A DNA stretch of 39,173 bases from Nitrospiria bacterium. Its GTDB lineage: Bacteria > Nitrospirota > Nitrospiria > DASWJH01. This document shows positions 1 through 39,173 of this stretch, in pieces. Within the stretch, counting starts at the first letter, position 1, and each line of letters opens with the position of its first letter. The notes under the pieces are model-generated. The model was not told where the DNA came from and did no database searches. It was given only the letters and a program-made list of their open reading frames with translations. Both the position numbers and the translations under genes were made by a program. Where the stretch lies: NCBI GenBank assembly GCA_036397255.1, contig DASWJH010000007.1, positions 1-39,173 on the forward strand, given 5' to 3'.

Positions 1-110
1 TCCCCGATAGAGGCATTCGAGGACAGGTTTCGCGGGAATGACGGGAAGGGCCTGGATTTCCGCTTTCCCCTGCCTGCAAGTGCCCGCCGGACAGGCGGGT
101 AATGACAAAA
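1..110. repeat. Dispersed extragenic repeat cluster
   Basis: Two copies of a GGGAATGAC / GGGTAATGAC core lie at about 34-43 and 97-106, with a perfect hairpin CCCGCC-GGACA-GGCGGG at about 93-108. The reverse complement of the same core (GTCATTCC) ends the window at 39166-39173. Such short GC-rich palindromic units are common between genes in many environmental bacterial genomes. No coding frame is evident here. Confidence 0.5.
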
Positions 111-149
111 TTTACCCACTCACTTCCACGATGAGCCAAAAAATTATTG

Positions 150-686
150 TTAATGTTGGTTGATCGGTTGAGACGGCCGGAATTCCTCATGGTCCAATGA
201 ATAATACATAACCATCCGATTATAGACCCTCTTATTTCCTTGATATTGAAATCCGATTTTTTCCAATACCTTGTTTGAAGGAGAATTTTCTTCCATGGTA
301 ACCGCTACAATGCGGCTTAAGCCCCTGTTTGTAAACCCGAAATCTAAAACCGCAGCTACTGCTTCTGTAGCGTATCCCTTTCCCCAAAAGGATTTTGCAA
401 TAATAAAAGCAATTTCAACTTCCTTCGATTCCGGTTTCCCCTCTAGTTTCTGGAGTCCGCACTGGCCAACAAATTTTCCGGATTCTTTTTCGAACAAGGC
501 AAAACACCCATAACCCAGACGAGTCCATTCGTTTTGGAACCATTGAATCACTTGGGCAACAATATCGCGGCTTAGAGGGGGCAAAATGTACTTCATGACC
601 TCGGGATCCGCATTTAATTCCGCTATACTGTCCAAGTCCATATCTTTTATTGGCCGGAGCTTTAAACGCCTCGTCTCAATAACCAT
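150..686 (-). CDS. GNAT family N-acetyltransferase (RimJ/RimL type)
   Basis: The 178-residue product has the full length of a single-domain GNAT enzyme, which moves an acetyl group from acetyl-CoA to an amine. It opens with the RimJ/RimL-like pattern ETxRLxLRP (about residues 4-12). The acetyl-CoA pyrophosphate loop is WGKGYATEA at 101-109, and the C-terminal signature NxxSxxVLEKIGF follows near 134-146. The substrate cannot be told from sequence: ribosomal protein N-termini, spermidine and drug targets are all known in this group. It starts with ATG, has no signal peptide, and lies alone downstream of the DUF899-like gene on the same strand. Confidence 0.9.
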   Translation of the reverse strand: MVIETRRLKLRPIKDMDLDSIAELNADPEVMKYILPPLSRDIVAQVIQWFQNEWTRLGYGCFALFEKESGKFVGQCGLQKLEGKPESKEVEIAFIIAKSFWGKGYATEAVAAVLDFGFTNRGLSRIVAVTMEENSPSNKVLEKIGFQYQGNKRVYNRMVMYYSLDHEEFRPSQPINQH

Positions 687-744
687 TCTGTTCTTATCCC
701 AATGAATATTATTTATGTGATCAATCCGTTCGCCTATTTTTAAG

Positions 745-1248
745 TCATGATTTTCCCCAAGCCAAATCCTTTATTTCAACATCAGGAACCATCCATAACA
801 CCTCCAGAACGGAGGGGGCCCGGTCATCTTTTGGAACGTTTGTCTGTTCAAGTCTGAAAATTTTCCCATCCCTTCCTTTTTGAAATATGGAAACCCCCGG
901 CATCGCATCACCCTCTTCATCTTCAAACCCAAGATCCTTAATGAAAGTACCCCCTCGGGCAGAATAAAGCTTAGCCAACCAACCCCTCTCTTTGACATAG
1001 GCTTTCTGTGTTTGAGGGTCATCCGGCCCGACAATGCAAAAACCAGCAGTTTTTTCCAAGGCTTTCAACATTCCGTTGAATTCATCGCCCCAAAGAGCAC
1101 TGTTGGGACAACTTTTTCCCATATTGTGAAGGACAATCAGATAATCCTTATCCCCAAATAAACTTGATAGCCTGACCTGATTACCCTCATTGTCCATAAG
1201 AACATAATCTTCAATCACCTTTGGTTTTTCCTTCGTTTCTGTCCCCAT
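745..1248 (-). CDS. DUF899-like thioredoxin-fold protein
   Basis: A 167-residue cytoplasmic protein with the outline of the DUF899 (AhpC/thioredoxin-like fold) family: an early strand LIVLHNMGKSCPNSALWGDE (about residues 37-56) followed by a helix ending in GMLKALEK. Family members usually read CPSCSFW at this place; here it is CPNSALW, so only one of the two cysteines is kept and a classical CxxC redox pair is absent. The start is supported by AAGGA about seven bases upstream of the ATG. It sits 19 bp downstream of the AHSA1 gene on the same strand and may share its transcript with the ArsR/AHSA1 pair. Function unknown. Confidence 0.65.
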   Translation of the reverse strand: MGTETKEKPKVIEDYVLMDNEGNQVRLSSLFGDKDYLIVLHNMGKSCPNSALWGDEFNGMLKALEKTAGFCIVGPDDPQTQKAYVKERGWLAKLYSARGGTFIKDLGFEDEEGDAMPGVSIFQKGRDGKIFRLEQTNVPKDDRAPSVLEVLWMVPDVEIKDLAWGKS

Positions 1249-1267
1249 GAATTTTTCCTTTTTTTCA

Positions 1268-1729
1268 TCAAATCACTTTTTCCAGCTTGTCAAAACTTCC
1301 CGTCCACCCAAATTCATGTCCTTGACGTGACTTTTCGCTAGGCAAGAACTCATGTGTTAACGTTAATTCAGTGGAACCGCCAAGGTCCTTAAAATCTAAG
1401 CTAACCAAGGTTTCACAATCTTCATCCTCACTTCCCTTACATGACTGTCCCTCCAATATCCATGAATAGACAAGCCGTTCAGGAAACTTAATCTCCCGAA
1501 ATGCACCCTGATGGGATACTATCTTCCCATCGGGAAGTTTCATTTCAAACCGGTATTTTCCCCCAATTTTAAGGTCAACTTCGGCTAACACCGTTTGAAC
1601 CTCTTCAGGCCCAAACCATTCCTTTAACATTTCTGGATCGGTCCAAGCCTTGAATACCTTTTCCCTGGAAGCGGAGAAGGTTCGTTTCAGTTGAAGTATG
1701 GTTTCCGCTCTGGTGTTTTTAGTGGTCAT
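1268..1729 (-). CDS. SRPBCC / AHSA1-domain protein
   Basis: A 153-residue START-like (Bet v1 fold) protein of the AHSA1 type. Diagnostic stretches are the N-terminal RTFSASREKVFKAWTDPE (about residues 15-32), the WFGPEEV turn, GGKYRFEM, and the C-terminal SRQGHEFGWTGSFDKLE. The fold binds hydrophobic ligands; the ligand is not known. The gene overlaps the upstream ArsR gene by four bases (ATGA), so the two are translationally coupled and the ArsR protein probably controls its expression. ArsR plus AHSA1 pairs are very common in bacteria. Confidence 0.92.
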   Translation of the reverse strand: MTTKNTRAETILQLKRTFSASREKVFKAWTDPEMLKEWFGPEEVQTVLAEVDLKIGGKYRFEMKLPDGKIVSHQGAFREIKFPERLVYSWILEGQSCKGSEDEDCETLVSLDFKDLGGSTELTLTHEFLPSEKSRQGHEFGWTGSFDKLEKVI

Positions 1730-2070
1730 GTTTTTTCCTCCTTATTGATGGGTTCCAAATATTTTTCCAAGGATTCAAATCTTTCTTCCCAAAATTTTCT
1801 GTAACGATTAATCCAATGGGAAGCTTCTTTGAGGCGCCGGGGAACGATGTGAAAACGGTGAATTCGCCCATCCCTCTCACGGGCAATGAGCCCTGCGTTT
1901 TCTAGCACTCGTAGATGTTTTGAAATGGCCGGAAGGGAAACCTGGAAAGGCCGGGCCAGCTCGGAGGCGGATACTTTCCCATGGGTGAGTTTCAAAAGAA
2001 TTCCTCGTCGAATGGGGTCCCCCAAAGCCGAAAAAGTGAGGTCAAGTGTGCAGGAATAATATTTAACCAT
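1726..2070 (-). CDS. ArsR-family winged-helix repressor
   Basis: 114 residues, the normal size for ArsR/SmtB regulators that pair with AHSA1 proteins. The start reads MVKYYSCTLDLTFSALGDPIRR, the typical opening of this subfamily, followed by a winged helix with the recognition region VSLPAISKHLRVLENAGLI (about residues 44-62). No metal-site cysteine pair (CxC) is seen, so a metal effector is not indicated. The start codon lies inside a perfect palindrome and only about one base after the predicted transcription start, so the message is probably leaderless and the repressor probably autoregulates. The stop overlaps the AHSA1 start. Confidence 0.93.
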   Translation of the reverse strand: MVKYYSCTLDLTFSALGDPIRRGILLKLTHGKVSASELARPFQVSLPAISKHLRVLENAGLIARERDGRIHRFHIVPRRLKEASHWINRYRKFWEERFESLEKYLEPINKEEKT

Positions 2071-2082
2071 ATGGTTAAATAT
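2059..2082. promoter_or_regulatory. Perfect 24-bp palindrome, probable ArsR operator
   Basis: The half-site ATATTTAACCAT (2059-2070) is followed directly by its exact reverse complement (2071-2082). The palindrome covers most of the -10 box, the expected transcription start and the ATG, so the first codons (ATG GTT AAA TAT on the minus strand) form half of the operator. Autorepression by the ArsR protein is the natural reading. Its role is inferred, but the symmetry is directly visible. Confidence 0.75.
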
Positions 2083-2106
2083 AATGGCTAGGGATATTTA
2101 TGTCAA
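2078..2106 (-). promoter_or_regulatory. Sigma70 promoter of the arsR-AHSA1 operon
   Basis: On the minus strand a perfect -35 TTGACA (2106-2101) is followed after 17 bases by -10 TATATT (2083-2078). Transcription would start at about 2071, next to the ATG at 2070, which predicts a leaderless message. Confidence 0.75.
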
Positions 2107-2236
2107 CCAAAAAATATCAACACTTTCATCTGAAAGGTCATTTGAGGCGGAGGGAAAACCCATTAACTACCTGAAAAGGTTCTAATAAACCAAATAGTCC
2201 GGGGGGGGGTATTTTTTTTTATCCAGGGATGGCATC

Positions 2237-2803
2237 TCACTCTTTAGGGGGATCAATCCCTGGCAAGTCATCAATACTGCATTCATTATTTTCCTTACGG
2301 TAGGCCTCAAGGGCAACAGGTCCTTTCGAGGAAGCCCATTTTTCCAAAGATTCCCTTTCTCCCCGGAAGTCAAAAAAAGGAACACCATACCCGCAGGAAT
2401 CGGATATTCGGCTAACCCTCAACCGGATGATTGCCCGCATCCCTGGATCCTCCGAAAAGAGATTCGCCAGGGTCTGAAATTCTGGATGGCCGGGGAGAAT
2501 TGCTTCTCCCTGCCCGTGCAAACGAACAATTTTTGGAGGCCCTTTAAAAGCGCAAAACATGATGACCATCCGTTTATTTTCCTTTATATGGGCAATGGTC
2601 TCTACACCGCTTCCTGTAAAATCCTGATAAACAACGCTGAGGGAATCAATAATCCTAAAAGAATCCCCTCCTTTTGGGGAACAATTAATATGACCATCGG
2701 GGGTTAAAGGAGCCGTTGCAACAAAAAAAACATGTTGGTTCCGAATCCATCTCCCTAATTCACTGCTAATATTTTTGTAAACTTTACCCATGCTTAAAAA
2801 CAT
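2237..2803 (-). CDS. Pyridoxamine 5'-phosphate oxidase-fold protein
   Basis: 188 residues with the split-barrel flavin-binding fold. The visible landmarks are FFVATAPLTPDGHINCSPKG (about residues 26-45), the VYQDFTGSGVETIAHIKEN strand-helix (58-76) and RLHGQGEAI (94-102). Proteins of this group bind FMN or a related flavin or deazaflavin; this one is not the vitamin B6 enzyme PdxH, and its substrate is unknown. Two nearby ATGs could start it: 2803 gives MFLSMGK and 2791 gives MGKVYK; neither has a strong Shine-Dalgarno sequence. Downstream of the stop is a G9 run and a T-rich stretch (about 2200-2220). Confidence 0.85.
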   Translation of the reverse strand: MFLSMGKVYKNISSELGRWIRNQHVFFVATAPLTPDGHINCSPKGGDSFRIIDSLSVVYQDFTGSGVETIAHIKENKRMVIMFCAFKGPPKIVRLHGQGEAILPGHPEFQTLANLFSEDPGMRAIIRLRVSRISDSCGYGVPFFDFRGERESLEKWASSKGPVALEAYRKENNECSIDDLPGIDPPKE

Positions 2804-2857
2804 TCTTTATTTAAAAAGTAAATCCCGCAAAATTCCTTACCTCTCCCCCGAGTAACT

Positions 2858-3109
2858 TTACAAACTTTTCATTTTTTCATCCAAAATTCTATAGAACCGG
2901 GGTTTATGGATCATATCAAACACATCGCCTTTATCCGGAAATAGGGCGAGGACCTTTTTTCGGGTTTCCTGAATTAATTTTCTTGCATCATCATAACTCA
3001 GATTTTCATCCTTTAGTTTTTCTGCGGTGTTATCCACCATATCCCGCATGAATTTCATTTTTTGGTCTTCATTCATCCTGCTAAAATCCTTGGGTTCCTG
3101 TTTAGCCAT
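2858..3109 (-). CDS. Small charged hypothetical protein
   Basis: 83 residues, rich in Lys, Asp and Glu, predicted mostly helical, with no signal peptide, no cysteine and no recognised domain. The central segment SYDDARKLIQETRKKVLALFPDK (about residues 38-60) looks like an amphipathic helix. It starts with ATG and stands between the CocE-type hydrolase and the PNPOx-fold gene on the same strand. Its codon structure and reading-frame fit suggest a real gene, but no function can be given. Confidence 0.6.
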   Translation of the reverse strand: MAKQEPKDFSRMNEDQKMKFMRDMVDNTAEKLKDENLSYDDARKLIQETRKKVLALFPDKGDVFDMIHKPRFYRILDEKMKSL

Positions 3110-3142
3110 ATTTTTCTTATTGTTTATTTAGAAACCCTTTTA

Positions 3143-5053
3143 TTAATGGTCAAAAATGTCTGCCCTTTTCCCACGGGGCATGACCGGTAATTCAATCCGC
3201 GAGGAATAGGGTTGATCCCGATACACCCGCCAGGTGGGCGGGGGAACGGATGGAACTATGAAATGATCCTTATCCGCTCCTGCAATGGCAATACGAATGG
3301 AATGTCCTTTTTTAAACAGGTAGGAGGTGGGAAGAAGCCCAAATCGAAGTTCAGCGATTTCCCCATCCAAAAATGGCAGTGCATCTTTGCGTTTCGCACT
3401 ATGATAGGGAACAAGATCTAAATAGGGTTGGGGTTCTTCATCGCTGACTTTTCGATGAAGTGCACGAAGCATCCCTTCCGTAACATAGCGAACCCTTCCT
3501 GTTTCATCCACATCCTCAAGATAGACAAAGAAGTTTCCATCACTGGCAGTTGAACGGATAAAAAGAGTGACGATAGGATGGCCGGTGACCTCAAGATCCT
3601 TTTCCAATTGGGGGCTATTATAAACCAAAAGTTTCTGATCTCTCCCGTCACGATCCGGATAAGAAACCGGACCATTGGTAATCAAGGTATTCCATCGGGA
3701 ATGATCTCCCGTCCCTGCAGAATAATCCACCCTGTATTCATCCCAATGGCCCACCCCATGAGGGGCGGTGCCGCTTAAAGACTGGTTAATAGACAAAAAG
3801 AGAATGTGGGTTGTTACTCCCTTGGGGGGCCAGGAATCGGCGGTTTTCCAACGCTCCTCTCCCATGGTGTAATAATGAACCGGTTTCTCATTTTGAATTC
3901 CGGTATCTTCCCCTTTCACAAAATGATCAAAAAACCTGAGCAACTCCCCATGATGATCAAATCCAGACTTCCCTTCCGAATAAGGGCTGCAATTGTAAAA
4001 ACCTCCATGCATCCACGGCCCAATGACCATCCTGCTCCCAGAGGTACGGACATTGATAAAACGTTTAATGGCGGAATGCGCATAAGCCCCATCGCACCAG
4101 CCACTATAACTATAAACAGGAATCCCTGAAGATCGAAAGCTTTGAATATGTCCATGAGGGGAAAAAGTTTCTATTGGCAGTCCAGGGTCCGTCGGCCAAG
4201 GATCATCCCGAAAGGTAATTTTCTTGGCTAGCTCATGGGGATTGTAATTATAAATATGAGAGGGAACCGCCTTCCTTAGGATTTCTCCGTTTCCATCCTC
4301 ATCCACGGGACGTACCCCTTTCGCAAAGAGTTTAAACCGCCACCCTTTGTTGACCTCACCCATTTCATTACGGTCCAAGGCGTCGTTAAATTTTGCCCAG
4401 GTTTTGGTAAACCATTCCAGGTGAACTCCCCCGGGAAAGGCAATATCCAAACCGGAATCAAAAAGGGAAAATTGGGGGACCACTGCCTTGAGGGCGGGGT
4501 GTTGATTAATCATAAGCATTTCGGCCGCTGTCCCCGCATACGATCTTCCTGTTGCGCCTACTTTTCCATCGGACCAGGGTTGACGAATGATCCAACTAAT
4601 TATTTCATCCCCATCCTTCACTTCATCGGGAGACCACGGTCCTTTTCGGGTCCCAAAGGAAGCTCCCGTTCCCCGAACATCCAGATCCAACCAAGCGTAA
4701 CCATTGGCAAGAAAACGTCGTGTTAAGGAATGAATTTGGCGTTTGTGATATGGCCAGCGAACTTCCCAAGAACGGAAGTAGCGTGTTTGCCGAAAAATGG
4801 TTGGAAACTTTTGATCATCTTTGCGTTGTTTTGGAAGGTATAAATCCACAGCAATTTTAACCCCATCCCTCATGGTAAAGTAAAAAGAGGAAACCTCAAT
4901 TTCCTTTTCCGAAAGCACCCTATCACTTTTTTTATAGGAGCTCCAAGAAAAATCCTCAGACCGAATTTTTTCTTGACCCGGAAGGTGAGAACAGGAAAAT
5001 ACGGCAACAAAAAGGCAAAAAAGAAAAGAAGGAATCAAAAATTTATTAATCAT
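3143..5053 (-). CDS. CocE/NonD-family hydrolase, lipoprotein
   Basis: 636 residues, the usual length of the X-Pro dipeptidyl-peptidase (S15)/CocE family of alpha/beta hydrolases, which cleave acyl, ester or beta-lactam bonds. An N-terminal hydrophobic segment ends in VFSC with Cys21 as probable lipidation site, so it is an exported, membrane-anchored form. The nucleophile is Ser171 in GRSYAG, the acid probably Asp321 in GWCDGAYAH, and the base His349 in GPWMHGG. The C-terminal part (about residues 400-625) matches the jelly-roll PepX_C domain with its PLVTLFIRST-like start (here HPIVTLFIRSTASDGNFF). The substrate is unknown. It stands alone, 33 bp before the small charged gene. Confidence 0.92.
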   Translation of the reverse strand: MINKFLIPSFLFCLFVAVFSCSHLPGQEKIRSEDFSWSSYKKSDRVLSEKEIEVSSFYFTMRDGVKIAVDLYLPKQRKDDQKFPTIFRQTRYFRSWEVRWPYHKRQIHSLTRRFLANGYAWLDLDVRGTGASFGTRKGPWSPDEVKDGDEIISWIIRQPWSDGKVGATGRSYAGTAAEMLMINQHPALKAVVPQFSLFDSGLDIAFPGGVHLEWFTKTWAKFNDALDRNEMGEVNKGWRFKLFAKGVRPVDEDGNGEILRKAVPSHIYNYNPHELAKKITFRDDPWPTDPGLPIETFSPHGHIQSFRSSGIPVYSYSGWCDGAYAHSAIKRFINVRTSGSRMVIGPWMHGGFYNCSPYSEGKSGFDHHGELLRFFDHFVKGEDTGIQNEKPVHYYTMGEERWKTADSWPPKGVTTHILFLSINQSLSGTAPHGVGHWDEYRVDYSAGTGDHSRWNTLITNGPVSYPDRDGRDQKLLVYNSPQLEKDLEVTGHPIVTLFIRSTASDGNFFVYLEDVDETGRVRYVTEGMLRALHRKVSDEEPQPYLDLVPYHSAKRKDALPFLDGEIAELRFGLLPTSYLFKKGHSIRIAIAGADKDHFIVPSVPPPTWRVYRDQPYSSRIELPVMPRGKRADIFDH

Positions 5054-5117
5054 AGAAAACCCTGAGAAATTCGTTCCCTCCCCTAAATTCTTTCAACCCT
5101 TTTTATCCGTTATGCCT

Positions 5118-5454
5118 TTAATCGGAGGACTCTTTTATACTCCCCCGAACCTCAAGAGCCAACTTCACTGTGGTAATATAACACCTAATGGAACATTTTT
5201 TTTCAGAAATCTTTGGGAAAAAACTTATCAACCGTACCGGATAAATCTTTAAAAAGAAAGCCATCTCCTTTTTGAGGAAAAGCCCTCAGAATGGCTCCCC
5301 GAACCGGATCATATTTCCACTGATCGATTCGGATCGGTTTTTCCCCCGGGGTAGGAGTTTTACATAGAATTTTTTCTTCCTTTTTCATTTTTTCTTTCAG
5401 GTCATCAATAATTTTCCATAAGTGTTCCCAAAAACTATTCGCTGTAGTGGGCAA
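5118..5454 (-). pseudogene. DUF6958-like small protein, frameshifted near its C-terminus
   Basis: The open frame 5454-5203 gives 83 residues with a DUF6958-like core: CKTPTPGEKPIRIDQWKYD then RGAILRAFPQKG. It stops abruptly at FFPKDF. The next frame, after a run of eight A on the minus strand (about 5200-5207), continues with ITTVKLALEVRGSIKESSD and ends at a TAA at 5118, which matches the expected family C-terminus (family members end with a TVKLDLEARG-like helix). One base gained or lost at the A run would restore a protein of about 110 residues. The reading frame may truly begin at an internal ATG (5388, MKKEEKIL), because the first ATG overlaps the SnoaL-like gene by 20 bases. Family assignment is from memory of the motif. 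Confidence 0.55.
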
Positions 5455-5791
5455 TGACCCGGGTTACCTTGAAATAGGAATTGAGCTCCATTACCTCAAC
5501 CGCCAACATTTTATTGACACTTCGATAAACCAGGGCAACACTATTGACCCCCTTGAGTATATAAAGCAACTCCAATTTAAGATCGGGGTATACGGCCAAT
5601 CCTTTTCGAAAATAGCTCCTCAAACTACCCTTCCCTTTGATGGTTCCAGAGGGTTCTCCAATTAATTTAGAAACAAAAGGCGACGTAAACATTACATCAT
5701 CTTCGTAATGACTCAATAGGGTTTCCAAATCATGGTTATTCCATGACTCAATCCATTCCCGAGCAAATTGCTCAATTCTTGGATCTTCCAT
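5435..5791 (-). CDS. SnoaL-like / NTF2-fold protein
   Basis: 118 residues with the NTF2-like cone fold: the opening helix RIEQFAREWIESWNNHDLETLLSHY (about residues 5-29) followed by DDVMFTSPFVSKL and a C-terminal strand that ends VTRVIAHYSE. This group binds small polar or aromatic molecules; some members are cyclases or isomerases, most have no known role. Its end overlaps the downstream DUF6958-like frame. No signal peptide. Start is ATG with a GGGAAAAT stretch upstream, a weak ribosome site. Confidence 0.85.
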   Translation of the reverse strand: MEDPRIEQFAREWIESWNNHDLETLLSHYEDDVMFTSPFVSKLIGEPSGTIKGKGSLRSYFRKGLAVYPDLKLELLYILKGVNSVALVYRSVNKMLAVEVMELNSYFKVTRVIAHYSE

Positions 5792-5809
5792 CTATATTTT
5801 CCCTTTTCA

Positions 5810-6600
5810 TTAGAACAAAAATTCACCCCGAAACATGGTCACCGTTTTTCCCCCCAGAAACACCCGGTCTCCATTTACCCGAACCTGTACCACGTCTCCC
5901 CGCCGTGAGGCCTGATAGACCATGAATTCATTTTTACCCAGTTTTCTTCTCCAACAAGGGCCTAATCAACAATGGGATGAACCCGTCACCGGACCTCCTA
6001 GGATTCCTGCTTTTGGGGCAAAAAATCGGGAAGCAAAATCAAATTTCCTGGATTGGGATCGGGAGGTGACAATAATTCCCCTTCCTTCAATTTTTGCCAA
6101 TAAATAAAAATCAGGTTTTAAAGTCCTGAGCAAGTTTTCCGTTTCTACTTCAATCAAATAATCAAAACGGTTTTTCCCAAGATAGATGGGGGAAATCCCA
6201 AACGCCTGGATTAAACCCGGGTCTTGGGTGACCGGTTTTTCTGTTTCGGCGGGGAAATCCATCTCAATCCATTGGCCCTTTTTCTCGGCTGTCAGTAAAC
6301 CACTTCGGGTTAAAAACCGCGCTTTGTCCCATTGCGGTAAAAACCCCTTTCCCCTAGGACATGGGCACTGGCCAAGGTAGCATGGCCACACAGATCGACC
6401 TCCATATACGGGGCAAACCAGCGTAATTGAAACCCCTCTTTCTCTTGATATAAAAAGGCCGTTTCAGAAGGGGTCATTTCCTGGGCAACCTGTTGCAACC
6501 ATTCTTTATCCACCGCTCCCTCCAAAACACAAACCGCAGCAGGGTTCCCGGTAAAGGGGGTGTCTGTAAAAGCGTCCACCTGAATTATTGTCTGCCTCAT
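5810..6600 (-). pseudogene. PhzF-family isomerase/epimerase, broken by a frameshift and an in-frame TGA
   Basis: The first frame (6600-6310) encodes the PhzF N-terminal half: QVDAFTDTPFTGNPAAVCVL, the catalytic Glu in MTPSETAFLY (about residue 46) and CGHATLASAHVLGERGF. It then leaves frame in a GGGGTTTTT run (about 6344-6352). The next frame carries on with the family sequence (LTRSGLLT, then DFASRFFAPKAGI and GPVTGSSHC) and stops at a TGA (5968-5966). Beyond this TGA the same frame goes on through LGPCWRRKLGKNEFMVYQAS, RRGDVVQVRVNGDRVFL to a TAA at 5810, which is the normal PhzF C-terminus. The two breaks make it a pseudogene unless they are sequence errors. PhzF proteins catalyse proton shifts in cofactor-free diaminopimelate-epimerase-like folds. 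Confidence 0.85.
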
Positions 6601-6690
6601 AACATTTTCCGCTTTTTAAAAATGAAGTTCAATTTTTTTTGGGAAATAGGAACGGGAAAATAAAATCTTACTTTAATGAAAGGTAAAAAT

Positions 6691-8082
6691 TTAAGAACTA
6701 TCAGGGTAAAACTGGGCAGATTTTTGTGCCTCGGTTTTTCCGAGTTTTCGATATAGTGTTTTTCGATCAATGCCCAAAATTTGAGCGGCCTTATATTTAT
6801 TTCCCCCGGTATGTTTCAACACCTTGGAAATATATTCAAATTCCAATTCCTCCAAGGTCATTTGCTCCTCCAAGGCTTTTTCAAGGGTTACAAAATCATC
6901 CTGCCCCCCGGTAATGGTGGAAGGAAAGTCTTCGGGAATAATCTGCTCTCCCCTCGCCAAGATAACCGCACGCTCAATAGCATTTTCCAATTCCCTCACA
7001 TTCCCCGCCCAGGGATACCGGAGTAAATAAGAAAGAGAAGGCTCACTGATCCCGGTCACCTGCTTTCCGGTTTCCTTTTGATACTTTTTCAGAAAATGGT
7101 AAGCCAAGGGGAGAATATCATTCTTGCGTTCCCGAAGCGGTGGGAGAACAAAATGGATTACGTTCAATCGGTAAAAAAGATCCGCACGAAAGTGGTGCTG
7201 TTTGACTTCCTCCGCAAGATCCGAATTAGAGGCAGCAATAATGCGAACATCCACCTTGGAAAAATGGTTGGCCCCAACCCGGCGGATTTCCCTATCCTGG
7301 AGGACACGCAATAATTTAGCCTGAAGGCTAATGGGAAGCTCACTGATTTCATCTAAAAATAAAGTCCCCCCATTGGCTTCCTCAAATAATCCCGCCTTAT
7401 CTCCTTTGGCATCGGTAAAAGCCCCGCGCATATGACCAAACAGCTCGCTTTCGAGTAATTGCTCCGGAATGGCCGCGCAATTGACCGGAATAAAAGGATG
7501 ACCTTTCCTGGGACTATTATAATGAAGAGCTTTGGCAACCAAATCCTTTCCTGTTCCGCTTTCCCCGGTAATTAAAATATTACTAGCAGTTCCAGCAATC
7601 CGCCGAATCAAATCAAAAATACCCTGCATGGACTTACTTTTCCCAATCAAATTTCCAAATTGATATTCCTTGCCAATCTCTTTTCTCAATCTTGCAACTT
7701 CCTGACGAAGGGCACCTTCCTGGAGGGCTTTTTGTACCCCCAACAGTAACTCGTCTACCTTGAACGGTTTTGGAATATAGTCATAAGCGCCAAGTTTCAT
7801 TGCTTCAATTGCGGATTCAATCGTTCCAAAACCGGTAATGATGATCACCGAAACCCCGGGTTGCTTTCGCTTTACCTGATGCATCAACTCCAACCCTTTC
7901 ATTTCAGGAAGTTCTAGATCTGTAATGACCAAATCAATCTGGTCTGAAAATCGAATTAAGGCCTGTTTACCGTCATTCGCCAATTCAACCGTATGTCCGG
8001 CTTCGGATAAAACATCAAAGAGCAGGCTACACATTTCGGGGTCATCATCCACAACCAGGATTTTCCCATTTAATTTATCCAT
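6691..8082 (-). CDS. NtrC-family sigma54-dependent response regulator
   Basis: 463 residues when started at the ATG at 8082, which has AAGGAG about nine bases upstream; a longer frame to 8175 lacks this support. Domains in order: receiver (1-120, phospho-acceptor Asp55 in VITDLELP, Lys105 in IPKPF), AAA+ sigma54-activating domain (about 145-375, Walker A GESGTGKD 173-180, Walker B GTLFLDE 239-245), and a Fis-type HTH at the C-terminus (NKYKAAQILGIDRKTLYRKL). The sigma54-contact loop reads GAFTDA (220-225) instead of GAFTGA. Its start lies 8 bases inside the histidine kinase gene, so the two are coupled and are cognate partners. Targets are unknown; no clear -24/-12 promoter was found in the window. 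Confidence 0.95.
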   Translation of the reverse strand: MDKLNGKILVVDDDPEMCSLLFDVLSEAGHTVELANDGKQALIRFSDQIDLVITDLELPEMKGLELMHQVKRKQPGVSVIIITGFGTIESAIEAMKLGAYDYIPKPFKVDELLLGVQKALQEGALRQEVARLRKEIGKEYQFGNLIGKSKSMQGIFDLIRRIAGTASNILITGESGTGKDLVAKALHYNSPRKGHPFIPVNCAAIPEQLLESELFGHMRGAFTDAKGDKAGLFEEANGGTLFLDEISELPISLQAKLLRVLQDREIRRVGANHFSKVDVRIIAASNSDLAEEVKQHHFRADLFYRLNVIHFVLPPLRERKNDILPLAYHFLKKYQKETGKQVTGISEPSLSYLLRYPWAGNVRELENAIERAVILARGEQIIPEDFPSTITGGQDDFVTLEKALEEQMTLEELEFEYISKVLKHTGGNKYKAAQILGIDRKTLYRKLGKTEAQKSAQFYPDSS

Positions 8083-9709
8083 GGACGGGTTCTCCTTGAG
8101 AGGAATCGAAGGGAAGATAAATGCAAAAAATACTACCCTCTTGGATCCGGCTGCGCACGTCGATCCAACCCCCATGATTCTTCACAATATTGAAACTCGT
8201 GGTCAAACCCAAACCGGTTCCTTTTCCCACATCTTTGGTGGTAAAAAAAGGATCAAATATTCTGTTCAGGTTTTCCTCTGGAATACCAAATCCCGTATCG
8301 GAAAATTGAATTTTCAAATAATGATCCTGTAACGGATCTTCACGATCCCGTCTGGGAATGGTCTGGCTCAGCCTAACCTTTAAGCTCCCGCCTTGGGGCA
8401 TGGACTGAATTGCATTTAAAATGAGATTTAAAAAAACCTGTTGAATTTGATCGGGGTCCACCAGGGCTTCTGGAAGGGTTTCGAAAAAATCCAATGAAAT
8501 GGAAATACCCTGCTTTTGGGTTTGGTGTTCCAAAAGGGAAAGGACATCCTGGAGGATCGGAACCAAACGCACGGATCGGACCTCGGGAGGTTTTTTCCTG
8601 GCAAAACTTAATAATTGGTTCACTATTTTTGTAATCCGGTCAATTTGTGTAATAATCCGAGTCAGGTTTTCTCGAATGGGGTCTTCCTGAGGTATTTTCC
8701 GTAGCATATACTCTGCCCTTCCTCCAATCACCCCCAAGGGAGTTCCGATTTCATGGGCCAATCCCGACACCAATTGCCCTACTGCTGCAAGTTTTTCTGC
8801 ACGGCGAATTTGGTGTTCCAATTGAAGTTTTTCGGTAATATCTAACCCAGAACTCAAACAGGAATAAACTTCCCCCAGCTCATTTTTTAAAAGAATATTA
8901 TGCCATAAAATAACCCGTTCCTCCCCGGTTTTGGTCAACACCGGGTTTTCAAAATATTCATCCGACCGGAGCCCCCCTTTCATGACTTTTTTAAAAACAG
9001 TCCGGATTTCCTCTCTCATTTTTTCAGGTATAAAATGATCAATCCAGTTTTTTCCCAGAATCTCTTTTTCCTCAAAACCCAAAACCTCACAGCCCATTTT
9101 ATTAATCAATGAAACCGTTTCATCGGGCTCTAAAACCAAAAGGATAACACCTGCAACATCTAGAAATTTTTGAGCCTTATCTCTCTCCCTTTCTAACTGT
9201 GCTGTGCGTTGGATTACCCGTTCTTCCAGTTTTCGATTCAATCTCCGTATTTCATGTTCAACCTGTTTCCGATCAGTAATATCCCTAATTACACTGGTCA
9301 CCAATAAACCCTTCCCTTTTTTCACCTGGCTCAGACTGATTTCAACGGGAAATTCAGACCCATCTTTTCGTCTCCCCACCAGGTCCAATCCTAATCCCAT
9401 GGGTCGGGTCCCCGGTTGGGACATAAAGTTGGCACGATGCCCCACATGCTTTTCACGAAACCCGGTTGGCATTAAAATCTCCACTGACTCCCCTAAAAGC
9501 TCGTTCCGGTTGTACCCAAATAGTTTTTCGGTTTGATGATTGACCAGCACGATCCTTCCATTTTTGTCTGAAATAACAATGGAATCAGGAGCAGACTCCA
9601 AAAGCCCTAAAAACATAAGGTCCGTGGGGTTAATCTTGGGGGGTCTTCTCCCTTGTTTTGTGGAAGAAGTTCTCTTCCCTTTGGGTTTCGGTTTTGGCTT
9701 TTTTATCAA
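8075..9709 (-). CDS. Soluble PAS-PAS sensor histidine kinase
   Basis: 544 residues without any membrane segment, so it senses inside the cell. A Lys/Arg/Pro-rich leader (1-28) precedes PAS1 (about 32-148, ending in the PAC motif VIRDITDRKQ), a coiled coil (about 150-180), PAS2 (about 182-295, ending SGLDITEK), HisKA with His319 in GLAHEIGTPLG, and a HATPase_c domain with the N box NLILNAIQSM, DTGFGIP and GTGLGL. The PAS domains could hold haem, flavin or a small ligand; nothing in the sequence decides which. The start is TTG at 9709 since no upstream ATG is in frame; an internal ATG near residue 32 is an alternative. Partner of the overlapping NtrC-type regulator. Confidence 0.93.
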   Translation of the reverse strand: MIKKPKPKPKGKRTSSTKQGRRPPKINPTDLMFLGLLESAPDSIVISDKNGRIVLVNHQTEKLFGYNRNELLGESVEILMPTGFREKHVGHRANFMSQPGTRPMGLGLDLVGRRKDGSEFPVEISLSQVKKGKGLLVTSVIRDITDRKQVEHEIRRLNRKLEERVIQRTAQLERERDKAQKFLDVAGVILLVLEPDETVSLINKMGCEVLGFEEKEILGKNWIDHFIPEKMREEIRTVFKKVMKGGLRSDEYFENPVLTKTGEERVILWHNILLKNELGEVYSCLSSGLDITEKLQLEHQIRRAEKLAAVGQLVSGLAHEIGTPLGVIGGRAEYMLRKIPQEDPIRENLTRIITQIDRITKIVNQLLSFARKKPPEVRSVRLVPILQDVLSLLEHQTQKQGISISLDFFETLPEALVDPDQIQQVFLNLILNAIQSMPQGGSLKVRLSQTIPRRDREDPLQDHYLKIQFSDTGFGIPEENLNRIFDPFFTTKDVGKGTGLGLTTSFNIVKNHGGWIDVRSRIQEGSIFCIYLPFDSSQGEPVHG

Positions 9710-9801
9710 TTTTCGCCCTAGGGTTTAAGAGAGTTCAAGAAGGGGGAAACCAAAAGAAATTCTCGTTGGATAAATAAAATTTTCAATTTTTCCTAGGAGT
9801 T

Positions 9802-9830
9802 ATCGTACCATACACCTACAACCAATTCAA
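9802..9830 (-). promoter_or_regulatory. Sigma70-like promoter of the kinase/regulator operon
   Basis: On the minus strand TTGAAT (9830-9825), a 17-base spacer and TACGAT (9807-9802) form a good -35/-10 pair about 90 bases upstream of the kinase start. It lies in the 265-bp gap between the divergent kinase gene and the exported unknown gene at 9975. Confidence 0.55.
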
Positions 9831-9974
9831 GAACGATCCAGAACCCGAACCCCCTCCTCAACCCTTTTTCCTAAGGACTCTCCTATGGGAACCACAAGGC
9901 CCTTTTTTTCCAATCCATTTTTTGATAACATGGCTTTTGTAGATAACTTTTAACGGAATAAAAAAAAAAGGACA

Positions 9975-10529
9975 ATGAAAGTGATAAACTCGATTTTTCT
10001 AATGGGAATGGTGATTTACGTGGGATCTTTTATTTTCATCCCGAAGGGGGAGACGGCGCCTTTTTCTTGGGTCAAAGAGATCCAGGAAAAAACTCATGGA
10101 ACAGAAAAAACCATGGAATCCGAAAACTCAAAAATCCTGGTGGAACTTTTTCTGTCCAAAGAGGTTAAAAAAGACTTGGATGAAATCAAAAAAGAATTCA
10201 CCAATGTGTCCATAAAAAGAATCAGAACACAGTTTTATGCTTCGGGACACGCGCCAAAAAATATTGCCATTGGAAAAAGTGTTTCCGCTCCCGTAGCACG
10301 ATTGACCATTCGACTGGCCAATACCTACAACCAAGGCATTCAGTTTCTTCTTCCCGAGCGTTTATTTTTTCCACATTATATTACCATTGGCAGTTCCGCA
10401 TTTGATGAGGCCTCACAGGTTCCTATCCTGCAGGAAGATATCGAACGGCTTTCCGATCCTTCCTTGAACACGGAACAATTTCACACGTTATATCGGAGTC
10501 TTACCGGGGAAGACAAACGGCCCCAATAA
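9975..10529 (+). CDS. Exported or membrane-anchored hypothetical protein
   Basis: 184 residues. A hydrophobic N-terminus (about residues 4-23, IFLMGMVIYVGSFIFIP) serves as a signal peptide or anchor. The rest is soluble, charged, with the segment IAIGKSVSAPVARLTIRLAN (about 98-117) and no cysteine. No known domain is recognised. ATG start with AAAGGA directly upstream. It is read away from the two-component genes and converges with the YIP1 gene, whose stop is 18 bp away. No function can be offered. Confidence 0.7.
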   Translation: MKVINSIFLMGMVIYVGSFIFIPKGETAPFSWVKEIQEKTHGTEKTMESENSKILVELFLSKEVKKDLDEIKKEFTNVSIKRIRTQFYASGHAPKNIAIGKSVSAPVARLTIRLANTYNQGIQFLLPERLFFPHYITIGSSAFDEASQVPILQEDIERLSDPSLNTEQFHTLYRSLTGEDKRPQ

Positions 10530-10547
10530 GGAAAGCCCTTGTCAATT

Positions 10548-11093
10548 TTAGAGGTTTTGCGGGGAAAGAAGAAATACGGGGACCAGGATTAAAAACTGGA
10601 CAATCCAACCGATGACGCAAACACCCATCGCACGCCACGTAGATTCATAATCAAGAGCCTGCCGGACCGCAATAACCAGCGCAATCAAATTCCAAACGGC
10701 AGCAACGATAAATACCAAGTGGGTCAACCCAGGAAGAATCCCCAAAACCCGGATAAGCCCCGGAGCAGTTGAAAAACCAATGGTTCTAAGGAGCTCCCCA
10801 AAATTTGCCTTGGTTTGAGGTTCCGGCAAGATTCGGGTTCCAACCCAATAGGTCAAACCTGCCATGATTAACCAACCTAAAACCGAAAAAAATAAAGCTT
10901 CTAATAAATTCCCATACCCTCCGATTTGCCCAATGGTGCCGATACCGGCTGCCAAACTGGATAGGACGACTACTGCCAAAGCCTGGGGCGTGGCGGATTT
11001 ATCAGCCTCCACCTCTTCGTAAAGTTTTACATCAAGCTTTGCCGCCCGAAGCGTGCGATCAAAAAACGGCTGGTACTCGGAAAGGAAAGACAT
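10548..11093 (-). CDS. YIP1-family integral membrane protein
   Basis: 181 residues with a short cytoplasmic leader (FDRTLRAAKLDVKLYEEVEAD, about 11-31) that is typical of bacterial YIP1-domain proteins, followed by about five hydrophobic segments between residues 37 and 178. The motif GLTYWVGTRIL and the helix LTHLVFIVAAVWNLIALVIAVRQAL are usual in this family. Function is unknown in bacteria. AAGGAG lies eight bases before the ATG. It is the last gene in a minus-strand group behind LemA and TPM. Confidence 0.85.
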   Translation of the reverse strand: MSFLSEYQPFFDRTLRAAKLDVKLYEEVEADKSATPQALAVVVLSSLAAGIGTIGQIGGYGNLLEALFFSVLGWLIMAGLTYWVGTRILPEPQTKANFGELLRTIGFSTAPGLIRVLGILPGLTHLVFIVAAVWNLIALVIAVRQALDYESTWRAMGVCVIGWIVQFLILVPVFLLSPQNL

Positions 11094-11108
11094 ATACCTA
11101 ACTCCTTT

Positions 11109-11684
11109 TTAAAACTTGACCTTGGGAACATCTCGGGCCCCTTCTTCAATTTCGAAATACTCCGCAGGTCCCACACCTGCTAAACTGGCATAAAAACGTC
11201 CCAGTAATTTTCGGGTAAAGGTGTTTAATTCCCTCACTCCGTCATTATACCGTTTTCGCTCCACGGCCAACCGGTTTTCGCTTCCTTCCAGTTGATCCTG
11301 AAGTTTTAGGAAAGACTCATTTGATTTTAATTGGGGGTAGGTTTCCCTTAAAAAAAGTAAACGGGAAAGGGCGCTTTCAACTTGACCAGCGGCTTTGGCT
11401 TTTTCCCCAATGGTACCGGATTGGAAATAAGCCTTTCGGGCCTCCGCCACCCCTAAAAATATTTTTTCCTCCTGCCCTGCCACCCCTTTCACGGTTTCAA
11501 TTAAATTGGGGATTAGGTCAAACCTTCTCTGCAGCTGGTTTTCCACTTGTGCCCATCGACTTTTTACATCCTCATCCAGGATAATGGCTTGATTATATCC
11601 GGAATAGATACATCCTCCCGCTAAAAAGAGACTTCCCAGAACCACCCCCAAAATAACTAATGCGATTCGCCCTGCTTTCATCAT
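11109..11684 (-). CDS. LemA-family protein
   Basis: 191 residues, the standard LemA length. A single N-terminal membrane segment (about 7-29) is followed by SGYNQAIILDEDVKSRWAQVENQLQRR with FDLIPNLIETVKG (about 55-67), the family hallmark, and long helices that form the coiled-coil-like bundle. The C-terminal YNDGVRELNTFTRKLLGR is also typical. The cysteine after LAGG resembles a weak lipobox. LemA proteins are membrane-anchored with an unknown role and very often sit next to a TPM-domain protein, as here (17 bp upstream). GAGGGG precedes the ATG. Confidence 0.95.
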   Translation of the reverse strand: MMKAGRIALVILGVVLGSLFLAGGCIYSGYNQAIILDEDVKSRWAQVENQLQRRFDLIPNLIETVKGVAGQEEKIFLGVAEARKAYFQSGTIGEKAKAAGQVESALSRLLFLRETYPQLKSNESFLKLQDQLEGSENRLAVERKRYNDGVRELNTFTRKLLGRFYASLAGVGPAEYFEIEEGARDVPKVKF

Positions 11685-11700
11685 AACCCCTCTTCAATCG

Positions 11701-12537
11701 TTACCATCGTGCTCCCCCTCCACCCCCACCAAATCCGCCACCCCCACCAAAAGAACCACCGCCAAACCCTCCCCCAAATCCCCCACCGATACCTGTTCCC
11801 CATGAAGATCGACGCCCTCCCAGGATAGCCCCCAACACACCGCCCAGCAGGACCCCCTCCAACATACTTCCTCCTCCCCAGGTTTGATGATAGCGGCGCC
11901 TTCTGGAGAATGAAGACAGCAGGTAAAAGAAAAAAATAAGTGGGATTAACCCGCTCCCAAGAAAAGAAAGGGGAAGCCCTCCGTCTCGGTTTTCCCCTTG
12001 AAAGCGGTAATCCGGAATCCCCGTCAGTTGAACCTTTTCCGAATCGGCAATCTGGTTGGCTACGGCAACGCCCATGTGGTAGAGACCTTGCGAAAATTGC
12101 CCTTTTGAGAAAAAATGATTAGCTGTTTCCCGTGAAAGTGACCCTGCCCATGAATCTGGAATCATCCCCTCTAGGCCATATCCGGTTTGAATCCGAACTT
12201 GCCTTTCGTTCAAAGCCAATGCAATTAAAACTCCGTTATCTTTTCCTTTTTGACCCAAATTCCACAATTCGGCATGCCGCTGGACAAACCCGGAAAAATC
12301 TTCCCCTTCTATGGTTTGAACGGTTAGAACTTTTACCTGGGCACCTGTTTTCTGTTCCAACTCTTTGAACCACCCCTCCAAACGGGGTTGAACCGCAGGG
12401 TCTAAAATATGAGCTGAATCAATCACAAAAACCCCCGTATCCTGAATGGTGACCATACCCCACGAAGGAGTTGAAAAAGAGAGGGTGCAAATTAATAAAA
12501 AAACAACCCGAAAAGGGGTTAACTTACCAGAGATCAA
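11701..12537 (-). CDS. TPM-domain protein with glycine-rich tail (YgcG type)
   Basis: 278 residues: signal peptide (about 1-27, ending TPSWG), TPM_phosphatase domain (about 32-155; VFVIDSAHILDP, ELEQKTGAQVKVLTV, ALNERQVRIQTGYGLEG), one membrane helix (about 198-212) and a C-terminal tail of repeated GGG/F ending GGGGGARW. This layout matches the membrane TPM proteins encoded beside LemA. The start codon is TTG with a GTAGG about ten bases before it, and it overlaps the end of the upstream gene by 14 bases. TPM domains have been linked to photosystem repair in plants and to acid phosphatase activity; the bacterial role is open. Confidence 0.92.
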   Translation of the reverse strand: MISGKLTPFRVVFLLICTLSFSTPSWGMVTIQDTGVFVIDSAHILDPAVQPRLEGWFKELEQKTGAQVKVLTVQTIEGEDFSGFVQRHAELWNLGQKGKDNGVLIALALNERQVRIQTGYGLEGMIPDSWAGSLSRETANHFFSKGQFSQGLYHMGVAVANQIADSEKVQLTGIPDYRFQGENRDGGLPLSFLGSGLIPLIFFFYLLSSFSRRRRYHQTWGGGSMLEGVLLGGVLGAILGGRRSSWGTGIGGGFGGGFGGGSFGGGGGFGGGGGGARW

Positions 12538-13261
12538 TAAATTTACCTACGGTTTCAATATCGCGATAGAGGTTCTGAAATTCATTCCATCCATGACGAT
12601 CCTCGGTGAGGAGGGAATTTTTGACCCCCGTAAGAGGTTTTTCCAAAATTTTTTCAATGTGTAAGACCACTTCCTGTGCCGACAGCGATTCTTTTTTCCC
12701 TTGTAACCAAAGAATTCCCCGAAGGGTTCGAACCAGTCGGTCGGCTAAATTCATTTCGAGCTGTTCGATCAATTTTTCCCGCCCGGATGATGCCAAAAGG
12801 CCTTGGCGCATGCCTATTAAAATGGTTTTCAGCTCCCTTTCCGCTTGAAGCCGAACATGATTGTCATTAAAAGAAAGGTCTTTAAAGTAATTTTCTCCCC
12901 AAAGGATCAAATGACATTGTTGTATCTCAATTAATTCCAACGGAAAGGCATCTAAGGAATCCTTAATATATTGGGGCGTCATAATAAGGGGAGCAGAAAT
13001 CCGTTCTTTTCCGAGTTTAATTCCATTTTGAGAAAGGCTTCGGAGCATTTCAAGTTGTATGGTCTCTAAAATTAAAACATTGGTTACAGTTTGTCGTGTT
13101 TTATCAAAATTCCCCGAAACCACTGCTCCGAATAAGGTCAATGAAAGGGCATTATCTCCCCCTAAACCTTTAACCAGTTTTGCATATTGGAAAAGGGGTT
13201 TTTCCATAGTTTCGGGAACTTTTCTCAAATCCTTCGTTTCCAAAAGGTCCCTATCTTTCAA
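12524..13261 (-). CDS. Degenerate nucleotidyltransferase-fold-like protein
   Basis: 245 residues. The segment ALSLTLFGAVVSGNFDKTRQ (about 38-57) resembles the GS-x9-D-x-D entry of nucleotidyltransferases, but the catalytic aspartates of a GSxxxGxxxxxSDxDL site are missing, so an active enzyme is unlikely. The following strand VTNVLILE and a helical C-terminal half fit such a fold. The assignment rests on pattern only. The longest frame starts with TTG at 13261; an ATG at 13207 (MEKPLFQYAK) is an alternative. It leads the TPM-LemA-YIP1 group and overlaps the TPM gene. Confidence 0.6.
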   Translation of the reverse strand: MKDRDLLETKDLRKVPETMEKPLFQYAKLVKGLGGDNALSLTLFGAVVSGNFDKTRQTVTNVLILETIQLEMLRSLSQNGIKLGKERISAPLIMTPQYIKDSLDAFPLELIEIQQCHLILWGENYFKDLSFNDNHVRLQAERELKTILIGMRQGLLASSGREKLIEQLEMNLADRLVRTLRGILWLQGKKESLSAQEVVLHIEKILEKPLTGVKNSLLTEDRHGWNEFQNLYRDIETVGKFIDLW

Positions 13262-13482
13262 AACCCACCCTTCCCTTAAAGCAAAGACTTTTAAACTGGA
13301 TTATATCGGAGCTTGAAATTTTAAAACCAAAAGGCTTTTGCTGATACGATAATTTTTTTTATGTTTGATTCCTGATTTTTAGGGGGGTAATTAGATTTAA
13401 TCTAAGGGAATGCAGAATGATTGTCAAGGGTACTGCCTGGGAAAACCCAAGGAAAACATGGTCAATTCCATTTCTTAAACTC

Positions 13483-13511
13483 TTGACAGTTAAACAGACC
13501 TGTTTTATGTT
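13483..13511 (+). promoter_or_regulatory. Sigma70 promoter directly ahead of the 13520 gene
   Basis: TTGACA (13483-13488), a 17-base spacer and TATGTT (13506-13511). The expected transcription start is near 13518, two bases before the ATG at 13520, which predicts a leaderless message. The rest of the 258-bp gap (13262-13519) shows nothing else. Confidence 0.7.
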
Positions 13512-13519
13512 GTCTAAAA

Positions 13520-13876
13520 ATGTGGGATATTTTTAAAAAAAGGCAGGAAGGAGACCTCAGGAGAGCGGCAACCGCGTACCGTTTCTACCTAAAATCGATT
13601 CATCAAACGGAAAACAATGACATTGCCGGAGATGAAAAAGAAACTCGTAACTGGAAAGGGGGTTTTAGCAAAGCATTTAACCAACTCTTCAGGGACTGGC
13701 CCACCCCCAATCAATCCAAACGTTTTGAAAAGTTGATGTATCGTTGGGTAAAAAAAGGTGCCGATGCTGAAAGGGCTTTTGTATTGGCCTTTAATGAATT
13801 CCTTGGCCAAAAGAAATTGACCGACCCGGAAATCGGTGAGGTTTTAAATCAAGGACGGAAAGACTTTAGGGAATAG
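13520..13876 (+). CDS. Small helical hypothetical protein
   Basis: 118 residues, charged, mostly helical by composition, without signal peptide or cysteine. The middle part carries several Trp (NWKGGFSKAFNQLFRDWPTP) and the end is a helix around ERAFVLAFNEFLGQKKLTDPE. No domain is recognised. No Shine-Dalgarno sequence precedes the ATG, in keeping with the promoter placed only 8 bases upstream. Inside the frame, at about 13543-13552, a GGCAGGAAGGAG stretch lies ahead of no usable ATG, so the leaderless start is preferred. Confidence 0.6.
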   Translation: MWDIFKKRQEGDLRRAATAYRFYLKSIHQTENNDIAGDEKETRNWKGGFSKAFNQLFRDWPTPNQSKRFEKLMYRWVKKGADAERAFVLAFNEFLGQKKLTDPEIGEVLNQGRKDFRE

Positions 13877-13934
13877 CGGGAAAATCGATCTTCTTCTTAA
13901 AAAATGTCCCATTTCAACTCTTCCGGTTTTCCAA

Positions 13935-14084
13935 TCAAAACTCTTTCGCGATAAAAACACCGGTCCCTTTAACGCCCAATGACTTATTCTCTGTCAAGAT
14001 CCCTTCCGCAATGATTCCTCCCTTGCCATAGTGGTTTAGAGTACAAACCAAACCGATCTTTCCTCTGTTGGCTTCATTTGACAA
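13935..14084 (-). other. Short coding-like stretch (small ORF or gene remnant)
   Basis: From a TTG at 14084 a 49-codon frame runs to TGA at 13935 and reads like real protein: GKIGLVCTLNHYGKGGIIAEG, then NKSLGVKGTGVFIAKEF. There is a stop four codons upstream of the TTG and no Shine-Dalgarno sequence, and the start overlaps the -35 box of the opposite-strand promoter at 14078. It may be the surviving C-terminal end of a lost gene. The family is not recognised. Confidence 0.35.
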
Positions 14085-14106
14085 CCCATCTAATAAATTT
14101 TAATAT
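14078..14106 (+). promoter_or_regulatory. Near-consensus sigma70 promoter of the TerB-like gene
   Basis: TTGACA (14078-14083), exactly 17 bases, then TAATAT (14101-14106). Transcription would begin near 14113, giving a leader of about 53 bases before the proposed CTG start at 14166. Confidence 0.75.
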
Positions 14107-14165
14107 TGAAAAATTAAAAAACTCGGAAAAACATTTTTTCTCTATATCACTAGAAGGAGATCTTC

Positions 14166-15089
14166 CTGAAAGAAAAAGCAAAACAGATCGCCCTGGTTCG
14201 TGTACTCATTGCGATGGCCTGGGCGGATGGGGAAATTAGTCTGGAAGAGCAAAATTTCCTCAAAGATTTTATGTTCAAATTCGATTTTACAGGGGAGGAA
14301 TGGGCCCAAATTGAAATGTATATGGAAGATCCTGTTCGTCCGGAAGAGAGGGAGGCCCTTATTCAAGATTTTTTAAAAAAAATAAATAGTTCAGGGGAAC
14401 GCAGGGCTTTTCTGTCTTCTCTGGAAGGTTTAATTCAGGCCGATGGGATAACCACTTCAGAAGAAGAGGAATTTTTAAAAGAATTTAAACAAATACTCCA
14501 GGACACTCCTTCAGTAAAGGGGTTATTCAATCAATTTCAAGGCCTTTTTAAAAAAACCGTATTTAAACCCGTTCCCGGTTCCAAGAGGAGCGAGGAGTTA
14601 CATGAATTTATCAATAACCGTATCCTTTTTAAAGTTCGCCGCAAACTGGAGAGGGAAAACCTTTCATTGGAGACCCACCCGGAGGATCTGGCCTTCGCTT
14701 CCCTTTTCGGGGGTTTAATGGCTTATGTGGCATCGGTTCATGAAAACCTGAATTCCCGGGAATTGGCTAAAATTCAAACCCATCTTAAAAATTTGGGAAC
14801 ATTCGGCGATGAAGCCATTGAACTGATCCTTTCCGTGATTCAAGAAACCCATTCAAAACTATTGGACAGTTTTCGCCTGGTCCGGGAGTTTTATGAAATG
14901 AGTTCCCCTCAACAAAGACGTCAACTCATCGATTGTCTCTTTGATATCGCCGGATCCGATAAGGACCTCAAACATGAAGAAGTCGAAGAGGTCCGAAACA
15001 TTGCTTATGCTTTAAAACTCACTCATAAAGAATTTATCGAATCCAAAGTGGCCTACCTCCAAAAAGGAAAGCCATTAAACAAAACCTAA
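14166..15089 (+). CDS. TerB-like (tellurite-resistance-type) helical protein, CTG start
   Basis: The first ATG (14214) cuts into the conserved TerB helix. The frame extends upstream through KEKAKQIALVRVLIAMAWADGEI, the normal TerB opening, to a CTG at 14166, which is placed five bases after a strong AAGGAGA (14154-14160). No ATG, GTG or TTG is available there, so CTG is proposed as start (307 residues). Two TerB-like modules are visible: AWADGEISLEEQNFLKDF near the N-terminus with IQADGITTSEEEEFLKEF (about residues 90-107), and FDIAGSDKDLKHEEVEEVRNIA near the C-terminus. The Asp/Glu triads are those seen in TerB metal-binding helices. No signal peptide. Its role is unknown; TerB domains often occur in membrane stress systems. 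Confidence 0.8.
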   Translation: MKEKAKQIALVRVLIAMAWADGEISLEEQNFLKDFMFKFDFTGEEWAQIEMYMEDPVRPEEREALIQDFLKKINSSGERRAFLSSLEGLIQADGITTSEEEEFLKEFKQILQDTPSVKGLFNQFQGLFKKTVFKPVPGSKRSEELHEFINNRILFKVRRKLERENLSLETHPEDLAFASLFGGLMAYVASVHENLNSRELAKIQTHLKNLGTFGDEAIELILSVIQETHSKLLDSFRLVREFYEMSSPQQRRQLIDCLFDIAGSDKDLKHEEVEEVRNIAYALKLTHKEFIESKVAYLQKGKPLNKT

Positions 15090-15130
15090 TCCCCCTTTCA
15101 ATTCCAATCGCTTACACCCCCGCCGTCTTT

Positions 15131-16048
15131 TCAAGATGGGGCACTTTGTCTGACCAACAGTTCCATTGGTTTTGTGGCCTCTCCAATGTAAATCGACCGG
15201 TGGGGAAATGGAATTTCAATGCCCTGGGCATCAAATGCTTTTTTGAGTCTCCGGCGGTACTCCCGTCCGACTGCCCACTGCTGGATCGGTTGAGTTTTAA
15301 TCCGTGCCTTGATCGTCACTTCGGATTCACCAAATTTATCCACCCCAAATACCTCCAGCGGACCCAGAATGTTCGGGCCAAAATTGGGATCTTGTCTCAA
15401 ATCTTCATCCACCTCCCGCATGACTTCCACCACCCGGTCCGTATCCTCTTTATAGGCCACCCCCACATCGATCACGTAGGCCGACCACCCCTTGGTCATA
15501 TTGGAGAGGGTGGATACGCTCCCGTTGGGAAACACATGCACCACACCGGCCAAATCCCTTAACACGATGGTTCGAAACGTAATCGTCTCCACCAATCCCC
15601 CCGTGCCATTAATCACCGCAACATCTCCGACTCTGACCTGGTCTTCCAAAATCATAAAAAAGCCGCTGATCACATCTCTTACCAAGTTTTGAGCGCCGAA
15701 TCCCAATGCCAGGCCCGCAATTCCGGCTCCCGCGATAACCGGTGCGACGTTGACCCCCACCTGGTCCAGCGAAATGATGATCACCACCGTCCAAACGGCG
15801 AACCGTCCGATGGTCGACAGAATCCCCACCAAGGTGTCGACCCTTTTCCTCGTACTACCCGGGACCGATTCCGTCGGTTCTTTCGCTTTGATCAGGAGGA
15901 CTTCTAGACGGTGGAGAGAAAACCGGATCACGCGAAGGATAATCAGCCCCCCCGCAATCACCAAAAAAATCCTCAGCCCGTTCTGGGCGAATGAAAAACT
16001 GGTATCTAATAGAAGCGTTTTGAACCTTTCCAACGATCCCTCAAACAT
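15131..16048 (-). CDS. mscS: Small-conductance mechanosensitive channel (MscS family)
   Basis: 305 residues, close to the length of the minimal MscS channel, which opens under membrane tension to release osmolytes. Two N-terminal membrane helices (about 20-42, 75-95) lead into the pore helix VAPVIAGAGIAGLALGFGAQ (about 102-121), followed by NLVRDVISGFFMILEDQVRVGD, the MscS beta domain and the cytoplasmic vestibule (DVGVAYKEDTDRVVEVM). The start ATG has a strong AGGAGG upstream. It stands alone, convergent with the TerB-like gene, and is divergent from the copper cluster with 539 bp between. Confidence 0.95.
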   Translation of the reverse strand: MFEGSLERFKTLLLDTSFSFAQNGLRIFLVIAGGLIILRVIRFSLHRLEVLLIKAKEPTESVPGSTRKRVDTLVGILSTIGRFAVWTVVIIISLDQVGVNVAPVIAGAGIAGLALGFGAQNLVRDVISGFFMILEDQVRVGDVAVINGTGGLVETITFRTIVLRDLAGVVHVFPNGSVSTLSNMTKGWSAYVIDVGVAYKEDTDRVVEVMREVDEDLRQDPNFGPNILGPLEVFGVDKFGESEVTIKARIKTQPIQQWAVGREYRRRLKKAFDAQGIEIPFPHRSIYIGEATKPMELLVRQSAPS

Positions 16049-16587
16049 ACGGCCCCTCCTTCTGATAAAAATTGACTTTTCTTTCGACGTCGATTTGTGA
16101 TTCAGAATTAGAGATAGATTCTAAAATGGAGAGCGAAAATCCTATCACCCCCCGCGCCACCAGGCAAGTTCAAATAAAAGCGACAACAAGGGCCTTTCCC
16201 TTACCATTAAAGGGGAAAAATTTTCCTTCCTCAAGGTCATGGCCCTCCAACTGGAGGATCAAATAAATCCCATGGGTCATGAGACTCGTGCAATTGACCT
16301 GGGTAACTCCAACTTTCTAGTCCAGGCCTGGGCGTAATGGGAGCCGACAAAATCAAAAAACTTGACAAGAGGAATTTCCTTGTGCTAGGAAGTTAATTTT
16401 AATTTTTAAGAGAAAGAGAACGGAAAATACTCCTGACGAAACAATTCAGTATACCGAGGAAAAGCAATACATTTCAATACATTAAGATTTTAAATGCAAA
16501 ATCTGTATCAAAACAACTCGCACAAGCAGTTCAAATCCTTAAAACGAATCAACACCTTTGAACAAATCTAAGGAAGGGGAGAGTCAG
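16049..16587. other. Long intergenic region ahead of the copper cluster
   Basis: 539 bp without a full gene. A plus-strand frame at 16239-16337 (ATG to TAA, open upstream to about 16120) reads like protein (VMALQLEDQINPMGHETRAI, then NSNFLVQAWA) and may be a decayed gene end. A TTGACA at 16362-16367 has no good -10 box at 17 bases. An imperfect inverted repeat, CAAG-AGGAATTTC-CTTG, lies at about 16366-16382. The 9-bp word CAATACATT occurs twice, ten bases apart (16465-16473 and 16475-16483). The promoter of the first oxidase gene must lie here but cannot be pinned down by eye. Confidence 0.45.
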
Positions 16588-19500
16588 ATGATGAAGACCG
16601 TGGTAATAAGAAGCTTTTCATTCATTTCAGTGTTGGCCTTTATGCTGGTCTTAGCGACACAGGGCGCAGCGATCAGCGGTGAAGGGGCCGGCCATGAGCA
16701 TTCCAATACTTCTTCTGCGACCGCTTCGCAGGATACCTCAGCCTGGGAAAAGCAGTTAAAGGCCCAGCTTGAGCGGGAAGAAGCCGCCGAAGGACGGACA
16801 GGTCAGCGAGAACGGGTGAATGCGGCAATGCAGAAATTGATGGACGAGATCGCGAAGGGTTCAGGCGGTCACGCTGCACATACCGGTCAGGGCGCCTTTA
16901 GCGACATGAGCATGATGCAGCAGATGGATCGAAGTTTCTTTCTTGGGCCGACGGGGGTTGCTGAAAGCGTGAGCGCCAGAGGTCAGTGCCCGAAGAACGC
17001 CCCTGTGCGCGAATTTGACATTTCGGCAATCAATGTTGAGACCACGATCAATCAATGGCTCGACTTTTATCCGGGATATATGTATGTCCTGACCGAAAAC
17101 GTTGAAAAGGTCCGTCAAGAGGAAAAGCGGAACAGAGATGCCCGTGAAAAATCAGGTTATGATCCTGGGGCGGTATCCACCGGACTTCAGACCGACATGA
17201 TCCAGCCGCTCAATGTCCGTGCCAACCAAAGTGATTGTGTCAGAATCACCCTGAGAAACAAATTGGACTACGAGGAAGTCAGCCTGCATATCCATGGCTC
17301 CAGCATGATTGTAAAGTCCACGGGAGAAGCGGCGACCATTGCCAATCCGGATTCCATTGTCAAGGAAGATGAGACTCAGGTTTTCGAATGGTATGTCCGG
17401 CCAGGTGAACAGGAAGGGGCCCACGTATTCCACAGCCATGTGGGACGAGAGCAATCCAGTCTTGGGATGATTGGAACCTTTATTGTTGAGCCCATGGGAT
17501 CTCGCTACCTGGATCCGCTTACTGGCAAGGAGACCAAGAGCGGCTGGCAGGTGATGATCGAGAATCCCAATCTTGCGGACTTCAGAGAGTTTGTCATTAT
17601 CTACCACGAGATCGGCGATGAATCCTTCCGGCCTCTGAACCGCCATGGTGAGATGATTCCTCAACGGGATCCGAACACCGATGCCTATCGCCCCTCAGCC
17701 CGCGCCATTAATTATCGAAGCGAACCCTTCGGGGTGAATAACCTGGCTCTTCAGGAAAAATATTTCCACCATGAAGACGAATCATTATCTTACAGTTCCT
17801 ATACCTTTGGGGATGTCCCGACGACAATCCCCCGCTCCTATATGGGAGATCCTGCGAAGTTCCGTCTTGTTCACGGCGGCGGGGAGGTGTTCCATTCTCA
17901 CCATCCCCACGGGGGAACGATTCGATGGCTCCGGCAGCCAAAGGCGGATGGCAAAGAAAGTTTTCTCCTGACCGCTGCAGGCAACGGTCCGGTAAAATAT
18001 CCGGAGGTCCGAACCACATCGGACCGGGTGGATGTCCAGGTGATTGGTCCTTCCGAGGTTCTGGACCTCCAGACAGAATGCGGATCTGGACTCTGTCAAC
18101 AATTAGCGGGTGATTTCCTGTTCCACTGCCATGTGGCGCATCATTATGTGGCCGGAATGTGGGGTTACTGGCGTGTCTATAACACCCTTCAAAATGGGAA
18201 TTATCCGTTAGGAAGCACCGACATCATGCCGCCTTTGCAAGAGCTTCCTGACCGTAAGGGTCGGATGAAGCCTGCCGTAACCTCTGACAAGCTCGTGGGC
18301 AAGACCATGGATTGGTACGACAAGAAGTGGAACATCACTGCCGGCAAGTCGGACTGGTCCAAGCCCATTCCGGATGTCTCCATTAATGACTGGGTCAAGA
18401 TGATGGTCCCTCCGGCTGGACAGCCTGGCCACACCTCGGATGAAAAGGGCCAGATTCTGGCTTATGACGCTACGGTGTGGGACTGGACCTGGGAAGGGAA
18501 AAAGGCGCTCGGTGAGCCGGAGGTGACCGGAACATTTGACTGGCCGAAATACAAGTCCCCCATGCCGGGAAAGCGCCCGCCGATCCTCTTTGAGGCCAAA
18601 ACCGGGAAATTGTCTTGGCCCCATTTCAAACCCCATTTTGGAAAACGTGTCCCATTTGCCCGGCATCATGGACCGGCACCCTGGCTTGAACCGATCCATA
18701 TGGATAAAAATAACGGGGCGTTGCCGAGCGATCCGGGGGGGAAAGGGGCTCTTGGCGAAGAGACGAACCAGCCTGCCCGACCGGGAGAGCAAGGGAGGTG
18801 GAGCCTCTGCCCTGAAAATGCAGGACGGAAGCAATATACCATTCATTTTATCCAAACTCCGATTCAGATTACGAAGGGACTTGGAAAGGAAAAGCCGGTC
18901 GTGGATCCCAATGGGTTACTTTATGTCCTCCATGAAGAGGAGGCGAAGGTCCGTGCCAACCCGGCGGGGGACCAGACGATCCCACTGGTTTACCGCGCCA
19001 GTGTTTATGACTGCGTCGATGTGATCTTAAAGAGCGAGTGGGAAGACAACGACACCACCAACTTCCAGATGTCGAAGATCAACATCCATCCGCATTTCAT
19101 ACAGTTCGACAACCAAGCGTCAGATGGCGTGATCACCGGCTTTTCGTACGAGCAGTCGGTCCGTCCCTTCATCCAGATGACAAAGGAGAAACACAAGGGG
19201 CTTCCAACCCCGATGAATGCGGTTCTTACTGAGGATGTCAAGGCGGGGGCTGTCTCTATTAAAATCAAGATGGCAGAGGGCGCGACCTCGTTCCATGTCG
19301 GGACAGACCTCATGATCGGTGCGGACGAGGTACAGACCTCCGAAATCCGTTGGATCAAAGATATCAAAGGGGACGTCATCACTTTCAGCGAGCCTTTAAA
19401 GTATGACCACAAGAAAGACGAGATTTCGACGGTGGAGTTTGTCCGTTATCGGATGTGGGTGGATGCCGATGTCGGGACCGTCTTCTGGCATGACCATGCC

Positions 19501-21492
19501 TTCGGGGCCACAACATGGCCTCATGGGGGGGTCGGAGCAATGATCGTGGAGCCGGTGGGGGCCACATACCATGATCCAAAGACCGGGGAACCGATTCGGA
19601 GCGGCCCCGTCGCGGACATCCGGTCGACCGAGCCGATCGGCTATGGGGTAAACGGAAGTTTCCGTGAACTGGTCGTGATGCCCCACGACACGGTGCCGTA
19701 TACAGCCCAGGTGGTTACGGAAGGCAATCCCCCGGGACAGCCCATCCAGACCGCGATCGATGCGGGTCAGACCCTCTCGTTCCAGATGCCATATGATCTG
19801 GACAAGGTTGCCGTTCCGATGCTCAACGGGGGAACCCATACCACGGGCGGTGGTTTAAATTTCCGTGCCGAGTCTGTGGCCCGGCGTCTGAAGATCAATC
19901 CAGACGCGTCACTCATTTTCTCCAGCAAGGCTCATCAAGATCCCAGCACCCCACTGCTGCGGGCCTATCTGGGTGACACGGTCGTCTTCCGGCTCCTGCA
20001 TACGTTAATGAATGAAAGTCATACCTGGCATGTGGCGGGCCATGCCTTCCGGACAGAACGTTATGCCGAGAAATCCGACCTGAGGAACGCTCACCACGTG
20101 GGAATTGCAGAACGTTATGATTTGGTCACAAAAGCCGGTGGCGTCCAGCAGATGGCAGGGGATTATCTCCATTACAACGGTCGCGCATCCCACTTGTCTG
20201 AAGGCAGTTGGGGAATTATCCGGGTTTTGGACAAGGAAGTTTCAGATCTGAAGAAGCTTCCGGGGCGTGACGAAATCCCAGCCTCGGCTAAATCTGTTTG
20301 CCCTGCGGATGCCCCGGTGAAGACTTTCAATGTCATTGCGGTAGACCTTGAATTGAATTTTAATAACAACGCCCCGGATGTCATCGAAGTGGACTTTGAC
20401 CGCAAACTGTTGGTTTCCAATCCTCAGGGTAAGATCTTTATGCTAGAAGGAGAAAAATCAAGGGTGGCCACGGATGGTTATCAACCCCTTCCCCTTACAC
20501 TCCATGTCAATGTCGGAGATTGCATTAAGATCAATCTCAAGAATGAGATGAAGGCCAGCCGTGCCTCTTTTAGCGCGGACATGCTGGCATTTGATCCTAA
20601 GGAATCCCATGGGGTCAATGTCGGTTTGAATCCTGGAGATCAAACGGTTCCTCCCGGAAAGGGCCGCACCTATACCTTCTATGCCCATCCAACGTTGGGT
20701 GAAACAGCAGCCCTGGTTTGGGACTGGGGGAACTTCATCAACAACGTCAGAGATGGTCTGTTCGGAGGCATTGTTGTCGGCCCGAAAGGATCAAAATATC
20801 GTGATCCATTGACGGGTGAGGATATTTCACTGAAAAGCTCTTGGATAGCGGATGTGATCGTTGATACTTCTATTCCGGAAAATATCGGTCGTTCCGATTA
20901 CAGAGACGCTTCGCTCTTCTTCCAGGATGAGGATAATATCCTTGGCACATCCTTTATGCCTTACCTCCAGCAGATTGCAGGGTTGGTGGGAGTCAATTAT
21001 CGGAGTGAACCTTGGCTATATCGGGAAGACAATGGATGTGAGCCAGCCACGATGTTTACTCCCTGTGTGGTTGGAGAGGCTGGTCTGGCCACACCAACCA
21101 TCCTGGCACATGCAGGGGATCCGGTGCGGATACGTGTGTTTGGTGCTTTCAACGAGCAGAACCAAATCTTCAGCATCGAGGGTCATGAATGGCCCTTTAA
21201 GCCCGACATGCCCGGTGCGGATATGTTGAGTAGCCTTCAGTTTGGAGGATCGGAATACCTGGATGTCTATTTGAAGGAAGGGGCCGGTGGACCATTTGCC
21301 ATCCCGGGTACCTATATCTGGCAGAACCATCGTATGCCTTATGCCCAGGCCGGGCAATGGGGATATCTACAGGTTCTCCCACTGGGAGACCGGCGGATTC
21401 TTCCACTCAACAGCAGCGGGCTGGGAGGGAAGGTCGCTGAGGGGCCACAGGAAGAAAATGCCGTGGTTCCTGTCTCTTTAAACCAGAAATAG
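16588..21492 (+). CDS. Giant six-domain multicopper oxidase 1 (MofA/MnxG-like)
   Basis: 1,634 residues from the ATG at 16588, preceded by GGGGAG; a TTG ten codons upstream is less likely. Signal peptide at about 1-28 (SVLAFMLVLATQGAAIS), so it acts outside the cytoplasm. Three homologous units each open with a Cys-Pro motif (CPKNAPV at 134, CPENAG at 741, CPADAPV at 1238). Unit 1 has the complete copper set: HIHG (234, 236), HSH (282, 284), HSHHPH (436, 439, 441) and HCHVAHHYVAGM (513-524, with Cys514 and axial Met524). Unit 2 keeps HPH (834), HDH (968) and HTWHVAGH (1145-1151) but has lost the HCH motif. Unit 3 has lost the HxH (SAD at 1329-1331). Size and layout match MofA (about 1,660 residues) and, in domain number, MnxG; both are tied to Mn(II) oxidation. 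The substrate here is not proven. Codons are more GC-rich than in MCO2. Confidence 0.93.
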   Translation: MMKTVVIRSFSFISVLAFMLVLATQGAAISGEGAGHEHSNTSSATASQDTSAWEKQLKAQLEREEAAEGRTGQRERVNAAMQKLMDEIAKGSGGHAAHTGQGAFSDMSMMQQMDRSFFLGPTGVAESVSARGQCPKNAPVREFDISAINVETTINQWLDFYPGYMYVLTENVEKVRQEEKRNRDAREKSGYDPGAVSTGLQTDMIQPLNVRANQSDCVRITLRNKLDYEEVSLHIHGSSMIVKSTGEAATIANPDSIVKEDETQVFEWYVRPGEQEGAHVFHSHVGREQSSLGMIGTFIVEPMGSRYLDPLTGKETKSGWQVMIENPNLADFREFVIIYHEIGDESFRPLNRHGEMIPQRDPNTDAYRPSARAINYRSEPFGVNNLALQEKYFHHEDESLSYSSYTFGDVPTTIPRSYMGDPAKFRLVHGGGEVFHSHHPHGGTIRWLRQPKADGKESFLLTAAGNGPVKYPEVRTTSDRVDVQVIGPSEVLDLQTECGSGLCQQLAGDFLFHCHVAHHYVAGMWGYWRVYNTLQNGNYPLGSTDIMPPLQELPDRKGRMKPAVTSDKLVGKTMDWYDKKWNITAGKSDWSKPIPDVSINDWVKMMVPPAGQPGHTSDEKGQILAYDATVWDWTWEGKKALGEPEVTGTFDWPKYKSPMPGKRPPILFEAKTGKLSWPHFKPHFGKRVPFARHHGPAPWLEPIHMDKNNGALPSDPGGKGALGEETNQPARPGEQGRWSLCPENAGRKQYTIHFIQTPIQITKGLGKEKPVVDPNGLLYVLHEEEAKVRANPAGDQTIPLVYRASVYDCVDVILKSEWEDNDTTNFQMSKINIHPHFIQFDNQASDGVITGFSYEQSVRPFIQMTKEKHKGLPTPMNAVLTEDVKAGAVSIKIKMAEGATSFHVGTDLMIGADEVQTSEIRWIKDIKGDVITFSEPLKYDHKKDEISTVEFVRYRMWVDADVGTVFWHDHAFGATTWPHGGVGAMIVEPVGATYHDPKTGEPIRSGPVADIRSTEPIGYGVNGSFRELVVMPHDTVPYTAQVVTEGNPPGQPIQTAIDAGQTLSFQMPYDLDKVAVPMLNGGTHTTGGGLNFRAESVARRLKINPDASLIFSSKAHQDPSTPLLRAYLGDTVVFRLLHTLMNESHTWHVAGHAFRTERYAEKSDLRNAHHVGIAERYDLVTKAGGVQQMAGDYLHYNGRASHLSEGSWGIIRVLDKEVSDLKKLPGRDEIPASAKSVCPADAPVKTFNVIAVDLELNFNNNAPDVIEVDFDRKLLVSNPQGKIFMLEGEKSRVATDGYQPLPLTLHVNVGDCIKINLKNEMKASRASFSADMLAFDPKESHGVNVGLNPGDQTVPPGKGRTYTFYAHPTLGETAALVWDWGNFINNVRDGLFGGIVVGPKGSKYRDPLTGEDISLKSSWIADVIVDTSIPENIGRSDYRDASLFFQDEDNILGTSFMPYLQQIAGLVGVNYRSEPWLYREDNGCEPATMFTPCVVGEAGLATPTILAHAGDPVRIRVFGAFNEQNQIFSIEGHEWPFKPDMPGADMLSSLQFGGSEYLDVYLKEGAGGPFAIPGTYIWQNHRMPYAQAGQWGYLQVLPLGDRRILPLNSSGLGGKVAEGPQEENAVVPVSLNQK

Positions 21493-21512
21493 TTTTTTTT
21501 GTGAAAGAGCTT

Positions 21513-21568
21513 GAGAAATCAGGCAGGGTTGTAAAAAGAGTATATCCCTGACCTGATTTCTCTTTTTT
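21513..21568 (+). terminator. Rho-independent terminator after multicopper oxidase 1
   Basis: Arms GAGAAATCAGG-CAGGG (21513-21528) and CCCTG-A-CCTGATTTCTC (21546-21562) pair over 16 bases with one bulge, around a 17-base loop, followed by six T (21563-21568). It would reduce read-through from the oxidase into the small cupredoxin genes. Confidence 0.85.
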
Positions 21569-21589
21569 AGATTGAGGGTCTGGTGGATA

Positions 21590-22543
21590 ATGATGGATAA
21601 TGTGAAGAAATGGAGGTGCCTCGGTGTCGTCTTGTTTCTTTTAGGTATGACAGGACTTTCAACACAGGCCCTGGGCTATGAAGCAGTTCAGGTGTCCGAC
21701 GGTGGAACGATCACGGGGAAAGTCACCCTCAACGGACCGATCCCCCCTCCCAGGGTCTTTCCCCTTGTTCTCTATCCATTCGGGCCGTTTTGTAAGAAAA
21801 TTTCGGATGGAAAGGGTCATATCCTCCTGGAAGAATTTATTGTAGGCCATGAAGGTGGGCTGCAGGACGCCATTGTTGCAGTGCAACGGGTCAAAAAGGG
21901 CAAACCTTTTCCCCCTATTGAATCAGAACTGTTTTCTGTGGACTGCATGTTTCACCCAGCGGATGTTTCTGATGATGAGCAGTTTCGTGTCGATGATAAA
22001 GGGAAGCTGCGGCATGCCCACCCCCTGGTCAGCGTTATCCAAAATCCTCAACACATTTCGGTGATCAATAAAGATCCGATTCTGCATAATGGGCAGGTTT
22101 TTCAGAGTGAAAAGGGCAATATCATCTTGAATTTCCCTCTGCCTATTTCGGATGACCCGAGAGGGGGAGTTGTACATCTTGAACCGGGAAAGCGTATTAC
22201 CCAGATGATCTGCGGGATGCATGAATTTATGCAGACATGGGGATTTGTGGTGGACAACCCCTATTACGCAAAGACAGGGAGAGATGGAACATTCGTCATC
22301 GATCAGTTGCCTCCCGGGACCTATAAGGTCATCGCCTGGCATCCCCATCTAAAAATGATTGAACGAGAAATTATAATTCCGGCCAGGGAGACCGTTTCCA
22401 TCAACCTCGAATTTTACTCTCATCAGGTGAAGCGGCCCCACTACGAGACTCAGGAAAAATTCAGAGTCGGACCTGAGGCGCTACCTCATGAGCATCTTGA
22501 GGACTGCGAGGCACCCTATTGTACACAGGCCACGGAAGACTGA
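21590..22543 (+). CDS. Exported cupredoxin-like protein A with CarboxypepD-type domain
   Basis: 317 residues from the tandem ATGs at 21590/21593 (a TTG at 21572 is possible). Signal peptide about 1-30, with the mature part starting YEAVQV. The first part, GGTITGKVTLNGPIPPPR then FCKKISDGKG and VKKGKPFPP, belongs to the plastocyanin-like/carboxypeptidase-regulatory family frequent in metal-respiring and nitrifying bacteria. Type-1 copper ligands are present: His166 in LHNGQVFQ, then Cys208, His211 and Met214 in CGMHEFM. A beta-sandwich regulatory domain follows (TGRDGTFVIDQLPPGTYKV). Two more conserved Cys (FC near 70 and DC near 112) could form a disulfide. Probably a periplasmic electron carrier or copper donor for the oxidases. 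Overlaps protein B. Confidence 0.85.
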   Translation: MMDNVKKWRCLGVVLFLLGMTGLSTQALGYEAVQVSDGGTITGKVTLNGPIPPPRVFPLVLYPFGPFCKKISDGKGHILLEEFIVGHEGGLQDAIVAVQRVKKGKPFPPIESELFSVDCMFHPADVSDDEQFRVDDKGKLRHAHPLVSVIQNPQHISVINKDPILHNGQVFQSEKGNIILNFPLPISDDPRGGVVHLEPGKRITQMICGMHEFMQTWGFVVDNPYYAKTGRDGTFVIDQLPPGTYKVIAWHPHLKMIEREIIIPARETVSINLEFYSHQVKRPHYETQEKFRVGPEALPHEHLEDCEAPYCTQATED

Positions 22544-23403
22544 AGGTTTTAGCCAGCGCTATGGTTTCCCTGACCCTATGGGTTCTCATGGGTTCAGGTC
22601 CCGGGCTGGCTTTAGGATATGAAGAGATGACCGTCACCTTCGGAGGAACCCTAACAGGAAGGGCCGTCCTTGAGGGGACCCCGCCGCCCGCCCGAATCTT
22701 TCACCTCATTTTTTCTCCAAACATTGATTTCTGTGGAAAAATCTCTGATGGAAAAGGGAACCGACTGCTCAACGAATTCAGGGTGGCTTCGGACAGCGGA
22801 TTCCAGGGTGTCGTGGTAGCGGTGGTGGGGGTTGAAAAAGGCAAGAAGTTTAATTTTACTCCAGAGATCCAGATCGATCACTGCCGAATTTCCCCATTTG
22901 TGACCCCTGTGCGTAATTATCGCCCCATTCTAATCTCCAATAAGGACCCCATCACGCATGATATTCAGGGGTATTCTTTAAAAGATCGTTATACCTTTGC
23001 CATGTTTAACAAACCGATGATACCGGAGAGCACGGCATCCAAGGAGATTCGTTTTCGAAAAGGAAATTATATCTTTCGTACACAGTGTGGTGTTCATGAC
23101 TTTATGCAATCCTGGGGAATTGCCGTCGGAAACCCCTACTTCGCCGTCACGGGAAGCGATGGGACCTTTGTCATCCAGGACATCCCGCCCGGCCAGCATG
23201 ATGTGATCGCGTGGCATCCTCATATGAAGGTCCAGGCACAACAGGTAAACGTGCTGAATAATGGAAGGGTCACACTGAATTTCAAGTTCGATGCTTCGGA
23301 AGTTGGCATTCCTTTGCATGATCTGCAAACCTCATACAGACTTCAAACGGCGCTCGAGCCCTTTCACTTAGCTCCTCCTACCGTTGAACACCAGATACCC
23401 TGA
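22519..23403 (+). CDS. Exported cupredoxin-like protein B with CarboxypepD-type domain
   Basis: 294 residues from a TTG at 22519, which overlaps gene A by 25 bases, has GAGG eight bases upstream and gives a signal peptide with a positively charged start (RLKVLASAMVSLTLWVLM). An ATG at 22561 is the other candidate. Same architecture as A but clearly diverged: GGTLTGRAVLEGTPPPARIF, then FCGKISDGKGNRLLNEF. Copper ligands His147 (ITHDIQG), Cys190, His193 and Met196 (CGVHDFM) are all kept. The C-terminal regulatory fold reads TGSDGTFVIQDIPPGQHDV. The segment between is shorter and lacks the CMFHPA stretch of A and C, so B probably has a different partner. Translation is coupled to A. Confidence 0.83.
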   Translation: MYTGHGRLKVLASAMVSLTLWVLMGSGPGLALGYEEMTVTFGGTLTGRAVLEGTPPPARIFHLIFSPNIDFCGKISDGKGNRLLNEFRVASDSGFQGVVVAVVGVEKGKKFNFTPEIQIDHCRISPFVTPVRNYRPILISNKDPITHDIQGYSLKDRYTFAMFNKPMIPESTASKEIRFRKGNYIFRTQCGVHDFMQSWGIAVGNPYFAVTGSDGTFVIQDIPPGQHDVIAWHPHMKVQAQQVNVLNNGRVTLNFKFDASEVGIPLHDLQTSYRLQTALEPFHLAPPTVEHQIP

Positions 23404-23776
23404 TCCGTTATTTAAGAGCGGTTTCGCCCCCTGTTTCGGGAATCTTCTAGATGTAGGGATCCACAAAAAGATTGTTCCCCGAGAAGAAGAGGTTCCATTT
23501 CAAGGCACTTCATTTCGATCTCATAACGATGACACAGACAGGCCGGTAAAACCTTTGAACACTATATTGATGCAGAAGTGATTCTGCGTGAAAAACTGTA
23601 GGCATGGCGAGCACTGGTTGACAAGCAGGGCAGCGAATGAATAGAATGACTTTGAGCTAGTCCTTGCGGTTGGCGAGGCATGCTGAAGGGGCTTTCGCCA
23701 ATACCGCCTACGATTGCAGCGCCGAAGAGAATCAGAGCGGGCCGGATAACGGCTATATCTCAATATCTGGTCGATA
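23404..23776. other. Gene-less stretch of apparent debris between the two copper modules
   Basis: 373 bp with no complete gene on either strand. Both strands show short, coding-like but interrupted frames (for example minus-strand LVNQCSPCLQFFTQNHF at about 23590-23640), the mark of decayed sequence, possibly an insertion-element end. No terminal inverted repeats or terminator hairpins were found. The composition differs from the small genes on each side. It splits the cluster into a 5' half (oxidase 1, A, B) and a 3' half (C, oxidase 2, SmbP-like). Confidence 0.5.
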
Positions 23777-24661
23777 ATGATTAAAGCGTTTAAGAAATTT
23801 TCACTTTTTGGTATTGTCCCTTTCCTGCTTCAAGTCGTTTTCCTTCCTGCGGCTCTTCCCTACGAAGATATCAAAGTGATGAATGGGGGAACCATTGAAG
23901 GCAAGGTGTTCCTAAAAGGCTCCCTTCCGGCACCCCGCGCATTTCTGCTCTCTCTCTCGCCCTTCGTTGATTTCTGTCAAAAAGTTTCCGATGGTAAAGG
24001 CCGCGTCTTACTCGAAGAATTTAATATCGATCGTGAGGGAGGAATGTCCGACGTCATCGTTGCGGTTCAGGAGGTCAAAAAAGGGAAGCCGTTTCCTCCG
24101 ATCCGGGCTAAAATATTCGCAACGGATTGCATGTTTCATCCTGCTGAGGTTCCCGTTAAAGAACTTTACGAGACCGACCACATGGGAAAAAGCCATCATA
24201 TTCATCCCATGGTCACGGTGGTTCAAAACCATCAGCCGATTACCGTCCTCAATAAAGACCCCATCTTCCATAACGGACAGGTTTTCCAGAGGGAACGGGG
24301 AAACATTATGCTTAACTTTCCGCTTCCCACCTCGGGAGAACCTCAGGGGGGGATTTTAAAATTTGATCGAGGCTTGAGGGTTTCGGTCATGATCTGTGGA
24401 ATGCATGAATTCATGCAGACCTGGGGTTTTGCGGTGGAAAACCCCTATTATTCAAAAACCAATCGTCAAGGGCAATACACCATTGATCAATTGCCTCCTG
24501 GAACTTATAAAGTTCACGCCTGGTATCCCCATTTCAAGGTTTCTGAAAGGGAGGTTGAGGTAAAGGCCGATGGAACCGTCCAATTAAATTTTGAATTTGA
24601 TTCGAAAAAAGTAAAAAGAAGAGCTTTTGAAACCGAAAAAGGGATTCGGTCCTTTAATTAA
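23777..24661 (+). CDS. Exported cupredoxin-like protein C with CarboxypepD-type domain
   Basis: 294 residues, ATG start without a visible Shine-Dalgarno sequence. Signal peptide about 1-27 (FGIVPFLLQVVFLPAALP), mature start YEDIKV. It is much closer to A than to B: the CMFHPAEV segment, LNKDPIFHNGQVFQ and MICGMHEFMQTWGF agree nearly residue for residue with A. Copper ligands are His165, Cys207, His210 and Met213. The regulatory domain is QGQYTIDQLPPGTYKVHAWYPH. It lies 76 bp before oxidase 2 with no terminator between, so the two are probably cotranscribed, which supports a functional pair of a small blue-copper-like protein and a giant oxidase. Confidence 0.86.
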   Translation: MIKAFKKFSLFGIVPFLLQVVFLPAALPYEDIKVMNGGTIEGKVFLKGSLPAPRAFLLSLSPFVDFCQKVSDGKGRVLLEEFNIDREGGMSDVIVAVQEVKKGKPFPPIRAKIFATDCMFHPAEVPVKELYETDHMGKSHHIHPMVTVVQNHQPITVLNKDPIFHNGQVFQRERGNIMLNFPLPTSGEPQGGILKFDRGLRVSVMICGMHEFMQTWGFAVENPYYSKTNRQGQYTIDQLPPGTYKVHAWYPHFKVSEREVEVKADGTVQLNFEFDSKKVKRRAFETEKGIRSFN

Positions 24662-24737
24662 ATGGTATTTAATTTGTTTCTTTTGAAACAGTTGACATGA
24701 AAGGCATTAATTTAAAAACGAAAGAGAGGAAAATGTC

Positions 24738-27700
24738 ATGAGGAAATTCGCAGGAAATTTTCTGGCAGGGATTTTTTTCGCCCTCTTTGCCCTAAACGTA
24801 CAAGGTTTAACCGTTGCCGCTGAAGAAGGGACAACTTCCTCAGAACCTGCAAATGAACAGGAAGCAACCACGCAGGATTGGAAGGGTAAATTGAAGGCCC
24901 AAATTCATATTGAAGACTCCATAGAGGGACGGCCTGCACGAATGTCCCGAATGGATATTATGAATAAAATGGCGGCACAACAGTTTGCCCACGAAAACCA
25001 TGAAGAAAAAAAAGGCACCTTTACGGCCATGGAAGGTCCGGGTCACCAATTGGATATGTTTGACGGGATGATGAAACAGGGCGTACTGCTCGGGCCCGCT
25101 TCCGTTGCTGAGGAAAGCGTCACTTCCAGTGGACGCTGTCCCAAGAGTGCTCCTGTGAAAAAACTCGACATCACCGCCATCAATGTAGAGGTTACTCTTA
25201 ATCAGTGGTTGGATTACTACCCCGGTTATATGTTTGTGCTGACTGAAAACATAGAAAAGGTTCGTGAAGAGGAGAGAGTGAATGCAGAGGCAAGAGACAA
25301 GGAAAATGATCCTGGCGCTGTTTCCAATGGGCTTCAAGGGGATATGATTCAGCCTTTGGTGATTCGCGCAAACCAGGGGGATTGCGTCAACATTACCCTC
25401 CGCAACGAGACCGAATTTGAAGAGCCCGTTGGAATTCATATTCATGGATCGAGCACGCTGATTAAAAAAACCGGGAAGCCGGCCATCGCTTCAAACCCCG
25501 ATACGGTGGTTGAATTCGGAGAGAGCAGAGAATATGAGTGGTACATTGCTCCTGATTTCCAAGAAGGAGCGCTGACCTTTCATAGTCATGGGGATCGGTT
25601 ACAAACGGGTTTAGGGATGGTGGGGACTTTTGTGGTTGAACCCGCAGGATCCACCTACGTTGATCCCTTCACCGGGGGAGAATTAAAAAGCGGATGGGAG
25701 GCAATGATTGCCCATCCGGTCAACAGCGATTTTAGAGAATATGTGATTATCTACCATGAAGTGGGGGATGAATCGTTCCGCCCATTAAGTAAAAATGGAG
25801 AAATGATTCCTCAAAGGGACCCCATTACAGACGCTTATCGTCCAGGGGCCAGGGCCCTAAATTTCAGGAGCGAACCTTTCGGCACTAACAACCTGGCCAC
25901 TCAAAAAGAAAGGTTCGGGTTTGAAGATGAGGCTGAAGCCTATAGCGCCTACACCTTTGGAGATGCGGGAACGCCCATCCCACGTGGATATATCGGGGAC
26001 CCTTCAAAATTCCGATTGGTTCACGGTGGATCGGACATTTTCCATTCCCACCACCCTCATGGGGGAACCATTCGTTGGCAGCGAGACCCCAAGGCCGAGA
26101 AAACCCTTTTCGATGCAGGCCGAAACGGACCGGTAAAGTTCCCTAGAATGCGTTCAAAAAGCGAACGGGTGGACGTTCAGGTTATCGGACCTCAAACAGT
26201 CTTTGATTTAGAACCCGAATGCGGAGCTGGATTGTGCCAACACCTGGCCGCGGACTTCCTGTTCCATTGTCACGTGGCTCACCACTATGTGGCTGGAATG
26301 TGGAGTTATTGGCGAGTGTATAACACACTCCAAATCCCCGGTTTCCAACAGGATATTATGAAGCCCCTGATGGAGCTTCCCGATCGGAAAGGAAAAATGA
26401 AACCGGCGGTGGATTCCACCCAATTGATTGGAAAAACGGTGGATTGGTTTGGAAAGAAATTCAAAATTACCCCGAAAAAAACCGATTGGTCTCAAAACCC
26501 TCCGATGGTTTCTATTAACGATTGGGTAAGCGCCATGCTTCCCGTTCAAGGCCAGCCAGGCCATACGGATGACTGGAGAGGACAAATCATGTCTCACGAT
26601 GCGACGGTCCTTGACTGGGCTTGGGAGAAATCGCCCAAAGGTCTCTTGGCCATGGCAGAAAGGGAAACCGTCCAGGAATGGCCTAAATATTTCCCTCCTG
26701 AAGACCATATGGGAGTTAAGGTTGGCCCCGGGGGTCGGCGAAAAGTGGCTTTTGATCCAAAAACAGGAAAGTTGGCCTGGCCAGCGCTTCAGCCCCACTT
26801 TGGAAAAAGACCACCCTTTGCGAGAAACCATGGGCCTGCTCCTTGGCTTGAACCTTTTCAAATTGAAGAAGGGGGATTTTTACAAAAGGACAATGTGTTT
26901 AATCCCTATTCCGATCCGGGCGGCCCCGGTGCCGGAGGTGGTGTGAGTGGAATCGAAACCACCCGTTTTCCGAGACCCGGCGAGCAAGGTCCTTGGAGCC
27001 TTTGCCCCAGGCAAAGTGACAACATGGCACAGCGAAAACTTTATCGCATTCATGCTCTTGGACAGCTTCCAATCATCTTATCGAAGGGTGACGGAAAAAA
27101 CCCACCGGTCAAAGATGATGATGGGCTCATATACGTGCTGAGGGAAGAACAGGCAGAAATTATGGCCAATCCCGACTTACGCGTTCCCCTGGTCTATCGG
27201 GGAAATGTGTATGACTGCCTCGATGTCATTCTAACCAACGGGTGGCGAGATAGCGTTGAGAACGGCTATGCCAGCAAACTTAACATTCATTCTCATATGT
27301 GGCAATTTGATAATCAGGCCTCCGACGGGGTCATCAGCGGGTTCTCATATGAGCAGGTGATGCGCCCTTATAAAGATGAGCTGATAGATGATAGCCATGG
27401 GTTACCCGCAGCAATGAATGAAAAGCTCTCCAAAAAGGCTAAAGCCGGTAAAGATTACGTGGTCCTGACCAATGAGAAAAAGGCCGCCCGATACCACGTA
27501 GGGACTTTGCTTGGAATCGGCATGGACCAGGTAGAAACATTTGAGATTCGAAGGATCAAGAAAATATCGGGCAAGGAAATTACCTTTACCGCTCCCTTGT
27601 CTTACAACCACGATAAAGGGGAAATTGTCAGCGTGGAGTTCGTTCGGTATCGCTACTATCCCGATGCGGATTTTGGGACCACCTATTGGCATGACCATGC

Positions 27701-29666
27701 CTTCGGGGCGATTTCCTGGCAACATGGGGCCTTCGGAAGTACCATTATCGAACCCCCGGGATCGACATACCATGATCCAAAAACAGGGGATCTAAAAAGA
27801 AGCGGTTACGTGGTGGATATTCATACCAACGAACCCCACTCCATTGATGCCACGGGGAGCTTCCGAGAATTAGTCCTTCACATTCAGGACACATTGTTCT
27901 CCACCGCAAACAGCGTTTCAACGGGTTCTCCCCCTGAAATGCTCCAACAAGCCGCTGCCGCTGCAACAACCCTCCTTTATCCAATGGACAAACAGGATAA
28001 TGTCTTGCTGACGCCAAACCCCTATATCAACGGAGGAACCCATACCACGGGAAGCGCTCTGAACATGAGGTTGGCTCCAATTAACCGGCGTTTGGTTCTC
28101 AACTCGGATCCGTCCCTTGCCTTTAGCAGCAAAATCCATGGAGATCCGGATACGCCATTGTTAACGGCTTATTTAGGGGATCCCATTATGATCCGGAATC
28201 TGGTTACCGCGGTAAACGAAACCCATACGATTCATGTCACGGGGCATTGGTTTAGGTTCCAGCGGTATAATCCCGAATCACAGCCGAGAAGCACCATCCA
28301 TATCGGAATTGCGGAACGTCATGATTTATCCATTCCGGAGGCAGGAGGAGCCCAAAAGATGGCTGGAGACTACCTTTACTATAACGGTCGGGCCTCAAAA
28401 CTTACCGAAGGGAGCTGGGGGTTAATCCGGGTCTTAGATGAACCTTCAGAGAATTTGCAACCGTTGCCGGGGAAAGAAAGTATTCCCCAATCGGCAAAGG
28501 AGGTATGCCCTTCCGCTGCGCCTGTGAAAAACTTCAATGTTCTCGCAGTGGAAAAGGGCCTTGTATTAAACCCGCGGGCGGATGAAACCATTGAGGTAGA
28601 TTTTAATCGGGAAATGTTAATGAGCAATCCCGAAGGAAAGGTATTCGTCCTTGCCGATGAGAAAACAAAGGTCGCTTCAGCCGGTTTCCAGCCCATGCCT
28701 TTGACGCTGCATGTTAATATAGGAGACTGTATCAAGGTTAATTTAAAAAATGAACTCAGCGAAGGGCGGACCTCCTTCCATGCCCATAACTTGGCATACG
28801 ATCCCATGGACTCTCAGGGGATCAATGTGGGGAATAATGAGGGAGATCAAACCATCGGTCCGGGTGAAAGCAAGGTGTACACCTTTTATGCCCACCCTGA
28901 AATTGGGGAAAATGCAGCCCTCATTCAAGACTGGGCCGATGCAAGCATGGCCAACCAACGCGATGGCCTTTTTGGGGCCATTATCATTGGTCCCAGAGGA
29001 TCAACCTACCGGGATCCTGTGACTGGCGAAGATATTTCCCTTAAAAACAGTTGGCGGGCCGATGTCATTGTGGATAGGGGAGTTCCGGAGAATATGAATC
29101 GCGCCAATTATCGGGATTTTTCCCTCTTTTTCCAGGATGAGGACAATATTCTGGGAACCAGCTTTATGCCTTACCTACAAAAGGCTGCGGGAATTTCCGC
29201 TGTCAATTATAAAGCCGAACCTTATGAATTACGTTTTGAAGAAGGATGTGAGCAAAATCGCCTCTTCATTTGTGTTTCGGAGGATGAGGATGGAGATCCG
29301 GCCACACCCATTTTGGAAGCCCACGCAGGAGATCCAGTGGTCATCCATGCCTTTGGGGCCTTTTCAGAACAAAATGGGATTTTTGGCTTAGAAGGGCATC
29401 AATGGCCGGAGGAGCCATTTTTGGCAGGGGCTGACCAAGTTCAAAATTTTGAATTTGGGGGAAGCGAGGTTCTGAATGCTTACACTCAAGCGGGAGGGTC
29501 TTTCTCCATTCCCGGAGATTATCTCTATATGAACCATCGGATGGCCTACATGGAGGCCGGTCAATGGGGCTTCCTTAGGGTCCGGAATCCAGGAGATAAA
29601 AAGATTCTTTCGTTAACCGATACCCGGCCAAGGCTTCGTGCTGTAGGAGTCGGGCTTCAAGACTAA
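24738..29666 (+). CDS. Giant six-domain multicopper oxidase 2 (MofA/MnxG-like)
   Basis: 1,642 residues, ATG at 24738 with GAGAGGA upstream; signal peptide about 1-29 (FLAGIFFALFALNVQGLTVAA). It is co-linear with oxidase 1 over the full length. Unit starts: CPKSAPV (134), CPRQSDN (756), CPSAAPV (1257). Unit 1 copper motifs: HIHG (234, 236), HSH (282, 284), HSHHPH (436, 439, 441), HCHVAHHYVAGM (510-521; Cys511, His516 and Met521 fit the canonical HCH-x3-H-x4-M). Unit 2: HSH (851), HDH (985), HTIHVTGH (1163-1169), no HCH. Unit 3 still has HAH (1348, 1350), unlike oxidase 1. The first unit alone could carry a full type 1 plus trinuclear cluster. Mn(II) oxidation is a hypothesis. A strong terminator follows 22 bp after the stop. 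Confidence 0.93.
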   Translation: MRKFAGNFLAGIFFALFALNVQGLTVAAEEGTTSSEPANEQEATTQDWKGKLKAQIHIEDSIEGRPARMSRMDIMNKMAAQQFAHENHEEKKGTFTAMEGPGHQLDMFDGMMKQGVLLGPASVAEESVTSSGRCPKSAPVKKLDITAINVEVTLNQWLDYYPGYMFVLTENIEKVREEERVNAEARDKENDPGAVSNGLQGDMIQPLVIRANQGDCVNITLRNETEFEEPVGIHIHGSSTLIKKTGKPAIASNPDTVVEFGESREYEWYIAPDFQEGALTFHSHGDRLQTGLGMVGTFVVEPAGSTYVDPFTGGELKSGWEAMIAHPVNSDFREYVIIYHEVGDESFRPLSKNGEMIPQRDPITDAYRPGARALNFRSEPFGTNNLATQKERFGFEDEAEAYSAYTFGDAGTPIPRGYIGDPSKFRLVHGGSDIFHSHHPHGGTIRWQRDPKAEKTLFDAGRNGPVKFPRMRSKSERVDVQVIGPQTVFDLEPECGAGLCQHLAADFLFHCHVAHHYVAGMWSYWRVYNTLQIPGFQQDIMKPLMELPDRKGKMKPAVDSTQLIGKTVDWFGKKFKITPKKTDWSQNPPMVSINDWVSAMLPVQGQPGHTDDWRGQIMSHDATVLDWAWEKSPKGLLAMAERETVQEWPKYFPPEDHMGVKVGPGGRRKVAFDPKTGKLAWPALQPHFGKRPPFARNHGPAPWLEPFQIEEGGFLQKDNVFNPYSDPGGPGAGGGVSGIETTRFPRPGEQGPWSLCPRQSDNMAQRKLYRIHALGQLPIILSKGDGKNPPVKDDDGLIYVLREEQAEIMANPDLRVPLVYRGNVYDCLDVILTNGWRDSVENGYASKLNIHSHMWQFDNQASDGVISGFSYEQVMRPYKDELIDDSHGLPAAMNEKLSKKAKAGKDYVVLTNEKKAARYHVGTLLGIGMDQVETFEIRRIKKISGKEITFTAPLSYNHDKGEIVSVEFVRYRYYPDADFGTTYWHDHAFGAISWQHGAFGSTIIEPPGSTYHDPKTGDLKRSGYVVDIHTNEPHSIDATGSFRELVLHIQDTLFSTANSVSTGSPPEMLQQAAAAATTLLYPMDKQDNVLLTPNPYINGGTHTTGSALNMRLAPINRRLVLNSDPSLAFSSKIHGDPDTPLLTAYLGDPIMIRNLVTAVNETHTIHVTGHWFRFQRYNPESQPRSTIHIGIAERHDLSIPEAGGAQKMAGDYLYYNGRASKLTEGSWGLIRVLDEPSENLQPLPGKESIPQSAKEVCPSAAPVKNFNVLAVEKGLVLNPRADETIEVDFNREMLMSNPEGKVFVLADEKTKVASAGFQPMPLTLHVNIGDCIKVNLKNELSEGRTSFHAHNLAYDPMDSQGINVGNNEGDQTIGPGESKVYTFYAHPEIGENAALIQDWADASMANQRDGLFGAIIIGPRGSTYRDPVTGEDISLKNSWRADVIVDRGVPENMNRANYRDFSLFFQDEDNILGTSFMPYLQKAAGISAVNYKAEPYELRFEEGCEQNRLFICVSEDEDGDPATPILEAHAGDPVVIHAFGAFSEQNGIFGLEGHQWPEEPFLAGADQVQNFEFGGSEVLNAYTQAGGSFSIPGDYLYMNHRMAYMEAGQWGFLRVRNPGDKKILSLTDTRPRLRAVGVGLQD

Positions 29667-29688
29667 ATGAATTCTTTCCATTCCTTCA

Positions 29689-29725
29689 GGGTGAGTACAA
29701 TTTTATTTGTACTCACCCTTTTTTT
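29689..29725 (+). terminator. Perfect-stem intrinsic terminator after multicopper oxidase 2
   Basis: GGGTGAGTACAA (29689-29700), loop TTTTAT, and the exact complement TTGTACTCACCC (29707-29718) form a 12-bp perfect stem, followed by seven T (29719-29725). The same bases also read, in the frame from 29667, as the hydrophobic core of a signal peptide for the next gene. Confidence 0.9.
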
Positions 29726-29794
29726 CTAATTCCCGCCCCAACCTTTTCAGAGTCCCTGGAAAAATTCAAAGAAAAAGAAAATCTTGCCAATGCC

Positions 29795-30178
29795 ATGTCG
29801 ATTGCAAGAAAAGGATTTGTTACCCATATCAACACCGCTGCCAAAACCGGGGACCTTTCAAGAATCCATTACCATGCAAAAGAATCCCTAAGGGCTGGAA
29901 AAGATCTTTTAGCCAATGCCCAGGCGATGCTTGATATGATCAAGGAAACGGTTAAACCCTTAGACCCTCAAAGCAAGGAAAGGAAAGATGGGGAAAAAGC
30001 CATTTTTCATTTAAACGAAGCCATAAAACACGGGAGATCGGCCTTGATGCATGCCCATCATGCCACCCATTCAAAAACCATTCGAAGCGGACTATCCCAT
30101 GCGAGAGAAAGCGCAAAGCATGCTAGGATTTCAGGCCTTTATGCGCTAGAAGGGGAAACCCTGGCCCTTATCATGTAA
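29795..30178 (+). CDS. SmbP-like His-rich metal-binding protein
   Basis: The frame from the ATG at 29795 gives 127 residues with the helical His repeats of SmbP-like proteins: THINTAAKTGD, IHYHAKESLRAGKDLL, HLNEAIKHGRSALMHAHHATH and GLSHARESAKHA. SmbP of Nitrosomonas is a periplasmic four-helix protein that binds Cu and other divalent metals. The frame stays open upstream to LIPAPTFSESLEKF, which looks like the end of a signal peptide. Its start, MNSFHSFRVSTILFVLTLFF, is found at 29667 but in another frame. One extra T in the seven-T run at 29719-29725 would join them into an exported protein of about 170 residues. A true frameshift, a sequence error, or a separate start at 29795 are all possible. 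Probably a metal buffer for the oxidases. Confidence 0.72.
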   Translation: MSIARKGFVTHINTAAKTGDLSRIHYHAKESLRAGKDLLANAQAMLDMIKETVKPLDPQSKERKDGEKAIFHLNEAIKHGRSALMHAHHATHSKTIRSGLSHARESAKHARISGLYALEGETLALIM

Positions 30179-30183
30179 GAGGA

Positions 30184-30366
30184 TTATTTTTTCAAACCGC
30201 TTTTACAACACCGGAACCACTTCTTTTCCAATGGCCGGTACTCGGACCAAGGATGGCTCACACTGCTGCACCGAAAAAAACCCCTCTCCAGGGGATTAAA
30301 AACCTCCGTGGATGTTTCATAAACCCACCGATCCACCCAGGGGTTCTGCAAAAACCGGATCACCAC
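30184..30366 (-). CDS. Possible small Cys-containing protein with two similar repeats
   Basis: A 60-residue frame with a GTG start. It holds two similar segments, NPLERGFFRCSS and RPLEKKWFRCCK, about 20 residues apart, each ending in Phe-Arg-Cys. There is no Shine-Dalgarno sequence of note and no known family. It overlaps nothing and ends six bases from the SmbP-like gene on the opposite strand. The repeat makes a real product or a remnant more likely than chance. The following 130 bp (30367-30498) show nothing. Confidence 0.35.
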   Translation of the reverse strand: MVIRFLQNPWVDRWVYETSTEVFNPLERGFFRCSSVSHPWSEYRPLEKKWFRCCKSGLKK

Positions 30367-30498
30367 TGATCAAACCGGGTCCAAGGACAGCAAAACAAAG
30401 CCAAAACCAATACCCCTATTTGACTCCGTGCTGAAGGTGAAATTTAAGAGGGTGTGGGTACTTTACCAGGTGGGTTTAAAAATAGTCAAGAACCTTAA

Positions 30499-31566
30499 TT
30501 AATTCGGTTCTTCCCGTAAAAGGTCCGCAAGGTCCGATACGACTAGGGCATAATTCACAGCCCGATTGTATGTTAAAATCGTTCTAAAGTTGGGAAAAAG
30601 GACCGCTCGTTCTTGACCGTTTTCTGTGGGATAAGCCATTAATGAAACCTCGAGGTTATCATCAATAGTTCCCTTTTCATTATCCATTTCTATTCCCGCT
30701 TTTTTTAATGTTTTAACCGAGGTCTTCGCATCCATTCCTTCGCGAAGAAGTTTTTGAACTGAAGGTTTTTGAGGGTTCCCATTTAAGGGAAGTTTTATGG
30801 GAGCCCCCTCCTTCCATCCATGGATTTTAAGATAGTTTGCAACACTGGCCAGAATATCTTTTTCCGATAACCATAAATCCCTCTTCCCGTCATGATCAAA
30901 ATCCACGGTAAAGTGACGGTAACTGGAGGGAATAAATTGAGGTATGCCCATAGCCCCTGCATAGGATCCTTTAATCCCTAAAGGATCCCATTGTTCTTCC
31001 CTGCTTAATATCAAAAAATGAATGAGTTCCTTTCGGGCAAAAGACTCCCTTTTTGGGACTCCGGTAAAGGTGGAATTGAGCGCATCAAAAACAGAATAAC
31101 CCCCATGGGTCCTTTGGCCAAATTTGGTTTCAACACCTAAAATTGCGGCAATAACCTCAGGTTCAACCCCATACTTTTCTTTCACTTCACGAAATAATTC
31201 CTGGTGCTCTTTCAAATAGAGCTTCCCCCGCTGAACGATTTCAGGCTTAATGAAAAGAGGCCGATAGGCATCATACGAGCGGCTCTCTGCGGGTTTGGCA
31301 AACTTTTCTGGAATCTCGGTTTGAAATTTAGCTTTTTTAAAGAGGACTTCAAGTTCTTGGCGATCAAACCCATGCTCCAGCTGAAGCTCTTTTAATAAAG
31401 ATTTATATTTTGCTTGATTCAGGGATATGGGGACAGAAGATTCCATTGAATGGGCTCCAACCTGATGCACCAATACCCCAACCAAAAACAAAACCAAGGG
31501 ACCGATTAAAATAACAGTGAGCGTCTTTTGAAATGGTGGAATCTCCTTACGATTCAATAAACTCAT
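30499..31566 (-). CDS. Lytic murein transglycosylase (MltB family)
   Basis: 355 residues. An N-terminal membrane segment (about 15-37) anchors it to the inner membrane or acts as a signal; no lipobox Cys is seen, unlike E. coli MltB. The catalytic Glu146 lies in ILGVETKFG, followed by SVFDALNSTF, GSYAGAMGIPQFIPSSY and DFDHDGKRDLW, the order expected for glycoside hydrolase family 103. It cuts peptidoglycan strands to 1,6-anhydro products. The C-terminal part (FPNFRTILTYNRAVNYALVVSDLADLL) is the usual end. ATG start. No operon partner. Confidence 0.94.
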   Translation of the reverse strand: MSLLNRKEIPPFQKTLTVILIGPLVLFLVGVLVHQVGAHSMESSVPISLNQAKYKSLLKELQLEHGFDRQELEVLFKKAKFQTEIPEKFAKPAESRSYDAYRPLFIKPEIVQRGKLYLKEHQELFREVKEKYGVEPEVIAAILGVETKFGQRTHGGYSVFDALNSTFTGVPKRESFARKELIHFLILSREEQWDPLGIKGSYAGAMGIPQFIPSSYRHFTVDFDHDGKRDLWLSEKDILASVANYLKIHGWKEGAPIKLPLNGNPQKPSVQKLLREGMDAKTSVKTLKKAGIEMDNEKGTIDDNLEVSLMAYPTENGQERAVLFPNFRTILTYNRAVNYALVVSDLADLLREEPN

Positions 31567-31870
31567 TGAGTTATTACTCCAAATAAGATTGTTGAGTTGG
31601 TAGGCTTAAAGAATACCATGCCTCCAGTGATGACGCAAGGTTATAACCATTATTTATGGGTAAAAAAAATCAAACTAGAAACTAATATTTTTTCAATGGA
31701 GTCAATAACCCCGTAGCCAAATTAATTACGTAAACTCATGGGAACCCTTCACCTTTTATTGAAAACCCACATATTTTTTCCTGGAAAACCTGTCAAATTT
31801 TCTCCAAAATTTCTTTCTACCCCTTTGTTATTTAAACTCCTTACATTTTCATAATTTTAATTACCCCCCC
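31567..31870. other. AT-rich intergenic region
   Basis: About 300 bp between the MltB-type gene and the riboswitch promoter. It is rich in A and T with several T runs; no frame, hairpin or repeat of interest was seen. Confidence 0.5.
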
Positions 31871-31897
31871 TCGACAACCCTGTTTTCCCGTTATGTT
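31871..31897 (+). promoter_or_regulatory. Possible promoter of the riboswitch transcript
   Basis: TCGACA (31871-31876) and TATGTT (31892-31897) with a 15-base spacer, shorter than optimal, sit about 30 bases before the riboswitch. The position fits, the match is moderate. Confidence 0.4.
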
Positions 31898-31926
31898 TTG
31901 ATCTGAAGAGACATTAAAACTGAATA

Positions 31927-32020
31927 GGCCACCGATAAGAGTACACCATCTGAAAGGATGGGTCACAAAGCCTAGGACCCTTAATTTATAAAAAAGTTAA
32001 GGGCGGCCAGGCTGCCGAAG
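31927..32020 (+). promoter_or_regulatory. Cyclic di-GMP-I (GEMM) riboswitch
   Basis: The core follows the GEMM-I pattern: a first hairpin CCATCT-GAAA-GGATGG with the GAAA tetraloop (31947-31961), the linker GTCACAAAGCC, then a second arm with CCCTTAA ... TTAAGGG (31978-32002) and the tetraloop-receptor side GGCCAGGCTGCCG (32004-32017). It lies about 140 bases before the start of the spore-coat-U-like gene on the same strand and is followed by a terminator, so it should switch that gene by c-di-GMP. Confidence 0.85.
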
Positions 32021-32038
32021 TGGTTGCAGGCAAAAGAC

Positions 32039-32078
32039 AAAGGCCCCTGCTCTTATCCTGACCTGGGCTTTTTTTTTT
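32039..32078 (+). terminator. Riboswitch-linked intrinsic terminator
   Basis: AAAGGCCC (32039-32046) pairs with GGGCTTT (32065-32071, one G-U pair), followed by a T run to 32078. An alternative pairing, GCAGG (about 32026-32030) with CCTGC (32046-32050), would compete with it, a plausible anti-terminator. Confidence 0.6.
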
Positions 32079-32158
32079 CGGATCATCGGAGATGGCTTAA
32101 TGAAATGGGATTTAAATGGATGGATTATTAAGATGACGTCACTTAAAAGGAGGAAAAA

Positions 32159-32425
32159 ATGAGAAAGATAAAACTTCTATTTTTCACAATTGGGGGAATT
32201 TTTTTGGTGAGTGAGCTAGCCATGGCAGCGGATACCGCCACGATTAACATTCAAGCGACGGTTCAAGGAACCTGTACCATTCAATCTTCTCCAGCGCTTA
32301 TGGATTTCGGGAACATCGATCCTTCAACCTTTACAGATACCGCGTTGCCGGGTTCGGTTGTTTTCCGTTGCACACAAAACGAAGCGTACAGCATTGACTT
32401 TGCAGGTCAGGTAGCCCCTGTTTGA
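32159..32425 (+). pseudogene. Spore coat U / pilin-like secreted protein, truncated by an IS110 remnant
   Basis: AAAAGGAGG stands five bases before the ATG. The product begins with a signal peptide (about 1-23, FFTIGGIFLVSELAMAA) and the start of an SCPU domain: TINIQATVQGTCTIQSSP, then MDFGNID and VVFRCTQNEAYSIDF with two Cys for the expected disulfide. Normal members have 150-180 residues, usually in chaperone-usher-type pilus operons. At about codon 83 (near 32406) it runs into insertion-element sequence and stops after GQVAPV. The missing C-terminal part was not found beyond the elements. The riboswitch in front indicates that c-di-GMP once controlled surface attachment through it. Confidence 0.8.
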
Positions 32426-33264
32426 TCACTAATCCCCTTGATCGATGTGATGATCCCCAGGTCATCAATGACCGTTGATTCACAAAACTGAACGAGCATC
32501 TCAGTGATTTTATTCTGTCTTTCAATCAGATACCAAAGTGTTGAGATCTTCTCCGGCAGAATTACTTCTTTTGCCGCATTCACAGATGCCACCGATCCTC
32601 GGGCCGCTGAGAGAATATCCTTTGGGGAAACAGAGACTCTTTTTCGCTGATCGGAAGGAACCAGTGCTTTTGCAATTGCCTTGGATGGGGCGGCTTGAAT
32701 AAGACGGGCTGAAGGGAATTTTAAAAGAAAATTAAGCATGGTTTGCGAAAAAAGGTTACAAAGGGATTCCAGTTCCGGAAAAGTGCTCTGAAGGATTCTC
32801 TTGATATCGTTCTTTATACCGGAGATCAAAACCGCTAAAGACTCTCTTTCTCTAGCCAGATCTTTAAGGTCCTGGGTATCTTGTGGAGAGGATATTTTGG
32901 ACAAAGAATCTTTGTGGGCCACAAGAAATTTGGCGATCGTCATGGCATCTTTTTTGTCGGTCTTGGTCTTCCTCAAAGAAAGTTTGGTGAAATTGGAAAT
33001 GAGAAGGAGATTAATCACAATTGTTTTTATTGCTTTGGATACAAGAAAAGGATACAGATTCATGTGGTAACATCCTGTAGACTCCATGGCAATCATGACC
33101 TTTGAGAGATCTTTACAGTGAGAGGTAATAGAGCTTAGAAGATCAGAAAAGCCTTTGGCATCCATATCAAAGCAGAGATAGAAAATCTTCTCACCCTTGC
33201 TATCAATCCCTTGGGCGGAGGAGCAATCCTTAGAGACATCAATGCCCACATAAAGGGTATGCAC
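32407..33264 (-). pseudogene. IS110-family transposase, C-terminally truncated
   Basis: The true start is a GTG at 33264 with GGAGGTG directly upstream; a longer frame to 33387 has no such signal. The 285 residues begin with YVGIDVSKD, holding the first acidic residue of the RuvC-like DEDD domain. IAMESTGCYHMNLYPFL, KTKTDKKDAMTIAKFL and a coiled-coil region follow. It ends at IKGISDQTGAT, precisely where the Transposase_20 domain with its catalytic Ser should continue for another hundred or so residues. It is therefore inactive. Confidence 0.85.
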
Positions 33265-33306
33265 TGTTTCACCTCCTTCAAATTGGTTTACAGATAAGGC
33301 AGGAAA

Positions 33307-33379
33307 TGTCTCCCGACCAAACCTCCATCGTGACAAGGGTTCTATAGACCCAATCAACCTACCATGGTTTTGGGAGACA
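33307..33379 (-). ncRNA. Candidate IS110 bridge RNA core
   Basis: Upstream of the transposase start, TGTCTCCC (33307-33314) and GGGAGACA (33372-33379) are perfect complements that enclose an inner hairpin GGGT-7-ACCC (33337-33351). IS110 elements are known to encode a structured bridge RNA in the noncoding end before the transposase. The location and nested structure fit, but loop-to-target pairing was not tested. Confidence 0.4.
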
Positions 33380-33514
33380 GGGAACACACTACAAAAAGGA
33401 TTCTATGACCCAGGTGAAAAGCAAGTTCTCCTGCCCTTGCAACTTTGATTCTCGAACCTTATATCATAAATTGATATATAGCTGCGCATAATTAAATGGA
33501 TATGTTATTTTAAA

Positions 33515-33547
33515 CATGCTATCCTGTAATAGGAGGTGGATAGCATG
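33515..33547 (+). promoter_or_regulatory. Hairpin that holds the ribosome site of the IS630 transposase
   Basis: CATGCTATCC (33515-33524) and GGATAGCATG (33538-33547) form a perfect 10-bp stem. The Shine-Dalgarno AGGAGG lies in the loop and the ATG in the stem. Such a structure would lower translation from transcripts that read through from outside. Confidence 0.65.
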
Positions 33548-34096
33548 CGTGCACGATTTCTTCAAGGACATTGGAAGAAGATCAAGAAGCTCCTCAGCTT
33601 GAAGAAGGAAGCCGAGCAAGATGGAGAATATCGGGTGGCTAAGAGGATCCATGCGGTAGCGTTGAACATGGAGGGACGGACCAGCATCGAAATCTCTGAC
33701 GTGTTGAAGGCTCCACGATCTGCCGTTTCTTTGTGGTTGAAGAACTATGAAGGTCATGGATTGGAAGGCATTCTGGAAGGTCAGCGGTCGGGAAGGCCCC
33801 CTGAATTGGCTCCACAGCAACGAGTCACACTGGCAGACATCATAGAGAGCGGGCCGGTCGCCTATGGCTTTCTCTCGGGAGTCTGGACCTCTCCGATGGT
33901 GGCCAGAGTCATCCGCGAAGAATTTGGTGTCGAGTATCATCCAGGTCATGTGAGAAAGCTTCTGTATGAACTTGGGTTTTCGGTCCAACGGCCCAAGCGA
34001 ATATTGGCGAAGGCTGATGAGGCGCAACGATCTCGCTGGACACGGCACACTTATCCCCACATTAAAAAAAAGCCAAAGCAGAAGGGGCGGCCTTGA
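33545..34096 (+). CDS. IS630 transposase, first frame (HTH part)
   Basis: ATG at 33545 with AGGAGG six bases before; 183 residues. Two helix-turn-helix segments are visible (ISDVLKAPRSAVSLWLKNYE and MVARVIREEFGVEYHPGHVRKLL). The frame ends with KKKPKQKGRP after an A8 run (34063-34070). In that run AAA AAA AAG gives the slippery heptamer A_AAA_AAG in the right phase. A -1 slip leads into KAKAEGAALIHDDEASF, the normal IS630 join to the DDE domain, so the active enzyme is probably a frameshift fusion. Confidence 0.88.
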   Translation: MRARFLQGHWKKIKKLLSLKKEAEQDGEYRVAKRIHAVALNMEGRTSIEISDVLKAPRSAVSLWLKNYEGHGLEGILEGQRSGRPPELAPQQRVTLADIIESGPVAYGFLSGVWTSPMVARVIREEFGVEYHPGHVRKLLYELGFSVQRPKRILAKADEAQRSRWTRHTYPHIKKKPKQKGRP

Positions 34097-34602
34097 TCCA
34101 CGACGATGAAGCCAGTTTCCGGCAGGATTCAACCCTCTACCAGACTTGGTCGAGGTTAGGATGCCAGCCGCTTATTCCCGTAACGGGTCAAAGAAAAAAC
34201 TTGAAGGTTTTTGGCGCCGTGGATCTTTTCGCTGCCCGATTCCTCTATAAATTTGCAGAGGTCTTTAATGCCAAAACGTACATGGCCTATCTGGAGCAGA
34301 TCGCCAGAGCCTACTTTCCCCGGAAAACTGTTCTTATCCAAGACAACGCTTCTTACCACAAAGACAAGAACGTCTGGTTATGGTTTGGAGAAAATCGCAA
34401 ATGGCTGACCGTTCACAACCTGCCTCCCTACTGCCCAGAACTTAACGCAACCGAGCGACTTTGGCATCATACCCGCCTGACCGGAACACACAACCGCTAT
34501 TTCACAACGATAGATGAGCTTCATGACACTGTCTCCCGTGTGCTCAAAAGCATCCAAAGACGTCCTGAACAAATTCGAGGCTATCTTAAACCATATTGTT
34601 AA
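34093..34602 (+). CDS. IS630 transposase, second frame (DDE domain)
   Basis: 169 residues open in the -1 frame relative to the first; its nominal TTG overlaps the TGA of the first frame (TTGA). It carries the catalytic triad of the IS630/mariner superfamily: Asp in IHDDEASF, Asp in VLIQDNASYH, and Glu in PELNATERLWH. The C-terminus is complete (RGYLKPYC). It is expressed most likely as a fusion by -1 frameshifting, or by reinitiation at the overlap. Confidence 0.88.
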   Translation: MIHDDEASFRQDSTLYQTWSRLGCQPLIPVTGQRKNLKVFGAVDLFAARFLYKFAEVFNAKTYMAYLEQIARAYFPRKTVLIQDNASYHKDKNVWLWFGENRKWLTVHNLPPYCPELNATERLWHHTRLTGTHNRYFTTIDELHDTVSRVLKSIQRRPEQIRGYLKPYC

Positions 34603-34632
34603 TATGTCTATTTATTTATGCGCAGTTATATA

Positions 34633-34883
34633 GTAGCAGATGTTATCCCCAAATCAGGGGAAATGTCTGGTTTGTTAGATCTCGTCCCTCTGAGTCAGTG
34701 ACAGACTTGTAAAAACCATAAAATATAGTTCTTTGTCATTACCGGAAAGGGTTTCCCCATATGCTTTAAACGCGAAAAAGGAACTCAATCTTTTCAGATC
34801 ATTTTATATTTTCTGGATTCCCTTTTCATGGGGATAACGACTTTTTACAAATCCATTGATTACAACATACATACACAAAAAAC
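34633..34883. other. Intergenic region after IS630
   Basis: 251 bp; no frame related to the interrupted spore-coat-U-like gene was found. A GTCATTACCGG word at about 34736 resembles the dispersed repeat core. Nothing else is seen. Confidence 0.4.
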
Positions 34884-35741
34884 CTAATTCTTTTTTAATT
34901 TCTTCCCTTCAAATTCAATGGAAGATCCAGGCTCCATGACAAGGGTTTGTATCCTCTTCTTTTTGAGGGCTCCCGTAAATTCTTTTGCATCCTGTGTCAA
35001 AACCGGGAATGTTCCAAAATGGTGAGGGATCACCAATTTTGCTTTGACCGATTCGGCAGCCCTGGCGGCCATGTAAGGCTCCATTCCAAAATGCCCACCG
35101 ATGTTGATGAGGGCCACATCGGGAGCATAGACTTCTCCCACTACCTCCATATCCTTGAAGTAGGCCGTGTCTCCCGTGTGATAGATGGTCGGCCCATCCT
35201 TTATTTTTAAAATAAAACCCACCGGATTCCCTCCATAGACCAAATCGGGTTGATCCACCTTGGCATTTGGGTTTTGAACACCGCTTGAATGAACGGCGGG
35301 CGTCATGGCCACAATGACCTCTCCATCCGCTATGGATATCTCCCCGCCAATATTCATCAAGGTATCAAACCCCATCTGTTCCTTTGGGTAACCCAAAAGC
35401 TTTGCCATATTGGATCCTAATTCAAAGGTTGCTACAAGCCGGGCCCCTGTTTTTTTTGCCAGGCCTGCCGAATCACCGGTATGGTCAAAATGGCCATGGG
35501 TGACAAGAATATAATTCAATTTTTTAATCCCCTCGATTGGATCTTTTTCTTCTTTAGCATTGGGATTAACCGGGTTTTTAAGCCATGGATCGACCATCAA
35601 TACTTTTCCTTTCGGGGTTGTAATTTCAAAAGCGGCATGGCCATGCCAGGTAATAACAGTTTGACCCGCCCATGCAAAAGATTGATAGGTTAAAAACAAA
35701 GAAAAAACTCCAACAACAACCCGTTTACTTAATAAGTTCAT
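34884..35741 (-). CDS. Exported UPF0173-type metallo-beta-lactamase-fold hydrolase
   Basis: 285 residues. Residues 1-25 (VVVGVFSLFLTYQSFAWA) form a signal peptide, so it is periplasmic, whereas most UPF0173/UlaG-like proteins are cytoplasmic and about 230 residues long. The mature part opens TVITWHGHAAFEI and has the metal motif THGHFDH (81-87). The second histidine is in TPAVHSSG, the metal-bridging Asp in YHTGDTAYF and the last His in VIPHHFGTFP. Two Zn or Mn ions would be bound; the substrate is unknown. ATG start with GGAGGAAAG. It is divergent from the AsmA gene. Confidence 0.92.
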   Translation of the reverse strand: MNLLSKRVVVGVFSLFLTYQSFAWAGQTVITWHGHAAFEITTPKGKVLMVDPWLKNPVNPNAKEEKDPIEGIKKLNYILVTHGHFDHTGDSAGLAKKTGARLVATFELGSNMAKLLGYPKEQMGFDTLMNIGGEISIADGEVIVAMTPAVHSSGVQNPNAKVDQPDLVYGGNPVGFILKIKDGPTIYHTGDTAYFKDMEVVGEVYAPDVALINIGGHFGMEPYMAARAAESVKAKLVIPHHFGTFPVLTQDAKEFTGALKKKRIQTLVMEPGSSIEFEGKKLKKN

Positions 35742-35907
35742 TTCTTTCCTCCCTCCATCATTCTCATTGGAATTCCATTAAAAAAGACTCTATAATTCCC
35801 CTACGGTTGATTAAAAAAACGGCTTTTATTTTAGCATAAATAAGAAATACTCTTTGTATGGTTTTTTCACCATTTATCAAGGGTTCCTTGTCTAAAAAGG
35901 AAGGAAC

Positions 35908-38900
35908 ATGAACAAAACCCCAAAATGGTCTCTCTTGATCATCGGTGTTTTTACGGTCACGGTTATTTTTGTTCTTCTGGCCCTTCCCTATCTTATTTCA
36001 ACAGAAAAATTCAAAAAGCCCCTTGTGAATCAAATCAGTTCCGCCCTCAACAGAGAGGTTTCCATCAATGAGGTGCGTCTTTCCCTTTTTCCTTGGGTAG
36101 GACTTCATTGCACGGATATTCAGATTCTGGAAGAAGGTTCGAACCAGGGAAAACTCCTGGTCCTGAACGCACTGGATATTAAAATTCGATTCTTTTCCCT
36201 TATCCGTGGAAACCCACAAATCGGAGAAATTCGTCTCAACGAACCCAACCTCCAAATCATTCGCCTTCCCCAGGGTCAAACCAATTTGACCACTCTATTG
36301 GACTCCACCCCAAAAAGCGAAATTTCAGAAGAACAACCCACCCTATCGGCATTCCTATTGGGGTTAACCATTTCGGAATTTTCAATTTCGAATGGAATCA
36401 TCCGATTGATTGACCAAACAGACCCTCAAAATAGTTCTGGACGGGAACTTAAAAATATCAACATCAACTTAAAAAATGTTTCCTTTACCCGACCCATGGA
36501 TGTGTCTCTCTCTTTGGAAATGGAAGAAATTCCCAAAACCCCAATATCCTACAAAGGTCAAATATTTCCCGATCTGAAAGGGGGAAAGATCACTCTAGAA
36601 AACAACCGGATCCGGTTAGGTGAAATAGAGCTTTTGTTATCCGGTTCTATTTCCGAAATCCAAACTAATCCCGCCTTCTCCATTTTACTTCAAGACAAGC
36701 AGCTTCCTTTAGACCAAGCGGTTCTTTTAGCAAAAGCATTGAACATTCCCGTATCTCCAGATCTAGACCTTGAAGGAACGGGAAGTTTGGATGCAACCCT
36801 TCAAGGACCAACCGATCATTTAAACATATTCCTTAAATTGAGTTTAGAGGATTCTTCATTAACTTATAAAAATGTGTTTAAAAAAGAGAAAGGCCTTCCT
36901 TCGGAAATCTCATTTCAAACCTCTTGGGTTCCGGAGTCCCCGGAGAAGGGCAAATTCAATTTTGATTATTTGATAATGGGGCTTACACAAACAGACCCCA
37001 GCTTAAACGTCTCCCTTCAAGGGCAAGGCACCCTGGACCGGGACAATCACTTCATTCTTTTTAAAAACCCTCAAGGGAACATAGAAGACCTTCAATTTAC
37101 CTTTGAAGGAACATTATCACAATTAAACTCAAACCCAGAAATTCAATTTGACCTGGAAGGCAAAAACCTCTCCAACAAAAAGATTTCATCCCTTGCCAAG
37201 GTTTTTAAGAAACCTCTTCCTCCTCAGATAGAAATGGGGGGGGATTCAACTCTCAAGGTTTCTATAAAAGGTTTGCTCGAGGAATTCACAATGATGGCAA
37301 CCCTCTCCATTGATGCCTCTTATTTAACCTATGAAAACGTTTTTAGGAAGAAAAAAGGGGAAAAAGGTTATTTAACCGTCCAAACCCTTTATAAACCTAA
37401 AAGCAAGAATTGGTCATCTATAAAATCTCACTATTCCTTAGCCGGTCACACGGGAAAGGGATGGATGGTACCCATTTCATTAACAGGAAAAGGCTTAGCC
37501 GATTTGGAGCAGCAAATATTGACCATTGAAAATAATCATATCACAATGAATGGTCTCGAAATCACCTTATACGGAAAATTGACCCATTTGAACAACATCC
37601 CGGAACTGGATATAGTTATGAAGGGGTCCACCCTTTCCCTTGAAAACCTGACTGCTATTTTAAAATCAGTGAATATCTCAACTCCTCCAAACCTCCAAGT
37701 GGAAGGAACCGGGAATTTGATGGTTTCTTTTTTGGGCCCAATTAAAAAACTAAACATTTCAGGAAAAGGGAATTTCAATAAAACGCAAATGATTTTTGCA
37801 GAGGTGATAAGGAAGGAAAGCGGAATTCCAACAGGTTTAAAATTTGACCTACTCTCCACTCCCAATCAATTGGAAATTTATGACTTTGAATTAAAAGGGG
37901 CCAACTCTGATCTCACTTTGAAAGGTCAATGGACCTACTCTCCTTTAACCCACCTGGATTTCGTCGTTTCCTCAAATTATCTGGAAGGGCAAGGATGGTT
38001 GTTTCCAGCACTTCAGGACGCGCCTTCTCAAAAACAGGGGGAAAAAATTAAACCCTTAGAAATACAAACCAAAGGACCCAACCCCCCTGCTTTAAAAGCC
38101 AAGGTCGATTTAAATTTTAAAAAAGGAACACTCCGAGGTATTCCCTTTTCTGATTTGACCGGAACCCTCACCTTAGATCAAGGCATTTTATCCATAAACC
38201 CATTTGCGTTAAACCTCGCGGGAGGCCCCTTTGAAGGAAACTATACCTTGGACCTAAACGGATCTTCCCCTTCTTTTCAATTATCTGCAAAATCGGAAGG
38301 CCCCGATCTGCACCAGCTCTTTTTACAAACCAAACTTAAAGATAAAGTCTATGGTCGCCTGTTTGGGCAAATTTCCTTGGATGGGAAGGGCAATCAATGG
38401 GAGGAAACACGAAAAAACCTCCATGGAAACGGGAATATTTTAATCAAAGAGGCCTATTTTCCATCCCTTCAGCTCCTTGAAGGCATTTCAAGCCTCCTGG
38501 GTGTTTCCTTAAAAGACCTTGGGTTCCAAAAAAACAATCCCTTTCAAGAACTCAATGGTTCCTTTGTCATGGAAACTGGAGAAATCAAAACCAACGACCT
38601 AAACATGAACATGAGGGGTCTCACCCTGTCCGCAAAAGGCAAGCTTGGTTTAGATCAAACCCTTTCCCTTCGAATCATGGCGAAAATGGGTCCTCAAATC
38701 GCCGACCTTCTTCCCTTACCCACCGGGCTTACCAAAACGTTTTTTAAAAACAACAGGGTGGGTTTACTCGTTCCATTTAACCTAACGGGGACTTGGTCGG
38801 AACCCAAAATCTCAACGGATACGAAGGGGCTTGTGGATCTCGCTACTCAGGGTATCATCGATAAAACGATTGATGTTATTCCCGATGTCTTTAAAGATCT

Positions 38901-38916
38901 TTTTAAAAAGAAATAA
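35908..38916 (+). CDS. AsmA-family protein
   Basis: 1,002 residues. One N-terminal membrane helix (about 8-30) anchors a long periplasmic beta-rich body. The first part is AsmA-like: TEKFKKPLVNQISSALNREVSINEVRLSLFPW (about 32-63). The C-terminal part follows AsmA_2: GISSLLGVSLKDLGF, FQELNGSFVMETGEI and LSAKGKLGLDQTLSLRIMAKM. In the middle three similar stretches recur about every 155 residues (near 276, 430 and 586), each with a 'P-P-x-x-x-x-G-x-x-x-L-x-V-x-x-x-G' outline followed by a Y/F-E-N/E-V-F/I-x-K repeat. AsmA-like proteins are thought to bridge the periplasm and carry lipids to the outer membrane. GGAAGG precedes the ATG. No operon partner in the window. Confidence 0.9.
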   Translation: MNKTPKWSLLIIGVFTVTVIFVLLALPYLISTEKFKKPLVNQISSALNREVSINEVRLSLFPWVGLHCTDIQILEEGSNQGKLLVLNALDIKIRFFSLIRGNPQIGEIRLNEPNLQIIRLPQGQTNLTTLLDSTPKSEISEEQPTLSAFLLGLTISEFSISNGIIRLIDQTDPQNSSGRELKNININLKNVSFTRPMDVSLSLEMEEIPKTPISYKGQIFPDLKGGKITLENNRIRLGEIELLLSGSISEIQTNPAFSILLQDKQLPLDQAVLLAKALNIPVSPDLDLEGTGSLDATLQGPTDHLNIFLKLSLEDSSLTYKNVFKKEKGLPSEISFQTSWVPESPEKGKFNFDYLIMGLTQTDPSLNVSLQGQGTLDRDNHFILFKNPQGNIEDLQFTFEGTLSQLNSNPEIQFDLEGKNLSNKKISSLAKVFKKPLPPQIEMGGDSTLKVSIKGLLEEFTMMATLSIDASYLTYENVFRKKKGEKGYLTVQTLYKPKSKNWSSIKSHYSLAGHTGKGWMVPISLTGKGLADLEQQILTIENNHITMNGLEITLYGKLTHLNNIPELDIVMKGSTLSLENLTAILKSVNISTPPNLQVEGTGNLMVSFLGPIKKLNISGKGNFNKTQMIFAEVIRKESGIPTGLKFDLLSTPNQLEIYDFELKGANSDLTLKGQWTYSPLTHLDFVVSSNYLEGQGWLFPALQDAPSQKQGEKIKPLEIQTKGPNPPALKAKVDLNFKKGTLRGIPFSDLTGTLTLDQGILSINPFALNLAGGPFEGNYTLDLNGSSPSFQLSAKSEGPDLHQLFLQTKLKDKVYGRLFGQISLDGKGNQWEETRKNLHGNGNILIKEAYFPSLQLLEGISSLLGVSLKDLGFQKNNPFQELNGSFVMETGEIKTNDLNMNMRGLTLSAKGKLGLDQTLSLRIMAKMGPQIADLLPLPTGLTKTFFKNNRVGLLVPFNLTGTWSEPKISTDTKGLVDLATQGIIDKTIDVIPDVFKDLFKKK

Positions 38917-39173
38917 GAGGGACTCATTTGGGATTAAGGGCTGCAACTGTTTTTTATATTGACTGAATTTCCCAATAAAAGTTAATCTTGGAGGGGAAAA
39001 GCGAAAATTTTTGTCATCCCGAACATCTTTATTTGGGTCTTCGTGTAATCGAGTGGGTAAAAATTGTTAAAAAGTGTTTAAGGTCCATACAGGGCAAGGG
39101 TCAAGTCAAAGTCATTCTGTGGTTGAAGCCTTTGAAGTATTAGAGGTTCCTGCAAAATCCAGTTCGTCATTCC
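38917..39173. repeat. Terminal intergenic region with dispersed repeat words
   Basis: No gene is present in these 257 bp. GTCATCCCGAAC (about 39014-39025) and GTCATTCC at the very end (39166-39173) belong to the same short repeat type as at the start of the window. The last copy is cut by the window end. Confidence 0.4.

Follow-up and report, generated by a model that had tools for sequence, protein, structure and literature searches.

The locus described here bears on the question of which enzyme oxidizes Mn(II) in Nitrospirota; two very large multicopper oxidases are encoded together with three small proteins of blue-copper type. The stretch of DNA analyzed (39,173 nucleotides, called the window) is contig C7 of a Nitrospirota metagenome-assembled genome (3.35 Mb, 122 contigs, 97% complete), which is the sole member of its order in the genome collection searched. 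In this 97% complete genome neither an amoA/AMO match nor a NarH/NxrB-type match was obtained, and the source organism is therefore not recognizably a nitrifier. As stated in the original prediction, the genes lie on one strand (+) and form two modules, MCO1-cupA-cupB (16588-23403) and cupC-MCO2 (23777-29666). The gene spacing suggests two transcription units, the second starting after a 373-bp gap. In this gap, 5′ of cupC, a sigma-70-like promoter (23618-23647, +; TTGACA-18-TAGAAT, 11/12) was detected, which may mark the start of the second unit; the total number of such matches across the region is at chance level. A strong intrinsic terminator (29688-29726, +; 13-bp stem followed by a T tract, −22.1 kcal/mol, z −9.0) closes the MCO2 unit. 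GC3 is 0.52-0.61 for mscS, MCO1, cupA, and cupB (15131-23403) compared with about 0.43 in most flanking genes, for which transfer or a different codon selection is a possible reason.

MCO1 (16588-21492, +) encodes an exported six-domain multicopper oxidase of 1634 amino acids and MCO2 (24738-29666, +) a six-domain oxidase of 1642 amino acids; the two are 57-58% identical. For MCO1 the listed ORF begins with TTG 16558, 5′ of the favored ATG 16588, which has a good ribosome-binding site. Both were predicted to be exported proteins of about 1,640 residues with full multicopper oxidase motifs, and this was borne out: both carry signal-peptide-like N-termini, and in both the Pfam Cu-oxidase domains exceed the cut-off. 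Both contain HxxHxH and HCHxxxHxxxxM in domain 2 and two HxH motifs in domain 3. With TTG 16558 as residue 1, the type-1 copper ligands of MCO1 are H446, C524, H529, and M534 (domain 2), and the trinuclear ligands are H449, H451, H523, and H525 (domain 2) together with H844, H846, H978, and H980 (domain 3). In the alignment all 12 ligands are invariant in 61/61 full-length homologs, giving one type-1 and one trinuclear site, and MCO2 keeps all 12. The pair of HxH motifs in domain 1 was rejected as trinuclear site, as it is conserved in 85-87% of the 61 sequences and not invariant. Judged by these ligands, the O2-reducing machinery is complete, and because the trinuclear site is intact in all homologs the enzyme should reduce O2 itself.

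Full-length homology was found between MCO1 and MnxG of Bacillus (PDB 9bxa; MnxEFG), with E = 1.6e-95 and repeated alignment along MnxG. From this alignment and the Cu-oxidase matches, six cupredoxin-type domains are seen along the oxidase, as in MnxG. The type-1 site of domain 2 aligns, as do the domain-3 pairs 844/846 and 978/980, which match HIH and HDH of MnxG. However, the window oxidases exceed the MnxG chain (1,227 aa) by more than 400 residues, and the curated MnxG model NCBIfam NF041487 gives 124.3 and 117.9 bits for the two oxidases against a cut-off of 3100 bits. By sequence, MCO1 is a relative of MnxG and not MnxG itself. Also, no ORFs of the size of MnxE or MnxF lie between or beside the window oxidases, which have cupredoxin-fusion partners instead. 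By published descriptions, MofA of Leptothrix and OmpB of Geobacter share with the window oxidases a similar length, export, and the bacterial six-domain layout. Six-domain oxidases of these two genera have 1,569-1,652 amino acids, and in bacterial six-domain oxidases the type-1 copper is located in domain 2 and the trinuclear site in domains 2/3 (PMC3600357), which is the arrangement found here. MofA/OmpB loci contain a PPIase (MofB), a cytochrome c (MofC), or an SCO1-type chaperone (PMC5566968), whereas in the window cupredoxin-fusion genes take the place of an adjacent MofB and MofC. The assignment to the MofA/MnxG class thus holds, and so does the claim that the layout is unlike that of mnx or mofABC.

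In the genome collection, every MCO1 relative came from Nitrospirota; among them were Candidatus Manganitrophus GAC4 (79-80% identity) and metagenome-assembled genomes of Manganitrophaceae and Troglogloeales. In the tree, MCO2 is placed in a separate deep clade shared with three other families (G231, G239, and G183). A recent tandem duplication was rejected on this ground; according to the tree, MCO1 and MCO2 are ancient paralogs. The source genome contains a further oxidase cluster on contig C28 (L080, 5936-14312) with the order MCO-cupA-cupB, a 112-aa remnant of the 3′ end of another MCO, and a cupredoxin gene, which looks like the two-module layout with the second oxidase decayed. More distant MCO1 relatives (24-33% identity) were found on plasmids. 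One of them, on a plasmid of Streptomyces sp. NBC_00335 (L100, 5308-12442), has about 1,770 amino acids and 33% identity, is annotated as hypothetical, and adjoins a gene annotated as copper resistance protein CopC.

The small proteins are encoded by cupA (21590-22543, +), its paralog cupB with an identical copper motif (start at TTG 22519, overlapping cupA, or at ATG 22561; end at 23403; +), and cupC (23777-24661, +), the upstream partner of MCO2. In agreement with the prediction they are exported paralogs, each with H...C-x2-H-x2-M followed by a C-terminal carboxypeptidase-regulatory-like domain, although the Pfam PF13620 cut-off is passed by cupC only. In cupA the ligands are H172, C214, H217, and M220 (numbered from TTG 21572), in line with the cupredoxin pattern His...Cys-x2-His-x(2-4)-Met. 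These residues and a Cys pair are near-invariant in 93 homologs; C-x2-H-x2-M is present in 91 of them, and the two exceptions are truncated or misframed. Amicyanin and pseudoazurin have the same C-x2-H-x2-M spacing. None of the Pfam cupredoxin models fires on the small proteins. A confident AlphaFold model (pLDDT 90.5) has a cupredoxin beta-sandwich fold, and Foldseek matched it to the Nitrosopumilus cupredoxin 5fc9, amicyanin, plastocyanin, and pseudoazurin with probabilities of 0.98-1.00 and modest E-values (6e-4 to 1e-2). Motif and predicted fold together suggest a type-1 copper and are consistent with true cupredoxin-type partners of the oxidases. Fold and spacing are common to amicyanin, pseudoazurin, and plastocyanin, but the window proteins add an N-terminal beta part with the conserved Cys pair and the C-terminal carboxypeptidase-regulatory-like domain. 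Elsewhere in the source genome (L081, C15:2000-21000; cluster at 2174-8412), an extracellular-electron-transfer-type cluster is followed by a fourth gene of this cupredoxin type. The cluster encodes a decaheme lipoprotein cytochrome (773 aa), a porin-like protein of 431 aa, 7-heme, 4-heme, and 1-heme cytochromes, and a NapC/NrfH-like protein. A general tie between this cupredoxin and porin/multiheme cytochrome genes was rejected, as orthologous solo cupredoxins in other genomes are without such neighbors.

To see how far the unit extends, 396 Nitrospirota genomes were searched. The oxidase was found in 162/164 genomes of the class Nitrospiria and in 0/232 others of the phylum; a smaller second draw with MCO2 as query gave 57/58. 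The class includes nitrite oxidizers, comammox Nitrospira, and Manganitrophaceae, and AMO was found in 40 genomes of one of its families, which marks these 40 as comammox Nitrospira. A search for the same gene order in other genomes, as proposed with the prediction, recovered a conserved neighborhood that recurs in many families. For 67 oxidase genes the 3′ flank was long enough to be assessed; a co-oriented cupredoxin gene lies directly downstream of 50 of them, in 48 cases within 400 bp; as the loci are phylogenetically clustered, this is a count and not a probability. The MCO2-type order, with the cupredoxin gene upstream, was present in 4/4 genomes (the source genome, G231, G239, and G183). 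That each oxidase type keeps an arrangement of its own speaks in favor of a functional pair. A third oxidase clade, comprising Manganitrophaceae and Nitrospira copies (e.g. L006 3336-8168 and L089 3190-7929), mostly has no cupredoxin gene directly downstream. As far as sequence comparison can tell, the homology of the oxidase to 9bxa and the recurrence of the gene order are far beyond chance, and the retention in nearly all genomes of the class points to a shared, putative redox job rather than to a local oddity.

The oxidases themselves have been noticed before. In Nitrospina and Nitrospira (N. gracilis and N. defluvii), Luecker et al. (2013) noted a conserved MnxG-like oxidase encoded in the NXR region, together with two cupredoxin-like proteins of the NXR cluster (PMC3578206). 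According to Yu et al. (2022), all Manganitrophaceae carry "two novel MCOs" (PMC9040806). Given 79-80% identity with the copies of GAC4 and a near-universal occurrence of the family among Nitrospira, the window oxidases very probably belong to the same family as both. A 2025 study suggested Nitrospira as a contributor to Mn removal in sand filters (PMC12070406), and the main text of a 2025 comparative genomics study of Nitrospirales is without mention of multicopper oxidases or cupredoxins (PMC12342949). No description of the oxidase-cupredoxin gene pair was found in the literature outside subscription journals, which includes PMC3578206 and PMC9040806 but not the original Manganitrophus paper. 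In the same literature no expression data for the oxidase or cupredoxin genes were found. The suggestion of an undescribed locus thus fails for the oxidases, a known family, while their class-wide pairing with cupredoxin-fusion proteins appears to be new. An NXR-linked role of the window cluster was rejected, since the source genome has no NarH/NxrB-type match and, in the Nitrospira genomes used for comparison, such matches are separated from the oxidases by tens of kb or more.

From these data we consider it about an even chance (probability roughly 0.5) that the window carries two copies of an exported, O2-dependent metal-oxidizing unit, in which a six-domain oxidase of the MnxG/MofA class is accompanied by one amicyanin-like cupredoxin or two. 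Electrons from a metal ion would enter at the type-1 copper, either in the periplasm or on the cell surface, and pass on to the trinuclear site, where O2 would be reduced to water. Mn(II) is the leading candidate substrate because of the homology to MnxG and the occurrence in Mn oxidizers; Cu(I) or Fe(II) would be possible. For the cupredoxins, the most plausible role would be that of a reversible partner to the oxidase for electrons or copper. Several points weaken the metal-oxidizing explanation: the class holds nitrifiers not known to live on Mn (with NarH/NxrB-type proteins, and AMO in the 40 genomes mentioned), the scores are far below the MnxG cut-off, and MnxE/F partners are absent. The metal chemistry could also differ, as OmpB, a MofA homolog, is required for Fe(III) oxide reduction (PMC5566968). 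A role specific to Mn-oxidizing bacteria does not fit an oxidase that is near-universal in the class, comammox genomes included; the function would rather be a general class trait, not tied to Mn lithotrophy. The oxidase should accordingly not be read as a marker of a Mn-oxidizing lifestyle in a class that contains the main nitrite oxidizers and comammox organisms. A gene of copper-carrier type is a fixed neighbor of the oxidases, and the published objection to oxidase-based Mn lithotrophy is the need for a periplasmic carrier. We put forward, as a tentative and rather improbable extension, that oxidase and cupredoxin-fusion proteins form a dedicated electron- or copper-exchanging complex throughout the class. 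This complex would be an undescribed core redox module of Nitrospiria (Mn oxidizers, nitrite oxidizers, and comammox) and, in Manganitrophaceae, the missing carrier link for oxidase-based Mn(II) lithotrophy.

The most probable alternative, which we nevertheless regard as unlikely, is copper homeostasis, with the oxidase as a giant cuprous oxidase and the cupredoxins storing or delivering periplasmic copper. Both protein types are copper-binding by motif, the near-universal presence is as expected of a housekeeping function, and next to some of the Nitrospira copies a Memo-family protein and an SmbP-like protein are found repeatedly. However, no CopB, CopC, CopD, or Cus gene was recognized among the neighbors examined of the Nitrospiria copies, an enzyme of CueO/CopA size would suffice, and at least three paralogs per genome are unusual for such a role. 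Less probable still is energy-conserving Mn(II) oxidation, in which electrons from Mn(II) pass via the oxidase to the cupredoxins and then to the respiratory chain. This was the idea of the original prediction and corresponds to a condition named by Yu et al. (2022), who stated that oxidase-based Mn lithotrophy would need a periplasmic electron carrier and favored Cyc2 and PCC_1 (PMC9040806). Dedicated cupredoxin genes adjoining the oxidases, and two oxidases in each member of the Manganitrophaceae, would suit it. The idea that electrons are carried away from the oxidase is weakened by the complete trinuclear site in 61/61 homologs, at which they would be lost directly to O2; the unit is also equally present in nitrifiers, and PCC_1, Cyc2, and TO_2 are better-placed candidates for lithotrophy (PMC9040806). 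With the trinuclear site intact, an exit to the respiratory chain is a less likely role for the cupredoxins than electron donation, reversible exchange, or the carrying of copper. At a similarly low, marginally lower level we place oxidative-stress defense, proposed by Luecker et al. (2013) with regard to Nitrospina and Nitrospira, in which the oxidase makes superoxide-scavenging Mn(III); N. defluvii and N. gracilis, in which the MnxG-like oxidase is conserved, are both without superoxide dismutase (PMC3578206), and the near-universal presence fits, but the proposal is speculative in the source paper and leaves the cupredoxin partners unexplained. It is very improbable that the cupredoxin-like proteins are structural envelope proteins with an incidental copper site and a neighborhood due to inheritance only, as the second domain and the top Foldseek match, an S-layer assembly (SlaA/SlaB), might suggest, because His, Cys, His, and Met are near-invariant in the 93 proteins while the rest has diverged to 30-40% identity, and because linkage with the oxidase is kept across families far apart.

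The prediction had further included a His-rich SmbP-like protein (29795-30178, +). Its strand and His content (8.6%) were as described, but the ORF, helical in character, lies 3′ of the strong terminator at 29688-29726, no in-frame extension provides a signal peptide as expected for an exported SmbP, and no SmbP match was obtained in Pfam (profile PF16785), NCBIfam, or PDB. Relatives occur in only 5/167 class genomes, the source included, and a class-wide SmbP-like partner was rejected on this basis. In one distant family (L098) an exported relative is located directly behind the oxidase, and the likeness to it begins, by eye, before the ATG of the ORF. By this comparison the ORF is probably related to exported proteins but shortened at its N-terminus; its membership in the oxidase locus is doubtful, and the L098 link is suggestive only. 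A 60-aa ORF at 30184-30366 (−) looks like a remnant: on visual comparison it is similar to the C-terminus of a protein family that adjoins the exported SmbP-like gene in L098. A protein adjoining a Nitrospira oxidase gave a sub-threshold PF16785 match (E 5e-4).

In the outer, looser neighborhood, a small exported protein (9975-10529, +; function without assignment) belongs to a family met repeatedly next to oxidase clusters in related genomes. Homologs were found in L085, L086, L088, L089, L091, and L099, with N96, G100, A105, R109, and other residues invariant; its confident model (pLDDT 87.7) gave no convincing PDB match. A sigma-54-type response regulator (6691-8175, −) and a PAS histidine kinase (8075-9709, −) have related proteins adjoining the oxidases in relatives, from which we infer a possible link to oxidase control. 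A tie of the NtrC-type regulator to the oxidases by sigma-54 promoters was rejected, since matches were below chance expectation and none was suitably placed. In Nitrospira the wider oxidase neighborhood also contains sensor/regulator pairs and, twice, an SmbP-like protein. The Nitrospira-family clusters (L089-L093) are repeatedly flanked by genes for FGE-sulfatase-domain, HEAT-repeat, and Memo-family (AmmeMemoRadiSam B) proteins. On the other side of the window locus, apparent insertion-sequence remnants (32407-34602) with unclassified transposase-like ORFs are present on both strands.

What the first reader, a model, noticed from the sequence alone, without database searches (positions are those of the whole stretch)
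31927..33474. c-di-GMP riboswitch controlling a pilin/spore-coat-U gene that was destroyed by an insertion element
A clear GEMM-I aptamer with terminator leads into a signal-peptide SCPU gene that stops at an IS110 border. The regulator part is intact while the target is lost, so c-di-GMP would now drive a transcript into the antisense strand of the IS110 transposase. It points to recent loss of a surface-attachment operon.
Basis: partly seen in the sequence, partly recalled or inferred. Interest (0 to 1): 0.6.

Follow-up and report, generated by a model that had tools for sequence, protein, structure and literature searches.

The report
Orphan cGAMP riboswitch, pilus operon deleted
An uncultured Nitrospirota-like bacterium keeps an intact RNA switch that, by its key base, probably senses the signal cGAMP rather than c-di-GMP, although the pilus genes it once controlled are lost; two relatives show the same kind of leftover switch.

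Summary
The riboswitch is real: RF01051 at 31930-32019 +, 55.6 bits, cut-off 35. Its specificity base (residue 20; numbering recalled) is A, not G, which points to 3',3'-cGAMP. The genome carries a GacA-like Hypr cyclase. Across 58 genomes of the class, A20 riboswitches track Ser-type GGDEF proteins (21 of 22 genomes with A20 against 8 of 36 without). The first aptamer strand can pair over 10 bp with the terminator region (0 of 500 shuffles as good), so ligand would close the gene (OFF, inferred). Four relatives have such a leader before a pilin-pilin-chaperone-usher operon. Here the first pilin stops after about 82 codons, and no usher or second SCPU remains in the genome. Two relatives, G004 and G035, also keep the leader without the operon. 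Ligand, OFF logic and junction still need experiments or reads.

The parts
31930..32019 (+). GEMM-I aptamer (RF01051); residue 20 = A at 31940, pair 22-45 = U31942-A31965, A47 at 31967, C92 at 32015 (Vc2 numbering recalled)
   Evidence: U-A at 22-45 in 5 of the 7 listed riboswitches without C at 22
31934..31943 (+). first aptamer strand GATAAGAGTA, anti-terminator arm a
   Evidence: 10-bp complement, 0 of 500 shuffles as good
32048..32057 (+). TGCTCTTATC inside the terminator, anti-terminator arm b
   Evidence: same letters in G019:C52 and G004:C61
32034..32078 (+). terminator hairpin with T tract
   Evidence: missed, loop too long for that scan
32147..32153 (+). ribosome-binding site AAGGAGG
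   Evidence: sequence
32159..32425 (+). 88-codon ORF: signal peptide and first half of an SCPU pilin (about 82 codons, to about 32404) plus 6 codons read from the IS110 side
32401..33474 (-). IS110-derived stretch, broken inside the transposase (ORF 32407-33387; DEDD domain only)
33475..34632 (+). IS630-type element: two ORFs (33536-34096, 34093-34602) between terminal inverted repeats (21 of 23 alike), one copy in the genome

Best explanation
The leader at 31930-32078 is an intact GEMM-I riboswitch of the A20 (cGAMP) subclass, of the same kind as the leader of a chaperone-usher pilus operon in other Nitrospiria. Shown: the aptamer, A20/A47/C92, the terminator, the 10-bp complementarity, the operon behind such a leader in four relatives, and its absence here. 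Inferred: 3',3'-cGAMP, made by the genome's GacA-like Hypr GGDEF protein, binds the aptamer and holds its first strand, so the terminator forms and transcription stops; without ligand that strand pairs with the terminator region and the pilus genes are read (OFF switch). Inferred: with an IS110 element resident in or beyond the operon, a deletion or recombination fused codon 82 of the first pilin to the middle of the IS110 transposase and removed the rest. The switch now governs an 88-codon fragment and antisense of a dead transposase. My confidence by step: riboswitch 0.98, operon lost here 0.9, cGAMP type 0.75, deletion rather than simple insertion 0.75, OFF logic 0.55.
For: Aptamer 55.6 bits. 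A20 in 7 of 16 own and 78 of 151 listed riboswitches, with 72 G and 1 C, so it is a class and not decay. Ser348-type GGDEF on C96, best match 6d9m (Geobacter GacA) at 3.9e-48, next 4.6e-34, with GGDEF and Phe at the cross-dimer site. A20 and Ser-GGDEF go together: 21/1/8/28, p 4.5e-8 not corrected for kinship; 7 of 7 families with A20 against 1 of 6 without. Anti-terminator: 0 of 500 shuffles; favoured by 6.4 kcal/mol in a transcript cut before the terminator's 3' arm; compensated change in G035:C4. Nearest of 150 riboswitches is that of the intact operon in G019, 81% in the aptamer. Operon: SCPU, SCPU, PapD, usher, SCPU, sigma-54 activator. No usher, one SCPU in the genome. Transposase broken internally. 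Leaders without operon in G004 and G035.
Against: Residue 20 is a selectivity factor, not a hard filter (PMC9262584, passage), and one Geobacter GEMM-Ib responds to both ligands (PMC6456294, passage). Full-length minimum-energy folds do not settle the logic: (anti-terminator present; aptamer and terminator present) differ with the ends chosen; folding ignores pseudoknots and ligand. 27 of 35 A20 riboswitches with separate terminators do not pass the anti-terminator test. All Geobacter GEMM-Ib genes reported behave as ON. 0 sigma-70 promoters found at the leader. The window pilin is nearer to G017 (40%), whose riboswitch is G20, than to G019 (28%). The state before the deletion was not found; reads are missing.
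Confidence: 0.5

Rival explanations
1. It is an ordinary c-di-GMP riboswitch, or binds both ligands, despite A20, as the Rfam name and the first reader say.
For: RF01051 is named c-di-GMP-I; residue 20 is described as a selectivity factor rather than a hard filter; the leaders before the intact operon in G012, G017 and G029 have G20.
Against: 78 of 151 listed riboswitches have A and only 1 has another non-G base; A20 goes with Ser-GGDEF genomes; the family with 7 GEMM-I genomes without Ser-GGDEF has only G20.
Confidence: 0.2
2. The switch is ON: ligand binding favours read-through, as in Geobacter.
For: Geobacter GEMM-Ib genes fall when the cGAMP synthase is deleted; 42 of 78 A20 switches of the class have the ON-type terminator arm inside the aptamer.
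Against: In the window the terminator starts about 14 bases after the aptamer and is compatible with it, while the alternative pairing uses residues 20-22 of the binding core.
Confidence: 0.3
3. IS110 inserted straight into the pilin and was itself truncated later.
For: The junction lies within the pilin gene.
Against: It needs two events at one point; one deletion from the pilin into an IS110 downstream explains both truncations. No operon remnant lies beyond the elements. An internal deletion of about 5.35 kb with no IS at the junction removed the same operon in G004.
Confidence: 0.15
4. The pilin-IS110 junction is an assembly or binning artefact.
For: Draft of 122 contigs; mobile elements at the junction; no reads available.
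Against: IS630 is single-copy and the only other IS110 piece is 83% alike and lacks this part, so no repeat is there to misjoin; the genome lacks usher and further SCPU anyway.
Confidence: 0.1

Closest known systems
GEMM-Ib (cGAMP-I) riboswitches of Geobacter with the Hypr enzyme GacA (PMC6456294 and PMC8835794, passages read; Kellenberger 2015 not held; Nelson 2015 recalled only)
   Same: GEMM-I fold with A20, transcription terminator, Hypr GGDEF with Ser and non-Arg cross-dimer residue in the same genome, tandem copies, c-di-GMP-type copies beside them
   Different: Other phylum; OFF-type platform inferred here while reported Geobacter ones are ON; target is a chaperone-usher pilus operon, now lost
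Cd1 c-di-GMP-I riboswitch of Clostridioides difficile, an OFF switch (PMC9262584, passages read)
   Same: Ligand-bound aptamer compatible with the terminator; anti-terminator costs the aptamer its binding ability
   Different: c-di-GMP ligand and flagellar target there; A20 here
SCPU-type (spore coat U) chaperone-usher operons
   Same: SCPU, SCPU, PapD chaperone, usher, SCPU order in relatives
   Different: Only half of the first pilin is left in the window genome
IS110 and IS630 elements
   Same: DEDD domain; HTH plus DDE_3 with terminal inverted repeats
   Different: The IS110 copy is broken and lacks Transposase_20

Membership tests
GEMM-I (RF01051) | covariance-model score at or above gathering score over the full model | tested here: met
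   55.6 against 35 bits, model 1-87 of 87
GEMM-Ib / cGAMP-I | A at residue 20 with A47 and C92 kept | tested here: met
   residue numbering recalled
GEMM-Ib / cGAMP-I | prefers 3',3'-cGAMP over c-di-GMP | not testable with these tools
   needs binding assay
GEMM-Ib / cGAMP-I | cGAMP-making Hypr GGDEF enzyme in the genome | tested here: met
   L038: Ser, GGDEF, Phe; best hit 6d9m; activity not testable
OFF-type transcriptional riboswitch | anti-terminator that excludes the ligand-bound aptamer, terminator compatible with it | tested here: inconclusive
   complement 0 of 500, truncated transcript favours it, full-length folds differ
SCPU chaperone-usher operon | SCPU pilin gene | tested here: met
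   PF05229 29.0 bits, cut-off 22.4, first 58 of 138 positions only
SCPU chaperone-usher operon | chaperone and usher genes | tested here: not met
   no usher in the genome, no chaperone or usher similarity in the window
IS110 element | DEDD domain followed by Transposase_20 domain | tested here: not met
   PF01548 only; C12 relative has PF02371
IS630 element | HTH plus DDE_3 transposase and terminal inverted repeats | tested here: met
   whether the two ORFs work by frameshift was not tested

The most novel reading that the evidence does not exclude
Nitrospiria run a cGAMP network with both ON- and OFF-type A20 riboswitches; the switch before one pilus operon differs in ligand type between lineages (G20 or A20); and the leader outlives the operon in three lineages because the terminated leader RNA of about 150 bases, which binds the messenger, still does something, for instance as a messenger sink or a small RNA.
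Probability: 0.1. Interest if true: 0.8.

Novelty: new variant of a known kind. Interest (0 to 1): 0.55.

Why it matters
It suggests a cGAMP signalling system (Hypr synthase plus A20 riboswitches) in several families of Nitrospirota, outside the Geobacter-type bacteria in which the held papers describe the riboswitches, and an OFF-type version of the cGAMP riboswitch. Leaders of one operon with G20 in some lineages and A20 in others give a natural pair for testing how a riboswitch changes its ligand. The leftover leaders show that regulatory RNA can outlast the genes it served, a warning when regulons are drawn from riboswitches alone.

Tried and rejected
Simple IS110 insertion at 32406: rejected, the transposase is cut inside its coding frame. 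Operon remnants beyond the mobile elements: only the SCPU fragment was found; the hit at 6736-7896 is a separate sigma-54 response regulator, about 40-43% alike. Promoter and terminator consensus scan at the leader: 0 found each. G025 as a further operon loss: dropped, its regulator lies at a contig end. Rfam's c-di-GMP-I-GGC label for the C12 copy: not adopted, its residue 47 is A. Ser codons TCN at the Hypr position: 4 of 58 genomes matched, none in a GGDEF frame. L040 as cGAMP synthase: set aside, Ser with GGEEF is the pairing described as unable to bind substrate. Pilin relatives outside the class (L095, L096, L098): no GEMM-I at gathering level in 3 of 3. Paper searches: cGAMP + riboswitch + Nitrospir listed 1 paper, on Leptospirales, not opened; Manganitrophus + c-di-GMP listed 0; riboswitch + c-di-GMP + chaperone-usher listed 8, none opened.

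Limits of counts: one search listed 151 matches, all of which I used, and said that more were not listed; its strict filter may lose weak ones. In 5 of the 151 my pattern did not read residue 47. One search tested 87 of 151 (separate terminator by an automatic rule); 51 ON-type and 13 without a terminator were left out, and some tandem ON-type copies are misfiled as separate, for example own C46:23239. Of 35 GGDEF hits my pattern printed 22 lines, 21 distinct; the rest were not read for the Ser position there.

Full report
What is there. The window is the whole contig C7 of a 3.35-Mb draft genome in 122 contigs, 97.5% complete. Named records of its relatives are Nitrospirota/Nitrospiria MAGs, so the window most likely comes from class Nitrospiria; this is inferred. 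The GEMM-I aptamer at 31930-32019 scores 55.6 bits, cut-off 35. A T-tract hairpin lies at 32034-32078, a ribosome-binding site at 32147-32153, and an 88-codon ORF at 32159-32425 whose residues 26-82 match positions 2-58 of the 138 of SCPU.

The junction. SCPU similarity runs to about 32395-32404. From about 32401-32409 on, the minus strand reads as an IS110-type transposase with PF01548 and no PF02371. Its only relative in the genome, at the start of contig C12, is 83% alike over residues 264-326, goes on past the window's break and has Transposase_20. The window copy is therefore cut inside its reading frame. An IS630-type element with terminal repeats alike in 21 of 23 bases occupies 33475-34632, one copy in the genome. 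No chaperone or usher similarity is found in the window, no usher in the genome, and no second SCPU. One deletion between the pilin and an IS110 further down explains both truncations; this is inference.

The ligand. In the window it is A. Of 16 GEMM-I in the genome, 7 have A and 9 have G. Of 151 listed riboswitches in 35 genomes of the class, own included, 78 have A, 72 G and 1 C. A modelling paper reports that G20A GEMM-I binds cGAMP (PMC6274999, passages).

The messenger. Of 21 distinct GGDEF domains read by my pattern, two carry Ser at the Hypr position. One, on C96, has GGDEF and Phe at the cross-dimer site, and its best match among solved structures is the Geobacter GacA domain 6d9m (3.9e-48, next 4.6e-34). 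The other has GGEEF, the pairing described as too far apart to bind substrate (PMC6456294, passage). A DNA pattern for ND..GH..GS with AGY matched 30 of 58 genomes; one locus per genome was translated, and 29 of 30 have a GGDEF motif, the exception being G037. With TCN it matched 4 of 58, none a GGDEF. Genomes with a listed A20: 22, of which 21 have Ser-GGDEF (the miss, G014, is 82% complete). Of the other 36, 8 have it. Fisher p is 4.5e-8 without correction for kinship; by family, 7 of 7 against 1 of 6, p 0.005. The largest family, 22 genomes, has 7 with listed GEMM-I, all G20, and no Ser-GGDEF.

The logic. The first aptamer strand GATAAGAGTA (31934-31943) can pair over 10 bp with TGCTCTTATC (32048-32057), which sits inside the terminator; 0 of 500 shuffles did as well. 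In a transcript cut before the terminator's 3' arm this pairing beats the kept aptamer by 6.4 kcal/mol, and by 14.6, 9.3 and 7.3 in G019, G004 and own C12. The strand holds residues 20-22, so binding and this anti-terminator exclude each other, and ligand should favour termination. Against this, folds of longer stretches disagree with their ends: one search gives the anti-terminator, aptamer helices with the terminator hairpin, a third structure. Of 87 riboswitches with separate terminators, 8 of 35 A20, 0 of 51 G20 and 0 of 1 C20 pass at 5 or fewer of 500; G035:C4 has a compensated change (GATAAAAG/CTTTTATC) at 6 of 500, and a G20 copy, G017:C71, reaches 8 of 500. By contrast 42 of 78 A20 switches have the terminator arm inside the aptamer, the ON design, among them four own copies on C46 and C48 near FN3-like secreted proteins. 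So one genome may use both signs for one ligand.

The lost operon. A homologue of the pilin start occurs in 4 of the 57 other genomes searched, and all four have GEMM-I directly upstream. A search of named genomes gave 7 loci: these four, and three from other groups without GEMM-I. In G017 the operon is SCPU, SCPU, PapD chaperone, usher, SCPU, sigma-54 activator; gene order is alike in G012 and G019, while G029 is seen only into the usher. Residue 20 is G in G012, G017 and G029 and A in G019. Of 150 other riboswitches the window's is nearest to that of G019, 81% in the aptamer, although its pilin is nearer to G017's (40% against 28%).

Other orphans. In G004 the locus is collinear with G019 (blocks of 69% to 81% identity), but about 5.35 kb from the first codons of the pilin to codon about 209 of the sigma-54 activator is gone, with riboswitch, terminator and ribosome-binding site kept. 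In G035 the leader is 73-76% alike to those of G012 and G017, of the same genus, but no operon protein is found in 18 kb around it; a 29-codon ORF follows. In these two orphans the aptamer is better kept than the upstream stretch: 79% against 64% (G004-G019) and 86% against 63% (G035-G017). That fits selection on the leader for most of the time since the lineages parted; it does not show selection after the loss.

Verdict. The parts are known kinds. The combination (A20 riboswitches with a Hypr enzyme in Nitrospirota, an OFF-type platform, leaders outliving an operon) did not turn up in the papers I could search, which are an open-access subset without the founding papers. Nothing here was tested at the bench.

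Noticed in passing
window 16558-21492 and 24738-29666 (+): Two very large multicopper-oxidase-like proteins (1644 and 1642 aa) with small carboxypeptidase-regulatory-like proteins between them; such giant oxidases are a lead for metal (perhaps manganese) oxidation, which is recall and not tested.
   Followed up: no
L001 (G000:C12:13758-13843 -), G017:C21, G012:C50, G035:C40, G035:C72: The same OFF-type A20 platform, with CTTATC inside the terminator, stands before small lytic-transglycosylase-like genes in several genomes.
   Followed up: partly
L002-L004 (G000:C48) and L008, L009, L011 (G000:C46): Clusters of three GEMM-I riboswitches within about 1 kb, with ON-type terminators, near FN3-like secreted proteins.
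   Followed up: partly
G022:C37:64744-64834 (L054): The only riboswitch of 151 with C at residue 20; its ligand is open.
   Followed up: no
window 34063-34096: The two IS630 ORFs overlap by 4 bases just after a run of eight A, which could be a programmed frameshift site.
   Followed up: no
L182/L237 (G035:C8), about 105 bases after the aptamer: A 29-codon ORF with a strong ribosome-binding site follows the orphan leader in G035 and may be a small protein.
   Followed up: no
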